From: Rhodocyclaceae bacterium
Lineage (GTDB): Bacteria > Pseudomonadota > Gammaproteobacteria > Burkholderiales > CAIKXV01
Assembly: GCA_020248265.1 (NCBI GenBank)
Contig: JADCHX010000004.1
Span: 663,473 to 727,472 of the forward strand
Direction of reading: 5' to 3'
DNA length: 64,000 nt
A model generated the notes under the pieces. It was not told the DNA's origin, did no database searches, and saw only the letters and a list, made by a program, of their open reading frames with translations. Positions 1-64,000 of the stretch are shown in pieces. Every line of letters begins with the position of its first letter. Position 1 is the stretch's first letter. Position numbers and translations under genes: made by a program.

Positions 1-312
1 CGCTCGCGCGCCCGCATCAAGGAATTCCTTTCCCGGCGGATCGCGACGCAGCCGCTGCAGCAGCCCAATGCCGGTTCGGTGTTCCGCAATCCGCCCGGCG
101 ACCATGCGGCGCGGCTGATCGAGGCCTGCGGGCTGAAGGGTATGGAGATCGGTGGTGCCGAGGTTTCCACGAAACATGCGAACTTCATCGTCAACCGTGG
201 CGGTGCCACCGCATCGGACATAGAGGCCCTGGTCGAGGCGGTACGGCAGCGCGTGCTGCTGCGCACCGGCGTCGACCTCGTGCCCGAGGTGCGGATCGTG
301 GGGGACGCGTGA
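1..312 (+). CDS. murB: UDP-N-acetylmuramate dehydrogenase (MurB), C-terminal part
   Basis: The frame is open from base 1 and stops at 310-312, so only about the last 103 residues are present; the start lies left of the window. MurB reduces UDP-GlcNAc-enolpyruvate to UDP-MurNAc in the cytoplasm, using FAD and NADPH. Visible family marks are [19 protein letters not shown], the C-terminal substrate-binding region with the Ser that protonates the intermediate, then HANFIVN and a final VPEVRIVG carrying the conserved Glu. The stop overlaps the ATG of ddl (TGATG), which suggests translational coupling within a dcw-type cluster. Confidence 0.93.
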
Positions 313-1232
313 TGGACGACATGGCGAAGTTCGGCAAGGTGGCGGTGCTGCTCGGTGGCCGCAGCGCGGAGCGCGAGATCTCGCTGCTCTCGGGCAACGC
401 GGTGCTGGCCGCGCTGCGTGCAAGCGGCGTCGATGCGCATCCGTTCGACCCGGCCGAGCGCAGCGTGTTCGAGCTCGCGAAAGAAGGCTTCCAGCGTGCA
501 TTCATCGCGCTGCACGGCCGCTATGGCGAGGACGGCACCATGCAGGGGGCGCTCGAGCTGCTTGGTATCCCCTACACCGGCAGCGGCGTCGCTGCCTCCG
601 CGCTGGCGATGGACAAGCTGCGCACGAAGATGGTCTGGGTTGCAGGCGGCGTGCCGACGCCGGCCTGGGACGTGCTGACCGCGGCCTCCGACCCTGCCGC
701 CGTGGTCGCGAAGGTCGGGCTGCCGATGATCGTCAAGCCCGGCCGTGAAGGGTCCACACTGGGCCTGACCAAGGTGACCGACGTGTCGCAGGTGCGCGCA
801 GCGTGGGAGCATGCGGCGGCATTCGATCCACTGGTGCTGGCCGAAGCGTTCATTGCCGGGCGCGAACTGACCGCCGGCTTCCTCGGCGACCAGGCGCTGC
901 CACTGATCCGCATCGAGGCACCGCAGGGAAACTACGACTACCAGAACAAGTATTTCAGCGACGAGACGCGCTACCACTGCCCGAGCGGGCTCGATACCGC
1001 GCAGGAGGCGGCCATCCAGGCGCTGACCCTGCGTGCGGCCGCGCTGCTCGGCTGCGAAGGTTGGGGACGTGCCGACCTGATCCTGCGCGACGACGGCTCG
1101 GTGCAGATGCTGGAGATGAACACATCGCCCGGCATGACGGGCCACAGCCTGGTGCCGATGGCCGCCCGGCAGGCCGGCCTGTCGTTCGAGCAACTGGTGC
1201 TGCGCATCCTGGAGATGGCCCATGTTGGCTGA
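312..1232 (+). CDS. ddl: D-alanine--D-alanine ligase (Ddl)
   Basis: ATP-grasp ligase of 306 residues that makes D-Ala-D-Ala for peptidoglycan precursors. The N-terminal [19 protein letters not shown] motif, the [14 protein letters not shown] segment, the central ATP-grasp lobe ([16 protein letters not shown]) and the C-terminal metal and substrate site [15 protein letters not shown] are all present. The length is usual for the DdlB form. I chose ATG 312, which overlaps the murB stop; a GTG at 309 is in frame and would add one residue. The end overlaps the ftsQ start by 11 bases, so murB, ddl, ftsQ and ftsA form one tightly coupled unit. Confidence 0.96.
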
Positions 1233-2013
1233 CGCCTGGGACCGGCCCGCGCTGCTCAACGCGGCGGCGAACACGCTGTACGGCATCGCGACCGTGCTCG
1301 GCCTGTATGCCCTGTTCTTCCTCGTGATCCATCTGCCGATCTTCCCGATTAAGGAAGTACGCGTGCTGGGCGAACTGAACAATGTCACCCGCGAGCAGGT
1401 CGAGGCCACCGTTCGCAAGCAGCTCGCCGGGAACTTCTTCACCGTCGACCTTTCCGGGGCACGCAAGTCTTTCGAGCGACTGCCGTGGGTGCGGCGCGTG
1501 GAAGTGCGCCGCGTGTGGCCAGACCGGCTGCATGTGGCGCTCGAAGAGCACGTGGCGATCGGGCGCTGGGGCGACTCCGGGCTCGTGAACAGCCATGGCG
1601 AGGTGTTCTCGGCCGCCTCCGACGCAAAGCTTCCGGTGTTCAACGGCCCGCCCGGCAGCGCGGCCGAGATCGCGCGCCGCTACACCTGGCTCAGGGACGA
1701 ACTCGCGCGGGTCCGCCAGGCGCCAGCCGAGATCACGCTGTCGGCGCGCCGCGCCTGGGAGGTCCGCCTGACCAGCGGGTTGCTGCTGAAGCTGGGGCGC
1801 GACCAGGTCAACGAGCGGATGGCGACCTTCCTGTCGGTTTACGAAGGCACCGTCGCGCCGGTATCGACCCGGCTCGACTACGTCGACCTCCGCTACCCGA
1901 ACGGCTTCGCGGTACGGATCAGCGATTCGCGCGAGCCGGCGAGAGAAAGACGCGGCGACGGGGGGGCGAGCCCGCGCGGTGTCGAACCGAAACCTGTGGA
2001 GCGTCGGTCATGA
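1222..2013 (+). CDS. ftsQ: Cell division protein FtsQ
   Basis: Bitopic inner-membrane divisome protein of 263 residues. It has a short cytoplasmic N-terminus, one membrane segment at about residues 14-36 (rich in Leu, Phe and Ala), then a POTRA domain starting near [15 protein letters not shown] and the beta domain ([17 protein letters not shown]). FtsQ links early and late divisome proteins through FtsB and FtsL. The C-terminal tail after about residue 235 is charged and rich in Arg, Gly and Pro, and looks disordered. The stop overlaps the ftsA start (ATGA at 2010-2013). Confidence 0.94.
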
Positions 2014-3248
2014 GCAAGATCCGAGACAGCAAGAACCTGATCGTCGGCCTCGACATCGGCACCTCGAAGATCGTGGCGATCGTCGCCGAGGTGAAGCCGG
2101 GCGGCGAGCTCGAGATCATCGGCATGGGGCAGCACCCGTCTCGCGGCCTCAAGAAGGGCGTCGTCGTCAACATCGACTCGACCGTGCATTCCATACAGCG
2201 CGCCCTCGAGGAAGCCGAGCTGATGGCAGATTGCAAGATCAAGGATGTGTACGCCGGCATCGCCGGCAGCCACATCAAGAGCTTCAACTCGCACGGCATG
2301 GTCGCGATCAAGGACAAGGAGGTCACGCAGACCGACGTCGACCGCGTGATCGAGACCGCCAAGGCGGTCAGCATTCCGAACGACCAGCAGATCCTGCACA
2401 TCCTGAACCAGGAATTCATCATCGACGGGCAGGAGGACGTGCGCGAGCCGCTCGGCATGAGCGGCGTGCGGCTCGAGGTCAGGGTGCACATCGTCACCGG
2501 CGCCGTGTCGGCGGCGCAGAACATCGTGAAGTGCGTGCGCCGCTGCGGCCTCGAGGTCGCTGACCTGATCCTTCAGCCGCTCGCATCGGCCTGGGCAGTG
2601 CTGTCCGAGGACGAAAAGGACCTCGGCGTCTGCCTGGTCGACATCGGCGGCGGCACGACGGACATCGCGGTGTTCTCCCAGGGGGCGATCCGGCACACCG
2701 CGGTGATCCCGATCGCCGGCGACCAGATCACCAACGACATCGCGATGGCGCTGCGCACCCCGACCAAGGACGCCGAGGACATCAAGGTGCGTTACGGCTG
2801 CGCCCTCGCCAAACTGGCCGATGCGCGCGAGATGGTCGAAGTCCCCGGCGTCGGCGACCGGGGTGCGCGGGAGATGTCGCGGCAGACACTGGCCGAGGTG
2901 ATCGAGCCGCGCGTCGAGGAACTGTACTCGCTGGTGCAGGCGGAACTGCGCCGCACCGCCTACGAAGAACTGCTGTCCTCGGGCATCGTGATCACCGGCG
3001 GCAGCGCGGCGATGCTCGGCATGGTCGAACTCGGCGAGGAAGTCTTCCACATGCCGGTGCGTGCCGGCGTGCCGCAGTACGTCGGCGGCCTGTCGGAGGT
3101 GGTGCGCACCCCGCGCTTCGCCACCGGCGTCGGGCTGCTGGTGGCAGGGCAGCGGCAGGTGATGCGCATGTCGACCTCGCGCGCCTCGCGCGGCCCCGTC
3201 GGCAATGCATTCGCCAGCCTGAAGGGTTGGTTCCAGGGGAATTTCTGA
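2010..3248 (+). CDS. ftsA: Cell division protein FtsA
   Basis: Actin-like ATPase of 412 residues that anchors FtsZ to the membrane. The N-terminal nucleotide-binding motif LIVGLDIGTSKIVAIVAEV, the second phosphate-binding motif LVDIGGGTTDIAVF and the adenosine motif GIVITGGSAAMLGM are all visible. The C-terminus (NAFASLKGWFQGNF) is the amphipathic helix that binds the membrane. A longer reading frame extends upstream but overlaps ftsQ out of frame; the start at 2010 gives the usual FtsA N-terminus and a 4-base overlap with ftsQ. Confidence 0.97.
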   Translation: MSKIRDSKNLIVGLDIGTSKIVAIVAEVKPGGELEIIGMGQHPSRGLKKGVVVNIDSTVHSIQRALEEAELMADCKIKDVYAGIAGSHIKSFNSHGMVAIKDKEVTQTDVDRVIETAKAVSIPNDQQILHILNQEFIIDGQEDVREPLGMSGVRLEVRVHIVTGAVSAAQNIVKCVRRCGLEVADLILQPLASAWAVLSEDEKDLGVCLVDIGGGTTDIAVFSQGAIRHTAVIPIAGDQITNDIAMALRTPTKDAEDIKVRYGCALAKLADAREMVEVPGVGDRGAREMSRQTLAEVIEPRVEELYSLVQAELRRTAYEELLSSGIVITGGSAAMLGMVELGEEVFHMPVRAGVPQYVGGLSEVVRTPRFATGVGLLVAGQRQVMRMSTSRASRGPVGNAFASLKGWFQGNF

Positions 3249-3359
3249 GGTGCCCGCGACGGCGGGGGCCCGGCAGACGGTGAAGCAGCGCGACGGCAGC
3301 ATGGCAGCAAGGGCATTGGCAGCAACCAAATGAGTTCAACCCGGCAAGAGGAGAAATCG

Positions 3360-4556
3360 ATGTTCGAGATTCTCGATTCGTCGAATCAAGAGGCGGTGAT
3401 CAAGGTGATTGGCGTGGGTGGCTGCGGTGGCAATGCAGTCGACCACATGGTCCTCAGTGGCGTACACGGCGTGGAGTTCATCTGCGCCAACACGGATGCG
3501 CAGGCGCTCAAGCGCTGCCAGTCGAAGAACCAGTTGCACCTGGGCAGTGCGCTGACCAAGGGCCTGGGTGCGGGTGCCAACCCGGAGATCGGGCGCCAGG
3601 CCGCGCTCGAGGACCGCGAGCGCATCGCCGACGCGATCCGCGGCGCGGACATGCTGTTCCTGACTGCCGGCATGGGCGGTGGGACCGGTACCGGCGCGGC
3701 GCCGGTGGTGGCCGAGATCGCCAAGGAGATGGGCATTCTGACCATCGCCGTGGTGACCAAGCCGTTCACCTTCGAGCGTAAGCGCGTACGCATCGCGCAG
3801 GATGGCATCGAGGCGCTGTCGCAGTACGTCGACTCGCTCATCGTGATCCCGAACGACAAGCTGATGGAAGTGCTCGGCGCCGACGTCACGATGCAGGACG
3901 CGTTCAAGGCGGCCAACGAAGTGCTGCACGGTGCGGTGGCCGGCATCGCCGAGATCATCACGCTGCCCGGCATGATCAACGTCGACTTCGCCGACGTGCG
4001 TACGGTGATGTCCGAAACCGGCATCGCAATGATGGGTTCGGGCAGCGCCTCAGGCGTCGACCGCGCCAAGATCGCGGCCGAGCAGGCGGTCGCCTGCCCG
4101 CTGCTCGAGAACATCGACCTGAACAACGCGCGCGGCGTGCTGGTCAACGTGTCGGGTGCGGCGTCCAAGCTGAAGCTCGGCGAGATCCACGAAGTGATGG
4201 ATACCGTCAGCGAGTTCCTCGCCGACGACGCGACCACCATCGTCGGTTCAGTGTTCGACGAGGAGATGGGCGACTCGATCCGCGTCACCATCGTCGCCAC
4301 CGGCCTGGGCAACGCTGTCAACCGCGCTCAGCCCAAGGCGTTCACTGTCGTCAAGACCGGAACGGACAACATGCCGGTCGAGATGGTCGCGCATGGGGCC
4401 GGTGCTGCGGCGAGCGGCGTCAATTATGGTGAACTCGATGTTCCGGTGGTGTTCCGGCGCAAGACCCGGGACGCAAGCGCGACGGTCGAGGCGCTCAAAC
4501 AGTCGGGTCTCGAGATGTACGACATCCCGGCTTTCCTGCGCAAACAGGCTGACTGA
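3360..4556 (+). CDS. ftsZ: Cell division GTPase FtsZ
   Basis: Tubulin-like GTPase of 398 residues that forms the Z ring. The tubulin signature GGGTGTG is at about residue 106, the N-terminal [13 protein letters not shown] loop and the NVDFADV segment are intact, and the C-terminal peptide [12 protein letters not shown] is the FtsA/ZipA/ZapD-binding tail. An in-frame ATG at 3330 would add ten residues, but ATG 3360 is preceded by an AGAGGAGA ribosome site and gives the typical MFEI start. It lies 111 bases after ftsA and is followed by a strong hairpin. Confidence 0.97.
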
Positions 4557-4572
4557 GCGCAAGGCGGCAACG

Positions 4573-4601
4573 AAGCGGGGATGCGCCGGGCATCCCCGCT
4601 T
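4573..4601 (+). terminator. 12-bp perfect hairpin between ftsZ and lpxC
   Basis: AAGCGGGGATGC (4573-4584) pairs perfectly with GCATCCCCGCTT (4590-4601) around a 5-base loop. Only three Ts follow, so it may be a partial terminator or an mRNA-stabilising stem that sets the ftsZ:lpxC ratio rather than a full stop. Confidence 0.55.
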
Positions 4602-4674
4602 TCAGGAACAAATGACCGGACAGGCGTTAAGATTGACGCCGCGGCTCCCAGAAAATGCCTGGAGCCTGACAAAA

Positions 4675-5586
4675 ATGCTCAGACAACGCACCCTCAAGAC
4701 GAAAATCAGCACAACCGGCGTCGGCCTGCATACCGGCCACAAGGTCGACATGACCCTGCGCCCGGCTGCGCCCGATACCGGCATCGTGTTCCACCGCACG
4801 GATCTCCCCGGCGCGGCCGACCTGCCGGCACTCGCACATGGGGTGACGGACACGCGTCTCGCGACCTGCCTCGGTGAGGGCGAGAACAAGGTCTGGACGA
4901 TCGAACACCTGATGTCCGCGTTGGCGGGTCTCGGCATCGACAACCTCCACGTCGATCTGTCCGGCCCGGAACTGCCGATCATGGACGGCAGTGCGGGGCC
5001 ATTCGTGTTCCTGGTGCAGTCGGCCGGTATCGAAGAGCAGCCCGCACCGAAGCGGTTCGTCCGGGTGCTCAAGCCGGTAGAGATCGCGCAAGGCGACAAG
5101 GTTGCCCGCTTCGACCCGTTCGAGGGTTTTCGCATCACCCTCTCGATCGACTTCCGGCATCCGGTGTTCGAACGCTCCGGAAACAAGTTGACGATCGACT
5201 TTGCCGAGCAGTCTTACCTGCGCGAAGTCAGCCGCGCCCGTACTTTCGGTTTCATGCAGGACGTCGAGGCAATGCGTGCCCAGGGCCTGGCCCTGGGTGG
5301 CACGCTCGACAACGCGGTGGTGATGGACGAGTACCGCGTGCTCAACCCCGACGGGCTGCGCTACGCTGACGAATTCGTGAAACACAAGGTGCTCGACTGC
5401 GTCGGTGACCTCTATCTGCTCGGCCACCCGCTGATCGGCGCGTTCACCGGCCACAAGACCGGCCATGCCATGAACAACCAGCTGCTTCGCGCACTGCTTG
5501 CCGATGCCAGTGCGTTCGAGACCGTGAGCTTCGACCAGCCGGACACCGCGCCCGCCTTCGCCCGCCTGCTGCCGGCCTTCGGCTGA
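4675..5586 (+). CDS. lpxC: UDP-3-O-acyl-N-acetylglucosamine deacetylase (LpxC)
   Basis: Zinc deacetylase of 303 residues catalysing the committed step of lipid A synthesis. The typical start [21 protein letters not shown] is at ATG 4675; longer in-frame starts overlap ftsZ and lack the family N-terminus. Zinc and catalytic residues lie in [16 protein letters not shown] (His), [12 protein letters not shown] and [17 protein letters not shown] (His, Asp), with a final HKTGHAMNN catalytic His. It sits just after ftsZ, as in most proteobacteria. Confidence 0.97.
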
Positions 5587-5592
5587 TCGCCG

Positions 5593-5781
5593 GTGGCGAT
5601 CATCCTGCGGCTGATCCTGTTCGCAGTGATCGCCACCATCGGGGTGTCGCTGGTGCTCCATGTGTTCACCGGCCAGCGTCGCTATCTGACATTCGCGTGG
5701 AACACGTTCAAGTTCTGCGTGATCTTCCTGCTCGCGATGGCGCTGCTGTTGATCGTGGAGCGGGTCATCCTCGCCGTCTGA
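5593..5781 (+). CDS. Small two-span membrane protein of unknown function
   Basis: A 62-residue frame beginning with GTG seven bases after the lpxC stop. It encodes two hydrophobic helices (about residues 3-24 and 38-60) joined by a short basic turn (TGQRRYLTF). I do not recognise a family with a known function. The close spacing suggests co-transcription with lpxC. The start is uncertain because no strong ribosome site precedes the GTG. Confidence 0.6.
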   Translation: MAIILRLILFAVIATIGVSLVLHVFTGQRRYLTFAWNTFKFCVIFLLAMALLLIVERVILAV

Positions 5782-5800
5782 TGCCGCGCGATCCGGCATC
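5780..5800. terminator. Short hairpin between convergent genes
   Basis: GATGCCG (5780-5786) and CGGCATC (5794-5800) form a 7-bp stem with a 7-base loop. It lies between the lpxC-side transcript and the convergent dciA gene. There is no T-run, so it is only a weak bidirectional terminator candidate. Confidence 0.3.
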
Positions 5801-5827
5801 CAGGTTGTCAGCTTTGTATCGGCGCGG

Positions 5828-6262
5828 TCATCGATTCCGTGTTCCGAGGGTCTGAAGAGCCTTTTTTAACCGCTGATCGCTGACATTCGTCGCCAATCGC
5901 ATCAATTCACCGCGCGCCTGATCGGACAAGGGCGCGGGCGGCGGCGGTTCGTCCGGCGCCGGTGCACGGGCGTCACCGGGTTGCACCACGACCTTGATTG
6001 ACGTAACCTCCGCAGCGCTTTTGCGAATTTCCACCGCAAGCCTCAGGGCCATCTGGCTTACTGAGGTCGCCACTGCAGGGCTCGAAGTCACGATTGTCAG
6101 TACGCCGTCGCGCAAAGCGGCGACCGAAGCACAACCCGAAACCCAAACCGGAAGCAGTTCGTCCAGTCGAGCCTGCAGCCTCCCGAGGCGCCGGGCTTCT
6201 CCGTGCAGGATCCGCAGTCGGTCTTCCGACTGCACGAAGTCGCCGACCGATCGCGAGGTCAT
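5828..6262 (-). CDS. dciA: DciA-type (DUF721) replicative helicase loader
   Basis: 144 residues. The core, about residues 15-85 (LRILHGEARRLGRLQARL, then a VLTIVTSSPAVATSVSQM strand-helix unit), matches the DUF721/DciA KH-like domain; DciA loads DnaB helicase in bacteria without DnaC. The C-terminal half is Pro- and charge-rich, ending in a basic helix. The gene is on the opposite strand between lpxC and the M23 peptidase gene, a place where betaproteobacteria commonly carry it. The assignment rests on domain pattern and position. Confidence 0.72.
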   Translation of the reverse strand: MTSRSVGDFVQSEDRLRILHGEARRLGRLQARLDELLPVWVSGCASVAALRDGVLTIVTSSPAVATSVSQMALRLAVEIRKSAAEVTSIKVVVQPGDARAPAPDEPPPPAPLSDQARGELMRLATNVSDQRLKKALQTLGTRNR

Positions 6263-6343
6263 CGTGGCCGGGCCACCGAACGTGGCCGCCCGTACTTCGC
6301 ATGGCTGCGGCAGCGCGGGCTGGACGACGCGGAGATCGAACCA

Positions 6344-7252
6344 TTGAACATCATCATCGTTTCAGGAAGTCTCGGTAGCGGAAAAACGATAGCACTGAAC
6401 GGATACCAGTTTGGCGGGTTGCTGCTGGTATTTTCGCTGGCCGTGATGTTGCTGGTCACCGGTGTCCAGGCTGCGATGAGCCGTTTCGGCGCCGGCCATA
6501 CGGCGTTCGGCGAGCATGCAGAGGCGCCAGCCGGGGAAGGCCAGGCAGTGCTGCGCGAGAGCATCGACATGATGGCCACCCGTCTGGGCGAGATGCAGGC
6601 GCGCCTGCTCCGGCTCGACACGCTGGGCGAACGCCTCGCGCGCAGCGCCGGCTTCAAGCCCCAGGAGTTCATGTTCGACCAGGTGCCAGGGCGCGGGGGC
6701 GCCGTGCCGGGCGCGGGTGCCGCGATCCCGCGCGGACTTTCGGTTGGCGAACTCGGCCAGAAACTCGACCTGCTGTCCCGTCAGGTCGACGACCGGGCGG
6801 AGCGGCTCGGCATCATCGAATCCATCGTCAGCATGGATTTCGCCCGCCGAACGTTCGTGCCGAGCGCCCTTCCAGTCGTGACCGGGCAGTTTTCTTCGAA
6901 TTTCGGCTGGCGCATCGACCCCTTCACCGGGCGCAACGCCTTCCACGACGGCGTCGATTTCTTTGCCGAGCCGGGTGCGCCGATCGTGGCCGCCGCCAGT
7001 GGCGTGGTGACCGTGGCCGAGTTTCATCCGCAGTACGGGAACATGGTCGATATCGACCATGGCAACGACCTGGTGACCCGGTACGCGCATGCGTCCGTGC
7101 TTCACGTGAGGGTCGGCGATGTCGTTCGCCGCGGCCACCGGATCGCCGATGTCGGCTCGACCGGCCGGTCGACCGGCCCCCACCTGCACTTCGAGGTGCG
7201 GCACCGCGGTCTGGCCCAGAATCCGAACCGTTTCCTGAAGACCACTGGCTGA
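6344..7252 (+). CDS. M23 (LytM-type) peptidase, membrane-anchored
   Basis: 302 residues from a TTG start. One membrane helix (about residues 26-43) precedes a periplasmic coiled-coil-like region (about 65-170, LGEMQARLLRLDTLGERLA) and a C-terminal LytM domain with zinc motifs FHDGVDF (about 200) and GPHLHFEV (about 278). HxxxD and HxH are both intact, so it should be an active cell-wall endopeptidase or an activator of amidases. TTG 6344 has a GGAGA site eight bases upstream and gives a typical short cytoplasmic leader; the longer frame overlaps dciA. It lies directly upstream of secA. Confidence 0.87.
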   Translation: MNIIIVSGSLGSGKTIALNGYQFGGLLLVFSLAVMLLVTGVQAAMSRFGAGHTAFGEHAEAPAGEGQAVLRESIDMMATRLGEMQARLLRLDTLGERLARSAGFKPQEFMFDQVPGRGGAVPGAGAAIPRGLSVGELGQKLDLLSRQVDDRAERLGIIESIVSMDFARRTFVPSALPVVTGQFSSNFGWRIDPFTGRNAFHDGVDFFAEPGAPIVAAASGVVTVAEFHPQYGNMVDIDHGNDLVTRYAHASVLHVRVGDVVRRGHRIADVGSTGRSTGPHLHFEVRHRGLAQNPNRFLKTTG

Positions 7253-7407
7253 TCCCCCCGGGTAGGGCGCAGGGCTTGAAATCCGCCCCGCTCAGCCGCA
7301 ATCTCGACGATTCCGCCCGGCGGCCGCCGACAACAGGGTCTACCCGGTTAGACTAGGGGGTTTTCCGGCCAGCCGGGCCGTCCCCGGCAACCCTCCAGCA
7401 GCGACCG

Positions 7408-10170
<2,763 letters not shown>

Positions 10171-10247
10171 GCTGAGCCGCCGGCCCGAACCTGCCGCCGC
10201 CGTCCGCGCTGTCGCAGCGTCGGCGTTCGAACAGAGGAACTGAAGCG

Positions 10248-11477
10248 ATGCCCGTCAATCTGTCCCCGCCGGATCCCGCCTCTCTGTCGCCGGTCGCCGG
10301 CGTGGAGCTGGGCTTCGCCGAAGCCGGTATCCGCAAGGCCGGCCGGCGCGACCTCATGCTGGTGAGGCTGGCCCCCGGCACCCGCGTGGCCGGCGTGTTC
10401 ACGCAGAACAGTTTCGCCGCCGCTCCGGTGCAGGTCTGCCGGGAGCACCTTGCGCTGGGCGGGGAAGTCCGGGCGCTGGTGGTCAATGCCGGCAATGCGA
10501 ACTGCGGTACCGGCGAGCGCGGGCTGGCCGATGCGCGCCTGTCCTGCGACTGGGTGGCCTCCGAGATCGGCTGCAGGCCGTCCGAGGTGCTGCCGTTCTC
10601 CACCGGCGTGATCCTCGAGCCTTTGCCGATGCCGAAGATCCAGGCTGCGTTGCCGGCGTGCGTTGCGAGCCTCGGTGCCGACCACTGGGCGCAGGCCGCA
10701 GCCGCGATCATGACCACCGACACCGTGCCCAAGGGCGCTTCGGCGAAAGTGACGCTCGACGGCGTGCCGGTCACCGTCACCGGCATCGCGAAGGGCGTCG
10801 GCATGCTGCAGCCGAACATGGCGACCATGCTGGCCTACCTCGCAACGGACGCGGCCGTTTCGGGCCCGGTCCTGAAGTCGCTCGTCAAGCGGGTAGCCGA
10901 TCGGTCGTTCAATCGCGTGACGGTCGACGGCGATACATCGACCAATGACTCGTTCGTGTTGATGGCCACCGGACAGTCGGGTGCTGCGCCGATCGCAGCC
11001 GATGCCGATCCGAGGCTCGCGGTGCTGGAAGGCGCGCTGGTCGACGTGGCTGCCCGACTCGCGCAGGCGATCGCGCGCGATGGCGAGGGCGCGACCAAGT
11101 TCATCACGGTCGACGTATGCGGCGGGTCGGACGAAGCGGAGGCCCTGCGCGTCGCGCGCGGCGTGGCCAACTCACCGCTGGTCAAGACTGCGCTGTTCGC
11201 CTCCGACCCCAACCTCGGACGCCTGCTGATGGCGATCGGCAATGCTGGCGTCGCCAACCTCGATACCTCGCGCGTACAGGTGAGCCTGGGCGACGTGAAG
11301 GTCATCGTCGATGGCGGCCGTGCCGCCAGCTATCGCGAGGAAGACGGCGCCCGCGTGATGAAGCCGGCCGAGATCACCATTCGCATCGACCTCGGCCGCG
11401 GCAGCGCGGCCACCACGGTCTGGACTTGTGACTTCTCCTATGACTACGTCAAGATCAACGCGGAATACCGCACCTGA
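10248..11477 (+). CDS. argJ: Bifunctional glutamate N-acetyltransferase / amino-acid acetyltransferase (ArgJ)
   Basis: 409 residues. ArgJ transfers acetyl from N-acetylornithine to glutamate in the cyclic arginine pathway. The self-cleavage site is in [16 protein letters not shown] (cut before the Thr of ATML), and the partner motif [18 protein letters not shown] is present. The C-terminal [15 protein letters not shown] is typical. The end overlaps the start of the DUF815 gene by up to 50 bases, implying co-transcription. Confidence 0.96.
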
Positions 11478-12399
11478 GGCGGCGCCGGCCGTCGAGCTGC
11501 CGGCGGCGGCGCTCGCGCGCCTGGCCGACGCGGCAGAGCGGCTGGTCGAAGGACTGGCCCACCTGGCACCACCACCGACGCCGGTGATCGACTGGAAGGC
11601 CGCAGTGGCGTTCCGCTGGCGTCGGCGCAACGGGCACGGCCAGCTGCTGCCGGTCACCCACCGGCACCGGATCGACCTTGCCGACCTGCAGGGCGTCGAT
11701 GCGCAGAAGAAGCTGGTCGACCAGAACACCCGCCAGTTCGTACAGGGTGCGCCCGCGAACAACGTGCTCCTGACCGGCGCGCGTGGCACCGGCAAGTCGT
11801 CGCTGGTGAAGGCGGTGCTGAATCGGTACGCGCCGAAGAAGCTGCGCCTGATCGAGGTCGACAAGCAGGACCTGCTCGACCTGCCCGAGATCGTCGACAC
11901 CATCAGCGCACGCCCCGAGCGGTTCATCCTGTACTGCGACGACCTGTCGTTCGAAGCCGACGAGCCCGGCTACAAGGCGCTCAAGACGGTCCTTGACGGC
12001 TCCATCTCGGCCGCCTCGGAGAACGTGCTGGTCTATGCGACCTCGAACCGGCGCCACCTGATGCCGGAGTACATGAACGAAAACCTCGAATACAAGCATG
12101 TCGGCGACGAAATCCACCCTGGAGAGACCTCCGAGGAGAAGATTTCGCTGTCGGAGCGCTTCGGATTGTGGGTGTCGTTCTGGCCGTTTACGCAGGACGA
12201 GTACCTCGCGATCGTCGATCACTGGCTCGCCCACTTCGGCGTCCACGACATCGGTTCGCCGCAGGTACGCGAGGCGGCGCTGCAGTGGGCGCTCGGCCGT
12301 AGCTCGCGCAGTGGGCGCATTGCCTGGCACTTCGCGCGCGACTGGGCGGGCCGTCAGCAGATGGGTGCGACCGCGCGGCAGAAGCGACAGCGCGGCTGA
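11440..12399 (+). CDS. DUF815 family P-loop ATPase
   Basis: About 319 residues. Walker [10 protein letters not shown] is near residue 112, Walker B-like [11 protein letters not shown] near 161, and a sensor-like [15 protein letters not shown] follows; this is the AAA-like DUF815 fold. The family has no settled function. The first 60 residues are Ala/Pro-rich and poorly conserved in appearance. Start choice: ATG 11440 lies inside argJ; GTG 11428 is an alternative. It sits between argJ and mutT, as in many betaproteobacteria. Confidence 0.85.
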
Positions 12400-12401
12400 G
12401 C

Positions 12402-13376
12402 ATGTCCGCCGCCGACCCGGCTGGTTCATCGCCGCCGCCGGTGCTGCGGGTAGTTGCCGGCATCCTCGAGCGCAGCGACGGGCGGGTGCTGATCACCCAG
12501 CGGCCGGAGGGCAAGGTCTACGCCGGGTACTGGGAGTTCCCCGGCGGCAAGATCGAGGCGGGCGAGACCGCCTTCGAAGCGATCGTGCGCGAGCTGCGCG
12601 AGGAACTCACGGTCGAGGTCGAGGTCGCCCACCCTTGGTTGCGGCGGCGCTTCACCTACCCGCATGCGACGGTCGAACTGCGCTTCCTGCGCATCCCGCA
12701 GTGGCGCGGTGAAGTGCGCGGCAATGAAGGACAGGCGTTCAGCTGGGAGCGGGCCGATGCGCCGGCGGTCGAGCCGATGCTGCCGGCCAACGGGCCGATC
12801 CTCGCCGCGCTGCGGCTGCCGTTCGAGTACGCACTCACCCAGGCCGCCGACGTCGGTGTCGCGGCGCAACTGCAGGCCCTCGACGCGGCGCTCATGCGCG
12901 GGCTGCGGCTGGTCCAGGTGCGCGAGCCCGGCATGGCGCCGGATGCACTGGCCGCGTTCGCACGCGAGGTGGTGGCACGCGCACACCGGGCCGGCGCGCG
13001 CGTGCTGGTCAACGGCGACAGCCTGCTGGCGCAGGCCATCGGTGCCGACGGCGTGCATCTTCGTGCAGCGCAGCTGGCAGCCCTGGAACGGCGACCGGCG
13101 CTACCGCTGGTCGGTGCGTCTTGCCACGATGCATCTGAGCTGGAAAAGGCTGGATCGCTCGGCTGCGATTTCGCGGTGCTCGGCCCGGTCGCGGCAACGC
13201 TGACGCACCCGGGTGCGCCACCGCTCGGATGGCCGGCGTTCGCGGTACTGGCATCGACGTCGACGATCCCGGTCTATGCCCTCGGCGGCCTGGCGCCGGC
13301 CGACCTCGCGCTGGCGCGCAGCCATGGTGCGCAGGGCGTAGCCTTCCAGCGCGCGGCCTGGCGCGAACCCTCCTGA
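12402..13376 (+). CDS. Nudix (MutT-type) hydrolase fused to a ThiE/TenI-like domain
   Basis: 324 residues. The N-terminal half is a Nudix hydrolase with the box GGKIEAGETAFEAIVRELREEL (the usual Gly near the end is Thr), expected to hydrolyse oxidised dNTPs such as 8-oxo-dGTP. The C-terminal half (about 155-320) has a thiamine-phosphate-synthase barrel pattern: LVQVREPG, VNGDSLLAQAIGADGVHL, GPVAATLTHP, YALGGLAPADL. Residues that bind pyrophosphate in ThiE look altered (Lys after VRE replaced by Pro; TxTK replaced by TLTH), so thiamine synthesis is doubtful. This fusion is known in proteobacteria. Start 12402 follows the DUF815 stop by two bases. Confidence 0.85.
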   Translation: MSAADPAGSSPPPVLRVVAGILERSDGRVLITQRPEGKVYAGYWEFPGGKIEAGETAFEAIVRELREELTVEVEVAHPWLRRRFTYPHATVELRFLRIPQWRGEVRGNEGQAFSWERADAPAVEPMLPANGPILAALRLPFEYALTQAADVGVAAQLQALDAALMRGLRLVQVREPGMAPDALAAFAREVVARAHRAGARVLVNGDSLLAQAIGADGVHLRAAQLAALERRPALPLVGASCHDASELEKAGSLGCDFAVLGPVAATLTHPGAPPLGWPAFAVLASTSTIPVYALGGLAPADLALARSHGAQGVAFQRAAWREPS

Positions 13377-13387
13377 AGGCATCGACC

Positions 13388-16114
13388 ATGCGGATACCCC
13401 TGCCTGCATCGCCTGATCCCTCGCTGCTCAAATCGTTCGGTGCGGAGGCTGAGGCCTGCCGTTGCATCGATCTCGCGCGCGTGCTGCCCGATGCGGTGCT
13501 CGACCGCCTGCCGCGCACGCTGCGCATCCTGTTCGAGAACGCGGCGCTGCACGCGCCGGCCCGGCTGCGCGCGCTGGTGCGGGCCGATGGCACGCTCGAC
13601 CGTGGCGGCGAGCTCGACTTCTTCCCCGCGCGCGTGCTGATGCACGATACGACCTGCCTGCCGGCGCTGGCCGACTTCGCGGCGATGCGCGATGCGGTGG
13701 CCGCGCTCGGCGGCGATCCGTCGCAGGTGAATCCGGTGATACCGGTCGACCTGGTGATCGACCATTCGGTCACCGTGGAACACCACGCCAGTCCGGATGC
13801 AGCGCGCCTAAACCTCGAGATCGACTTCCGGCGCAACGCGGAGCGCTACCGGTTTGTCAGGTGGGCGCAGCAGAGCTTGTCGAACTTTCGCGTGATGCCG
13901 CCAGGCAGCGGCATCCTGCACCAGATCAACCTTGAGTTCCTTGCCGAGGTGGTCAAGGCGTCGGAGGCGGGCGACGGCGGCGCACCGATCGCCTGGCCGG
14001 ACACGCTGGTCGGTACCGACAGCCACACGCCGATGGTCAACGCGCTGGGCGTGCTCGCCTGGGGCGTCGGCGGCGTCGAAGGACAGTCGGTGATGCTGGG
14101 CGAGCCGCTGGCGATGCAGGTACCCAGGGTGGTCGGCGTCCGCCTCGAAGGTCGTCTCCGGGCCGGGGTGACCGCCACCGACCTCGCGCTTCACGTGACT
14201 GCGTTGTTGCGTGCGCATGGCGTGCTCGGCTGCTTCGTCGAGTTCTGCGGGCCGGGCGTCGCGGCGCTGTCGGTGGCCGACCGCGCGACGGTCGCGAACA
14301 TGGCACCCGAGTATGGCGCCACCTGTTCGTTCTTTCCGATCGACCAGGCGACGCTCGCCTATCTGCGTGCCAGCGGGCGCGGCAACGCACAGGTCGCGCG
14401 GGTCGAGGCCCATGCCCGCACACAGGGCATCTGGCTCGACGGCGCCGACCCCGATCCGCGCTTCGACGAGACGCTGGAGCTCGACCTATCGACGATCGAG
14501 GCCATCGTCGCCGGGCCGCGCTATCCGCACGAGCGCAAGCCGCTGGGCTCGGTCCGCGCCGATTTCCTGCAGGCGCTTCCCGCGCTCGCGCCGCGGCCGC
14601 GCGACGCATCGAGCCCTGCACTGCCGGAGGTCGGACAGCCGCGTACCTTCACGCCAATCGATGGCGGGATGCCACTGCGCGACGGTGCGGTGGTGCTTGC
14701 TGCGATCACCAGTTGCACCAACACATCGAACCCGGCCCTGCTGGTCGGCGCCGGGTTGCTCGCGCGCAACGCGCGCCGGCGCGGCCTGCGGCGCCAGCCC
14801 TGGGTAAAGACATCGCTGTCGCCGGGCTCGCGCGTGGTGGCGGGCTACCTGTCGGCGTCCGGACTGCAGGAAGACCTCGATGCACTCGGCTTCAACGTCG
14901 CAGGGCTCGGCTGCATGACCTGCATCGGCAACTCGGGGCTGCTCCAGCCCGACGTGGTCGCGGCGGTGGAGCGACAGGGCCTGTGCGGAATCGGCTTGCT
15001 CTCCGGCAATCGCAACTTCGATGGACGGGTCAACGCACACCTCTCCGGTGCCTACCTAGCGTCTCCGGCACTGGTGGTGGCGTATGCGATCGCGGGCACG
15101 GTCGACATCGACCTCACGCGCGATCCGCTCGGGCTTGATGCGCACGGCAGGCCCGTCATCCTCTCCGACATCTGGCCGTCCGACGACGAGATCCGCTCCG
15201 TGATCGAGCGCCATGTGGTGCCCGAGCTGTTTGCAGCGGCCTACCGCGGGATCACCGACGGACCGCCGGCCTGGCAGGCGATCGATGCTCCCGGCAGTAC
15301 CTGCTTCGCCTGGGAAGCGGCATCCGACTACATCCGCCGGCCACCGTACTTCGACGGCCTGGCTGCGGATGCGCCGGGGCTGCGCACGGTACGCGCGGCG
15401 CGGCTGCTGCTGAAGCTCGGCGACGACATCACCACCGACCACATCTCGCCGGCGGGGACGATACCGGCAGCCAGCCTCGCCGGCCGTTACCTGCTGGCGC
15501 GCGGCACCGTCGAGCGCGACCTCAACCAGTACTCGACCCGGCGCAGCAACCATGAGGTCCTGTTGCGCGGCGCCTTCAGCAACCGCCGCCTGCGCAACGA
15601 AGTGCTGTCGGCCGAGTCGACGCCAGCCGGGGGCCATGCCTTCGACCTGTCCGGGGCGCGGGTACTGCCGGTGTACGAAGCGTGTGCGGCCTACCGGGAA
15701 GCGGGCGTGCCGCTGGTGATCCTCGCTGGTCGCAACTACGGCGCCGGCTCCAGCCGTGACTGGGCAGCAAAGGCGCCTGCGTTGCTCGGGGTGCGCGTGG
15801 TGGTTGCGGAGAGTTTCGAGCGCATCCATCGCAGCAACCTGCTCGCGCTCGGCGTGCTGCCGCTGCTCTACGATGCCGGGCTGACGCGGCATGATCTGTG
15901 CCACGACGGCCGCGAGACCTTCACGTTCGATGGCCTCGAGGCCCTCTCGGTCGGGCGTAATCGCGTCGAGGTCGAGGTCACGCGCACCGACGGGAGCTGC
16001 TCCTCGTTCACACTGTGGTGCGTGCTCGAGTCTTCGCGCGAACTGGGCTGGCTGCAGCATGGCGGCGTGCTGCCCCGGATGGTGCGGCGATTTGCGGCCG
16101 GGCCCGAGCGCTGA
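13388..16114 (+). CDS. acnA: Aconitate hydratase, AcnA/IRP1 type, divergent
   Basis: 908 residues, normal length for AcnA. It interconverts citrate and isocitrate through cis-aconitate. Seen: VDLVIDHSVTVEHH, VGTDSHTPMVNALGV, NMAPEYGATCSFFP, the cluster cysteines in ITSCTNTSNP and GCMTCIGNSG, and the swivel-domain GSSRDWAAKAPALLGVR with IHRSNLLALG. It departs from typical AcnA at several usually fixed places (GCMTC for GCTTC, GPRYPHERKPL for the GPKRPQDR loop), so it may be a second, specialised aconitase. ATG 13388 follows the Nudix/ThiE gene by 11 bases and starts a normal AcnA N-terminus; an upstream extension of the frame overlaps the previous gene. Confidence 0.82.
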   Translation: MRIPLPASPDPSLLKSFGAEAEACRCIDLARVLPDAVLDRLPRTLRILFENAALHAPARLRALVRADGTLDRGGELDFFPARVLMHDTTCLPALADFAAMRDAVAALGGDPSQVNPVIPVDLVIDHSVTVEHHASPDAARLNLEIDFRRNAERYRFVRWAQQSLSNFRVMPPGSGILHQINLEFLAEVVKASEAGDGGAPIAWPDTLVGTDSHTPMVNALGVLAWGVGGVEGQSVMLGEPLAMQVPRVVGVRLEGRLRAGVTATDLALHVTALLRAHGVLGCFVEFCGPGVAALSVADRATVANMAPEYGATCSFFPIDQATLAYLRASGRGNAQVARVEAHARTQGIWLDGADPDPRFDETLELDLSTIEAIVAGPRYPHERKPLGSVRADFLQALPALAPRPRDASSPALPEVGQPRTFTPIDGGMPLRDGAVVLAAITSCTNTSNPALLVGAGLLARNARRRGLRRQPWVKTSLSPGSRVVAGYLSASGLQEDLDALGFNVAGLGCMTCIGNSGLLQPDVVAAVERQGLCGIGLLSGNRNFDGRVNAHLSGAYLASPALVVAYAIAGTVDIDLTRDPLGLDAHGRPVILSDIWPSDDEIRSVIERHVVPELFAAAYRGITDGPPAWQAIDAPGSTCFAWEAASDYIRRPPYFDGLAADAPGLRTVRAARLLLKLGDDITTDHISPAGTIPAASLAGRYLLARGTVERDLNQYSTRRSNHEVLLRGAFSNRRLRNEVLSAESTPAGGHAFDLSGARVLPVYEACAAYREAGVPLVILAGRNYGAGSSRDWAAKAPALLGVRVVVAESFERIHRSNLLALGVLPLLYDAGLTRHDLCHDGRETFTFDGLEALSVGRNRVEVEVTRTDGSCSSFTLWCVLESSRELGWLQHGGVLPRMVRRFAAGPER

Positions 16115-16198
16115 ACGAACGCCGTGGCAGATCGGCTGTGCGCGGGCGAGGGTGCGGTAGCATCCGCGTACGACAACAGCCCTTGGCGGAGGATGGAC

Positions 16199-17227
16199 AT
16201 GGACTGCACCGGTTTCCCCCTGTTCGACCGGCAATGGCGGACGTTGTTCGTTGTTTTCGCGGTTGTGCTCGCATCGCCGCAGGTACTGGCGCAGCCGGCC
16301 ACGAGCCGATCGGGCACCGTAACTGAACGGTACCCGGACCGGCCAATCCGGCTGCTGGTGGGCTTTGCACCGGGTGGCGGCGCCGATACCGCCGCCCGGC
16401 CCGTCGCACAGCGGCTGGCAGAAGCGGTCGGCCAGCAGGTCGTCGTCGACAACCGCCCCGGCAGCAGCGGCAACGTCGCCGCCGAGATCGTCGCGCGCGC
16501 CAGCCCCGACGGATACAGCGTGCTGTTCGGCACCATCGCCAACTTCGCGATCAACCCGATGATCTACGAGCGGCTCACCTACGATCCGGTACGCGACTTC
16601 GCGCCGGTCACGCTGGCTGCTGCGCCGGTGAACGTGGTGGTCGTCCATCCGTCGGTTCAGGCATCGACGATGAAGGAACTGATCGCGCTGATACGCGCCA
16701 AGCCCAACACGTTCAACTACGGCAGCTCCGGCATCGGAGGCACCGGCCACCTCGCTGGCGAACTGATGTCCCTGATGGGCGGGCTCGTCATGACGCATGT
16801 GCCCTACAAGGGCGGTGCCCCGGCGATGGCCGACCTGATCGGCGGCAACATCCCGATGGTGATTACCGTGGTGCCAGGCGCGATGCCGCAGGTGAAGGCC
16901 GGTCGCGCCCGCCTGCTCGCGGTCACCACCGGCAAACGCTCTTCGCTGCTGCCCGACATCCCGACGGTTGCCGAATCCGGGTTGCCCGGTTTCGAAGCGA
17001 ACAACTGGTACGGCGTCGTGGTCCCCGCGAAGACGCCGCAGTCGATCGTTGCGCGGCTGAACACCGAACTGGTGAAGGTCCTCAACTCGCCAGGCCTGCG
17101 CGAGACCTATGCGAACCAGGGTATCGAGGCGATCCCCGGTACGCCGGCCGAGTTCACGGCCTACATCAAGTCGGAGATCGCGAAGTGGGGGAAGATCGTC
17201 AAGGCCGCCGGCATCAAGGCCGACTGA
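16199..17227 (+). CDS. Bug-family (tripartite tricarboxylate transporter) periplasmic binding protein
   Basis: 342 residues. A signal peptide (about residues 15-37, ending VLAQPA) precedes the Bug fold: YPDRPIRLLVGFAPGGGADT, VVVDNRPGSSGNVAAEIVA, FNYGSSGIGGTGHLAGEL and VPYKGGAPAMADLIGG. Bug proteins bind carboxylates, aromatic acids or amino acids and most are orphans without TctA/TctB nearby, as here. ATG 16199 has GGAGG seven bases upstream; ATG 16193 and GTG 16124 are alternatives. The neighbouring aconitase hints at a tricarboxylate-like ligand, but that is only context. Its tail overlaps the convergent hydrolase gene by 14 bases. Confidence 0.86.
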   Translation: MDCTGFPLFDRQWRTLFVVFAVVLASPQVLAQPATSRSGTVTERYPDRPIRLLVGFAPGGGADTAARPVAQRLAEAVGQQVVVDNRPGSSGNVAAEIVARASPDGYSVLFGTIANFAINPMIYERLTYDPVRDFAPVTLAAAPVNVVVVHPSVQASTMKELIALIRAKPNTFNYGSSGIGGTGHLAGELMSLMGGLVMTHVPYKGGAPAMADLIGGNIPMVITVVPGAMPQVKAGRARLLAVTTGKRSSLLPDIPTVAESGLPGFEANNWYGVVVPAKTPQSIVARLNTELVKVLNSPGLRETYANQGIEAIPGTPAEFTAYIKSEIAKWGKIVKAAGIKAD

Positions 17228-18176
17228 CGGCAAGGAAGCGCTCGTACTCGGCCAGGAAGGGCACGCCCGCCTCGAAGTGAGGGAGGGCACCGGCCTGGAA
17301 TACCGTGAAGGTCCAGTTGGGCCGCCCGCGGACGGTGTCGATGCCACGATAGTCGACGAAATCGCCGCGCACGCCGTGCGACATCCAGACCGGCATCACC
17401 AGCTTCTCGTACAGCGCGTTGACATCGGTGCTGAACAGGCAGGCGGTGAGGAAGCTGATCGGTGCATGCCAGGCGCCGGGCTGCCGGGTGGTGATCACGT
17501 CGTAGGCCCACATGCCTTCGTCGATCGCCTTGCCGCCCCAGGTTCGCTGCAGGAAGTAGCGGATGACGCCTGGCCGAGTCAGCCAGCGGAAGACCGGCGC
17601 ACCGATGCCCGGGCGGCTGAAGAACCGGTACAGGGCATCCACCTTGCGCGAGCCGCCGACAGGCTCATACCGCCGGCGCGGGCCGCTGAAGCCGGTCGGG
17701 CTGACCAGGGCCAGGCTGCGGAAGGCTGCCGGATCCTCGACCGCGGCGCGCGCGAGGAATTCGGACGACAGAGACAGCGCCAGTGCATCGACCGCCACCG
17801 CACCATGGTCGCGGTGGATCAACGCGACCACCGCATGCAGCGCATCGGTCATCTGTCGGGGCGTGTACTCGCCGGGCCTGCGCTCGGAAAATCCGTAGCC
17901 CGGCAGGTCCAGGCTGTAGACCGGGCGCGACGCGGCGAAGTATTCATGGAGCGGCCTTACCTCATAGGCCGACGCGGCCGCATTGACGCTGTGCACCAGG
18001 AGCATGGGTGTGATCGCCGCCGACCCTTCGGACATCGATCCTGGCTTCGCCAGCCCGGCACGGTAGCAGCTGACCTGTCCGGACGGGGTGTCGAGCAGTA
18101 CCCGCTCGCCGCTGACGGCCGGTGGCAGCACGGGACTCCCGTCCCCGGCGGCGAGCGGTTCCTGCGGGTCATTCAC
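17214..18176 (-). CDS. Alpha/beta-hydrolase fold protein
   Basis: 320 residues. The strand-turn [19 protein letters not shown] (oxyanion region), the [13 protein letters not shown] segment and a late His in LPHFEAG fit the alpha/beta-hydrolase fold. The nucleophile elbow reads [11 protein letters not shown], so the usual GxSxG glycines are replaced (A-L-S-L-S). Substrate is unknown. Its start overlaps the end of yacG by eight bases, so the two are co-translated; the tail runs into the convergent Bug gene. Confidence 0.75.
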
Positions 18177-18375
18177 CTGATTCGTCCATCGGCTTGACCA
18201 CGTCGGGCACCCGGTAGTCCTCGCTCGCCCAGGCGCCGAGGTCGATCAATCGGCAGCGCTCGGAGCAGAACGGCCGGAAGCGGTTGGATGTGCTCCATTC
18301 CACGGTCGAGCCGCATTTCGGGCATGCGACCTTACGGATCCGGGCGGTTTCAGTGCGGGAAGGCTCTGCAGCCAT
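18169..18375 (-). CDS. yacG: DNA gyrase inhibitor / zinc protein YacG
   Basis: 68 residues from ATG 18375. The zinc motif is complete: ACPKCG then FCSERC, followed by [16 protein letters not shown], which is the family core. YacG binds GyrB in E. coli. A longer in-frame start at 18456 would add 27 residues of no family character. In betaproteobacteria yacG normally follows coaE-zapD directly; here zapD ends 6.6 kb away at 24974, with five opposite-strand genes between. Confidence 0.93.
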
Positions 18376-18473
18376 GGCTCTTGAGGTGCGGCGGCTTGGC
18401 GAGGAATGCGCGAGAGAGTATGAAGACCGAAGCATCGAGTGTACCCGGGTGGGCATGGCGCGCTGCCGTTTTG

Positions 18474-18517
18474 ATGGACGGAATCATGTCTGTCCATTGG
18501 CACAGATTTTCTGGACA
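18474..18517. promoter_or_regulatory. Three GGAC half-sites upstream of the GGDEF-EAL gene
   Basis: ATGGAC (18474-18479), GTCCAT (18492-18497) and TGGACA (18512-18517) form two overlapping inverted repeats (ATGGAC/GTCCAT and TGTCCA/TGGACA) in the AT-richer gap between yacG and the GGDEF-EAL gene. They could be operator sites. The rest of this 315-base gap (18376-18690) holds a possible -10 (GATAAT, 18555-18560) without a clear -35 and no convincing small gene. Confidence 0.35.
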
Positions 18518-18690
18518 AACAAAAAAAATCAGTCAAGATCAAGCGTTTGCATACGATAATGAACAAGAAAAGGGAGGTAGTACAAGTTTTTCCTCGAGTG
18601 TGAAGGGTCCAAATTGAACCGGCTATCGTGACAATGGATTCACCCAGGGGCCGGGATCAGTCTGATGCAAGCGGACCAAAGAGGCAGCAG

Positions 18691-20766
18691 ATGGGAGTGA
18701 AGGGACAGCTCGGCCTTGGTGCGAAGTTCACCCTGACGGTGTTGATTATCCTCGTCTGTACGATGGCGGCGAACACGCTCTATTCCCTCCATACATCGAC
18801 GCGCTTCCACGAGAAACAGCTTGTCGAACGCGGGCGGGCGCTCGGCCGTCTGATCTCGTTGGTGAGCCCGGAGGCCATCCTCGGGTTCGATTTCCTGTTG
18901 CTGAACGAATACACACGGCAGGTCTCTGCGCAGCCGGACGTGGTCTACGGCGTGATCCTGAGTCCTGCGGGCTCGCCTTTGAGTGCGTACATCGACCGGG
19001 TTGATCCACTGGTTCTGGCACGGGTGCCGGAGACCGCATCAAGTGATGTGCTCGACCTGCTTCGACAACTGGATAACGAATCCGAACTGATTCGGCTGGA
19101 GTTCCCGATCGTACATAACGATGAGCAACTCGGACGTTTCCTGGTTGGCATCAGCAAACACACGCTTCAACGCGAATCGCGTCGGCAGCTGGAAGTTCAG
19201 GTGGCGGCGTTGACTGTCATCGTGCTGTTCCTCAGCCTCGCGATCTATCTTGCCTTCCGTTTCAACGTTCTCTTTCCCATTCAGGCCCTCATTTCAGCAT
19301 CCCGGGATGTTGGCCGCGGCCAGCATGCGTTGGTACAGGTGAAGGCCGAGGACGAACTGGGACAACTGGCAAAGGCCTTCAATGCGATGGCCGAAGAGGT
19401 ACGGAAGGAGCAGGAGAAGCTTCATCGGCAGGCTAACTTCGATACGCTGACGGGGCTTCCCAACCGGCTGATGGCCCTCGATCGGATTACCCACGCCATC
19501 AGCCGGTCGAGTCGGATATCCCACCGATTCGCGCTGTTCTTCATCGACCTGGATAACTTCAAAAGCGTCAACGATTCTCTCGGGCACGCAGTTGGCGATG
19601 AGCTTCTGGTGGCAACCGGCGCCCGCGTTCAGGGGATCCTGCGTGATGCCGATACAGTTGCGCGCCTGGGAGGCGACGAGTTCCTCGTCCTTGTTCCTGA
19701 TGTGATCAACGAGTTCCAGGCCGAAGAGATCGCGGAACGCCTGGTTCGCGCGATTTCTCAGCCCCACGTTCTGAGCGGTCGCAAGGTGGTTGCGCGGTGC
19801 AGTATCGGCATTGTGCTGTTCCCCGAAAACGGGGATACCGTGGCTGCGCTGATGGCGAATGCCGACAACGCCATGTATCAGGCCAAGGCCGCCGGTCAGG
19901 GGTCGGCGATCTTCTTTACGGAGGACATGAATACCCGGCTTCACGAGCGGATGCAGATGGAGCAGGACCTGAATCAGGCGCTGGAACTAGGGCAGTTCGA
20001 GGTCTTCTTCCAGCCGATCTTCGATGCCGCTACGCGAAATCATCGGGGCGCCGAAGTGCTTCTCAGATGGAATCATCCTGAACGTGGGAGCATCAGCCCT
20101 TCCGTCTTCATACCGATCGCCGAGGCTACGGGACAGATCGTCGGGATAGGTGACTGGGTTCTCGAGCAGACGTGCCTGAACTGGGCAGCGTGGCAACGAG
20201 TCGGGTTTGCGCCTGGCTTCCTTGCGATCAATATTTCGCGGGTCCAGTTCAGGAAGCGATTTTCACGACGTCTCGCAGAACTCATGGCGACCTATGGGAT
20301 CCCACCACAGGCGCTTGAGCTGGAAATCACCGAGGGCGTGCTGCTTGATGACCACAACCACGTCGCGGAAGAACTGAACAGCCTGCGTGCGGCAGGGGTC
20401 AGCCTGTCGCTCGACGACTTCGGAACCGGCTATTCATCACTCAGCTACCTGAAGCGCTTCCGGTTCGACGTACTCAAGATAGACCGCAGCTTCGTCGCTG
20501 GCCTGCCCGAAAACTCGGAAGACGTTTCGCTTGTCAACGCGATCCTGGCCATGGCAAAAGGACTCGGACTCGATGTGGTTGCCGAGGGTGTTGAACGCCA
20601 AGAACAGATGACCTATCTCGCAGATCAGGGCTGTTCGCTCGCACAGGGCTATCTTCTTGCCCAGCCTATGGACCGTAATGCCTACCAGGCGTTCCTGGAG
20701 GTTGCCCGTGCACGCGATGCACATACGCCGGGTGGCACCAGGCACAAGATCATGCTGGCAGGCTAA
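18691..20766 (+). CDS. Membrane GGDEF-EAL c-di-GMP protein with periplasmic sensor and HAMP
   Basis: 691 residues. Order: membrane helix (about 12-32), periplasmic sensor of about 130 residues, second helix (about 168-193), HAMP linker, GGDEF domain with intact RLGGDEFLV (about 324), EAL domain. The EAL signature reads GAEVLLRW (EVL for EAL), while NISRVQF, ELEITEGVLL and DDFGTGYSSLSYLKRF are kept, so phosphodiesterase activity is possible but not certain. It should make and/or break c-di-GMP in response to a periplasmic signal. ATG 18691 has AGAGG six bases upstream; GTG 18628 and ATG 18634 would add residues without a ribosome site. Codon use is less GC-rich than in the flanking housekeeping genes. 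Confidence 0.9.
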   Translation: MGVKGQLGLGAKFTLTVLIILVCTMAANTLYSLHTSTRFHEKQLVERGRALGRLISLVSPEAILGFDFLLLNEYTRQVSAQPDVVYGVILSPAGSPLSAYIDRVDPLVLARVPETASSDVLDLLRQLDNESELIRLEFPIVHNDEQLGRFLVGISKHTLQRESRRQLEVQVAALTVIVLFLSLAIYLAFRFNVLFPIQALISASRDVGRGQHALVQVKAEDELGQLAKAFNAMAEEVRKEQEKLHRQANFDTLTGLPNRLMALDRITHAISRSSRISHRFALFFIDLDNFKSVNDSLGHAVGDELLVATGARVQGILRDADTVARLGGDEFLVLVPDVINEFQAEEIAERLVRAISQPHVLSGRKVVARCSIGIVLFPENGDTVAALMANADNAMYQAKAAGQGSAIFFTEDMNTRLHERMQMEQDLNQALELGQFEVFFQPIFDAATRNHRGAEVLLRWNHPERGSISPSVFIPIAEATGQIVGIGDWVLEQTCLNWAAWQRVGFAPGFLAINISRVQFRKRFSRRLAELMATYGIPPQALELEITEGVLLDDHNHVAEELNSLRAAGVSLSLDDFGTGYSSLSYLKRFRFDVLKIDRSFVAGLPENSEDVSLVNAILAMAKGLGLDVVAEGVERQEQMTYLADQGCSLAQGYLLAQPMDRNAYQAFLEVARARDAHTPGGTRHKIMLAG

Positions 20767-20812
20767 TGTTCAAGGTGATCTGCAAATCCTACCTTGGGGG
20801 AGGGCGCAGGCG

Positions 20813-21706
20813 ATGAACTGTAGCCGCTCTGCCGTTCGTGCAGGCTGCATGGCGGTGGTCTTCTGCCTGCTGCTGCCCTTCTTCGCGCTGGGCGCCAAGT
20901 CCGTCGTCGCCGCAGATGCGCCACCCCTGGTGTTGGGCGTGTTTCCGCGGCTTCACGCCAGTGAGACGACCACGCGCTACGGACCTATGGCGGAGTACCT
21001 GTCCGAGCGACTGGGACGAAAAGTGGTACTGGTCGCGTCCAGAGACTTCGATGCGTTCTGGGTCGGCGTGGAGCAGGCGCGTTTCGACATTGTCCTTTAC
21101 AACCAGTTCCATTACATCCGCTCCTCCAATACCTACCAGGTCATCGCTCACAACAAGGAGTTCGGAAAGAGCACGCTGGCGGGTGCGCTTTATGTCAGGA
21201 AGGACAGCAACATAACCAGCGTGGGGCAACTGCGTGGGCGGACCGTGTTGTTTGGCGGAGGCGAGGATGCGATGATCGGCTACATCGCTCCGATGTATCT
21301 ACTCATGAAGGCGGGGCTGACACGAAGCGACATCAACGCTCGGTTTGCAGTGAATCCGCTAAACTCAGTCATCGGTGTTCATCGAAAGCAGGCAGATGCG
21401 GCGGGCTCGGGGGACGGTGCCGTAGAGCAACCTGCGCTGCAAAAGGTAGTCAATGTCGATGAACTCACAGTGCTTGCAGTTTCGGATCAATTGCTTCATC
21501 TGCCATGGGCAGTGAGGAGAACGATGGCCCCAGGCTTGCGCGAGCGAATCCAGTCTGTACTGATCGACCTCGATGCCGGGGAGAGAGGACGGCAGGTTTT
21601 GAAGGCGGCCGTACTCACTGGTATCGGAAAAGCCGAAGACAAGGATTACAACCCTCACCGGAAGATGGTGAGGGCGGTCATCGGTAGCCAACAGATCAAA
21701 CCTTAG
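20813..21706 (+). CDS. PhnD-like periplasmic substrate-binding protein (orphan)
   Basis: 297 residues from ATG 20813 after a GGGGGAGG site. A signal peptide (about 10-31, ending VVAADA) precedes a type 2 periplasmic binding fold like those for phosphate, phosphite or phosphonate: LVLGVFPRLHASETTTRYGPMAEYL, a FDIVLYNQFHYIRSS ligand segment and SVGQLRGRTVLFGG. No ABC permease or ATPase is nearby. It begins 46 bases after the GGDEF-EAL stop, so it may serve as the ligand sensor for that protein's periplasmic domain rather than in transport. Ligand unknown. Confidence 0.78.
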   Translation: MNCSRSAVRAGCMAVVFCLLLPFFALGAKSVVAADAPPLVLGVFPRLHASETTTRYGPMAEYLSERLGRKVVLVASRDFDAFWVGVEQARFDIVLYNQFHYIRSSNTYQVIAHNKEFGKSTLAGALYVRKDSNITSVGQLRGRTVLFGGGEDAMIGYIAPMYLLMKAGLTRSDINARFAVNPLNSVIGVHRKQADAAGSGDGAVEQPALQKVVNVDELTVLAVSDQLLHLPWAVRRTMAPGLRERIQSVLIDLDAGERGRQVLKAAVLTGIGKAEDKDYNPHRKMVRAVIGSQQIKP

Positions 21707-21729
21707 ACCGGTCAGGCAGGGGCAGCAAC

Positions 21730-22263
21730 ATGGTGGGTGAACGAGTCAACTCTGCGCGGTCGCGCGTGAATCTTGTTCTTCCGGTGTTTGCCGTGCTGGT
21801 ATTCGTGATCTGGGCACACTTCGGATCCGGAATCCCCGTCATTCGGGCGCATTCCACGGCTACCGCTGGATGGACCGAATTCCTGACCGACTATGGTGTC
21901 GATCAGTTCGGTGCAGACGGCTACTTCACGAGGGGTGTGCAGAACGGGTACAACCTGTTCCACTTCACGCCCGAGTATGGTCGGCGGTTCACTCGGAAGT
22001 CATCGAGGGACCCGGTCAACTCATGCTCTGGCTGCCATACGGTTGAATCGCTTGCCTACGGACTCGTGAATTCCGATCGGTTCGATGCGGCCCTCCAGCG
22101 CCGGGTGTCGTTCGAAGAGCGCGTGATGCGTTGCTACGCAAGTTCGATGGATGGGTTCGTACCCACGTATTACGATCCTGCGATCCGGGATATCCGCTTA
22201 CTCGCGCGCGCTGTTGCCAGTCACCTGCAGTTGAGTGAAGGTGCGCGCAAAGGGGGGGGGTGA
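21730..22263 (+). CDS. Membrane-anchored monoheme c-type cytochrome, SoxA/TsdA-like
   Basis: 177 residues. An N-terminal helix (about 14-32) is likely a membrane anchor or uncleaved signal. One CSGCH heme site is at residues 99-103 and a Cys at 135 (MRCYASSMDG) lies where SoxA/TsdA-type cytochromes have an axial Cys ligand. The fold pattern repeats that of the N-terminal heme domain of the next gene, so the two are paralogues. A run of nine Gs (22252-22260) immediately precedes the TGA stop, and the next gene is in the same frame. Confidence 0.75.
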   Translation: MVGERVNSARSRVNLVLPVFAVLVFVIWAHFGSGIPVIRAHSTATAGWTEFLTDYGVDQFGADGYFTRGVQNGYNLFHFTPEYGRRFTRKSSRDPVNSCSGCHTVESLAYGLVNSDRFDAALQRRVSFEERVMRCYASSMDGFVPTYYDPAIRDIRLLARAVASHLQLSEGARKGGG

Positions 22264-22266
22264 GAG

Positions 22267-23352
22267 ATGGGTGTACTGTCGGCGAGATTCCTGAGATTCG
22301 CGTTGCTTGTCTGCACTCTGGGTGGTTTGTATTTTCTTGCTGTCCAGAAGCACGAAGACCGCGACCGCATGCGTCTTTCTGCGGTAGAACTCACGCCGAC
22401 GTGCAAGGCGAAGCTCGACGCCTATGGCCTTTCCGCGGGTTCCACATATCGCTCGCCTTACCTCGTCCGAGTGAGTGGCATGGCACCGGTCATGGAGGGG
22501 TACAGCGAAGAAGACGTGCGGGCGATCCAGCGAGGCTGCAACATCATTGACGACCTTCAAGGCTTCATGGCGCAGGGCGGTAATGCGGAACGATGGAATG
22601 CGCAACGTTTTGTTCGCGGAAGCCATACGACGTGCACCCACTGCCACCAGGACGCAGGCGACAAGCAGGATGCAGAAGGCAACCGCCTGAAGGGCTCCAA
22701 CAATCTCGGTGCGTCCTGGGTTATGGCGGACATGTATGACCGATTCACTGGCCTCATACTCTCGCACGAATTGCGCCAGATGCAGTGCTACATCAATTCT
22801 TCGAATGGATTCAAGCCGAATATCTCCGACGACCTGCTGCGGGACGTGACCGCCTACAGTAGGTTCATCGCTGCGGCGCTCGACCTCAAGATAGGCAACC
22901 GGTACCCAGAGCAGGGAATGGATGAAATCCCCGCTGCTGCAACCGGACGGCGAGGCGATGACTATGTGCGCGGCGCCTTCATCTATCGCGAACGTTGCGC
23001 GTCCTGCCATGGGCCGCAGGGATTTGGCCTCGTGGCAGACGGTCGGGTCGTGTATCCGGCCGTGGCTGGCCGGAATTCCTTCAGTCTGGATTCGCGCATG
23101 AATTTCGCTGCCGTCAACACGATCATGCCTGGATTCATTTGCCGTAACATGCCGCCGGGAGCAGAGGGAAGCCTCGACGGGCAGCAGTGCCGCGACATTG
23201 CCTATTTCCTGAGTACCCTGCCGCGTCCTGCCGGAGATCTGCAGGGGCCGCTCGCGGCCGTCTGGCAGCAATTGATGATGATCGTGATGCCCCCGCTGAC
23301 GGCCTACGCGGATTCACTCCAGCGCGGGGACCTATCGCGAGCGCCTCATTGA
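22267..23352 (+). CDS. Diheme c-type cytochrome, thiosulfate dehydrogenase (TsdA)-like
   Basis: 361 residues. An N-terminal hydrophobic segment (about 8-26) directs export. Domain 1 has CTHCH at 123-127 and a Cys at 174 (MQCYINSSNG) in the position of the axial Cys of TsdA heme 1; domain 2 has CASCH at 244-248, followed by a NMPP loop. TsdA oxidises thiosulfate to tetrathionate, or the reverse. The overall similarity is in domain layout and ligand motifs; the substrate is not proved. Start ATG 22267 uses the G-run and GTGAG as its ribosome site. Confidence 0.72.
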   Translation: MGVLSARFLRFALLVCTLGGLYFLAVQKHEDRDRMRLSAVELTPTCKAKLDAYGLSAGSTYRSPYLVRVSGMAPVMEGYSEEDVRAIQRGCNIIDDLQGFMAQGGNAERWNAQRFVRGSHTTCTHCHQDAGDKQDAEGNRLKGSNNLGASWVMADMYDRFTGLILSHELRQMQCYINSSNGFKPNISDDLLRDVTAYSRFIAAALDLKIGNRYPEQGMDEIPAAATGRRGDDYVRGAFIYRERCASCHGPQGFGLVADGRVVYPAVAGRNSFSLDSRMNFAAVNTIMPGFICRNMPPGAEGSLDGQQCRDIAYFLSTLPRPAGDLQGPLAAVWQQLMMIVMPPLTAYADSLQRGDLSRAPH

Positions 23353-23362
23353 ACGGAATGAG

Positions 23363-24958
23363 ATGAATACGTTCTCCGGGGCGATACCCCAGGGTCTGGC
23401 GGCATTGCGCGGCAACTTGCTCGTCGGCCTCACGCTGGCGGTGGTGACGTTGCCGCAAGCGATTGCTTTCTCGACCACGCTGGCTGGTCTTCCACCGCAT
23501 TTCGGCATCTACGCCGCAATATGGGGCGTTCTGTTCACGGCACTGCTCAACCCGTCACGCGTGTTCAGCGGTGGACCAAACACCACCATGTCGGCGGCGG
23601 TCGGGATTACGCTGCTGCCAGTTGCGCCGCAGTTTGGTTCTGACTATATCGGCTATGCATTGACACTGATCCTGCTCGCCGGGCTCGTGCAGATGCTTTT
23701 CGTGCTGGTGCGCCCACTCGGTCGCATGCTCGATCTTATCAACGAACCGATCGTGAACGGCCTGATCTGCGGGATTGGCGTATTCCTGATTTTCAAGTCG
23801 CTGACGAGCTTCGGCGGTTTGCCGATAAACACGCAAGTCGAATGGCCGCTCTGGATCGCATGGCAATCTTTCCTGGCTGTCCTCGAGATCGGGAACCTCT
23901 ATGCGATCCAGATAGGCATGATCACCCTGGTCACCAGCCTCGCTGTCAGGCAGGTCGCCCGGTTACGCAACTGGGCCATCCTTGTCGGTGTCGCGGCGGG
24001 AACAGCCTACTCGGAGTACCTCAGCGCGACCGTCGGCTTGCAGAACACGCTGATCGAGCAGATAGCGAACCTTTCGTATGTCGGTTTCGTGCTGCCGTCG
24101 ATGCCATTGTTCAGCCAGGAGGCCATGGCAGACATCATCGCCATCCTTCCAGGTGCCGTGACGCTCGCATTGCTCGGGCTATTCCAGACAGTGGCGGCAA
24201 TGCGACGGATGAACCGGAAGATGGGCAGTTTCACCGATAGTCGCCGAGGCATTTTCGCCGACGCAGTGTCCAACTGCGTGCTGCCTTTCCTTTCGTCGTT
24301 GCCGACATGTGCCTCCTTCAATCGCATGTGGCTGATCCATAGCCTGGGTGGGAACGGTCGCTTGGCCTCCGCGGCGTCGGCCGTCATCCTGCTGGTACTC
24401 GTGCTGTTCCTCGCCCAGTGGATCGCCATCATCCCGATGCCCGCGATGGCTGCGGTCATCATGCTGCTCGGCGCGAACATGATCAACTGGGAGGACATCA
24501 AGCCGCACTTCAAGGATCGGCGCGAGTCCATCGTGTTCCTTGCCTCGTTCCTGTCGGTGCTGTTCCTCGACCTCTTCGGCGCGGTCATCGTCGGTTCGGT
24601 GCTGGCGATCGCCTACTCCAAGTGGGAGCAGGCGCACCCGAACATCAGCCTCAGCGGCAATCAGTTGAAGATTCGCGGCAACCTCTACTACGGCTCGTTG
24701 CCGATGATCGAGGCGATGTACCACCGGGCGATCGCGCGCGAAGGCAGCGTCGTGATCGATTTCTCCGAGTGCTTCTACATCGATCGCGAGGGCATCCGCT
24801 GGCTGAAGGCCGCCAAGGAAGCGCAGCAGGCTGCCCTGACCGACCGCCGCCGTCTCGACGATCGGCGCGAGGTCGAGCGGCGCGCCGCATCCGATGGCAA
24901 GCGCCGTACCGGACGCCGCCGCGACAAGCCCGATCGCCGGCAGCGATCCGAGTTCTGA
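23363..24958 (+). CDS. SulP-family anion transporter with STAS domain
   Basis: 531 residues. About 10-14 hydrophobic helices of the SulP fold (VVTLPQAIAFSTTLAG in helix 1, FSGGPNTTMSAAVG in the substrate loop) are followed by a C-terminal STAS domain (VVIDFSECFYIDREGIRWL, about 464-482). The last 40 residues are very rich in Arg and Asp (DRRRLDDRREVERR and more). SulP proteins move sulfate, bicarbonate or other anions. Next to a TsdA-like cytochrome, sulfate or a related sulfur anion is a reasonable guess. It converges on zapD with a 15-base gap that holds no visible terminator. Confidence 0.9.
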   Translation: MNTFSGAIPQGLAALRGNLLVGLTLAVVTLPQAIAFSTTLAGLPPHFGIYAAIWGVLFTALLNPSRVFSGGPNTTMSAAVGITLLPVAPQFGSDYIGYALTLILLAGLVQMLFVLVRPLGRMLDLINEPIVNGLICGIGVFLIFKSLTSFGGLPINTQVEWPLWIAWQSFLAVLEIGNLYAIQIGMITLVTSLAVRQVARLRNWAILVGVAAGTAYSEYLSATVGLQNTLIEQIANLSYVGFVLPSMPLFSQEAMADIIAILPGAVTLALLGLFQTVAAMRRMNRKMGSFTDSRRGIFADAVSNCVLPFLSSLPTCASFNRMWLIHSLGGNGRLASAASAVILLVLVLFLAQWIAIIPMPAMAAVIMLLGANMINWEDIKPHFKDRRESIVFLASFLSVLFLDLFGAVIVGSVLAIAYSKWEQAHPNISLSGNQLKIRGNLYYGSLPMIEAMYHRAIAREGSVVIDFSECFYIDREGIRWLKAAKEAQQAALTDRRRLDDRREVERRAASDGKRRTGRRRDKPDRRQRSEF

Positions 24959-24973
24959 CGGGTCTGCCGCGGG

Positions 24974-25774
24974 CTACAGGTTGCAGAAGGTGAGGTCGAA
25001 CGGAATGTCGGCCTCGATCACCTTCGGACGGTCGCTTCCCGGGACCTGCTGCGTGAAGCGGATGTTCAGCATGTAGCGGTTGGCGCTGACTTCCGGCACG
25101 CAGGGCAACTCGCGTGCGACCCGAACCCGCACCAGTTGTACGGCGCGTCCGGCGAGCATCTGCTGGAAAACGCCCTGCGCGGCTACCCGTTGGGACGACT
25201 TGCCGCTGTCGCGCAGGATGCGCAGCACGATGGTCAGGCTGTCGCGCAGCGGCAGGAATTGCGCCATCCACTGGCCAAGCTCGGCGCGGCGTTCCTCGAT
25301 CGGCCGGTGCTGCCAGTAGTGGTAGGTCGGCAGATCGAATTCGCACACGCCGCCCGGGATGTTCGAGCGCTGCCGGATGCTCATCAGCCATTCGTTGTCG
25401 CGCACGTCCTGGCCGATCTTGCCGGTCAGGTTGTAGAGGCTGCCGGCAGCCTGGTCGATATCCCGCAGTACGGCATCCAGGGCGTCGACCGAGATCTGCG
25501 GATTGCTGCGAAGTGCCTCCAGCGAATGCTTCTGGCGCTCAAGTTCCTGCAGCAGGTCCGACTTCAGGTCGGCGCGGCTGGCCACCTCGATGATCTCGAA
25601 CAGCGTGACCAGCGCGACGTGGTGCTCGAGCGGGTGGTCGCGCGAAACGAAATAGGCGAGCTTGTCGTAGAGGTCTTCCAGCCTGAGCAGCGTTCGCGTA
25701 CGCTCATTCAGTGGAAACTCGTAGTCGATCACGATAGCTGCGGTCTGCTCGGGTAGCGTGTGCGAATCGAACAT
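24974..25774 (-). CDS. zapD: Cell division protein ZapD
   Basis: 266 residues, typical of ZapD (DUF1342), which bundles FtsZ filaments by binding the FtsZ C-terminal tail. The N-terminal IDYEFPLNERTRTLLRLEDLYDKL, the SRDHPLEHHVALVTLFEIIEVASRAD helix pair and RSNIPGGVCEFDLPTYHYW are strong family marks. Most ZapD proteins begin close to the IDYEFPL motif, so GTG 25732 is an alternative start that would drop 14 residues. It is downstream of coaE and would normally be followed by yacG. Confidence 0.94.
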   Translation of the reverse strand: MFDSHTLPEQTAAIVIDYEFPLNERTRTLLRLEDLYDKLAYFVSRDHPLEHHVALVTLFEIIEVASRADLKSDLLQELERQKHSLEALRSNPQISVDALDAVLRDIDQAAGSLYNLTGKIGQDVRDNEWLMSIRQRSNIPGGVCEFDLPTYHYWQHRPIEERRAELGQWMAQFLPLRDSLTIVLRILRDSGKSSQRVAAQGVFQQMLAGRAVQLVRVRVARELPCVPEVSANRYMLNIRFTQQVPGSDRPKVIEADIPFDLTFCNL

Positions 25775-25834
25775 GCTTTTTCGCAGGATCCCGCGGTGCC
25801 GTCACCGGAGATCAACGACGCACGGCTGTTCAGT

Positions 25835-26506
25835 TCAGGCGTCCGGCGAGCGGGGACGCGCTGCCGACCGTTTCGATTGCGCGAGGCGCAGGTATTGCTG
25901 GTGCAACTTTTCGACCTGAGGCTCGAGCGCGAACTCTTCACCGTCATTGTCGATCACATCGTCCGCCATCGCGAGTCGCTGCTCGCGCGTGGCCTGGACC
26001 GCGATGATAGCCATCACTTGTGCCAGGGACAGCCCGCTGCGCCGTATCACCCGGGCGATCTGGCACTCACGCGAGCAGTCTACCACCAATATCCGGTCCA
26101 TCCGCTCACGGTATCCACCGCTGCCCGACAGCAGTGGTACCGCCAGCAGGGCATAGGGTGCTGCAGTGGAGTCGAGCGCCCGCTGCGCAGCGGCGCGGAT
26201 CATCGGATGGAGGATCGCTTCCAGACGCGCTCGTTCGATCGGGTCGGAGAACACCCGCTCGCGCATCCGGGCACGGTCGAGTGCACCATCCGGTCCGGCG
26301 ACCGCCGGGCCGAATGCCTCGATGAGCGCCGGCATCGCATCGCCATGCGGGCCGGTCAGGGCGTGGGCGAGGGCGTCGGTGTCGACCAGTGCGGCTCCAA
26401 GCTCGACGAACAGGCTGGCCACCGTGGACTTGCCGCTGCCGATACCGCCGGTCAGTCCGACTACGAACCCGACCGGCGGGGCTGGAACGGCGGCTGGTTC
26501 GTCCAA
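25835..26506 (-). CDS. coaE: Dephospho-CoA kinase (CoaE)
   Basis: 223 residues. The P-loop VGLTGGIGSGKSTVASLF, the VDTDALAHALT acceptor motif and the lid region LHPMIRAAAQR identify CoaE, which phosphorylates dephospho-CoA in the last step of CoA synthesis. The C-terminal tail is basic. It starts six bases after the pilD stop and is part of the pilC-pilD-coaE-zapD run. Confidence 0.95.
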   Translation of the reverse strand: MDEPAAVPAPPVGFVVGLTGGIGSGKSTVASLFVELGAALVDTDALAHALTGPHGDAMPALIEAFGPAVAGPDGALDRARMRERVFSDPIERARLEAILHPMIRAAAQRALDSTAAPYALLAVPLLSGSGGYRERMDRILVVDCSRECQIARVIRRSGLSLAQVMAIIAVQATREQRLAMADDVIDNDGEEFALEPQVEKLHQQYLRLAQSKRSAARPRSPDA

Positions 26507-26512
26507 CCGGCG

Positions 26513-27379
26513 TCAACCCATCAGCTTGAGGTACCCGGCGATGATGTCGTCGCCCCAGACCAGTGCGACCACGCCGGCGATCACCAGGTAGGGCCCGAAC
26601 GGCATCGGTACGCTGCGCCCCATCCTTGCCGCCGCAATCAGCGCGATGCCGATCACGGCACCGGCCAACGACGACAGCAATATCACGAGGGGCAGCGCCT
26701 GCCAGCCGAGCCAGGCACCGATCGCGGCGAGCAGCTTGAAGTCCCCGTAGCCCATGCCCTCCCTGCCGGTCACCAGCTTGAAGCCCCAGTAGACGGTCCA
26801 CAACGACAGGTAACCCGCGGCGGCACCGATGACGGCCTCCTGCAGCGGCGCGAAGATACCCCATATGTTCACCAGCAGGCCCGCCCACAGGAGGGGCAGG
26901 GTCAGGCTGTCGGGCAGCAGTTGGGTGTCGAAGTCGATCAGTGCGAGCGCAAGCATCGTCGCGCAGAAAGCGAAGGCAAGTGCAGCGGCCGGGCCGAAGC
27001 CGTAGTGCCAGGCGAGGAAGCCGGCGATGGCGCCGGTGGTCGCCTCGACAAGCGGGTAGCGCAACGGGATCGCCACTCCGCAGGACGCGCAGCGGCCGCG
27101 CAGCGCCATCCAGCTCACCAGCGGCAGGTTCTGCAGCGCCGTGATCGGCGCGCTGCACGACGGACAGTGCGACCGGGGCTTCGCCAGGTTGAATGCGAGC
27201 TGCGGTTCCGGCTCCGTGCCGGCCAGTTCCGCGCACTGCGCGGCCCACTCGCGCTCCATCATCTTCGGCAGTCGATGCACCACCACGTTGAGGAAGCTGC
27301 CGATCATCAGGCCCATCAGCACCGCGATGCCGATCCACAGCGCCGGCTCGCCGCGCAGCAGTTCGATGACGTCGTTCAT
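26513..27379 (-). CDS. pilD: Type IV prepilin peptidase / N-methyltransferase (PilD)
   Basis: 288 residues, polytopic. The N-terminal methyltransferase region has FLNVVVHRLP and the four-Cys zinc site (CPSCSAPI and CASCGVAI). The aspartyl protease motifs are IDFDTQLLPD and GYGDFKLLAAIGAWLG, both with the catalytic Asp. It processes type IV pilins and type II secretion pseudopilins. It sits 16 bases after pilC. Confidence 0.95.
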   Translation of the reverse strand: MNDVIELLRGEPALWIGIAVLMGLMIGSFLNVVVHRLPKMMEREWAAQCAELAGTEPEPQLAFNLAKPRSHCPSCSAPITALQNLPLVSWMALRGRCASCGVAIPLRYPLVEATTGAIAGFLAWHYGFGPAAALAFAFCATMLALALIDFDTQLLPDSLTLPLLWAGLLVNIWGIFAPLQEAVIGAAAGYLSLWTVYWGFKLVTGREGMGYGDFKLLAAIGAWLGWQALPLVILLSSLAGAVIGIALIAAARMGRSVPMPFGPYLVIAGVVALVWGDDIIAGYLKLMG

Positions 27380-27395
27380 GTCTGGGACGGTCGGG

Positions 27396-28625
27396 TCAGA
27401 CGACCTGGCCCATCTTGAAGATCGGCAGGTACATCGAGATCACCATGCCGCCGATCAGCGTGCCCAGAACGACCATGATGACAGGCTCCATCAGGCTGGA
27501 CATCGCATCGACCGCGTCGTCGACCTCCGCCTCGTAGAAGTCGGCTACCTTGGACAACATGCCGTCCAGTGCGCCCGATTCCTCGCCGATGGCGACCATC
27601 TGCAGCACCATGTTGGGGAATACGTCGGAGCCCTGCATGGACACGGTCAGGCTGGTGCCGGTCGAGATTTCCTGCTGGATACGCTTCGTGGCCTTCATGT
27701 AGACCGCATTACCCGCTGCGCCTGCTACCGAACCGAGGGCTTCGACCAGCGGCACACCAGCGGCGAACATGGTCGCCAGCGTGCGCGACCAGCGCGCGAT
27801 CGACGCCTTCTGGACAATTTCGCCGAACACCGGCGTCTTCAGTATCAGCCGATCCATGCCGTTGCGCATTGTTTCGGATTTCTTGTATGCGCCGATGAAC
27901 AGATAGATCGCGCCGCCGACCGCGCCGAAGATCGCCCACCAGTAGGCGACGAAGAAATCCGAGATCGCCATCACGATCAGCGTCGGGGCCGGCAGGTCCG
28001 CACCGAAGCTCGCGAACACCTGCTTGAACGACGGGATCACGAAGATCATGATGATCGCGGTGATGATGAACGCGACCACGACGATCGATATCGGATAGAA
28101 CAGCGCCGACTTGATCTTGCCCTTGATCGCGATGATCTTTTCCTTGTACGTCGCGAGGCGATCCAGCAGCGTGTCAAGGATACCGGCCTGCTCTCCGGCG
28201 GCCACGAGGTTGCAGAACAGGTCGTCGAACTGCTCGGGAAAGCCTCGGAATGCCTGGCTCAGACTGGAGCCGGTCTCGACGTTGACCTTGATGGTCATCA
28301 GCACTTTCTGGACCGCCGCGTTCGAATGTCCCTTGCCGACGATATCGAACGCCTGCAGCAGCGGCACACCGGCCTTCATCATCACCGCCAGCTGGCGCGT
28401 GAAGATGGCGATGTCCTTTTCGGTGATCTTGCGGCCGCGCCCGACCCGCTGCCTCTTCACCTTGATGAACGACAGCCCCTGCCGGCGCAGCTGGGCGATG
28501 ACGACGTTCTCGCCGTTCGCGCGCATTTCGCCGCGCACCGCCTTGCCTGTCCTGTCCTGACCGACCCATGTATAGAGGTAGTCCTGGACGTCTTTCTTGC
28601 GGCCTTGGGTGATCGTTGTGGCCAT
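27396..28625 (-). CDS. pilC: Type IV pilus inner-membrane platform protein (PilC/GspF family)
   Basis: 409 residues from ATG 28625; the longer frame to 28655 has no ribosome site support. Two T2SSF domains are seen (LAVMMKAGVPLLQAFDIVG and ATMFAAGVPLVEALGSVAG), each with membrane helices, and EPVIMVVLGTLIGGMVISMYLP at the end. PilC anchors the PilB/PilT ATPases under the pilus base. pilB, usually directly upstream, is missing; a CNNM/CBS gene lies there instead. Confidence 0.94.
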   Translation of the reverse strand: MATTITQGRKKDVQDYLYTWVGQDRTGKAVRGEMRANGENVVIAQLRRQGLSFIKVKRQRVGRGRKITEKDIAIFTRQLAVMMKAGVPLLQAFDIVGKGHSNAAVQKVLMTIKVNVETGSSLSQAFRGFPEQFDDLFCNLVAAGEQAGILDTLLDRLATYKEKIIAIKGKIKSALFYPISIVVVAFIITAIIMIFVIPSFKQVFASFGADLPAPTLIVMAISDFFVAYWWAIFGAVGGAIYLFIGAYKKSETMRNGMDRLILKTPVFGEIVQKASIARWSRTLATMFAAGVPLVEALGSVAGAAGNAVYMKATKRIQQEISTGTSLTVSMQGSDVFPNMVLQMVAIGEESGALDGMLSKVADFYEAEVDDAVDAMSSLMEPVIMVVLGTLIGGMVISMYLPIFKMGQVV

Positions 28626-28750
28626 AGCCTGCGCTCCGCCTGATGCGAGAACCACGATAAGATATCACGCTACCACGGCTTGCCAGACACTCGTCTGCAA
28701 AAGCCCGCCGGCCAACTGCACTCGTTTTCCGGGTGCAGTCGCTTCCCGGG

Positions 28751-30055
28751 TCAGCCGCTGCGCTCGAACGAAGTGTCCCGTGATTCGGCCTCTACCGGGG
28801 GAAAGACGCGTACCGAGCGGATCGACCTTTCCTGGGTCTGCACGACTTCGAGCGGATATCCAGCGATCTTCACCGTGGTGCCTGGCTCGGGGAGGTCGCG
28901 CAGGTAGTCGACGATAAGCCCGTTCAATGTTTTCGGACCGTCCATCGGCAACTTGAGGCCGAGCTTGCGGTTGAGGCTGCGCAGTGTCGCGCTGCCCTCG
29001 ACCAGCACGCTTCCGTCCTCGCTTCGGGTGAATGTGTCGCCGCGCCCCGGTGCCGTAGTGGTGAATTCGCCGACGAGTTCCTCGAGGATGTCTTCAAGGG
29101 TCACCAGGCCCTGAAGCTCGCCGTATTCATCGACGATCAGTCCGATCCGCTCGTGCTGCTCCTGGAAGTTCGCCATCTGGGTGAACAGCGCGGTGCCCGC
29201 CGGCACGAAATAGGGCTGGGCCAGCAGCGCTTCGACATCCGCTGCCTCGGAGAGCCCGCCCTGGCGCACCAGCGACAGCGCACGACGTACATGCAGGATG
29301 CCAGTGACGTTGTTGAGGTCGCCCCGGCAGACGACCAGCCGGGTGTGGTAGCAGGTGGCGATCTCCGCCAGCAACTGTTCTGGCGGCGATTCCAGGTCGA
29401 GCCATTCGACCTGCCCGCGCGGGATCATCACGTCGTCTACGGTGACCTGCTCGAGCTCGAACAGGTTGACCAGGATACTGCGGTGTTTCTGCGGGATGTA
29501 ATGCCCGCCCTCCAGCACCAGGGTGCGCAGTTCCTCGGGCGTCATGTTGTGCGCCCCTTCTTCTTCGCGCTTGAGCCGCAGTGCCCAGAGGATCGACTGC
29601 ACGAACAGGTTGACGAACCAGACGAGCGGCCAGGCCACGCGCAGCAGCGGGGTAAGCACGTAGGCAGACGCGAGCGCGATGCGTTCCGGATAGGTTGCGC
29701 CGATGATCTTCGGCGTGATCTCGGACACGACCAGGATGCAGAAGGTCACCCCGGCGCTGCCGAGCCACAGCGCCCATTCGTTCTCTCCGAGCGTCCGGAA
29801 CATGATTACCGTGAACAGCGCCGCCGACAGGCTGTTGACGAAGTTGTTGCCGAGCAGCACGACGCCCAGCAATCGGTCGGTTCGATCGAGCAGGGCGGCG
29901 GCCATGATCGCACCCCGGTTGCCCCTGCTGACGAGGTGGCGTAACCGGTACCGATTGAGCGCCATCATGCTGGTTTCGGCTATCGAGAAGAAGCCGGACA
30001 CCAGCAGCAGGATGAACAACGCGACCAGCAGCGTCTGCAGGGGAATCTCGTTCAA
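28751..30055 (-). CDS. CNNM/CBS-domain membrane protein (HlyC/CorC family)
   Basis: 434 residues. An N-terminal CNNM domain with about four membrane helices (SGFFSIAETSMMALNRYRLRHL) is followed by paired CBS domains (VDDVMIPRGQVEWLDL and IGLIVDEYGELQGLVTLEDILEEL) and a C-terminal CorC/HlyC FAD-PCMH-like domain. The family has been linked to Mg/Co efflux or homeostasis. It is co-directional with, but 125 bases upstream of, pilC. Confidence 0.9.
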   Translation of the reverse strand: MNEIPLQTLLVALFILLLVSGFFSIAETSMMALNRYRLRHLVSRGNRGAIMAAALLDRTDRLLGVVLLGNNFVNSLSAALFTVIMFRTLGENEWALWLGSAGVTFCILVVSEITPKIIGATYPERIALASAYVLTPLLRVAWPLVWFVNLFVQSILWALRLKREEEGAHNMTPEELRTLVLEGGHYIPQKHRSILVNLFELEQVTVDDVMIPRGQVEWLDLESPPEQLLAEIATCYHTRLVVCRGDLNNVTGILHVRRALSLVRQGGLSEAADVEALLAQPYFVPAGTALFTQMANFQEQHERIGLIVDEYGELQGLVTLEDILEELVGEFTTTAPGRGDTFTRSEDGSVLVEGSATLRSLNRKLGLKLPMDGPKTLNGLIVDYLRDLPEPGTTVKIAGYPLEVVQTQERSIRSVRVFPPVEAESRDTSFERSG

Positions 30056-30130
30056 GGGTTCCCGTATGTCGATGACGAAGGTGTCAGTTTAACGGGGCGC
30101 AGGCACCGGGTGCAGCCCGCATGCGCTGTA

Positions 30131-30991
30131 TCACCGGCCGAACAGCACCTCGACCACGAGTTTAGTGCCTACGTAGGCCAGCAGGAGGACCCCGAACCCC
30201 CAGAGGGTCCAGCGCAGCGCGATCCGACCGCGCCAGCCGAAAAGGAACCTGCCGACCAGCAGCGCCGCGAAGATGGCCCAGGAAACCAGCGTGAACACGT
30301 TCTTGTGCGTGAACGTGAGCGGCATGCCGAACAGTTCTTCGGAGAAGAGGAGCCCGCTGAGCACGGTGGCCGAGAGCAGTACGAAACCGGCGACGATGAT
30401 CCGGAACAACAACTTCTCCATCGTCAGCAGCGGCGGCAGCCCGGTCAGGAGTGCTGGCAGCGTGCCGGTCCGCAACTGCCGGTCGAGCGAGGACAGCAGC
30501 AGCGCATGCAGCGCGGCAATGGTGAGCAGCCCGTAGGCCAGCAGCGCGACGATCACGTGTGCCGTGAGCATCCGGACACCGGCATTGGGCATGGGCTCGT
30601 GCGCACCCAGCACGGCTGGCGCCAGAGAACACAGCGCGGCCACGGGAAACACCAGCAGCTGCAGGCCGCGCAGGTTGTAGAAGAAGCTGCCGAACCAGTG
30701 GATGGCTACCGTTACCAGAACGATCGCGGACATCGCGACGCCCGCGCCGACGAATACCTGCCCATCGTGGAACACCGCTGCACCCACGCTCCAGGCGTGG
30801 ACCAGCAGGATGGTACCGACGAGTGCCTGTTCGCCCCAGGGTGCATGCCAGCGTGTCGGCAGTTCGATCATCTGTCCGGGGGCGGACGGCAGTGGGCGCG
30901 GCGTACGCGCGCGCGTCAATCGGTGGCCGAGGTATGCGGCGAATGCACCATAGGCTAGCGCGCTCAGCAGATACGGTAGACTTCCGGACAT
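30131..30991 (-). CDS. CcsA/YpjD-like cytochrome c assembly family membrane protein
   Basis: 286 residues with about eight hydrophobic helices. A HW-type stretch (VAIHWFGSFFYNLRGLQLL) and late HKNVFTLVSWAIF match the CcsA/YpjD branch of heme-handling proteins. It is divergent from ffh, the usual place of ypjD in proteobacteria. Whether it takes part in cytochrome c maturation is not settled for this branch. Confidence 0.85.
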   Translation of the reverse strand: MSGSLPYLLSALAYGAFAAYLGHRLTRARTPRPLPSAPGQMIELPTRWHAPWGEQALVGTILLVHAWSVGAAVFHDGQVFVGAGVAMSAIVLVTVAIHWFGSFFYNLRGLQLLVFPVAALCSLAPAVLGAHEPMPNAGVRMLTAHVIVALLAYGLLTIAALHALLLSSLDRQLRTGTLPALLTGLPPLLTMEKLLFRIIVAGFVLLSATVLSGLLFSEELFGMPLTFTHKNVFTLVSWAIFAALLVGRFLFGWRGRIALRWTLWGFGVLLLAYVGTKLVVEVLFGR

Positions 30992-31114
30992 GATTCGAGT
31001 CTACACGAACGACCTTTCGCGCCGGTGGTGGATGCCCGGCAGGGCACAGTGCGCGCACGGTGTCGTCGCGTCCCGTGCAGATGCAGCCCAACGGTCCGGC
31101 CCGGCGGAGGCGAT

Positions 31115-32461
31115 ATGCTCGAATCGCTGACCGAACGCCTGTCACGCGTCGTCAAGACGCTGAAAGGCGAGGCGCGCATCACCGAGTCGAACATCGCCGA
31201 TGCGCTGCGCGAAGTGCGGTTGGCGCTGCTCGACGCCGATGTAGCGCTGCCGGTGGCGAAGGATTTCATCGCGCGGGTGCGCGAGAGTGCGCTCGGGCAG
31301 GACGTCCTGACCAGCCTCACCCCCGGCCAGGCGGTGGTCGGCATCGTCCATCGCGAACTGATCGCGCTGATGGGCGAGGCCGGCGTCGGCCTCGATCTGG
31401 CGGTGCAGCCGCCGGCCGTGCTTCTGATGGCCGGCCTGCAGGGCTCCGGCAAGACGACGTCCTCGGGCAAGCTCGCGAAGCTGCTGATCGCGCAGAAGAA
31501 GAAGGTGCTGCTCTGTTCGGCCGACGTCTATCGTCCCGCCGCGATCGAGCAGCTGCGCACGCTCGCCAGGCAGGTCGATGCGGGGTTCTTCGAGGCACCG
31601 GCAGATGCGAAGCCGGTCGACATCGCCCTCGGGGCGCTCGACCATGCGAAGCGCCACTACTTCGACGTGCTGATCGTAGACACCGCAGGCCGGCTGTCCA
31701 TCGACGAAGCGATGATGGCCGAGATCCGTGCGCTGCATGCGGCGGTCAAGCCGGTCGAGACGCTGTTCGTCGTCGATGCGATGCAGGGCCAGGACGCGGT
31801 CAACGTTGCCAGGGCGTTCGGCGATGCGCTGCCCCTGACCGGCGTGATCCTCACCAAGCTCGACGGCGATTCGCGCGGTGGCGCCGCGCTGTCGGTACGC
31901 GCGGTCACCGGCAAGCCGATCAAGTTCGCGGGGGTCGGCGAGAAGCTCACCGGGCTCGAACCTTTCCATCCCGAGCGCATGGCCTCGCGCATCCTCGGCA
32001 TGGGCGACGTACTGTCGCTGATCGAGGACGCGCAGAAGAACGTCGACGTCGCCGAGGCCGAGAAGTTCGCCCGGAAGATGAAGTCCGGCAAGGGTTTCGA
32101 CCTGGAAGACTTCCGCCAGCAGATCGGGCAGATGAAGAAGATGGGCGGGCTGTCGTCGCTGCTCGACAAGCTGCCGGGCGACCTGGCGAAGATGGCCCAG
32201 GGCGCGAAGGTCGACGACCGCATGATCCTGCGCCAGGAGGCGATCATCCTGTCGATGACGCCTGCCGAGCGGGCGAGGCCGGAGATCCTGAAGGCTTCCC
32301 GCAAGCGCCGGATCGCCGCGGGTGCCGGGGTCAGCGTGCAGCAGGTCAACCAGCTCCTGAACCAGTTCGAGTCTGCGCAGAAGATGATGAAGATGGTGAG
32401 CAAGGGCGGGATGGCGAAGATGATGCGCGGCATGAAGGGCATGTTGCCCGGCATGCGATGA
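31115..32461 (+). CDS. ffh: Signal recognition particle GTPase Ffh
   Basis: 448 residues. N domain, then the GTPase with G1 GLQGSGKTTSSGKLA, G3 VDTAGRL and G4 TKLDGDSRGG, then a Met-rich M domain (MMKMVSKGGMAKMMRGMKGM) that binds SRP RNA and signal peptides. ATG 31115 has GGCGGAGG upstream and gives the usual MLESLTERL start; the longer frame is not family-like. The stop overlaps the next gene (ATGA). Confidence 0.97.
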   Translation: MLESLTERLSRVVKTLKGEARITESNIADALREVRLALLDADVALPVAKDFIARVRESALGQDVLTSLTPGQAVVGIVHRELIALMGEAGVGLDLAVQPPAVLLMAGLQGSGKTTSSGKLAKLLIAQKKKVLLCSADVYRPAAIEQLRTLARQVDAGFFEAPADAKPVDIALGALDHAKRHYFDVLIVDTAGRLSIDEAMMAEIRALHAAVKPVETLFVVDAMQGQDAVNVARAFGDALPLTGVILTKLDGDSRGGAALSVRAVTGKPIKFAGVGEKLTGLEPFHPERMASRILGMGDVLSLIEDAQKNVDVAEAEKFARKMKSGKGFDLEDFRQQIGQMKKMGGLSSLLDKLPGDLAKMAQGAKVDDRMILRQEAIILSMTPAERARPEILKASRKRRIAAGAGVSVQQVNQLLNQFESAQKMMKMVSKGGMAKMMRGMKGMLPGMR

Positions 32462-33207
32462 GCGGCGCACCAGAGCGGCACGCCGGCGGCGAACTCCCCG
32501 GGGGGGCGGCGACAGGGCAGCGCACCTACCGCTACTACGACCTGGTGATGGCCGGGTTCGTGTGCGTGCTGCTCTGCTCCAACCTGATCGGGCCGGCCAA
32601 GGTCGCGGAGCTCGACCTGCCGCTGATCGGTACCTTCGCATTCGGTGCCGGCGTGCTGTTCTTTCCGATCTCGTATGTGTTCGGCGACATCCTGACCGAG
32701 GTCTACGGCTATGCGCGCGCCCGACGCGTGGTGTGGGCCGGCTTCGCAGCGCTCGCGTTCGCGTCGTTCATGGCGTGGGTCGTGGTGCAGCTTCCGCCGG
32801 CCGCGGGGTGGACCAACCAGCCCGCCTACGAGACCATCTTCGGCGCGACACCGCGCATCGTCGTGGCTTCGCTGATCGCGTTCTGGGCGGGCGAGTTCGT
32901 GAACGCCTATGTACTGGCGCAGATGAAGGTGAGGTCACAGGGGCGCGGGCTGTGGGCGCGCATGATCGGCTCCACCGGTGTCGGGCAAGGGGTCGATACC
33001 CTGATCTTCTATCCGGTGGCTTTCTACGGTGTCTGGTCGAACGAACTGCTGGTCGCGGTGATGGGCGCCAATTACCTGCTCAAGGTGGGCTGGGAGATCG
33101 TCGCACTGCCGTTCACCTACCGCATCGTGAACTGGCTCAAGCGGGTCGAGCACGAGGACTACTTCGACCGCAGGACCGACTTCAACCCGTTCACGCTGAA
33201 GACCTGA
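32458..33207 (+). CDS. yhhQ: Queuosine precursor transporter (YhhQ/DUF165)
   Basis: 249 residues with about six membrane helices. Family marks: LLCSNLIGPAKV, FFPISYVFGDILTEVYGYARAR and GSTGVGQGVDTLIFYPVAFYGVW. It imports 7-deazaguanine precursors (preQ0/preQ1) for tRNA queuosine. It overlaps ffh by four bases, so it is translated from the same mRNA. Confidence 0.92.
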   Translation: MSGAPERHAGGELPGGAATGQRTYRYYDLVMAGFVCVLLCSNLIGPAKVAELDLPLIGTFAFGAGVLFFPISYVFGDILTEVYGYARARRVVWAGFAALAFASFMAWVVVQLPPAAGWTNQPAYETIFGATPRIVVASLIAFWAGEFVNAYVLAQMKVRSQGRGLWARMIGSTGVGQGVDTLIFYPVAFYGVWSNELLVAVMGANYLLKVGWEIVALPFTYRIVNWLKRVEHEDYFDRRTDFNPFTLKT

Positions 33208-33215
33208 CGCCCGGC

Positions 33216-34382
33216 ATGCCGCTCCCGGTATCGCAGCGCGCGCTGGCGGTGCAGGCGCCGATCATCCCGGCGGTTGCGCAGGCGATCCGCGAGCATCCGG
33301 GCACGCTGTCGCTGGGACAAGGCGTGGTGTACTACGCACCGCCCGCGTCGGTGTTCGCCGCAGTCGAGGCGCTCGGCCGCGACCCCGCGCTCAACAAGTA
33401 CCAGGCCGTCCACGGCACCGATGCCCTGGTGGCTGCGATCACCGCGAAGCTGGCTGCGGACAACGGCATGGCCATCGGCCCCGGCCAGCGGGTGGTGGTC
33501 ACGGCCGGCGGGAACATGGCGTTCCTCAACCTGATGCTGGCGATCCTCGACCCGGGCGACGAGGTGATACTGCCGCTGCCCTGGTACTTCAATCAGCAGA
33601 TGGCTGTGACCCTGGTCGGCGGGCGTGCGGTGGGCGTGCCCACGGATGCCGATTGCCAGCTCGATGTCGATGCGCTCGCGCGGGCGATCACCCCGCGCAC
33701 GCGCGCCATCGTCACCGTATCGCCGAACAACCCGACCGGTGCGGTCTACCCTCGGCAAAGCCTCGCGGCGGTCAACCGGCTGTGCGCCGAACACGGGCTC
33801 TACCATGTCAGCGACGAAGCCTATGAGTACTTCGTGCACGAGGGCGAGCGCGCCTTCTCGCCCGGATCCCTGCCGGGGGCCGATGGCCATACGGTATCGC
33901 TCTACTCGCTGTCGAAGGCCTATGGATTCGCAAGCTGGCGCGTCGGGTACATGGTGATCCCGGAGCACCTGTATCCGGCGATCGCGAAGATCCAGGATAC
34001 CAACCTGATCTGCCCGCCAGTGGTGTCGCAGCTGGCGGCGACGGCCGCACTGGCCGAAGGGCGTGCCTGGTGTCTGCCCCGCATCGCGGTGCTGACCGAG
34101 GTGCGCGAGGCGGTGCTGGCTGCCCTCGCGCCGCTGGCGCCGCAGGTCGTCGTGCCGCGTACCCGGGGTGCGTTCTACTGCCTGTTGCGGCTGGCGACAC
34201 CGCAGGATTCGCTCGCGCTTGCGATGCGGCTGATCGCCGAGCATCGGGTCGCGGTGATCCCTGGGATGGCGTTCGGCGTGGATGATCCATGCCTGCTGCG
34301 GGTGTCGTACGGCGCGATCCGACGCGACGAGGTGGTCGAGGCGATCGGGCGGCTGGTCGAGGGACTCACGGCGGCGCGTTGA
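33216..34382 (+). CDS. PLP-dependent class I/II aminotransferase
   Basis: 388 residues. Fold-type I aminotransferase: VVTAGGNMAFLNLMLAILDP, the SPNNPTGAVYP motif, the Asp/Tyr pair in HVSDEAYEYF, the PLP lysine in YSLSKAYGFASWRVGY and the substrate Arg in LLRVSYGA. The amino donor and acceptor cannot be read from sequence. It begins eight bases after yhhQ and converges on the ArsS operon with an 10-base gap. Confidence 0.9.
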   Translation: MPLPVSQRALAVQAPIIPAVAQAIREHPGTLSLGQGVVYYAPPASVFAAVEALGRDPALNKYQAVHGTDALVAAITAKLAADNGMAIGPGQRVVVTAGGNMAFLNLMLAILDPGDEVILPLPWYFNQQMAVTLVGGRAVGVPTDADCQLDVDALARAITPRTRAIVTVSPNNPTGAVYPRQSLAAVNRLCAEHGLYHVSDEAYEYFVHEGERAFSPGSLPGADGHTVSLYSLSKAYGFASWRVGYMVIPEHLYPAIAKIQDTNLICPPVVSQLAATAALAEGRAWCLPRIAVLTEVREAVLAALAPLAPQVVVPRTRGAFYCLLRLATPQDSLALAMRLIAEHRVAVIPGMAFGVDDPCLLRVSYGAIRRDEVVEAIGRLVEGLTAAR

Positions 34383-34392
34383 TCTGCCGCCA

Positions 34393-35574
34393 TCAGGAAT
34401 AACGTTCGACGAACGCCCGGTCGATCCGGTCTTTCCACTGCCACAGCCGTCGCGCCAACGCTTCGGACAGTGTGTTGCCAAGATAGCTCCGACTTGCCGG
34501 CCCGCCGAGGATCAACCCGTTGCGGATGGCCACCGCACTGCGTGGCCCGAGCGCGGCGAGCGCCAGTGCATCCCGCTGCGGCGTGAACGGTTCCGGCGCG
34601 TCGCCTGCCAGGGCCCGCCGCAGGTTTGCGGCAAGCGGCGGGCCCTGGCGAACGGCGTACACGCCGGCCTTCGGGCGCGGGTGCTGCAGCATCGACGCGC
34701 AGTCTCCGGCCGCGAACACCGACGGATGCGATGCGCTGGCGAGCGTCGGCGCTACCGCGACGAAGCCCTGCGGGTCCAGTGCGAGTCCACTGTGTTCTAG
34801 CCAGGCCGGCGCGCCGGCCCCGGTTGCGATCAGCGCCAGGTCGGCACGGATCCGGCGGCCGTCCACGGCAATCAGTGAACCCGGCTCGACCGACTCGATG
34901 CGCGTGTTGCGCACCAGGGCCACGCCGTGGTCGGCGCAGGCCTGCTCCAGCGCGGCACCGATCGTACGCGGCGCGTACGGCATCAGCCGTGCGTCGCCGC
35001 ACAGCAGGCGAACCCGTGCATCGGCATGGGCGCGTACCCGGAAGGCCAGCGCCAGGGCCACCTCGATGCCCGCGAGCCCCGCGCCGACCACGCAGAGGTC
35101 GACCGGCCGTGGTCGTGCGCCCTGATCGCCGATGAAGCGATCGAGCCGGTCCATCAAGATCGGGAACGGTTTGCACGGTGCGATCGTCAGGTCGCCGCAG
35201 TGGCCGCGTTCGATCGCCCCGGAGAGCGCGGGCGTGGCGCGTGGCGTGGCGCCGACATCGATCGACACGATGTCGTACGAAAGCACGGTGCCGTCCCCGA
35301 GGCGGATCGTCTTCTGCGCTGGATCCAGTCCCACGGCTGCCGTCCGGATGAAGCGCGCGCCCGAGCGGCCGGCAAGCCGCCCGATGTCGATCATGCATTC
35401 CCGGGCCTGATAATGAGCGGCAATCACGCCGGGGACCATTCCCGAGTAGGCGGTCAGCGCATCGGGACTGACCAGGGTCACCTCGACCGTGTCCTGCCAG
35501 TCGCGCGCGGCGGTGATCACGGGCAGGTGGCTGTGTCCTCCACCGAGCAGCACGAGTCGGCGGCGGGTGGTCAC
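34393..35574 (-). CDS. FAD-dependent NDH-2-like oxidoreductase, SelD-associated type
   Basis: 393 residues from GTG 35574 (TTG 35592 is an alternative). FAD motif LVLLGGGHSHLPVI, then AYSGMVPGVIAAHY and SYDIVSIDVGATP, an NADH-binding VVGAGLAGIEVALALA and the late VFAAGDCASM. The GGGHSH start and the YSGM and SIDxG motifs are those of the flavoprotein domain fused to the N-terminus of selenophosphate synthetase (SelD) in some bacteria; here it stands alone. It is the last gene of the seven-gene ArsS operon, four bases after the DUF3047 gene. Reaction unknown. Confidence 0.78.
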   Translation of the reverse strand: MTTRRRLVLLGGGHSHLPVITAARDWQDTVEVTLVSPDALTAYSGMVPGVIAAHYQARECMIDIGRLAGRSGARFIRTAAVGLDPAQKTIRLGDGTVLSYDIVSIDVGATPRATPALSGAIERGHCGDLTIAPCKPFPILMDRLDRFIGDQGARPRPVDLCVVGAGLAGIEVALALAFRVRAHADARVRLLCGDARLMPYAPRTIGAALEQACADHGVALVRNTRIESVEPGSLIAVDGRRIRADLALIATGAGAPAWLEHSGLALDPQGFVAVAPTLASASHPSVFAAGDCASMLQHPRPKAGVYAVRQGPPLAANLRRALAGDAPEPFTPQRDALALAALGPRSAVAIRNGLILGGPASRSYLGNTLSEALARRLWQWKDRIDRAFVERYS

Positions 35575-35578
35575 GTGT

Positions 35579-36364
35579 TCACCGCGGCGCAACGAAACGG
35601 ATGTCCCCGAACCATGCCGTCGCCTTCTCGCCGGTGTTGTCCGTGTCGGTCATCACTGCGATGCCCGACACCAGCGGGGCGTCGTAGCCGAACGCCTTGC
35701 GGAAGTCCTGTGCCAGGTCGCGCCGGTAGGTGATCCACTCGCCCACGCGCGCGCTGCCGCTCTCGACGACGATCATCCGCACCCGGTCGGTGTATGCGTT
35801 CGGGACGGTCGTGCCGACCGGCGATCGGGTATCCCAGATGTAGTTGATCGCGGCGCGTGGCGGAAGCTGTCCGTAGATCGCGCGGGCGGCACGGTCGGCG
35901 AGCGAGATCGAATTCGCGTCGTGCGCGAAGGTGATGTAGAGGCGTACCGGGTAGTCGTCGCCGGTCCTGGTCTTGACATCGGCTTTCGACAGTACGTTGC
36001 CTGCCCGCCAGCGCCATTCGATGATCGGAAACGCCTTGAGGTCGATGGTCTGCTCGCGCACCAGGCCGGAGGCGGAGGCTTCGGCATCGGCCCGCAGCAC
36101 GGTGGTCCCGCCGTCGCGCACCAGCGAGTAGCGGGTGTGCCGTTCGATGTTGCGGAAGGTCAGCGGTTTCCATCCGGCCGGCGACTCCACGCCCTCGCGC
36201 TCGGCGGAGAAACGGCCGATCTCGATGACCGCTGCGGGCTCCTTTGCGGCTGGCGCTGGCGCCCGCGCCTGCGCGCGCTCGGCGGCGCATACGGCGATCA
36301 GTGCCAGAAGGGCGCAGGCCACGCGGCGAGCCGCGTCCGGATGCATCGGGGCAGGCACGTTCAT
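35579..36364 (-). CDS. DUF3047 exported protein
   Basis: 261 residues. Signal peptide (about 12-34, ACALLALIAVCAAERAQA), then a domain with IIEWRWRAGNVLSKADVKTR, DDYPVRLYITF, NYIWDTRSPVGTTVPNAY and TDNTGEKATAWFGDI, the pattern of DUF3047. The family has no assigned reaction; its layout suggests a beta-sandwich binding domain. The start overlaps the upstream glycosyltransferase stop (ATGA). Confidence 0.82.
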   Translation of the reverse strand: MNVPAPMHPDAARRVACALLALIAVCAAERAQARAPAPAAKEPAAVIEIGRFSAEREGVESPAGWKPLTFRNIERHTRYSLVRDGGTTVLRADAEASASGLVREQTIDLKAFPIIEWRWRAGNVLSKADVKTRTGDDYPVRLYITFAHDANSISLADRAARAIYGQLPPRAAINYIWDTRSPVGTTVPNAYTDRVRMIVVESGSARVGEWITYRRDLAQDFRKAFGYDAPLVSGIAVMTDTDNTGEKATAWFGDIRFVAPR

Positions 36365-37038
36365 CGGCTTCCCGGTGTGTCGAGCAGTTCCGGCGCGACG
36401 GCCCGCAGCCGGTCGAGGTCTTCCGGTCGGTCGACGTCCCAGCCGGTGGGCAATGCATGCAGTCGCCAGCCGAGGCGGTCGATACGAAGGCGGGTCTGCG
36501 CGTACACGGTGTCCGTGCTCCATTGCATCGCGTCGAAAAGTGAACGATCGTGGCGCGCGGCGCCGATCAGTGCGTAGCCGCCATCCTCGGTCGGCAACAG
36601 CACGATGTCCGACGCGGGACAGGATGCCCCGTGCGGGCCGGACGCGGGATCGATCGCATCGAAGGCGGCCGCCAGCGCATCGGCCGTGATCGACAGGCAG
36701 TCGGTGCCGACCAGTACCGGTCGGTCCTGCCGCCCGAGCGCGTCGTCCAGCGCGGCGTACATCCGGTGCCCGAGGTCGTCGCCCTGCTGTACGCGCAGTC
36801 GCAGCGGATGGTCGCGTGCACACAGGTCGAAGAACGGGTGTGCCGTATCCGGCGCGCACCAGAGTTCGACGCTGGGGTTGCCCAGCCGGGGCAGGGCCTC
36901 GGTTACCAGGCCAAGCAGCCGCAGCACCAGCCGTGCATGCAGTCCGGAAGCACCCACCTTGCCGAGCACCGGCGCGAGGCGGGTCTTGCATTGGCCGGGG
37001 ACCGGCGCGCGTGCGAACACCTGCAGCACCCGTGTCAT
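36361..37038 (-). CDS. ArsS-associated glycosyltransferase, TIGR04282 type
   Basis: 225 residues. Nucleotide-sugar transferase fold with LQVFARAPVPGQCKTRLAP (Cys-Lys-Thr-Arg-Leu motif), VLVGTDCLSITADAL and DIVLLPTEDGGYALIGA. This subfamily is found beside ArsS radical SAM genes and is proposed to work on arsenosugar assembly. It starts two bases after the stop of the GT2 gene and ends overlapping the DUF3047 gene. Confidence 0.88.
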   Translation of the reverse strand: MTRVLQVFARAPVPGQCKTRLAPVLGKVGASGLHARLVLRLLGLVTEALPRLGNPSVELWCAPDTAHPFFDLCARDHPLRLRVQQGDDLGHRMYAALDDALGRQDRPVLVGTDCLSITADALAAAFDAIDPASGPHGASCPASDIVLLPTEDGGYALIGAARHDRSLFDAMQWSTDTVYAQTRLRIDRLGWRLHALPTGWDVDRPEDLDRLRAVAPELLDTPGSR

Positions 37039-37040
37039 CG

Positions 37041-37724
37041 TCACGGCCCGTAGTAGCGCCGGTGCAGATCGGCCGGCGGTGCGCCGCGCCAGTATGCGAA
37101 GCGCAGCCGCCACATGAGCAGGATGGTGCGCCAGGCGCCGTCGCGCTCCCAGCGCCTGCCGGAGGTGACGACGCAAGCTGCCAGGCAGGCGGGCCGGCCG
37201 ATCCGGCGCAGTCGTGTCGACAGTTCGATGTCCTCCATCAGGGGCTGGGCCGGGAAGCCCCCGGCCTGTTCGAACGCGGCGCGCGACATGAACATCGCCT
37301 GATCGCCGGTGGCGATGCCGGTGATGCGCGAACGCAGGTTCATCATCGCCGCGACCATGCGCAGCATGGGGTGACGGCCTTCGATCTGCACGTCGAAACG
37401 GCCCCATGGGCGCGTGCGCAGCGCCTGCGCGATCAGGCTGTCGGCACCGTCGGGCAGGCGGGTATCGACATGCAGGAACAGCAGCGAGCCGCCGCGCGCG
37501 GCGGTCGCGCCGGCATTCATCTGTGCGGCGCGCGAGCGCGGTGCATCGATCACCCTTGCGCCGCGGGCGCGGGCGCGATCGGCCGTACCATCGCGACTGC
37601 CGCCGTCGACCACGATCAGTTCCCCGTCGCGTGCGACCAGGGGTGCAAGGGCATCGATCGCGGCGGCGATGCGCTCGCCTTCATCGAGCACCGGCATCAC
37701 GATCGACAGCGCGGGGACACCCAT
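37041..37724 (-). CDS. ArsS-associated GT2 glycosyltransferase, TIGR04283 type
   Basis: 227 residues, GT-A fold. LSIVMPVLDEGERIAAAI at the N-terminus, ELIVVDGGSRDGTADRARARGA, the DxD-like FLHVDTRLP, and FPAQPLMEDIELSTRLRRIG match the small GT2 subfamily that accompanies ArsS. No membrane segment. It follows arsS by 12 bases and pairs with the TIGR04282 enzyme. Confidence 0.88.
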   Translation of the reverse strand: MGVPALSIVMPVLDEGERIAAAIDALAPLVARDGELIVVDGGSRDGTADRARARGARVIDAPRSRAAQMNAGATAARGGSLLFLHVDTRLPDGADSLIAQALRTRPWGRFDVQIEGRHPMLRMVAAMMNLRSRITGIATGDQAMFMSRAAFEQAGGFPAQPLMEDIELSTRLRRIGRPACLAACVVTSGRRWERDGAWRTILLMWRLRFAYWRGAPPADLHRRYYGP

Positions 37725-37736
37725 CGCGTGCAGTGC

Positions 37737-38759
37737 TCAGCCCGCGACCGCAGGTTTCACGGCCACGACGGCCATGGCCGACGTCGACGCCAGCGACCCA
37801 CCACAACTCGACCCCTGCCCCGCCGTGCAGCCATAGCAATGGTTGCGCACCTCGATCGGCAGCCCGACCAGGTCGCGGCCGACCAGATCGGACAGGTGCG
37901 CGCGCTGGCTGGTCCGGGTCGGCTGAGCGAGCGGCATTCCGAGGCCCAGCATCTGGTTGAAGTCGCAGTCGTAGACGTATCCCTGCCAGTCGACGCTGAT
38001 CAGCGTGCGGCACATCACGCCCTCGAGGTTCTCGGGGCGGTGCGCCGAGCGCAGCAGGTCGAGGTACCCGTCGAAGGTGCCCTTGGAAATCAGCGTGCTG
38101 CCGAAGCGCTGGATCGGCATGTTGGTCAGTGCATACAGCCGGTTGAACACGATGCCGTAGCGGGCGGCGAGCTCGTCCTTGTAGGCAGCCTCGAGCGGGC
38201 CCTGTGCCGGCGGCAGCGAGGGTCCGAGCGGGTTGTAGACCAGGTTGAGCACCCGGCCGCTGTTCCTTCGGCCGTAGCCGAGGGCGTTCAGCCGGCGCAG
38301 TGCCTCGATGCTGCGCGCATGCACGCCCCTGCCGCGCTGCTGGTCGACGTTGTCCTCCAGGTAGCAGGGCAGGGACGCGGTGATCTCGACCGACTGTGCG
38401 GCGAGGAAGTCTGCCAGGTCTTCGTATCCCGGCTCGAGCAGGATCGTCAGGTTGCAGCGGTCGATCACCCGTAGACCGCGTTCGCGTGCGGCGCACACCA
38501 GCTCGCGGAAGTGCGGATTCATCTCGGGCGCACCGCCGGTCAGGTCGAGCGTCGAGATCGCGCATGCGTCGAGGAAAGCGATGACCTGGTCGACGGTCTC
38601 GCGGGTCATCAATTCGGTGCGGCTGGGGCTGGCCGCGACATGGCAGTGCAGGCACTGCTGGTTGCACAGATAGCCCAGGTTGACCTGCAGCGTGTCGGGC
38701 ACGCCGCGCTTCAGCGCCGGGAAGTCCACGGGTTCGAGGCGGGGCAATGTCGGATGCAT
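37737..38759 (-). CDS. arsS: Radical SAM enzyme ArsS (arsenosugar biosynthesis family)
   Basis: 340 residues. The radical SAM cluster is C32-x3-C36-x2-C39 (NLGYLCNQQCLHCHV), followed by LDLTGGAPEMNPHF. The C-terminal region is Cys-rich (YDCDFNQMLGLGMP, then HCYGCTAGQGSSCGG). Members join the deoxyadenosyl group to methylated arsenic, the first step to arsenosugars; some members carry selenocysteine near the C-terminus, here the position is Cys. No arsM or other ars gene is in the window. Confidence 0.88.
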   Translation of the reverse strand: MHPTLPRLEPVDFPALKRGVPDTLQVNLGYLCNQQCLHCHVAASPSRTELMTRETVDQVIAFLDACAISTLDLTGGAPEMNPHFRELVCAARERGLRVIDRCNLTILLEPGYEDLADFLAAQSVEITASLPCYLEDNVDQQRGRGVHARSIEALRRLNALGYGRRNSGRVLNLVYNPLGPSLPPAQGPLEAAYKDELAARYGIVFNRLYALTNMPIQRFGSTLISKGTFDGYLDLLRSAHRPENLEGVMCRTLISVDWQGYVYDCDFNQMLGLGMPLAQPTRTSQRAHLSDLVGRDLVGLPIEVRNHCYGCTAGQGSSCGGSLASTSAMAVVAVKPAVAG

Positions 38760-38784
38760 CGTTCGGTTCCTGCGGGCAGAAGTG

Positions 38785-39558
38785 TCAGGTGGCCACGTCG
38801 TTGATCGTACGGCCGCGCAGCTTGCGGATCAGCACCGGGACCAGCGCGAACAGGCCGAGCAGTGCAAAGGCGCCGAGCGTGACTGGCGACACGAGCTCGG
38901 ACGTCGATTCGATGCGCCCGATCGACTGGCCCAGGTTGGCGAACACGAACACCCCGGGCAGTATGCCGATCGCGGTCGCAGCGACGAAGGTGCGCACGCT
39001 CACGTTGGTGAACGCCGGTGCCAGGTTGACCAGCCAGAACGGAAACAGCGGCACCAGCCTGAGGAACAGCAGGTAATTCAGTGCATTGTCGCTGAAACCC
39101 TGGTTGATCCGTGCCGCCAGGCCTGGTGTCGTGGGCTCTCCGTCGACGGTCGGCTCCCGCGGGAGCGGGGTTTTCAGGTGCGCCGCGTCGAGTCCCAGCT
39201 TGCGCCGCGCAAACCCGGCGAACAGGTGGCGCGCCGCCAGGAAGGCGCAGGTCGCGCCCACGGTCGCGGCGACGACGATGATCGCTGCGCCCACCCAGCG
39301 GCCGAACAGCATCCCGACCGTCAGCGACAGCAGCACCCCGCCGGGCAGGCTGAGCGCAGTCGCCGCCACGTAGACGGTGAACGCGACGAGCACGGCTGCC
39401 AGGTAGTGCCGCTGGGTCAGCGCCAGCAGCTGGTCGCGGTTGTCCTTGATGGTGTCCAGCGACAGGTACTGCGGCCCTTCCAGCGCGAAGAACGCACCGA
39501 TACCCCCGGCGAACAGCGCCAGCAGCAGCACCTTGAGCCAGGCATCGCCGCGCTTCAT
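38785..39558 (-). CDS. TVP38/TMEM64-family membrane protein
   Basis: 257 residues with about six hydrophobic helices. The VTT/SNARE-associated core is visible: ATALSLPGGVLLSLTVGMLFG, then FLRLVPLFPFWLVNLAPAFTNVS. The family includes DedA-like lipid or solute transporters. It overlaps the mercuric-reductase-like gene by four bases (ATGA); such pairs are common in ArsS loci. Confidence 0.88.
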   Translation of the reverse strand: MKRGDAWLKVLLLALFAGGIGAFFALEGPQYLSLDTIKDNRDQLLALTQRHYLAAVLVAFTVYVAATALSLPGGVLLSLTVGMLFGRWVGAAIIVVAATVGATCAFLAARHLFAGFARRKLGLDAAHLKTPLPREPTVDGEPTTPGLAARINQGFSDNALNYLLFLRLVPLFPFWLVNLAPAFTNVSVRTFVAATAIGILPGVFVFANLGQSIGRIESTSELVSPVTLGAFALLGLFALVPVLIRKLRGRTINDVAT

Positions 39559-41000
39559 CGCGGCCCGCGCAGTCCGAACAGCCGGCGTATCCAGCGTTTC
39601 GCGGTCGGCGTCAGCGACGCCTTGAGCCGCTGGTCGGCCACCCGGCGGTTGATCTGCGTGAACGTCGGGTAGACATGGATCACGCCCGAGATGTCGGACG
39701 CTTTCATCTTCTTCGCCATCGCCAGCGCGTATTCCGCGATCGCCTCGCCGGCGTGGGCGCCGACCAGGGTTGCGCCGAGCAGGCGGCCCTTGCGGTCGGT
39801 GAGGATGCGCGCGAAGCCGTCGGTCTCGCCTTCGGCACGTGCGCGGTCGAGGTCCGCGAAATCGAACCGGTAGCGCTCGAAGGCCACGCCCTCGGCGGTT
39901 GCCTCGGCCTCGGACAGGCCGACGCGGGCGATCTCGGGTTCCGTGAACGTGCACCAGGGCACCACGCGCGACTCGACCTTCGCCGGCAGGTGGAACAGCG
40001 CATTGCGCAGCACGATGCCCGCATGGTGCTCGGCGACATGGGTGAACTGCTGCCGTCCGGCCGCGTCGCCTGCGACGTAGATGTCGCGGTTCGTGGTGCG
40101 CAGACTGTCGTCGTTCGTGATGCGCCCGTCGATGACTTCCACGCCAGCTTCGGCCAGGCCGAGTCCTTCGGTGTTGACCGCGCGTCCGGCCGCGACCAGC
40201 AGGTGCGTCGACTCGAGGCTGCCACTGGTGCCGTCGGCCCGTTCGAAGCGGGTGACGATCCGGCCCGCGCTGCCCGATACCTCGACCGGGGTCGCGCCGA
40301 GTTCGAACGCGACGCCGTCTCGTGCCAGCGATGCCTGCACCACGGCCGCCGCGTCGGCATCCTCGCGCATCAGCACCCGTGGCTCGCGGGCGATGACGGT
40401 GACCCGGGTGCCGAGCCGGACGAACGCCTGCGCGAGTTCGCAGCCGATCGGCCCGGCACCGATCACCACCAGCGATGGCACGTCTTCATCCAGCGAGAAC
40501 ACGGTTTCGTTGGTGAGGCAGGGCACTCGGTCGAGCCCGAGGATCGACGGCAGCACCGGCCGCGACCCGGTGGCCAGCACGAACCTGCGGGCGGTGATCT
40601 TCCGTCCGCCGGCCTCGAAGGTGCGCGGGTCGGTGAACGTGCCGGCTTCGAGCAGCACCTCTACGCCCAGCGAACGGAACCGCTCCGGGCTGTCGTGCGG
40701 TTCGATGCCGGCGATCACCTGCTGTACCCGGCGCATCACCTCGGGGATGCTGGCCGGGCCGCTGGCGGCGGGCGCCGGCAGGCCGTACCGGGCGGCGGCC
40801 TGGCGCTGGTGGAATACCTTTGCGCTCTTCAGCAGGGCCTTGCTCGGTACGCACCCGTAGTAGAGGCAGTCACCGCCGAGGCGATGCTTCTCGACAAGCA
40901 GTACTTTCGCGCCAAGGCCGGCGCCACCGGCTGCCACCACCAGGCCGGCGGCACCGCCGCCGATCACGCAAAGATCGTATTCGGGTTTCATCTCGCCCAT
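39555..41000 (-). CDS. Mercuric reductase-like pyridine nucleotide-disulfide oxidoreductase
   Basis: 481 residues (ATG 41000; ATG 40991 equally possible). FAD motif [22 protein letters not shown], redox-active C45-x4-C50 in [20 protein letters not shown] motif [23 protein letters not shown] motif [10 protein letters not shown] and dimerisation domain [14 protein letters not shown]. No N-terminal heavy-metal domain and no C-terminal Cys pair, so mercury reduction is unlikely; a dithiol-dependent oxidoreductase for the ArsS pathway is the likelier role. First gene of the seven-gene operon. Confidence 0.9.
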
Positions 41001-41039
41001 GGTACGGCCCTGCGGGCCGTCCGCAACAACTGCGCGCCT

Positions 41040-41068
41040 TTGCATTCCGCCCACGCATCCGCTATTCT
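41040..41068 (+). promoter_or_regulatory. Sigma-70-type promoter for rpsP-rimM-trmD-rplS
   Basis: TTGCAT (41040-41045) and TATTCT (41063-41068) are separated by 17 bases, 81 bases before the rpsP start. It lies in the gap divergent from the mercuric-reductase-like gene. No experimental support; called on consensus and place. Confidence 0.55.
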
Positions 41069-41148
41069 GTATGGCTTTTCAGCGGGATCCCGGCATGAGG
41101 GTTCCGGCCCTGAAAGTCCCATTTTTCACTTTCGAAGGCCAAGTCACC

Positions 41149-41436
41149 ATGGTAGTCATCCGTCTTTCGCGCGGTGGTTCGAAGAACCGCCCGTTTTACA
41201 ACATCGTCGTCGCCGACTCGCGTCGTCCGCGCGATGGCAAGTTCATCGAGCGCATCGGGTTCTACAACCCGAAGGCCTCCGAAAAGGAAGAGGGCCTGCG
41301 CGTCGCACTCGACCGTTTCGAACACTGGACGTCGCACGGCGCACAGCCTTCGGACACCGTCGTTCGCCTGACGAAGAAGTTCCGTGCCCTTCCGGCCGTC
41401 AGCGCAGCCAGTGCCGCAGCGCCGGCCGCCAGCTGA
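41149..41436 (+). CDS. rpsP: 30S ribosomal protein S16
   Basis: 95 residues. [25 protein letters not shown], then the [12 protein letters not shown] core, is diagnostic. The C-terminus ends in an Ala/Ser-rich tail. ATG 41149 is the family start; the longer frame to 40999 is not. First gene of the rpsP-rimM-trmD-rplS operon. Confidence 0.97.
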
Positions 41437-42046
41437 GCCGACCATCCCGGACACTTCGGCCGCTGCTGCGCCGGAACGATGGGTGGTGATGGGGCGCGTC
41501 GGTGCCCCATTCGGCGTGCAGGGTTGGGTTCGCATCCAGACGTACTCGAGCGACCCCGACACGCTGCTGGATCACGAGCGTTGGTGGATTCGTCGTGCGC
41601 CGGCGAGCGGCGTGGCATCGAGGCCGGGTGCCGCCGGTGTGGGGCTGGCGCATGCACAGTGGCGCGAAGTGGACGTGCTCGAGGCGCAGGGACACGGCAG
41701 CGGGTTGATCGCGCAACTGGACGGGATCGGCGATCGTGACCAGGCGGCGCTGGCCAATGGCATCGAGATCGGGCTGTTGCGCGATGACCTGCCGCCGCCG
41801 GAAGAAGATGAATTCTACTGGGAAGACCTGATCGGGCTCGACGCGGTCGACCCGGCCGGAACGAAGTTCGGTGTGGTCAGCGGCCTGCTCGAGGCGGGTG
41901 CGCATGACGTGCTGGTGATCGATACCCCGGGCCGAACGGCCGCGGGCAAGCCATTGCAGGTACTGGTGCCGTTCGTGGAACGGCATGTCGGTGAGGTCGA
42001 CCTCGCGAACAAGCGGGTCGTGGTTGATTGGGAAGAACCGGTCTGA
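41384..42046 (+). CDS. rimM: Ribosome maturation factor RimM
   Basis: Up to 220 residues. First beta strand and turn [25 protein letters not shown], then [15 protein letters not shown] at the start of the PRC-barrel and [22 protein letters not shown] at the end. RimM binds S19 and helps mature the 30S head. The start is unclear: GTG 41384 overlaps rpsP by 53 bases but has an AAGAAG site; GTG 41483 or ATG 41489 would begin at or inside the first beta strand. Confidence 0.9.
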
Positions 42047-42051
42047 GTCCA

Positions 42052-42840
42052 ATGCTGCAACTCGATGCGATCACGCTGTTCCCGGACATGTTCGATGCCC
42101 TGACTGAATCGGGCATCACCCGGCGCGCGCGCGAGGAACGCCGCTACCAGTTGATCTGCTGGAATCCGCGCGACTTCGCGCACGACAACTACCGCACGAT
42201 CGACGATCGCCCTTACGGCGGTGGTCCGGGCATGGTGATGATGGCAGCACCCCTCGAAGCGGCGCTGGAAGCCGCGCGCGATCGCCAGCGCAGCACCGGC
42301 GTGCGGCGCTCGCGGGTGATCCACCTGACGCCGCAGGGCACGCCGCTCACCCATCGCAAGGTGATGGAGCTGTCCGGCGAAGCCGGGCTCGTGATGTTCG
42401 GCGGCCGTTACGAAGGCGTCGATGAACGGGTGATCGAGCGGCTGGTCGACGACGAGGTGTCGATCGGCGATTTCGTCGTCTCCGGCGGTGAACTGCCGAT
42501 GATGATGCTGATGGACGGGGTGATCCGGCAACTGCCCGGGAGCCTGGGCGATGCCGATTCGGCGCGCCAGGAATCGTTCGTCGACGGGCTGCTCGACTGC
42601 CCGCACTACACCCGCCCTGAAGTCTACGAAGGCATTCCCGTGCCTTCGGTGCTGCTGTCGGGCGACCATGCCGCGATCTCGCGCTGGCGCCTGAAGCAGT
42701 CCCTCGGACGAACCTGGCAGCGCCGCCCCGACCTGATCGAGCGGCGCCGCCTCAACGAAAGCGAGACCCGGTTGCTCGACGAGTATCGTCGCGAGCATGC
42801 CGGCGTCGACCTGAAAGTCCCGCGCGAACGCGTGGGGTGA
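42052..42840 (+). CDS. trmD: tRNA (guanine-N1)-methyltransferase TrmD
   Basis: 262 residues from ATG 42052, five bases after rimM. SPOUT fold with the SAM-binding knot: [51 protein letters not shown] and [16 protein letters not shown]. It makes m1G37 in tRNA, preventing frameshifts. The catalytic Asp lies in the DSARQESF segment. Confidence 0.96.
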
Positions 42841-42910
42841 TTGATCAACCGGCCGTGCATGTTGGCATCCCCTGATGCCCGAACCTCTGCCTGCCGCCAG
42901 GAGAAAAACA

Positions 42911-43330
42911 ATGGATCTGATCCAGCAGCTCGAACAGGAAGAAATCGCCCGCCTGGGCAAGAACATCCCGGCCTTCGCCCCCGGCGATACCGTGATCGTC
43001 AGCGTCAACGTGGTCGAGGGCGAGCGCAAGCGCGTTCAGGCATACGAGGGCGTGGTGATCGCCAAGCGCAACCGTGGCCTGAACTCGTCGTTCATCGTGC
43101 GCAAGGTGTCGTCTGGCGAAGGCGTGGAGCGTACGTTCCAGACCTACTCGCCGACCATCGCGAAGATCGAAGTGAAGCGCCGTGGCGACGTGCGCCGCGC
43201 CAAGCTCTACTACCTGCGCGATCGTTCCGGCAAGTCGGCGCGGATCCGCGAAAAGCTGGTCGCTCGCGTGCCGAAGGCTGCAGCTGCAGCAGCAGCCCCT
43301 GCCCCTGTCGAAGGCGGCGAGACTGCCTGA
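42911..43330 (+). CDS. rplS: 50S ribosomal protein L19
   Basis: 139 residues. [41 protein letters not shown] and [19 protein letters not shown] identify L19. ATG 42911 follows an AGGAGAAAA ribosome site. The C-terminal 25 residues are an Ala/Pro-rich extension. Confidence 0.97.
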
Positions 43331-43346
43331 TCCGCGGCACGGGCGG

Positions 43347-44936
43347 GTGACGGCGTATCGCGTGCTGTACCTCGCCCGCAAGGTTGTACGGACGGCCGCC
43401 GCGGCACTGATCGCGGCCGCCGTCTGTGTCTCTTCGTCCGTGGCACAGGAACCGGTCCGGGACGCTCCGGACGCTCCGGACGCCCTGTCGGCTGCCCGGC
43501 GACTGCTCGCCGCCGGCACCCCCGCACTCGCGCTGCTTCGGATCGAGCGGTCACAGCATGCCCAGTCGCCGCGCTGGGCCGACTGGGAGGCGCTCAGGCT
43601 GTCGGCGCTGGCCGGGCTTGGACGGTGGCAGGACCTCACCGGGCGCGCCGAGTCGCTGCCGGCCTCGTCGACGCTGCCAGCGCCGTTCCTGCGTGCAGCC
43701 TGGCTGGCAGGCGCGGAGTCGGCGTTGCGGCTCGTCGACGCGGCAGCCCCTGCGACTGCCGCCGGCCCTGCTACCGGCAAGGGTTCGACGCCGATGCCCG
43801 ATGGCGCGCTCGCCGCAGCGCGCGCGCGCGCGCTGGCTGCGCGCGTGATCTGGTCCACGAGCCCGCCGGCCGACGAGGTCCGGCGTGCCCAGGTCGTGGT
43901 GATCGAAAGCCTTTTCGATGGGGGCGATGCTTCGTCCGGCTACCGGTCGATCCTGCGTTATCGCCAGGACCAGCCTTCGCCCGCGCCGGCCGTGAGCGCA
44001 CGGTTCGTGGCGCTGATGGCGGCGCACGGCATGGCTGCCGAGGCGCTGCCACTGCTGCCGCTGCTGCCGGATAACGATGCCGTGCGTATCGCGGTGCAGA
44101 TACGGCTCGGCCTGCTGCCGCCGCCGACGGCCACCGTCCGGGCGCGTGCCGCCGTGCAGCGACCAGCCATGGCCGGCGTCGGGGCGGCTGCCGCGCGTGA
44201 ATGGCTACTTCTGCGCAGCGCCTGCCAGGCGAACGGGGATGTCCTCGGGCTGGTCGGGGCGTCCGAGCGCGCGCTCGATGCGGATCCGATGGCCGCCGGT
44301 GCGGCCGAGGCCGCGCGCATGCTCTGGCGCGACTACCTGTCTGCGGCGCCCGCAGTCGCCAATCGCGAGCAGTTGCTGGTCGGCGACACGTTCGGCTGGT
44401 CCGATGCGGCGGCGCGGTTGGTCGGCCGCGACCCGCTTGCCGCACGAGTGCTGTTCGCGCAGCTCTCGCTGCATGCGCCGGAGCCCGACCTGCGCGCGAG
44501 TGCAAGGCTGCAACTGGTCTGGCTGCTGCGGGAGGCCGGGCTTGGTGGTACTGCGGCGCGCTTGTTCCTCGACCGAGAAGCCTTCGATCCGACGCTGCAT
44601 GCGGCCGACCTGCGGCGCCTGCTGGGCGAGGCCGCCGCTGCGCGACGTTTGCATGCGCTGGCCGCGGACTTCCGGCGGGGACTGACACCGCGGCCAGGCG
44701 AGGACGTCGATGAGTTCCGGATCGCCGGCGCGGAGGTGCAGGCGCGCGCGGCGCTGCTCGACGATGCGCTGCAGGGCGTGCTCGCGATGTTTGCCGGTCC
44801 GCGCACGGCGGCACTGCAGCCGGCGCTCCTCGCGCGGGTACATGCGCTCGCCGACCTGTTCGCCGACGCCGGCGAGGCGGCCGGTGCGGCACGCATCCGC
44901 GAAGTGGCAGGTCCGGTGCCGATGCGGCGACCGTGA
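43347..44936 (+). CDS. Exported Ala-rich helical protein of unknown function
   Basis: 529 residues from GTG 43347, 16 bases after rplS. A signal peptide (about 16-35, TAAAALIAAAVCVSSSVAQ) is followed by an almost wholly helical, Ala- and Leu-rich protein with repeating short helices that resemble TPR/Sel1 solenoids (LSAARRLLAAGTPALALLRIE, for example). I find no catalytic motif or named domain. A 9-base tandem repeat (GACGCTCCG, 43461-43478) encodes DAPDAP just after the signal peptide. It may be a periplasmic scaffold or a secreted protein. Confidence 0.65.
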   Translation: MTAYRVLYLARKVVRTAAAALIAAAVCVSSSVAQEPVRDAPDAPDALSAARRLLAAGTPALALLRIERSQHAQSPRWADWEALRLSALAGLGRWQDLTGRAESLPASSTLPAPFLRAAWLAGAESALRLVDAAAPATAAGPATGKGSTPMPDGALAAARARALAARVIWSTSPPADEVRRAQVVVIESLFDGGDASSGYRSILRYRQDQPSPAPAVSARFVALMAAHGMAAEALPLLPLLPDNDAVRIAVQIRLGLLPPPTATVRARAAVQRPAMAGVGAAAAREWLLLRSACQANGDVLGLVGASERALDADPMAAGAAEAARMLWRDYLSAAPAVANREQLLVGDTFGWSDAAARLVGRDPLAARVLFAQLSLHAPEPDLRASARLQLVWLLREAGLGGTAARLFLDREAFDPTLHAADLRRLLGEAAAARRLHALAADFRRGLTPRPGEDVDEFRIAGAEVQARAALLDDALQGVLAMFAGPRTAALQPALLARVHALADLFADAGEAAGAARIREVAGPVPMRRP

Positions 44937-45011
44937 TTGCTATGATCCCGCAGGGTTGAACACGGCGGTGCTGCAAGAGCGGCGCGCCGTACACGAACAG
45001 GAGCAGCACCG

Positions 45012-46655
45012 ATGGTACAGGCCAGGGGGTCGCGTGGAGCGGACGTGCTTGCGGCGAGCCTTGCTCGCGCCGGGGTACGCCGCGTGTTCTCGCTGTCGGG
45101 CAACCACATCATGGCCCTCTACGACGCGCTGCTCGACGTGGACATTCCGGTCGTCCACGTACGCCACGAAGGCGCAGCGGTACACATGGCGGATGCCTGG
45201 GCACGCCTCACGGGTGAGGTCGGCGTGGCCCTGCTGACCGGAGGCCCGGGTCATGCCAACGGCGTGTCCGCGCTGTATACCGCTGGCGCGTCTGAATCGC
45301 CCGTGGTCCTGCTGTCCGGGCAGGCACCGCTCGGGCAACTCGGCCGCGGTGCCTTCCAGGAGATGGACCAGGTGGCGCTCGCCGCACCGCTGGTCAAGCA
45401 GTCGACCTGCGCGAGCTCGCCGCAGGCGGTCGGGCGCGAGTTCGCGCAGGCGGTCGGCGTGGCGCGCAGCGGCCGGCCCGGGCCGGTCTACCTGTCCCTG
45501 CCGTCGGACGTGCTCGAGGATGCCTGCGCGGATCCGGCAGCAGCGCTGCCGGACGCCGGCGCGTTCGATGCATCGCCGCTGCCGCTGTCCGCGCTCGCCG
45601 CCGGCCAGGTGATCGCTGCCCTGCGCGCGGCTGCGCGCCCGCTGGTGATCACCGGTCCGGCATCGATGACCCGTCCGGGGCGCGCCCGCGCCGCTGCCCT
45701 TGAGCGGGCGGCTGGCGTACCCGTGGTCGGGATGGAGAGTCCGCGCGGGGTGAACGATCCCAGCCTCGGTGCATTCTCCGAGGTGCTGGCCAGCGCCGAC
45801 CTCGTCGTGCTGGTCGGCAAGCCGGTCGACTTCACGCTGAAGCTCGGCGCGGCGATCCCGAAGGGCGTGCCGGTCATCGTGATCGATCCGGAGCCGGTGC
45901 TGATCGAGCGCGCGCAGCGAGCGCTTGGCCCGCAGCGGGTGGTGATGTCGGCGCTCGCGGATGCCGCGTCCGCGCTCGAGGCGCTCACCGCGGCCGCGGC
46001 GGGCGCCGCCCCGGCCGCGGGCGGCTGGTACGCCGAAGTCCGCAAGGCGATCGACTGGCGCCCGGCATCCTGGGCGACCGTGGTTGCCGGCACTCCGGGG
46101 ATGCTGCATCCGGTCGAAATGTGCCGGGCGATCCAGCCGCTGCTCGATGCGCATCCCGATGCGGTGCTGGTCGCCGACGGCGGCGAGATCGGGCAATGGG
46201 CGCAGGCCTGCCTGAAGGCGCCGAACCGCGTGATCAACGGCGTGGCCGGATCTATCGGCTCATCGCTGCCGTTCGCGCTCGCCGCCCGACTCGCCGTGCC
46301 CGATGCACCGGTGGTGGCGGTGCTCGGCGACGGCACCTTCGGTTTTCATCCCGCCGAGTTCGATACCGCGGTGCGGGAGGGCGCGCCGTTCGTGTCGGTG
46401 GTCGGCAACGACCAGTGCTGGAATGCCGAGCACCAGATCCAGTTGCGCGAGTACGGGCGCGAGCGCGCGCTCGGTTGCGAACTGCTGGCCACGCGCTACG
46501 ATCAGGTCGCTGCAGCGTTCGGCGGGCACGGCGAATGGGTGACCGACGGTGGGGTGATGCCGGAGGCGCTCGCGCGTGCCGTGGCCTCCGCACGGCCGTC
46601 GTGCGTGAACGTGATGATCGAACGCCTGCCAGCGCCTGTCTTCTCGCGCCGCTAG
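45012..46655 (+). CDS. Thiamine-diphosphate-dependent enzyme, acetolactate synthase-like family
   Basis: 547 residues in the three-domain ThDP layout. The catalytic Glu is E53 (HVRHEGAAVHMADAW), GGPGHANGVSALYTA follows, the middle domain spans about 190-330, and the ThDP/Mg motif runs from LGDGTFGFHP to VVGNDQCW (about 437-468). FAD-binding features of true acetolactate synthase are not obvious. Substrate unknown; it may be a decarboxylase or carboligase. A TATGAT -10 (44941-44946) lies upstream with a weak -35, and an AGGAG site precedes the ATG. Confidence 0.85.
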   Translation: MVQARGSRGADVLAASLARAGVRRVFSLSGNHIMALYDALLDVDIPVVHVRHEGAAVHMADAWARLTGEVGVALLTGGPGHANGVSALYTAGASESPVVLLSGQAPLGQLGRGAFQEMDQVALAAPLVKQSTCASSPQAVGREFAQAVGVARSGRPGPVYLSLPSDVLEDACADPAAALPDAGAFDASPLPLSALAAGQVIAALRAAARPLVITGPASMTRPGRARAAALERAAGVPVVGMESPRGVNDPSLGAFSEVLASADLVVLVGKPVDFTLKLGAAIPKGVPVIVIDPEPVLIERAQRALGPQRVVMSALADAASALEALTAAAAGAAPAAGGWYAEVRKAIDWRPASWATVVAGTPGMLHPVEMCRAIQPLLDAHPDAVLVADGGEIGQWAQACLKAPNRVINGVAGSIGSSLPFALAARLAVPDAPVVAVLGDGTFGFHPAEFDTAVREGAPFVSVVGNDQCWNAEHQIQLREYGRERALGCELLATRYDQVAAAFGGHGEWVTDGGVMPEALARAVASARPSCVNVMIERLPAPVFSRR

Positions 46656-46677
46656 CGCGGCAGGATGCGGCCGCGCT
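46654..46677. terminator. GC-rich hairpin between convergent genes
   Basis: AGCGCGGC (46654-46661) and GCCGCGCT (46670-46677) form an 8-bp stem with an 8-base loop, in the 27-base gap between the ThDP enzyme and the DUF1501 gene, both of which end here. A bidirectional terminator is likely, although no T-run is seen. Confidence 0.5.
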
Positions 46678-46682
46678 GACGC

Positions 46683-47948
46683 TCAGCCGCGGCGGACAAT
46701 CCCGTCGAGCGAGGCATCCCAGGCAGCGCCGGGGAACAGATCGGCGAGCCTGTTCTCCGGCAGCCGGAAGATGCGCGCGAGCGGTTGTGCAATCACTGCC
46801 CGGAAGTCGTGCAGGACGGGCAGGTCCCGACCCTCGTTCAGGCTCCCCGGTGCCAGCCCTTCCCACTGGCCGTGCACCCGCCCGCCGGCCACCTCGCGCC
46901 CGATCATCCACAGCGCATTGCCGCGGCCATGGTCGGTTCCGCGCGAGCCGTTCTCGGCGCTGGTGCGGCCGAACTCGCTGAACACCAGCACCAGGTCGCC
47001 CGGACGGTCGAAGTTGTTCCGCAGCTGGACCAGCGCAGTCGCGAGATTGGCAAGACGCGTCGCCAGCAGTCCGGTGGCGGCGCCCTGGTTCACATGGGTG
47101 TCCCAGCCACCGGCGGACAGGAAGCCGATGCGCAGTGCGGCATCGGCGCGCATCAGCGCAGCCAGCTGCTGCGCGTCACGGGCAAGGCCTGCCGGGCTGG
47201 CCGCCCCGTTGTCGGCGGCAGCCATCTCGGTCGCGAGTTCCTTCGACGTCATCAGGCGGCTCTCGACGCCCTGGCGGAACGCGCGCGATAGCCGGTCGTC
47301 GCCGGAGTACAGGTCGAGCAGCGCGTCGCGCGTACCGTCGTTGCCGATCACGCCGGCGCGCGCCGCGGCCTGTCCGCGCGGGATCAGGCGTGCCCGCATC
47401 GGTCCGGACAGGATATGCGGGTTGGCTTCACCAACGCCGATCAGCCGCGGTGCCCCCGAGCGCGCCGGATCGATCGCCGCCAGCCGGTTGAGCCAGCCGG
47501 GCGAGCCGCTCGACTGGCCAGGCAGGCCGGTCTCCCAGTGGTACTGGGCTTCGAAATGCGAACGTGTCCGGTTCGGCGATCCGGCGGCCGGGATTACCGC
47601 CAGTGATCCGTCGTTCCACATCGGCAGCAGTGGCGCCAGCGCAGGGTGCAGCGCGAAGCGCCGGTCCAGCTCGATCGCGGTCGACGCGGTGCCGTCGGGC
47701 GCCGCGACTGCGATGGTCGGACGCAGTTTCGCGTAATCCGGGTCGGACCATGGCACCAGTGCGGACAACCCGTCGTATGCGCCGCGCAGGAACACGACGA
47801 CCAGCCGGCCACGCTCCAGCGCCGGTGCCGTCTGCGCGAATGCCCGGGGTGCGGCGGCGAGACCTGCGCCGGCGAGCAGCCCGCCGAGCAGCCGTCGGCG
47901 ATCAGGTGCGTGACCGTCGGCAACCAGCGTGTCGTCGGTCGCGTTCAT
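46683..47948 (-). CDS. DUF1501 exported protein (Tat substrate)
   Basis: 421 residues. A twin-arginine signal (RRRLLGGLLAGAGLAAAPRAFA) is followed by a sulfatase/alkaline-phosphatase-like domain: LVVVFLRGAYDGLSALVP, WDTHVNQ, LVLVFSEFGRTSAENGSRGTDHG. The SEFGR and GTDHG motifs are typical of DUF1501. No reaction is established. It overlaps the DUF1800 gene (ATGA), with which it usually occurs. Confidence 0.88.
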   Translation of the reverse strand: MNATDDTLVADGHAPDRRRLLGGLLAGAGLAAAPRAFAQTAPALERGRLVVVFLRGAYDGLSALVPWSDPDYAKLRPTIAVAAPDGTASTAIELDRRFALHPALAPLLPMWNDGSLAVIPAAGSPNRTRSHFEAQYHWETGLPGQSSGSPGWLNRLAAIDPARSGAPRLIGVGEANPHILSGPMRARLIPRGQAAARAGVIGNDGTRDALLDLYSGDDRLSRAFRQGVESRLMTSKELATEMAAADNGAASPAGLARDAQQLAALMRADAALRIGFLSAGGWDTHVNQGAATGLLATRLANLATALVQLRNNFDRPGDLVLVFSEFGRTSAENGSRGTDHGRGNALWMIGREVAGGRVHGQWEGLAPGSLNEGRDLPVLHDFRAVIAQPLARIFRLPENRLADLFPGAAWDASLDGIVRRG

Positions 47949-49561
47949 TTGCGCATGAAATCGGGTGCGGCCAGCGCCAGCGCGGCCCGCGACGCGGCCG
48001 GTACCTTCCGGATGCGCTCGCGCGTGCGTTCGTCGTAGAAGCCGAGCAACTGCTCCGGTTCGCCCATACCGCGTGCCAGGGCGGCGGCAAGATCGGCGCG
48101 GCGCGTGAGCGACTCCGGTGACAGCCAGGTCGCGGCGTCGGTGCCGTAGCCGTCCGGCGTCTGCCATCCATTCACTGGCTGGCCGGCGGCTGCGAGGAAG
48201 CCGAGCGCGAGCCCGATGGCGGGCGCGGCTGCGGCATTGCCGGCTGCGGCGGTCCGGGCAGATGCGCCCAGTGCGGAGCAGGCAAAATCGTAAGGCGTCT
48301 TGAACAGTTCGTTCGCGGGGTCCCAGAACTCGGGCGATGCCACCAGCTGGCGCATCACCCCCCGCAGGTCACCGTTGCCCGCCAGGTAGGCCGCGGCCAG
48401 CCGGTCGACCAGCGCGCGCGGCGGCTCGTCTGCCACGAAGAACCGGGCCAGGCGCAGCGCGATCCTGCGCGCGGTGGCCGGGCGCGATGCGAGCAGTGCG
48501 ATCGCCTCGACGCCTTCGCGCTCGCCCTGGGCGGAACCCGGGCCGCCGAAGCGCCGGCCGAGCACCGTCTTCTCGCCGCCGTCGTGCAGGCGGGGTGCGA
48601 AGCGGAAACCGGAGGGCGCGCCCGGATCGACGGTCCAGCCGGTGAGCACGCGCGCCAGTTCGCGTACGTCCTGCTGGGTGTAGCCACCATCGACCCCGAG
48701 TGTGTGCAGCTCCAACAGTTCGCGCGCGTAGTTCTCGTTCAACCCGCGCACGGTGCCACGCGGCCCTGGCGTACCGTCGGCCACGTTCTGGTTCTGGTCG
48801 AGGTAGAACAGCATCGCGGGATGGCGCGCGCTCGCCAGCAGCAGATCCTCGAAGCGGCCGAGCACGTTCGGACGTATCGCGTGGACCGCGTAATGGCCGG
48901 TGAACGGACGCACGGTAGCCCGTCCGACGAACACGTTCAGGTGGTTGAACCAGAACTCGGTCAATCGCGACAGCAGGGGATTCTCGACCGCCGGATCGGA
49001 GCAGCTCAGTATCCGCCACGCGGCAGCCTGTTGTGCGCTGGTGCGCACGAACGACGGCGGCTGTGCAGCCGGTTCCCGTGACGCAGCCGGTGTCTGTGGC
49101 GCAGGCGGTGCCGCAGCAAACGGCCTGCCCGCTTCGGCGGCGCCTGCGGCCGCTGCATTGTTCGCGCGCTGCCGCGCCTCGCGCTCGCGCCGTACCTCTG
49201 CGAACACGTCGGGCAAGGGCGCGGTCACCTGCGACAGCTGCTCGGGTATGCGGGCCGGTTGCAGGCTCGCCTCGAACGCGCGGTCGACTTCGTCCAGCGC
49301 CCAGCCGCGCGGGCCGCCGGGATGCGCCCGCATGACCGCGACCTGCTGCTCCGACGGCCAGTAGCCCAGGCGCGAAGCCGCGCGCCAGATCGCTTGCTGC
49401 TCGGTCAGCGCGGGGGCGGGCGGTGCTGCAGCGCTTGCCAGTCGGGTCGCGTCCGGCAGGCCCGGCAGGCCCAGCAGCATCAGCAGGGCCATACACGACC
49501 GTCCGAAGAAGGATGGCGCGCGCGTGGTTGTTCCGGGCTGGGCGGTTGACGTCAAGGGCAT
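47945..49561 (-). CDS. DUF1800 exported protein
   Basis: 538 residues. Signal peptide (about 23-48), a helical N-terminal region, an Ala/Pro-rich linker (about 135-172), then the DUF1800 core: LTEFWFNHLNVF, LNENYARELLELHTLGVDGGYTQQDVRELARVLTGW and RIALRLARFFVAD. Function unknown. Translationally coupled to the DUF1501 gene downstream and divergent from the TauD-type gene across a 184-base gap. Confidence 0.88.
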   Translation of the reverse strand: MPLTSTAQPGTTTRAPSFFGRSCMALLMLLGLPGLPDATRLASAAAPPAPALTEQQAIWRAASRLGYWPSEQQVAVMRAHPGGPRGWALDEVDRAFEASLQPARIPEQLSQVTAPLPDVFAEVRREREARQRANNAAAAGAAEAGRPFAAAPPAPQTPAASREPAAQPPSFVRTSAQQAAAWRILSCSDPAVENPLLSRLTEFWFNHLNVFVGRATVRPFTGHYAVHAIRPNVLGRFEDLLLASARHPAMLFYLDQNQNVADGTPGPRGTVRGLNENYARELLELHTLGVDGGYTQQDVRELARVLTGWTVDPGAPSGFRFAPRLHDGGEKTVLGRRFGGPGSAQGEREGVEAIALLASRPATARRIALRLARFFVADEPPRALVDRLAAAYLAGNGDLRGVMRQLVASPEFWDPANELFKTPYDFACSALGASARTAAAGNAAAAPAIGLALGFLAAAGQPVNGWQTPDGYGTDAATWLSPESLTRRADLAAALARGMGEPEQLLGFYDERTRERIRKVPAASRAALALAAPDFMRK

Positions 49562-49689
49562 CGGGTGGATCCGGAGTCTCCGGCATCGAACGGTAGGGCA
49601 GTTTACGCACGGATACGCCCGTTTCCGCCGCTGGCGCCCGATCGATTTGTGAGCAGGTGTTTCAGTCGTTACGGATCGCAGCCGGGCGC

Positions 49690-49695
49690 TACAAT
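49690..49695 (+). promoter_or_regulatory. Possible -10 element for the TauD-type gene
   Basis: TACAAT, 50 bases before the dioxygenase ATG, in the gap divergent from DUF1800. No good -35 is found 16-18 bases upstream, so support is weak. Confidence 0.25.
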
Positions 49696-49745
49696 GCTTC
49701 TTCGGCCTGCTGGCCGACTTCTTCAACCGCGCTCGGAGAACCGCG

Positions 49746-50636
49746 ATGGATACCGCCTCGACGCCCGCCGCAGAAGTCCTGCAGTCCTACCCCGGCTTCA
49801 GCATGCGTCCTCTGTCGCCGGCTCTGGGGGCGGAAGTCCGGGGCCTCGACCTGTCGAAGCCGATGCCGCGCGAGGCGTTGCGCGCGGTGCGCCAGCTGCT
49901 CTACGAGAACTGCGTGCTGCTGGTGCCGGGGCAGTCGCTCGAAGAGGAGCAGCAGGTGCGATTCGGCGAATGCTTCGGAACGCTCGCCGCCACCCTCGGA
50001 AGATACGCGTCGCTGCAGAAGAGCCACCCCGCGGTCATGTACGTCACCAACGAAAAGGAAGACGGCAAGTTCGTCGGCGCACTGCCCGACGGCGAGATGT
50101 ACTTCCACTCCGACCGCTGCTACGTCGAACATCCCTGCCTGTGCACCATGCTCTACGGGATCGACATTCCGTCGAAAGGCGGCGACACCTGCTTCGCGAA
50201 CCAGTACAAGGCATACGATGCGTTGCCCGAGGACGTGAAGCGGCGAATCGAGGGCCTGCAGGCGGTGCATGCCTACGAGCCTGGCTACTACTCGCAGAAT
50301 GCGGTCATGCTGACGCGGATCGAGCCGTCGGCCAACGCACTGACCGCCGCCCACCCGATGGTGATCACGCACCCCGCGACCGGCCGCAAGGCGCTTTACG
50401 TGAACCGACTGATGACTGCCTATATCGTCGGCATGGCACGCGCCGAAAGTGCCGAGCTGCTTGAATGGTTGTTCGACCATCAGGAGCAGCCGCAGTTCGT
50501 CTACGCGCACCGGTGGACCCCGGGCGACGTCGTGATCTGGGACAACCGCTGCGTGAACCATGCGCGCACCGATTTCGACGCCGGCGAGGCGCGCAAGCTG
50601 CGCCGTGTCGTGGTCGAGACGGAAGACGCGCTGTAG
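49746..50636 (+). CDS. TauD/TfdA-family Fe(II)/2-oxoglutarate dioxygenase
   Basis: 296 residues. The iron triad is H121-x-D123 (FHSDRC) and H272 (CVNHARTDFD), with a C-terminal Arg (KLRRVVVE) for 2-oxoglutarate. LGAEVRGLDLSKP near the N-terminus and TPGDVVIWDNR before the distal His are family marks. TauD members desulfonate taurine; others act on carboxylic acids or herbicides. Its position beside a SuyAB locus makes a sulfonate substrate possible. It converges on the gntR gene. Confidence 0.87.
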   Translation: MDTASTPAAEVLQSYPGFSMRPLSPALGAEVRGLDLSKPMPREALRAVRQLLYENCVLLVPGQSLEEEQQVRFGECFGTLAATLGRYASLQKSHPAVMYVTNEKEDGKFVGALPDGEMYFHSDRCYVEHPCLCTMLYGIDIPSKGGDTCFANQYKAYDALPEDVKRRIEGLQAVHAYEPGYYSQNAVMLTRIEPSANALTAAHPMVITHPATGRKALYVNRLMTAYIVGMARAESAELLEWLFDHQEQPQFVYAHRWTPGDVVIWDNRCVNHARTDFDAGEARKLRRVVVETEDAL

Positions 50637-50681
50637 GCGACCGGTGCCGCGTACCGGGGCGAGGGGCAGTCCCGTGCGCGT

Positions 50682-51554
50682 TCAGCGGTCGTGGTCGGGG
50701 TCGCTCTTCCAGAGGTCGGACAGGTATTCATGCTCGCGCGTGTCGACCCATGACACGCGCGATTCCACCGGACGGTCGGCGTAGGTATAGGCGATCCTGC
50801 GGATGTTCAGCACCGGCTGCCCGGCGCGCAGGTCGAGCACCTTCGCGATCGCGGTCGGGCATGCGACGGCCGACAGCCGCTCGGTGCTGCGCACGACATT
50901 GATGCCGTAGTCGGCCTGGTACAGGCCGTAGATCGTGCCGGGACGTCCTTCGAAGCGTTGCCGGTCGAGGTCGGGGAACAGCGGCGCGGAGATCGATATC
51001 TCGTCGACGATGACCGCCCGCCCGCCGAGCAGCAGCAGGTTGTCGATGCGCAGCACCGGTGCTCCGCTCTCGATGCCGAGTTCCCGGGCGACGGTGGTGC
51101 TCGCGGCGGCCCGGCGGAAGCTGCGCAGGACCGGACGCGGCATCTCGCGCGCCGTGCCGGGCGGGCGACCGGTGCCTTCGGCGCGCGGCACGACATGGAA
51201 GAAATGGAACAGCAGGCGGTCTGCCGTATGCGTGGCCACGAAAGTGCCGCGGCCCTGCTGCCTGACGAGGATCCGGCCCGATACCAGTTCGTCGATCGCC
51301 TTGCGCACTGTCCCGATCGACACGCCGTACTGCTGCGCCAGCCGTGACTCCGACGGCAGCGCCTCGCCCGGCTTCCAGGTGCCCTCGGACAGCGCGCGCG
51401 TCAGCCGTCGCTGCAGTTCGCGGTAGAGCGGGATGCCCGACGCGCCGCCGGCCGGCAGCGCGGATGCGATGGCGGATCCGTCGCCCGGCGTGGCGACCGC
51501 TCGTGCCGGGGGCGCGCGGCGCACCGCGGCGGAAGTCTGGCGTTCGTTGCTCAT
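50682..51554 (-). CDS. GntR-family regulator with UTRA domain (HutC type)
   Basis: 290 residues. The winged helix (about 45-110: LAQQYGVSIGTVRKAIDELVSGRILVRQQGRGTFV) is followed by a UTRA ligand-binding domain (about 130-275, with SGAPVLRIDNLLLL, IYGLYQADYGINV and LRAGQPVLNIRRIAYT). HutC-type regulators are usually repressors released by a pathway metabolite. It is divergent from suyA, with the shared 173-base gap holding a promoter and inverted repeats. Confidence 0.9.
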   Translation of the reverse strand: MSNERQTSAAVRRAPPARAVATPGDGSAIASALPAGGASGIPLYRELQRRLTRALSEGTWKPGEALPSESRLAQQYGVSIGTVRKAIDELVSGRILVRQQGRGTFVATHTADRLLFHFFHVVPRAEGTGRPPGTAREMPRPVLRSFRRAAASTTVARELGIESGAPVLRIDNLLLLGGRAVIVDEISISAPLFPDLDRQRFEGRPGTIYGLYQADYGINVVRSTERLSAVACPTAIAKVLDLRAGQPVLNIRRIAYTYADRPVESRVSWVDTREHEYLSDLWKSDPDHDR

Positions 51555-51564
51555 GGCATTGCGA

Positions 51565-51607
51565 GTCTATTCCAGGCGCATGCCGTTTGGAACGGATTCA
51601 TATAGAT
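51565..51607. promoter_or_regulatory. Candidate GntR operator
   Basis: Two nested inverted repeats: GTCTAT (51565-51570) with ATAGAT (51602-51607), and TTCCA (51570-51574) with TGGAA (51588-51592) around 13 bases. They lie between the gntR start and the suyA promoter. GTCTAT resembles half of the HutC-type GTxTAxAC site. A regulator of this family is next door. Confidence 0.4.
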
Positions 51608-51614
51608 GAGTTGT

Positions 51615-51643
51615 TTGACTCGCTGCCGACGGTTCAATATGAT
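51615..51643 (+). promoter_or_regulatory. Near-consensus sigma-70 promoter for the suyAB operon
   Basis: TTGACT (51615-51620), 17 bases, TATGAT (51638-51643), 84 bases before the suyA ATG. This is the best promoter in the window. It sits eight bases after the ATAGAT half-site, so a repressor bound there would block it. Confidence 0.65.
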
Positions 51644-51727
51644 CCTCGTCCTTCCGGCCCCTGTCGCCGACGGCCGATCGCGGCCGGCCGATGCCCGGGT
51701 CGACCCTGAAATCCCCCAGGAGGAACG

Positions 51728-52009
51728 ATGATTCACTTCGTGGTGCACGAAGACGGTGACGGCGTCGGTGTCGTGGTCGTCGAAGGCGTCAAGTCCGGAG
51801 CCGAGCTGACCGGCTGGATCATGGAACAGGACACCGAGATCAAGGTGGTCGCGAAGAGCGACATCCCGATCGGGCACAAGGTTTCGCTGACCGACTACAA
51901 GCCGGGCGACACCGTGATCAAGTACGGCGTGGATATCGGCAAGGTGGTCGCGCCGATCGCGCGTGGCGAGCATGCCCATGTGCACAACATCAAGACCAAG
52001 CGCTGGTAG
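51728..52009 (+). CDS. suyA: SuyA-like small subunit (UxaA N-terminal/SAF domain)
   Basis: 93 residues after a strong AGGAGGA site. A single SAF domain (FVVHEDGDGVGVVVVEG to HVHNIKTKRW), the N-terminal part of altronate-dehydratase-type enzymes as a separate subunit. With the 389-residue partner this matches (2R)-sulfolactate sulfo-lyase SuyAB, which splits sulfolactate to pyruvate and sulfite. Other two-subunit UxaA-family dehydratases have the same layout, so the substrate is inferred from the sulfite-oxidase gene downstream. Confidence 0.72.
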   Translation: MIHFVVHEDGDGVGVVVVEGVKSGAELTGWIMEQDTEIKVVAKSDIPIGHKVSLTDYKPGDTVIKYGVDIGKVVAPIARGEHAHVHNIKTKRW

Positions 52010-52052
52010 CCAAAGCTGGTAGCCGACCCCACCCGATTAGAGGAATTCCGAC

Positions 52053-53222
52053 ATGGATCTGAGCAAGGCCACCTTCTGGGGCTTCAAGCGTGAGAACGGC
52101 CGCATCGGCGTTCGCAACCACGTGATCATCCTTCCGGTCGACGATCTGTCGAACGCCGCGGCCGAAGCGGTCGCTCACAACATCAAGGGCGCGATGGCGC
52201 TGCCGCATCCATACGGACGCCTGCAGTTCGGCGCCGACCTCGACCTTCACTTCCGCACGCTGATCGGCACCGGGTCGAACCCGAACGTCGCGGCCGTGGT
52301 GGTGATCGGCATCGAGGATGGCTGGACCAAGCGCATCGTCGACGGCATCGCCGCCACCGGCAAGCCGGTGACCGGTTTCGGCATCGAAGGCCATGGCGAC
52401 CACGAGACCATCCATCGTGCGTCGAAGGTCGCGCGCGAGTACGTGCAGTGGGCATCTGAAAAGCGACGCGAAGAGCGGCCGCTGAGCGACCTCTGGGTGT
52501 CGACCAAGTGCGGCGAGTCCGATACCACCTCGGGCTGTGGCGCGAACCCGACGGTCGGCAACGCATTCGACAAGCTCTACCCGCACGGCACCACGCTGGT
52601 GTTCGGCGAGACCTCCGAGATCACCGGTGGCGAGATGCTGGTGGCCGAACGCTGCCGCACGCCGGAAGTGCGCGAGAAGTTCATGTTCATGTTCAACCGC
52701 TACCAGGACATGATCAACCGCTGGAAGACCGACGACCTGTCCGAGTCGCAGCCGACCAAGGGCAACATCGCAGGTGGCCTGACCACCATCGAGGAAAAGG
52801 CGTTGGGCAACATCCAGAAGATCGGCCGCAAGTGCCTGGTCGACGGCGTGATCGACAAGGCTGAAGCGCCGACCCATCCGGGCCTGTGGTTCATGGATTC
52901 GTCTTCGGCTGCGGCCGAGATGGTCACGCTGTGCGCCGCCTCGGGCTACACCGTGCATTTCTTCCCGACCGGGCAGGGCAACGTGATCGGCAACCCGATC
53001 CTGCCGGTCATCAAGATCTGCGCGAACCCGAAGACCGTGCGCACGATGGGCGAGCATGTCGACGTCGACGTGTCCGGCCTTCTTCGCAAGGAGATGAACC
53101 CCGACCAGGCTGGCGATGCCTTGCTCGAGTGCATGTTCCGCACCGCGAACGGACGGCTGACCGCCGCCGAGGCGCTGGGTCACCGCGAGTTCGTGCTGAC
53201 CCGGCTGTTCGAGAGCGCCTGA
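52053..53222 (+). CDS. suyB: SuyB-like large subunit (UxaA C-terminal family)
   Basis: 389 residues. [47 protein letters not shown], the Cys-rich [17 protein letters not shown] (iron or iron-sulfur site of the family), [11 protein letters not shown] and [20 protein letters not shown] are present. Length and motif order fit SuyB, the catalytic subunit of sulfolactate sulfo-lyase. It is 43 bases from suyA and one base from the sulfite-oxidase-type gene. An aldarate or altronate dehydratase role remains possible. Confidence 0.72.
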
Positions 53223-53223
53223 T

Positions 53224-54393
53224 TTGGGCGCGGCGGTGCCGCCCGCGGACCCTCTCGCGGGCGGCAGGCCTGGCAGTGGTCCGGCCGGATTGCCGGACGT
53301 TCCCGGCAATCCGTTTGCCGGCGCGGACGCGCGAGCGCATGTCGAGGGCGATTTCGCCCGCGAGGAAGTCGCCCTTGCCAACCGTAATCCCGGCATGCCG
53401 CTCGAGGCGCTGCGCCACGACGTGACGCCGCAGGGTTTGCATTACCTGCTGTCGCACTTCGATATCCCCGACGTCGATGCGCAGGCCTGGCGGCTGGCCC
53501 TGGGCGGGCACGTACAGACCGAGTTCTCCCTTTCCCTCGCTGACCTGAAGCAGATGCCGGCGCGCACGCTGCGGGTGACGCTGGAATGCGCGGGCAATGG
53601 CCGGGCCGGGATGAACCCACGCTATCCGAGCATGCCGTGGATCGGCGAAGCGGTCGGCACCGCCGAGTGGACCGGCACGCCGTTGCGCTACCTGCTCGAG
53701 CAGGCGGGTCCGACCCCGCTGGCGCGCGAGGTGGCCTTCCTCGGGCTCGACCGCGGCTTCGACCGTGGCATCGAACATCATTACGGACGCAGCCTGAAGC
53801 TCGAACAGGCGATGTCCGACGACGTGCTGGTCGTGCATGCGATGAACGGCCTGCCGCTGCTGCCGCAGCATGGCCATCCTTGCCGACTGCTCGTGCCCGG
53901 CTGGTATGGCATGGCCAGCGTCAAGTGGCTGTCGCGCATCGAGGTACTCGACCGCCCGTTCGACGGCTTCCAGCAGGCCGTCGGCTACCACTACCGGAAG
54001 TCGGCCGGCGATCCGGGCGTGCCGGTGACCACCCTGCGCGTGCGTTCGCTGATGGTGCCGCCGGGCATCCCCGACTGGTACACACGGCGCCGGCTGGTCG
54101 AGGCGGGCCCGGTCGAAGTGGGTGGCCGCGCATGGGCGGGTGGCGGCACACCGGTGACCCGTGTGGAGTTCGCGGTCGACGGCCAGTGGCGCGATGCCCG
54201 GCTGGCACCCGCAGGGGAGCACCGCTACGCCTGGCGCGGATGGACGTGCACCTGGGAAGCGACGGCGGGCGAGCACGTGCTGCAATGCAGGGCGCATGCG
54301 GCTGACGGTTCGGTGCAGCCGCTGCAGCCCGACTGGAACACGTCGGGCATGGGCAACAATGCGGCGCAGTCGGTGCAGGTCACGGTACGCTAG
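53224..54393 (+). CDS. Sulfite-oxidase-family molybdopterin enzyme
   Basis: 389 residues from TTG 53224 (GTG 53236 is an alternative). The Mo-cofactor domain contains MPLEALRHDVTPQGLHYLL, the Mo-ligand C122 in LECAGNGRAG, and GYHYR; a C-terminal Mo-co dimerisation domain (about 275-385) follows. No signal peptide and no heme domain are seen, so it appears cytoplasmic and needs an unknown electron acceptor. It begins one base after suyB, which fits oxidation of the sulfite released by SuyAB. Confidence 0.8.
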   Translation: MGAAVPPADPLAGGRPGSGPAGLPDVPGNPFAGADARAHVEGDFAREEVALANRNPGMPLEALRHDVTPQGLHYLLSHFDIPDVDAQAWRLALGGHVQTEFSLSLADLKQMPARTLRVTLECAGNGRAGMNPRYPSMPWIGEAVGTAEWTGTPLRYLLEQAGPTPLAREVAFLGLDRGFDRGIEHHYGRSLKLEQAMSDDVLVVHAMNGLPLLPQHGHPCRLLVPGWYGMASVKWLSRIEVLDRPFDGFQQAVGYHYRKSAGDPGVPVTTLRVRSLMVPPGIPDWYTRRRLVEAGPVEVGGRAWAGGGTPVTRVEFAVDGQWRDARLAPAGEHRYAWRGWTCTWEATAGEHVLQCRAHAADGSVQPLQPDWNTSGMGNNAAQSVQVTVR

Positions 54394-54423
54394 GCCCACT
54401 CACGTAACCCAGGAAGCTCGGCG

Positions 54424-55188
54424 ATGGACCAGGCGACTCCTTCAGCGAACACAGGCAGCACGATCAGGGTCTCGGTATGGCGGAGCAGCGGCGCGGGTGG
54501 CGTCGCCTCCGGCGAGGGCCGGTTCGAGGTGTTCGAAGTGCCGCGCGCGCCGAGCCAGACGGTGCTCGACGTGGTGACGCACATCCAGCGTCACCTCGAC
54601 CCGACGCTGACCTACCGCTTCGCCTGCCGCGTCGGCGTGTGCGGGTCGTGCGCGATGGTGGTCAACGGCGAGGCGCGCTGGACCTGCCGCACCCATGTCG
54701 ACAAGGTTTCGCAGGACGGCACGCTCGAAATCGCGCCGCTGCGCAACCTGCCGGTGATCCGTGACCTGGCCACCGACATGAGCGTGTTCTTCGACAAGTG
54801 GGCGCGCGCCAAGGGCCAGTTCACCGGCAGCCTCACGCGCAAGGACGCGTTCGCGGTCGTGTCGCCGCTGTCGAAGGAGCGGCAGCAGGTCGACATCGGC
54901 ATCGAATGCATCGGCTGCGGCGTGTGCTATTCGTCCTGCGATGTCGTCGAATGGAAGCCCGACTACCTCGGGCCGGCCGCGATGAACCGGGCCTGGACGC
55001 TGGTCAACGACACCCGCGACGAAGCCCGGCGCGAGCGTCTCGCGGCGGTAGCCGGCGATGCCGGATGCCATGCCTGCCACACCCACATGACCTGCACCGA
55101 ACGTTGCCCCAAGCACCTGCCGCTGACCGCCGCGATCGCCGGGCTCAAGCGCGTAACCACACGGGCGCTGCTGAAGGGGGAGCTTTGA
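54424..55188 (+). CDS. SDH/fumarate reductase-like iron-sulfur subunit
   Basis: 254 residues, SdhB/FrdB type. N-terminal [2Fe-2S] ligands in CRVGVCGSCAMVVNG (from about C68) and the fourth in ARWTC; C-terminal [4Fe-4S]/[3Fe-4S] ligands in IECIGCGVCYSSCDVV, then CHACHTHMTCTERCPKHL. It passes electrons from the flavoprotein to the membrane subunits. Its own flavoprotein gene is 3.4 kb downstream, with fumarase genes in between. The stop overlaps the next start. Confidence 0.9.
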   Translation: MDQATPSANTGSTIRVSVWRSSGAGGVASGEGRFEVFEVPRAPSQTVLDVVTHIQRHLDPTLTYRFACRVGVCGSCAMVVNGEARWTCRTHVDKVSQDGTLEIAPLRNLPVIRDLATDMSVFFDKWARAKGQFTGSLTRKDAFAVVSPLSKERQQVDIGIECIGCGVCYSSCDVVEWKPDYLGPAAMNRAWTLVNDTRDEARRERLAAVAGDAGCHACHTHMTCTERCPKHLPLTAAIAGLKRVTTRALLKGEL

Positions 55189-55541
55189 ACGCACGCGCGC
55201 AGGCCTGGTTGTGGTTTCTGCAGCGGGCATCGGCCGCGCTGCTCGGTTTTTTCGTGCTGGTCCACCTCGCGACGATGATCTACGCGGTGCGCAGCGGCCT
55301 GTCCGCCGGCGAGATCCTGTCGCGCACCCGAGGCAACACGCCCTGGATGCTGTTCTATGCTCTGTTCGTGGTCAGCGTCGCGGTCCATGTGCCGATCGGG
55401 CTGCGCAACATCCTGGCCGAGACGTTTTCCTGGCGCGGGCGCGGCCTGGAGGCTGCCATGCTGGCGGTGGGCGTGTTCTTCCTGCTGTTCGGCCTGAGGG
55501 CCGTATGGGCGGTCTACGCGCCTGGGGCGGGCCTGTCATGA
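55185..55541 (+). CDS. SDH/FRD-like membrane anchor subunit C
   Basis: 118 residues from TTG 55185, which overlaps the iron-sulfur subunit stop and has GGGGGAG just upstream. Three membrane helices (about 9-32, 50-75, 88-112). The His in LVHLATMIYAV and that in VAVHVPIGLRNI could bind heme b or quinone. Identity rests on position and helix pattern. Confidence 0.8.
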   Translation: MNARAQAWLWFLQRASAALLGFFVLVHLATMIYAVRSGLSAGEILSRTRGNTPWMLFYALFVVSVAVHVPIGLRNILAETFSWRGRGLEAAMLAVGVFFLLFGLRAVWAVYAPGAGLS

Positions 55542-55888
55542 GCGGCAAGGCCTGGCGCAACCGCAACCATCCCGCCTGGTGGGCGTTCATCGTGCATCGG
55601 GTGTCCGGCCTGCTTCTGGCGGCCTTCATTCCGCTGCATTTCTGGGCGCTCGGACAGGCGCTTTCCGGCGAAGCGGCGCTGGGCGGCTTCATCGAATGGA
55701 CGGCGAATCCGGTGGTGAAGGTCGCCGAGTTCGGACTCGTCCTCGCATTGGCTGCGCACCTCGCCGGTGGCCTGCGCCTGCTGGCACTCGAGTTCCTGCC
55801 TTGGCGCGACTGGCAGAAATCGCTGTTCGCGGTGTCGGTGGCGGTCAGCGTCGGGGCCGGCCTGCTGTTCGCCCTGAACGTGGGCTGA
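55538..55888 (+). CDS. SDH/FRD-like membrane anchor subunit D
   Basis: 116 residues, three membrane helices. The IVHRVSGLLLAAFIPLHFWALG segment (His-Arg-x-Ser-Gly) is the SdhC/D heme- and quinone-site pattern, and AAHLAGGLRLLALE carries another His. Overlaps subunit C by four bases. A 129-base gap to the Bug gene follows, in which I see no clear promoter. Confidence 0.82.
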   Translation: MSGKAWRNRNHPAWWAFIVHRVSGLLLAAFIPLHFWALGQALSGEAALGGFIEWTANPVVKVAEFGLVLALAAHLAGGLRLLALEFLPWRDWQKSLFAVSVAVSVGAGLLFALNVG

Positions 55889-56017
55889 AGGGGGCAAAGG
55901 GCTGAGCGGGTGCCGAGGATATGCCCGAGATCGCGTGATGCTGGCGGTTTGGCCGCACACGCGTCATCATCTCGCGCGCGGAAGACCCCGAAACGGCAAG
56001 TGCCCCAGGAGGACAGG

Positions 56018-57004
56018 ATGAAACGACTGACAATGAAGATTGTCGCAGCGGCGACTGCGACCATGGCGCTGGGCAGTGCAACCGTGGCGCTGGCGCAGGC
56101 ACCGGCTTTTCCCGTGAAGCCGGTACGCATGGTCGTGCCGTTCGTGGCCGGTGGCGCAACCGACGTCGTCGCGCGCCTGCTGTCGCAGGGGCTGAACGAG
56201 CGCTGGGGCCAGAGCGTGCTGGTCGAGAACCGCGCCGGCGCCGGTGGCACGATCGCCAGCGAGATCGTCGCCCGTTCGAACCCGGATGGCTATACCCAGC
56301 TGTTCGCATCTGGCAGCGTGCTGTCGGCCAACCAGCACATGTACCGCAAGATGAGCCATGACCCGGGCCGTGACCTGATCGGCGTGTCGCTGGTGGCGAG
56401 CGGTCCGATGGTGATCGCGGTCGGGCCGAACTCGAAGTTCAACACACTGATGGACCTGGTCAACGCTGTACGCGCAGCTCCCGGCAAGCTGAGCTACGGA
56501 TCGGCCGGCATCGGCAGTCAGGTGCACCTCGCGGCGGAGAGCTTCGAGTTCTTCGCGAAGATGGACTCCGTTCACGTTCCCTACAAGGGTGAGGTGGTCG
56601 CGATCACCGACCTGATCGGCGGTCAGATCGACTGGGCGGCACCGAACCTCGGCGCGGCGATAAACTTCCTCCGTGATCGCAAGCTGCGTGCGCTTGCGGT
56701 CACCGGTCCGAAGCGCTCGCCGTCGCTACCCGACGTGCCGACGGTGTCTGAAGCCGGCATCACCGGCTTCGAGAATCTCGGCTGGTTCGGTGTCGCGGTG
56801 GTGGCCGGCACGCCTGCGCCACTGGTCAACCGGATGGCGGGTGACATCGCGAAGGTCACGGCAGGCACGGCCTTCCGCGACCGTGTCATGGGCCTGGGGA
56901 TGGAAGCTGTCGGCAACAGTCCCGAGGAGTTCAACAAGTACATCGGTTCGGAGATCACCCGCTGGGGCCGGATCATCCGCGAGCGGAAGATCACCGCGAA
57001 CTGA
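56018..57004 (+). CDS. Bug-family (TTT) periplasmic binding protein
   Basis: 328 residues. Signal peptide (about 8-26, ending VALAQA), then FPVKPVRMVVPFVAGGATDV, VLVENRAGAGGTIASEIVA, LSYGSAGIGSQVHLAAE and VPYKGEVVAITDLIGG. AGGAGGA lies upstream of ATG 56018. Placed inside a sulfonate/C4-acid operon, it is a good candidate binder of the pathway substrate. No TctAB membrane partner is in the window. Confidence 0.9.
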   Translation: MKRLTMKIVAAATATMALGSATVALAQAPAFPVKPVRMVVPFVAGGATDVVARLLSQGLNERWGQSVLVENRAGAGGTIASEIVARSNPDGYTQLFASGSVLSANQHMYRKMSHDPGRDLIGVSLVASGPMVIAVGPNSKFNTLMDLVNAVRAAPGKLSYGSAGIGSQVHLAAESFEFFAKMDSVHVPYKGEVVAITDLIGGQIDWAAPNLGAAINFLRDRKLRALAVTGPKRSPSLPDVPTVSEAGITGFENLGWFGVAVVAGTPAPLVNRMAGDIAKVTAGTAFRDRVMGLGMEAVGNSPEEFNKYIGSEITRWGRIIRERKITAN

Positions 57005-57067
57005 TTCGCCGGTCACTGACTCTCCGGGTACTGGCTCATCGCGTACCGACGCGCGTACGGGAACTGC

Positions 57068-57943
57068 ATGCAGATCGACCTCAAGCAGGTGGAAGACGCC
57101 GCCAAGGAGCTGTACATCCGGGCGCTCAAGGTGCTTCCGCCGGACATCAAGGAAGGCTTCACCGGTCTGGTGAAGCGCGAGACGAACGCCACCGGGCAGT
57201 CGGTGCTGGCGACGATGATCCGCAACATCACCGTCGCCGAATCCACCGACAACCTGCTGTGTCAGGACACCGGCCTGCCGATCTACAACGTCGAGATCGG
57301 GCGCAACGTGCAACTCGACGGGTTCGCGCTGAAGCAGGCGATCCGCAAGGGCTGCGAACGGGCCACCACCGAGTATCCGCTGCGCTCCTCGGTCGTGCAT
57401 CCGGTGACCCGGAAGAACGAACAGACCTCTTGCGGACCGCTGGTGCCGGTGATCAACATCGACTTCGTCGATGCGAGCGACCGGCTGTCGATCGAGATGA
57501 TCCCGAAGGGCAGCGGTTCCGAGAACAACACCTTCCTGCACATGGCCATCCCGGCCGACGGCATTGACGCGATCAAGACATTCGTGATCGATTGCGTGCT
57601 CAATGCCGGCGGCAAGACCTGTCCGCCGACCATCGTCGGCGTCGGTGTCGGCGGCACCGGCGACCTGTGCGTGCACCTGTCCAAGGTGGCCGCGACGCGT
57701 GCGCTTGGCACCCGTTGCAGCGATGCGGAAGGCGCGAAGCTGGAAGAGCAGTTGACCGCAGCGGTGAACCAGCTGGGCGTCGGCCCACAGGGGCTGGGGG
57801 GCGATGCGACCTCGTTCGCGGTGCATATCGAGCTCGCCGCGACCCACATCACGATGAACCCGGTGGCGGTCAACATGCAGTGCCATTCCGCGCGCCGCGC
57901 GCGCGCGACCTGGACGCCGACCGGGCTGGCGTACGGCTTCTGA
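57068..57943 (+). CDS. Class I fumarate hydratase, alpha subunit
   Basis: 291 residues. The three cysteines that bind the [4Fe-4S] cluster are in LLCQDTGLPIYNV (C65), GGKTCPPTIVG and NMQCHSARR. Also EIGRNVQLDGFALKQAIRKG and PKGSGSENNTFLHM, typical of fumarase/tartrate dehydratase alpha. Forms an enzyme with the next gene and adds water to fumarate or a substituted fumarate. Relatives include L-tartrate dehydratase. Confidence 0.9.
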   Translation: MQIDLKQVEDAAKELYIRALKVLPPDIKEGFTGLVKRETNATGQSVLATMIRNITVAESTDNLLCQDTGLPIYNVEIGRNVQLDGFALKQAIRKGCERATTEYPLRSSVVHPVTRKNEQTSCGPLVPVINIDFVDASDRLSIEMIPKGSGSENNTFLHMAIPADGIDAIKTFVIDCVLNAGGKTCPPTIVGVGVGGTGDLCVHLSKVAATRALGTRCSDAEGAKLEEQLTAAVNQLGVGPQGLGGDATSFAVHIELAATHITMNPVAVNMQCHSARRARATWTPTGLAYGF

Positions 57944-57977
57944 CGCGCGCGCCCGCCGCATCGACCAAGGACACCAG

Positions 57978-58589
57978 ATGGCGCACTACGATTTCCACAT
58001 GCCGGTGACCGAGGCGCAGGTGCGTGCGCTGAGGGTCAACGATACGGTCACCCTGCACGACACGCTCTACGGCATCCGCGACGCGACGCAGATCCACATG
58101 TTCGACCGCGGCCGCAAGACGAAGTTCGACCTGCGCGGCCACGCGGTGGTGCACACCGCGCCGAACGTTCGCTGGGTCGGCGAGACCGCAGCGGCCCCGG
58201 TCGGCTACGAGCCGGTGTGCGTGGGTACCACCACGTCTGACCGGATGGAGCGCTTCAGCCGGCCGCTGATGGAGCAGTACGGCGTGCGTATCATCATCGG
58301 CAAGGGAGGGCTTCGGCAGGGTTCGCTGGATGCCTTCCGTGACCTGGGTGGGGTATATCTCGCTGTGATCGGCGGAGCGGCCGCGCTCGAGACCACCTGG
58401 ATCGAACAGATCGAGGATGTCGACCTGCACGACCTCAACCCCGAGTCACTGTGGAAGTTCCGCATACAGGGTTTCGGACCGCTGCTGGTCAGCATGGACA
58501 GCCACGGGTCGAGCCTCTACACCGAAGTGAACGCGCAGGCGCGCGACCGGCGCGCCGCCGTACTGGCGGCGCTCGGCGTGAAGAGCTGA
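57978..58589 (+). CDS. Class I fumarate hydratase, beta subunit
   Basis: 203 residues. Swivel-type beta subunit with VTLHDTLYGIRDATQIHMF, RGHAVVHTAPNVRW, TTTSDRMERFSRPLMEQYGVRIIIGKGG. Separate alpha and beta genes are typical of the TtdAB/FumAB type. It follows alpha by 34 bases. Confidence 0.9.
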   Translation: MAHYDFHMPVTEAQVRALRVNDTVTLHDTLYGIRDATQIHMFDRGRKTKFDLRGHAVVHTAPNVRWVGETAAAPVGYEPVCVGTTTSDRMERFSRPLMEQYGVRIIIGKGGLRQGSLDAFRDLGGVYLAVIGGAAALETTWIEQIEDVDLHDLNPESLWKFRIQGFGPLLVSMDSHGSSLYTEVNAQARDRRAAVLAALGVKS

Positions 58590-58621
58590 ACAGACGGGCT
58601 GACAAGGCAGGCTGGCAAGAC

Positions 58622-60343
58622 ATGCGACGCATCAAGACCGATATCCTGATCCTGGGCTCCGGCGGAGCCGGGCTGTTCGCGGCGCTGCACGCGCACAAGA
58701 AGAACCCGAAGGCCGACATCACCGTCGCTGTGAAGGGGCTGCTCGGCAAGAGTGGCTGCACCCGCATGGTCCAGGGCGGCTACAACGTCGCGCTGGCGAA
58801 GGAAGACTCCGTCGAGCGGCACTTCATGGATACGATCGAAGGTGGCAAGTGGCTTCCCGATCAGGACCTCGCCTGGCAACTGGTCGAGGTCGCGATCGAG
58901 CGTATCCACGAGCTCGAGAACGAGCTCGGCTGCTTCTTCGACCGCAACCCCGATGGCACCGTGCACCAGAAGGCGTTTGCCGGGCAGACCTTCGATCGTA
59001 CCGTGCACAAGGGCGACCTGACCGGCATCGAGATCATCAACCGGCTGGCCGAGCAGACCTGGGCGCGAGGCATAAAGCGGCTCGAGGAGCACCGGGCGAT
59101 CGAGATCATCCGCAACCGGCGCGGCGACGCGATCGCCGGGGTGCTGATGATCGACATCCGCAGCGGCGAACTGGTATTCGTGCAGGCGCAGGCGGTACTG
59201 CTCGCCACCGGCGGCGGGCCGACGATGTACAAGTACCACACGCCTTCCGGCGACAAGAGCTGCGACGGCATGGCGATGGCGCTGCGCGCCGGTCTGACGC
59301 TGCGCGACATGGAGATGGTGCAGTTCCACCCGACCGGTCTGGTGGCCGGGGCAGGCACCCGTATCACCGGCACCATCATCGAAGAAGGGTTGCGTGGGGT
59401 CGGCGGCTACCTGCTCAACGGGCAGGGCGAACGCTTCATGGGTCAGTACGATCCGCGCAACGAGCGTGCGACGCGCGATATCGTCAGCCGCGGCATGTAC
59501 GACCAGATGCTCAAGGGCAACGTCGGTCCGAACGGCGGGGTGTACATCACGATGCGCCACCTCGACCCGGCGATGGTGAAGAAGGAATTCCCCGGCATGG
59601 TCGAGCGCTGCGCCGACTGCGGCTTCGACCTGGTGTCGGGGCTGGTCGAGGTCGTTCCAACCGCGCACTACATGATGGGTGGCGTGGTGTTCCGCACCGA
59701 CTGCTCGACCGATCTGCCCGGCCTGTTCGCAGCGGGCGAAGACACGGGCGGCGTACATGGCGCGAACCGGCTCGGCGGCAACGGTGTCGCCAACTCCACC
59801 GTGTATGGCGGCATTGCCGGCGACACCATGGGTGCCTGGATAGCCGGCAACGGCGTGTTCCACGAGCCGGACGAAGGCGCGATCGAAGCGGGTGCAGCGC
59901 GCGTTACCCGGCCATTCGGCGCAGGCAGCAAGGGCCCGGCGACCGGCCTGTCCGATATCCGTACCCGGCTGCACGACCTCATGTGGGATGACGTCGGCAT
60001 CTTCCGGGACGCAGCCAGTCTGGCGCGCGCAAGCGGCGTGCTCGAGGAACTCGACGCCCGGCTCGATACGACCGGTGTTGCCGATGGCCAGCGCGCATTC
60101 AACCTCACCTGGCACGACTGGATCAATCTCAAGAACCTCGTGCTGGTCAGCCAGGCGATCCGTGGCGCTGCCGAGCAACGCGAAGATTCGCGTGGTGCAC
60201 ATTTCCGGAACGACCATCCGGACGTGCGCGACCTCGAGAACTCGCGCTACACCACGGTGCGCATCGACGGTGGCCGGTTCGACTACGGCACGCGGCCGGT
60301 GGTGTTCAGTCGGGTGAAGCCAGGACAGTCGTTGGTCGGCTGA
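58622..60343 (+). CDS. SDH/fumarate reductase-like flavoprotein subunit
   Basis: 573 residues. FAD motif DILILGSGGAGLFAALHAH, dicarboxylate-site residues in MVQFHPTGL (His), ERATRDIVSRGMYDQ (Arg), TAHYMMGGVVF (His) and GANRLGGNGVANS (Arg): the full succinate/fumarate set. At residue 46 the sequence is GCTRMVQGGYN, so the His that binds FAD covalently in SdhA/FrdA is Cys. This predicts non-covalent FAD. It lies after the fumarase genes, separate from its Fe-S and membrane partners. L-aspartate oxidase is excluded as the likely role by the complete Fe-S and membrane subunits in the operon. Confidence 0.88.
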   Translation: MRRIKTDILILGSGGAGLFAALHAHKKNPKADITVAVKGLLGKSGCTRMVQGGYNVALAKEDSVERHFMDTIEGGKWLPDQDLAWQLVEVAIERIHELENELGCFFDRNPDGTVHQKAFAGQTFDRTVHKGDLTGIEIINRLAEQTWARGIKRLEEHRAIEIIRNRRGDAIAGVLMIDIRSGELVFVQAQAVLLATGGGPTMYKYHTPSGDKSCDGMAMALRAGLTLRDMEMVQFHPTGLVAGAGTRITGTIIEEGLRGVGGYLLNGQGERFMGQYDPRNERATRDIVSRGMYDQMLKGNVGPNGGVYITMRHLDPAMVKKEFPGMVERCADCGFDLVSGLVEVVPTAHYMMGGVVFRTDCSTDLPGLFAAGEDTGGVHGANRLGGNGVANSTVYGGIAGDTMGAWIAGNGVFHEPDEGAIEAGAARVTRPFGAGSKGPATGLSDIRTRLHDLMWDDVGIFRDAASLARASGVLEELDARLDTTGVADGQRAFNLTWHDWINLKNLVLVSQAIRGAAEQREDSRGAHFRNDHPDVRDLENSRYTTVRIDGGRFDYGTRPVVFSRVKPGQSLVG

Positions 60344-60381
60344 ACGGTCGAACGGCTGAACGGTCGCAAGGGGGGGCTGCC

Positions 60382-61419
60382 ATGGCGCTACCGGTCGCGT
60401 ACAACGCTGTGCATCGCTTCGCCGTCGTGTTACTGGCATCGGCGGGAATGCCCACGGACGATGCCGCCTGCGTCGCCGATCTGCTCGTGTGGGCAGACCT
60501 GCGCGGTGTGCATTCGCATGGGGTGTCGCGGCTGCCGCAGTATGCCGGCTGGCTGGCCAGCGGCGAGATGAATGCAACGCCCTCGATCCGGGTGCTCGTC
60601 GACCTGCCGGCCCTGCAGGTGATCGAGGGCGACCGCTGCGCCGGTGCGCTCGGCATGCGCCATGCAGTCGATGCGGTGATCGACCGTGCACGCAGCGCCG
60701 GTTCATCGGTCGCGCTGCTGCGCGCGACCACGCATACCGGCGCGGTCGGATTCCATACCGAACGCATCGCGCGGGCGGGGATGCTGGGCGTGGCGGCGGC
60801 CGCTTCGGTGCCGCTGATGGCCTACCACGGCGCCGGCCGAGCAGCCCTGGGTACCGCGCCGCTTTCGATCGCCGCTCCACGCGGCGCGGGTCACGCGCCA
60901 GTCGTGTTCGACATGGCCTCTGCGGTCGTGGCGATGGGCAAGCTGCGGCAGGCCAGAGTGAAGGGCGAGCCGATTCCGGCCGACTGGGCGCTCGATGCGA
61001 ACGGCCATCCGACGACCGATCCTGCGCTGGCGAAGGTGCCCCTGCCAGTCGGTGGCGCGAAAGGCTCGGGGCTCGCGCTGATGTTCGAGGTGGTCGCGAG
61101 CCTGCTCACCGCCAACCCGATCCTGGCGCCGGCACTGGCGACAGGTGGCGCGAAGTACCCGCACGTGCAGAATGCCTTCGTGATGGCGCTCGACATCGAC
61201 CGCATCGTCGATCCCACGGTCTATCGAAGCGAGATCGAGGCCCTGGCCGCCGCCATCCACGCGCTGCCGCCGAGTGGCGCTTCAGCGGTGCTGCTGCCAG
61301 GCGAGCGCGGCGAGTCGCGGCGGGCGGAGCAGGCGCGTGCAGGCATCGCGCTGCCTGCCGGGGTGCGCCATGACCTCGCGACCCTTGCAAGCAAGTACCG
61401 CGTCCCCGTGCCCTGGTAG
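60382..61419 (+). CDS. Ldh-family (malate/L-lactate/sulfolactate) NAD(P)-dependent dehydrogenase
   Basis: 345 residues of the Ldh2/YbiC fold. ADLRGVHSHGVSRLPQYAGW carries the catalytic-site His, and GTAPLSIAAP, HAPVVFDMASAVVAMGKL and LPVGGAKGSGLALMFEV are typical. The family includes ComC, (R)-sulfolactate dehydrogenase, and malate, ureidoglycolate and lactate enzymes. With suyAB upstream, a sulfolactate-like hydroxy acid is a reasonable substrate. Last gene of the operon. Confidence 0.85.
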   Translation: MALPVAYNAVHRFAVVLLASAGMPTDDAACVADLLVWADLRGVHSHGVSRLPQYAGWLASGEMNATPSIRVLVDLPALQVIEGDRCAGALGMRHAVDAVIDRARSAGSSVALLRATTHTGAVGFHTERIARAGMLGVAAAASVPLMAYHGAGRAALGTAPLSIAAPRGAGHAPVVFDMASAVVAMGKLRQARVKGEPIPADWALDANGHPTTDPALAKVPLPVGGAKGSGLALMFEVVASLLTANPILAPALATGGAKYPHVQNAFVMALDIDRIVDPTVYRSEIEALAAAIHALPPSGASAVLLPGERGESRRAEQARAGIALPAGVRHDLATLASKYRVPVPW

Positions 61420-61421
61420 CA

Positions 61422-61438
61422 CGGCAGCGCACCTGCCG
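61422..61438. terminator. Small hairpin between convergent operon and polA
   Basis: CGGCAG (61422-61427) and CTGCCG (61433-61438) form a 6-bp stem with a 5-base loop in the 36-base gap where the operon and polA meet. No T-run; weak. Confidence 0.3.
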
Positions 61439-61455
61439 CCAGATTCAACGCACGC

Positions 61456-64000
61456 TCAGTGCGCCGTTTCCCAGTTGGGGCCGGTGCCGACTTCGACCAG
61501 CAGCGGCACCGCAAGGGTGGCCACGCCGTTCATCAGCCGGGGCAGAGCCTCGGCAATGGCAGGCCGTTCCGGGTCGGGCACTTCGAGGACCAGTTCGTCG
61601 TGCACCTGCATGATGATGCGGCTCGCCATCTTCGCTTCTCGCAGGTGGCGGTCGACGGCGATCATCGCGAGCTTGATCAGGTCGGCGGCCGTGCCCTGCA
61701 TCGGCGCGTTGATCGCCGCGCGTTCGGCGCCCTGCCGGCGGCCCTGGTTCGAGCTCTGGATGTCCGGCAGGTAAAGGCGGCGGCCGAACACGGTCTCGAC
61801 GAAGCCGGCCTGGTGCGCGGCTTCCCGGGTACGGCGCATGTAGTCGGCGACGCCGGGATAGCGCATGAAATAGCGGTCGATGTACTGCTGTGCGGCGGAA
61901 CGTTCGATGCCGAGCTGCGCCGCCAGCCCGAACGCCGACATGCCGTAGATGAGCCCGAAGTTGATCACCTTGGCATAGCGGCGCTGCTCGCTGCTGACCT
62001 CGGCGGGCGCGGTCGCGAAGATCTCGGCAGCCGTCGCGCGGTGGATGTCCTCGCCCGCGGCGAAAGCGTCCAGCAGGCCCTTGTCGCCGGACAGGTGGGC
62101 CATGATGCGCAGCTCGATCTGCGAATAGTCGGCCGACACGATCACGCTGCCCGGCGGCGCGACGAACGCCTCGCGGATGCGCCGTCCCTCGGCGGTGCGC
62201 ACGGGGATGTTCTGCAGGTTGGGTTCGTTCGAAGACAGGCGCCCGGTGACGGCCACCGCCTGCGCGTAGTTGGTGTGCACGCGTCCGGTGCGCGCATTGA
62301 CCATCCTCGGCAACTTGTCGGTATAAGTCGACTTGAGCTTGGACAGCGACCGATGCTCCAGCAGCAGCTTGGGCAGCGGATAGTCGAGCGCGAGTTCGGT
62401 CAGCACGTCCTCGTCGGTCGAGGGCGTGCCCCCGGCGGTCTTGCGTATCACCGGCATGCCCAGCTTGCCGAACAGGATCTCCTGGATCTGCTTCGGCGAG
62501 TTGAGGTTGAAGGGCTGTCCCGCAGCTTCGTGCGCGCGCCGCTCCACGTCGAGCAGCTTGATGCCGAGTTCGTTGCTCTGGCGATTGAGCAGTTGCACGT
62601 CGACCAGCACCCCGGTGCGCTCCACCGTCTGCAGAACGCGCGCGACCGGGATCTCGATCTCGCGGTACAGCCGGTCGATCGGTTCGATCGCGGCCACCTG
62701 GGGATAGAGCACATGGTGCAGCCGCAGCGTGATGTCGGCGTCCTCCGCCGCGTACTCGGTCGCGCGTTCGATCGACACTTCCGCGAAGCCGATCTGCTTC
62801 GCGCCCTTGCCGGCCACCTGCTCGTAGGTGATCGTCGTCTCGCCGAGGTGGCGCAGCGCGAGGTCGTCCATGTCGTGCCGGCGGTGGCTCTCGAGCACGT
62901 ACGACTGGAGCAGCGTGTCGTGCGCGATGCCGGCGAGCTGCACGCCGTGGTTCGCGAAGATGTGCGCGTCGTACTTCAGGTTCTGGCCGACCTTCGGGAA
63001 GGCGTCGCCCTCCAGCCAGTGGCGCAGCCGGGCGAGCACGTGCTCGCGGGCGAGCTGGTCGGGTGCGCCCGGGTAGCGGTGGCCGACCGGGACATAGCAG
63101 GCAACGCCGGGCGCGGTCGACAGCGAGATGCCGACCAGCTCCGCGTTCATCGGTTCGAGGCTGGTGGTCTCGGTATCCACTGCGGTCAGCGGCGCGGCTT
63201 CGATGCGCGCGATCCACGCATCCAGCCGCTCGTCGGTGGTGACGCATTCGTAGTGCCGCTCGATCGATGCGGCCTGCGGGATCGGTGCCGGGTCGTGCGC
63301 CCACTGTCGTGCCGGCAGGCGCTGCGCGGCGGTAGCGGTATCCGAGCCCTTCAGGTTGCCGCCGTTCGCCTCCGGATGGCGCGCGGCCTTGACCTCGGCC
63401 AGCCAGCTCTTGAACTCGAACCGTTCGAACAGTTCGGCGAGTTTGGCGTCGTCGGGATCGACAGGTGCCAGCCCTTCTGGGCCGAGCGGCAGATCGACGT
63501 CGCGCTTCACCGTCACCAGCCGCCGTCCCATCGGCAGCCAGTCGAGTGCCTTGCGCAGGTTCTCGCCGACCACCCCGCCGATCTGGTCGGCATTGGCGAC
63601 CACGCCGTCGAGCGAGCCGTACTGTGCGAGCCACTTGATGGCGGTCTTCGGTCCTACCTTGGCCACGCCCGGCACATTGTCGACCGTATCGCCGACCAGC
63701 GAGAGGTAGTCGACGATCTGCTCCGGCGGAACGCCGAACTTCGCCTGAACCCCCGCGGGATCGAGCGTCTCGTTGCTCATCGTGTTGACCAGCGTCGTCG
63801 AGTCGTCGACGAGTTGCGCGAGGTCCTTGTCGCCGGTCGACACGATGGTGCGCATCGCATGCGCGCGCGCGCGGCAGGCCAGCGTGCCGATCACGTCGTC
63901 CGCCTCGACGCCCTCGATCATCACGATCGGCCAGCCGAGCGCACGGATGGCCTCGTGGATCGGATCGATCTGCAGCGCGAGGTCGTCCGGCATCGCCGAT
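61456..64000 (-). CDS. polA: DNA polymerase I (PolA), N-terminus cut by window edge
   Basis: About 848 residues present; the frame runs off the right edge. Left to right in the protein: rest of the 5'-3' exonuclease (VEADDVIGTLACRARAH, KFGVPPEQIVDYLSLVGD), 3'-5' exonuclease with the DTETTSLE metal site intact, and the polymerase with motif A (SADYSQIELRIMAHLSGD), motif B (RRYAKVINFGLIYGMSAFGL) and motif C (MQVHDELVLEVP). It should proofread as well as polymerise. An internal ATG at 63993 (MPDDL) is a conserved interior region, not the start. Confidence 0.97.
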   Translation of the reverse strand, partial: SAMPDDLALQIDPIHEAIRALGWPIVMIEGVEADDVIGTLACRARAHAMRTIVSTGDKDLAQLVDDSTTLVNTMSNETLDPAGVQAKFGVPPEQIVDYLSLVGDTVDNVPGVAKVGPKTAIKWLAQYGSLDGVVANADQIGGVVGENLRKALDWLPMGRRLVTVKRDVDLPLGPEGLAPVDPDDAKLAELFERFEFKSWLAEVKAARHPEANGGNLKGSDTATAAQRLPARQWAHDPAPIPQAASIERHYECVTTDERLDAWIARIEAAPLTAVDTETTSLEPMNAELVGISLSTAPGVACYVPVGHRYPGAPDQLAREHVLARLRHWLEGDAFPKVGQNLKYDAHIFANHGVQLAGIAHDTLLQSYVLESHRRHDMDDLALRHLGETTITYEQVAGKGAKQIGFAEVSIERATEYAAEDADITLRLHHVLYPQVAAIEPIDRLYREIEIPVARVLQTVERTGVLVDVQLLNRQSNELGIKLLDVERRAHEAAGQPFNLNSPKQIQEILFGKLGMPVIRKTAGGTPSTDEDVLTELALDYPLPKLLLEHRSLSKLKSTYTDKLPRMVNARTGRVHTNYAQAVAVTGRLSSNEPNLQNIPVRTAEGRRIREAFVAPPGSVIVSADYSQIELRIMAHLSGDKGLLDAFAAGEDIHRATAAEIFATAPAEVSSEQRRYAKVINFGLIYGMSAFGLAAQLGIERSAAQQYIDRYFMRYPGVADYMRRTREAAHQAGFVETVFGRRLYLPDIQSSNQGRRQGAERAAINAPMQGTAADLIKLAMIAVDRHLREAKMASRIIMQVHDELVLEVPDPERPAIAEALPRLMNGVATLAVPLLVEVGTGPNWETAH

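Follow-up and report, generated by a model that had tools for sequence, protein, structure and literature searches.

A SuyAB operon with complex II-like and fumarase-like genes: a probable route for 3-sulfopropionate catabolism in a Rhodocyclaceae bacterium

The plus-strand operon at 51728..61419 of the window (the whole 64 kb stretch of DNA analyzed) probably serves the catabolism of 3-sulfopropionate (3-SP), a C3 sulfonate shaped like succinate. In the proposed route, a complex II-like FrdABCD would desaturate 3-SP to sulfoacrylate and pass the electrons to quinone, a class I fumarase-like pair would hydrate sulfoacrylate to (R)-sulfolactate, and SuyAB would eliminate sulfite to leave pyruvate. 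In sulfolactate an L-malate-like geometry is designated R, since CH2SO3 takes priority over COOH. Sulfite would be oxidized by a cytoplasmic molybdenum enzyme here; in relatives, TauE or PF03601 proteins would export it. Substrate import would depend on Bug or Tau-type binding proteins, Ldh_2 (with SlcC in relatives) would link both sulfolactate enantiomers via sulfopyruvate, and a GntR regulator would control the gene set. The observations behind this proposal are gene content, the kinship of SuyAB, conservation, paralogy and a recurring operator word.

Operon layout and regulatory region

The operon consists of eleven genes in the order suyA, suyB, a molybdenum sulfite-oxidase-type gene, frdB, frdC, frdD, a Bug/TctC gene, fum-alpha, fum-beta, frdA and Ldh_2, spaced by 43, 1, 30, -4, -4, 129, 63, 34, 32 and 38 bases and assigned to families with NCBIfam and Pfam. 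An earlier note described a ten-gene operon; the single strand and the largest gap of 129 bases stand, but the gene count does not. Both frdC and the sulfite-oxidase gene start with TTG. Most of the gene set is also present elsewhere in the genus and in other families, which argues that it is more than a chance assembly. The Bug/TctC periplasmic binding protein recognized earlier (56018..57004, ATG at 56018) matches PF03401.

A GntR/UTRA-type regulator gene (50682..51554, minus strand) is divergent from suyA here and in many loci; its NCBIfam GntR-family matches are all under curated cut-offs. The word TCATATAGATGA at 51598..51609 is the probable GntR operator, as suggested by related words in suyA-GntR intergenic stretches and by its rank as the best matrix match of the window. 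The commonest 8-mers of these stretches occur in 23 and 20 of 42. A promoter-like TTGACT and TATGAT separated by 17 bases (51615..51643, plus strand) is predicted from the sequence reading. At some loci the operator word also precedes frd-fum or the importer; in L032 and L107, which have split units, it precedes both units, and in L042 a strong word stands only before the importer-frd unit. The split loci L114 and L133 have no operator word above null, the words of L204 and L205 are weak, and no related word was seen in L026/L057.

SuyAB and its neighbours

Judged by kinship, the UxaA pair is SuyAB, a predicted (R)-sulfolactate sulfo-lyase whose small SuyA (51728..52009) and large SuyB (52053..53222) subunit genes are adjacent in the window and in relatives. 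SuyB matches PF20629 and PF04295 and is 82% identical to SuyB of the Cupriavidus pinatubonensis HN-2 hps cluster. It falls inside the SuyB clade (support 100/99), apart from Escherichia coli GarD and UxaA, in a tree for which the tool warned that long outgroup branches meet. The SuyAB-like assignment of the earlier note is thereby upheld, and the aldarate dehydratase reading, which the note had named as counter-evidence, is rejected because the tree does not group the pair with the E. coli aldarate dehydratases. The identities also show a step: among relatives they fall from 77% to 39% and, for one short piece, 43%, and in a search that included HN-2 they fall from 62% to 40%. The 93-residue SuyA piece has no Pfam match, the SAF model included, and its single weak NCBIfam match is to the N-terminus of galactarate dehydratase (TIGR03248).

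The frd-fum genes are tied to SuyB. A FumA orthologue is present in 21 of 100 relatives (own genome included), all of them among the 22 with SuyB; the association has a Fisher p of 2e-12 over 89 genomes outside the genus, with kinship ignored. In a phylum sample, 2 of 398 genomes (own included) have the orthologue, and both are among the 15 with SuyB, while in a presumably alphaproteobacterial family SuyB is present in 10 of 11 frd-fum genomes. Among 80 frd-fum loci, suyA was found in 40 and suyB in 44. Genomes were tested for 24 of the 36 loci without suyB: 18 carry SuyB elsewhere, and SuyB at cut-off is absent from 6, 3 of which have Xsc. The complex II-like and fumarase-like paralogues are nearly restricted to genomes with SuyB, and they often adjoin it. 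Persistence of frd-fum without SuyAB, which the earlier note had said would speak against its reading, is mostly not seen (SuyB in 21 of 21 relatives, 10 of 11 and 18 of 24 genomes).

Sulfite exporters, sulfolactate dehydrogenases and sulfonate-type binding proteins accompany the frd-fum loci with SuyB, and some of these loci have DHPS genes as well. For example, L116 and L125 carry hpsN, hpsO, suyAB, SlcC, ComC and frd-fum together, and L205 carries hpsN, hpsO, suyAB, TauE and frd-fum. TauE matches occur in 33 of 119 loci, frd-fum present or not (some genomes twice). No recurrent 3-SP-forming gene is found among the annotated recurrent neighbours of frd-fum loci. The desaturate-hydrate-eliminate logic of the earlier note fits the tie between frd-fum and SuyB and the presence of sulfite exporters and sulfolactate dehydrogenases as neighbours. 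A sulfonate pathway of this form is well supported, given the SuyAB kinship, the tie to SuyB, the sulfonate-type neighbours and the operator word shared by two loci.

The third gene encodes a homologue of molybdenum sulfite oxidases/dehydrogenases (53224..54393; PF00174, PF03404). It scores 201.3 bits against the SorA model, below the cut-off of 600, and a Cys aligns with the SorA Cys that we take to be the Mo ligand; a Methylobacterium gene in L042 passes the same model at 685 and is a true SorA. No export signal is visible in the window protein, whose reading frame extends upstream by no more than eight codons, which lie within suyB; the start in L025-L027 is unsure. At high identity the window type is found only within the genus (5 of 80 frd-fum loci), which rules it out as a defining pathway part, and several relatives have TauE or PF03601 exporters at or near its position. 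The sulfite-oxidase type named in the earlier note is confirmed, but at high identity the gene is confined to the genus, and exporters stand at or close to its position in several relatives; sulfite release and disposal as a function are supported, through SuyAB and through the Mo enzyme here and exporters or SorA in relatives.

The last gene encodes an Ldh_2 family dehydrogenase (60382..61419; PF02615) for which a ComC-like role is possible. The earlier note called it a ComC-like dehydrogenase, a label that fares less well: the score against the sulfolactate dehydrogenase model NF040650 is 176.4 bits against 500. Two loci of the genus (L026/L057 and L027) lack the gene though the flank was covered. 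The Ldh of L042 is also under this cut-off, at 163.6. SlcC is not in the window operon.

A TauD-like gene at 49746-50636 was rejected as a pathway member for its rarity across the loci scanned. Of 91 loci, L054 and L056, both from near relatives, carry it, and L068 has a weak match at 29%; in a set of eight loci from the genus it occurs only in L022, L023 and L024, the first two being the same contigs as L056 and L054, respectively.

Complex II-like and fumarase-like steps

The complex II subunit set is complete by NCBIfam and Pfam, comprising the FrdA/SdhA-like flavoprotein, predicted 3-sulfopropionate dehydrogenase (58622..60343; PF00890, PF02910), an FrdB/SdhB-like iron-sulfur subunit (54424..55188; TIGR00384 at 193 bits, exceeding the cut-off of 88) and membrane anchor subunits C (55185..55541) and D (55538..55888), both PF01127. 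The earlier identification of a class I fumarase is borne out by alpha and beta family matches: the alpha subunit, predicted sulfoacrylate hydratase (57068..57943), has orthologues and matches PF05681 and NF004885 (301.9 against 276), and the beta subunit (57978..58589) resembles PDB 7xky_B and reaches 139.5 bits with TIGR00723, just under 145.15. Elsewhere the genome encodes an SdhA homologue with 36% identity and a FumC that exceeds its cut-off; the operon copies are therefore paralogues, in keeping with the dedicated complex and fumarase pair claimed in the earlier note.

FrdA departs from its E. coli counterpart in several respects. All 78 of 78 rows, and the RHA1 protein as well, have Cys for the FAD-linking His44 and Glu for the substrate-binding Thr244, and a Thr-Arg-x-Thr insert is present in all 78 rows. 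His232, His355 and Arg390 (E. coli FrdA numbering) are kept in 78 of 78 rows, the last two being presumably catalytic, and Arg287 is kept in the printed rows as read from the RD motif. In E. coli FrdA, T244, R287 and H232 are active-site residues, and T244 binds substrate (PMC5773532). A Glu at this position beside an anion would be difficult to account for, barring a pairing with the inserted Arg.

Membership in the SDH/FRD and class I fumarase families would also suit an ordinary succinate/fumarate role, merely supporting growth on sulfolactate-derived pyruvate. Such a housekeeping role is quite unlikely, given the SdhA and FumC homologues elsewhere in the genome, the changed substrate Thr and inserted loop in 78 of 78 rows, and the tie to SuyB.

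The direction of the module also has to be considered. Complex II enzymes without covalent FAD reduce fumarate and do not oxidize succinate (PMC5773532; PMC9557727), and absence of the FAD-linking His marks enzymes that only reduce (PMC9557727). Because Cys replaces this His, FrdA is classed here as complex II-like rather than as a succinate dehydrogenase. Among NCBIfam models it matches the TfrA fumarate reductase best (497 bits versus 718). The missing His and the TfrA match would suit a reverse module, a sulfonate fumarate-respiration in which sulfolactate is dehydrated to sulfoacrylate and FrdABCD reduces the latter to 3-SP as end product. However, the genes cluster with genes for sulfite disposal and for import of the sulfonate type, and the module is present in Methylobacterium and, divergently, in Rhodococcus, which are aerobes; reduction is thus very improbable. 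For the oxidative 3-SP route, all substrates are inferred, as is the direction in which the two new steps run. The chances are about even that a re-purposed complex II desaturates a sulfonate in a sulfo-copy of the succinate-fumarate-malate sequence, with the flavin non-covalent or cysteine-linked, electrons still passing to quinone, and the module linked with SuyAB in Burkholderiales, Alphaproteobacteria and Rhodococcus.

The earlier note had proposed a C4 substrate: sulfosuccinate would be desaturated to sulfofumarate and hydrated to 3-sulfomalate, from which SuyAB would eliminate sulfite to leave oxaloacetate. Gene set and chemistry would be identical, the UxaA/GarD family also handles larger hydroxy-acids, and some clusters carry Bug, DctM or dicarboxylate-type transporters. 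Moreover, the frd-fum label clusters in the SuyB tree (9 changes, where shuffles give 18.8 and none of 500 goes as low), so SuyB may to some degree have diverged together with the module. Near-copies among the SuyB rows contribute to this clustering. On the other hand, the SuyB proteins from frd-fum loci do not make up a clade of their own. They are intermixed with rows that lack frd-fum (9 changes, or 8 once truncated loci are corrected, with 5 forced by starred branches), and their kin lie beside sulfolactate and DHPS genes, with SlcC or hpsN nearby in 18 of the 21 rows without frd-fum. The change at the substrate-binding Thr of FrdA would also be easier to reconcile with replacement of a carboxylate than with an added sulfonate. 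Since plain sulfolactate and DHPS clusters have SuyB too, (R)-sulfolactate formed from 3-SP would be the simplest outcome of the fumarase-like reaction. The interspersed rows and the common sulfolactate setting mean that the 3-SP route explains more than sulfosuccinate, and the C4 substrate of the earlier note is doubtful.

Some extra genes in frd-fum loci are unexplained, namely a thiamine-diphosphate (TPP) enzyme in 26 of 80 and a sulfatase in 11 of 80. The window has a possible accessory gene 58% identical to this TPP enzyme (45012..46655, plus strand). Such genes could point to another sulfonate, a 3-sulfo-carboxylate or derivative, whose breakdown would also end in sulfolactate or an analogue. 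This is rather unlikely, as 3-SP requires no further assumption and is the sole such route mentioned in the literature covered (PMC11489063). Counted against the 3-SP reading itself are the missing FAD-linking His, the Glu at Thr244, the clustered label, the six SuyB-less genomes, the lack of an operator word in L114 and L133 and the weak words of L204 and L205, as well as the lack of a 3-SP-forming neighbour gene and, in the window, the absence of SlcC and the sub-cut-off Ldh_2.

Comparison with known systems

According to the accessible part of PMC11489063, 3-SP arises in Enterococcus gilvus from sulfoquinovose or DHPS and in Cupriavidus necator from homotaurine, feeds Bilophila sulfide formation, and was as of 2024 unreported as a substrate of bacterial degradation apart from a thesis. 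The Bilophila 3-SP route is called unclear in the available text of a 2026 review (PMC12890257). The module offers candidate genes for a breakdown route so far without genes, and named isolates carry it: Piscinibacter sakaiensis, Massilia agilis, Methylobacterium radiotolerans and Rhodococcus jostii RHA1. FrdA with Cys44 and Glu244 is a possible metagenome marker. If the proposal is true, complex II extends beyond the succinate/fumarate pair, and the module tests the covalent-FAD requirement for such oxidations.

The thesis, by J. Mayer, is cited in PMC11489063 for degradation of 3-SP by Roseovarius nubinhibens via sulfoacrylate and sulfolactate; the accessible part of that paper names no genes, and in the open-licence literature, as far as its available text goes, the route appears only as this remark. 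The proposed intermediates are identical to those suggested here. To our knowledge R. nubinhibens is without SuyAB, and it presumably uses Xsc and CuyA.

The hpsRNOUP-suyAB cluster of C. pinatubonensis JMP134 is described, in the portion of PMC11382572 covered, as a DHPS pathway in which HpsNOP oxidation, unlike the present route, leads to sulfolactate. SuyAB is shared (82% for SuyB of strain HN-2), as is a related operator word before suyA, and frd/fum queries gave no match in 21 kb from HN-2. The SlcC/ComC-SuyAB-TauE module of Paracoccus wurundjeri has downstream gene kinds also seen in relatives of the operon, whereas its upstream part is sulfofucolysis, with no desaturation or hydration in the part of PMC12421959 covered. 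Finally, succinate dehydrogenase and fumarase of the Krebs cycle share protein families, most catalytic residues and the order of chemistry with the operon enzymes, which differ in being a paralogous set with Glu for Thr244, an inserted loop and no FAD-linking His.

Organization and conservation of the operon

Between 51728 and 61419 the + strand carries eleven genes, separated by intergenic distances of -4 to 129 bases, in the order suyA, suyB, a molybdenum enzyme of the sulfite-oxidase type, frdB, frdC, frdD, Bug/TctC, fumarase alpha, fumarase beta, frdA and Ldh_2; a GntR-type gene is divergent from them. The earlier note's description of this operon holds overall, with the gene count corrected from ten to eleven. 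The frd and fum copies (together, frd-fum) are paralogues, because other regions of the genome encode an SdhA homologue with 36% identity and a FumC that exceeds its cut-off, and the genome contains no second class I fumarase alpha match. Upstream, an acetolactate-synthase-like TPP enzyme (45012-46655, +) is 58% identical to a gene in 26/80 frd-fum loci. A TauD/TfdA-family dioxygenase gene (49746-50636, +), also present in a few close relatives, adjoins the GntR gene. A two-gene pair (46683-49726, -), which we take to resemble a DUF1501/DUF1800 pair, is retained beside the operon in several of the genus loci.

Given its relation to SorA (201 bits on a model with a cut-off of 600), a Cys that aligns with the SorA Cys and no visible export signal, the molybdenum enzyme is predicted to be a cytoplasmic sulfite oxidase. 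In Methylobacterium oryzae, one cluster encodes TauE, a putative sulfate exporter and a SorA that passes the cut-off with 685 bits. Within the window's genus, the suyA-to-frdA order with the sulfite-oxidase gene recurs in loci L022-L027 (L038 and L041 are incomplete), and Ldh_2 is absent from L026/L057 and L027, whose flanks extend beyond its position. Most loci of other families keep suyAB, frdBCD, fumAB and frdA, often with GntR and Bug, but lack the window-type sulfite oxidase. In or near its position are TauE sulfite exporters (L028, L032) or, in L029, an exporter of the PF03601 family; a Tau/Ssu-like ABC importer is present in L028. A sulfite exporter is absent among the annotated genes of L036 and L037, which include a sulfatase and a TPP enzyme. 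The L034 locus carries suyAB but no frd-fum genes; L030 and L033 are incomplete.

Of the relatives matched in a fumarase-alpha alignment scan, at least 542 in number, the best 80 were kept (many as incomplete loci), with frdB in 70/80, frdA in 69/80, Bug in 57/80, suyB in 44/80, suyA in 40/80, a ComC-like gene in 41/80, the TPP enzyme in 26/80, SlcC in 21/80, a Tau-like binding protein in 13/80, hpsO in 4/80 and hpsN in 3/80; an additional TauE-type protein cluster is present in 22/88 loci. Sulfatase-family genes within the operons (L036:12852-14282 and 11/80 best loci) perhaps act on a sulfated or esterified precursor. A chalcone isomerase-like gene, absent from the window, separates fumarase alpha and beta in some loci, such as L023:13453-14070, L031:7874-8464 and L035:5740-6399 (PF16036 for the latter two), with a count of 10/80 among the best loci. 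A divergent actinobacterial version on Rhodococcus jostii RHA1 pRHL1 (L049:12883-37302; fumAB 45-52% and frdA 51% identical) spans about 25 kb with TauE-like, ComC-like and SlcC-like genes and suyAB. The records behind five versions similar to the Burkholderiales ones (L071, L082, L085, L109, L126) bear the names Bordetella parapertussis, Chitinophaga pinensis or planctomycete MAG, which probably reflects mislabelling or mis-binned contigs.

Association with SuyB and the likely substrate

Genome co-occurrence of suyAB with frd-fum, a check proposed in the earlier note, is borne out. Among 100 relatives, own genome included, a FumA orthologue (72% or more) is present in 21 and SuyB in 22, and 21/21 genomes with FumA carry SuyB, although the FumA of one (G002) is a fragment and some SuyB matches are partial. 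Outside the genus (89 genomes), 10/10 genomes with a FumA orthologue, spread over seven families, also carry SuyB, and a single genome has SuyB alone (Fisher p 2e-12, kinship not corrected). A phylum sample of 398 genomes has 15 with SuyB and two with FumA (own genome included), 2/2 with SuyB. In the family of genome G387, presumably alphaproteobacterial because its rows in the SuyB tree fall together with Paracoccus and Methylobacterium, 11/298 genomes have the FumA orthologue and 10/11 of these SuyB, the exception being 73% complete; the fetched stretches near frd-fum contain suyB in 4/11 and TauE in 7/11.

The earlier note counted persistence of frd-fum without SuyAB or the sulfite oxidase against its reading. 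The window-type oxidase is indeed kept in only 5/80 best loci. SuyAB is mostly present in such genomes all the same: 36 of the best 80 loci, many of them incomplete, lack suyB, and of 24 such genomes checked, 18 have SuyB elsewhere (three as pieces), while it was not found in six, whose completeness is not given. Xsc exceeds its cut-off in three of the six and is below it or absent in the others; it is no clean substitute for SuyB, since three of ten SuyB-bearing G387-family genomes have it too. On the whole, genomes with frd-fum are nested inside the SuyB-bearing set, and SuyB also exists without frd-fum.

SuyB orthologues among the 100 relatives are 77% or more identical to the window protein, whereas the next match is a short 43% piece and the rest reach no more than 39%; a plasmid search falls from 62% to 40%. 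A 29-protein tree (14 SuyB, 13 other UxaA-family members, E. coli GarD and UxaA) places the window protein inside the SuyB clade (support 100/99), not with aldarate dehydratases, the placement that the earlier note had named as damaging; long outgroup branches meet (a tool warning), making the deeper order unsure.

The earlier note proposed a C4 route from sulfosuccinate through sulfofumarate and 3-sulfomalate. If 3-sulfomalate were the module's product, SuyB of frd-fum loci would be expected to differ. On a tree built from 79 SuyB rows, 58 of them close to frd-fum and 21 not, the label is clustered, as the C4 route would favour: it changes nine times (eight once two truncated loci are corrected), against a mean of 18.8 for shuffled labels, 0/500 being as low, with near-copies and the row-gathering method adding to the clustering. 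However, nine changes are still needed, five of them forced by starred branches, and the kin without frd-fum sit beside SlcC or hpsN (18/21 rows; the others are L030, incomplete, L048 and L162). The Cupriavidus pinatubonensis row groups with frd-fum rows L032, L107 and L123. L116 and L125 hold hpsN, hpsO, suyAB, SlcC, ComC and frd-fum within one stretch, and L205 combines hpsN, hpsO, a zinc dehydrogenase, frd-fum, TauE, a Tau-like binding protein and suyAB. Because of the label changes and the SlcC, hpsN and hpsO company of suyAB, the metabolite common to both kinds of locus is most simply sulfolactate, a simpler reading than the C4 substrate. The complex II-like enzyme would desaturate 3-sulfopropionate (3-SP), a succinate isostere, to sulfoacrylate, and the fumarase would hydrate this to sulfolactate. 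By our own reasoning, sulfolactate with L-malate-like geometry is R by naming rules; SuyAB cleaves the R enantiomer (excerpt of PMC12421959).

Flavoprotein chemistry and a candidate operator

FrdA was aligned as 78 rows of at least 60% identity (window included, some genomes twice) plus the 51% identical Rhodococcus protein, with FrdA and SdhA of E. coli and the SdhA of the window's genome as references. All 78 rows and the Rhodococcus protein have Glu at the substrate-binding Thr244 position and Cys at the FAD-linking His position; an insert after the HPTG motif contains Thr-Arg-x-Thr in 78/78 and Ala-Arg-Met-Thr in Rhodococcus. His232, His355 and Arg390 are retained in every row and Arg287 in the rows printed. 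T244, R287 and H232 are important to catalysis by E. coli FrdA (excerpt of PMC5773532), and complex II without a covalent FAD link cannot oxidise succinate (excerpts of PMC5773532 and PMC9557727), which would favour a purely reductive enzyme. The model is most vulnerable at the Cys that replaces the FAD-linking His, because this change disfavours the forward, oxidising direction unless Cys holds the flavin or the couple differs. A purely reductive role is spoken against by the presence of the module in Methylobacterium and Rhodococcus, which are aerobes, and by the sulfite-disposal genes that accompany frd-fum.

The 42 intergenic stretches between suyA and GntR (four genomes counted twice) often contain words such as TCATATAGATGA or TCATATAGTTGAC, the commonest 8-mers being CTATATGA (23/42) and GTCAACTA (20/42); those of L026/L057 have none. 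The window word (51598-51609) is immediately upstream of TTGACT-17-TATGAT. With a weight matrix built on eleven words, this candidate operator is the best site of the 64 kb (23.9 bits; runner-up 14.6), and maxima in 60 random 20-kb sequences average 9.4, with 95% at 16.5. The scan covered 20 other loci. Where the genes are split, words occur at both parts in L032 (3473, between SlcC-ComC and GntR-frd, 20.0; 11427, suyAB, 20.6) and L107 (7099, between GntR and frd; 20041, suyAB; 20.8 each). In L084, L116 and L125, words scoring >22 precede the suyAB-to-frdA unit and also lie between importer and GntR. L042 has one at 1733 upstream of its importer-frd unit (26.0) and TauE-suyA words at 13.6; in L092 and L110 the word before suyA exceeds 23 and that before the importer (16.1-16.2) is slightly below the limit. 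Single strong sites occur in L108, L123, L120, L097, L034, L043, L151 and L152, weak words only in L204 and L205 (15.1, 15.3), and none by this matrix in L114 and L133.

Relation to known sulfonate pathways

Bacterial 3-SP degradation is described in an excerpt of PMC11489063 as unreported apart from a thesis on Roseovarius nubinhibens, cited there as naming sulfoacrylate and sulfolactate. The same source shows that Bilophila grows with 3-SP, by a mechanism called unclear in an excerpt of PMC12890257. No publication matching this gene set was recognised among the open-licence matches listed; a subscription paper may describe it. The SuyB of C. pinatubonensis HN-2 is 82% identical to that of the window, and its cluster, with hpsN, hpsO, an MFS transporter and a dehydrogenase, has the layout reported for strain JMP134 (excerpt of PMC11382572). 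We rate frd-fum as a new upstream branch on the known pathway, with which the operon shares the SuyAB part.
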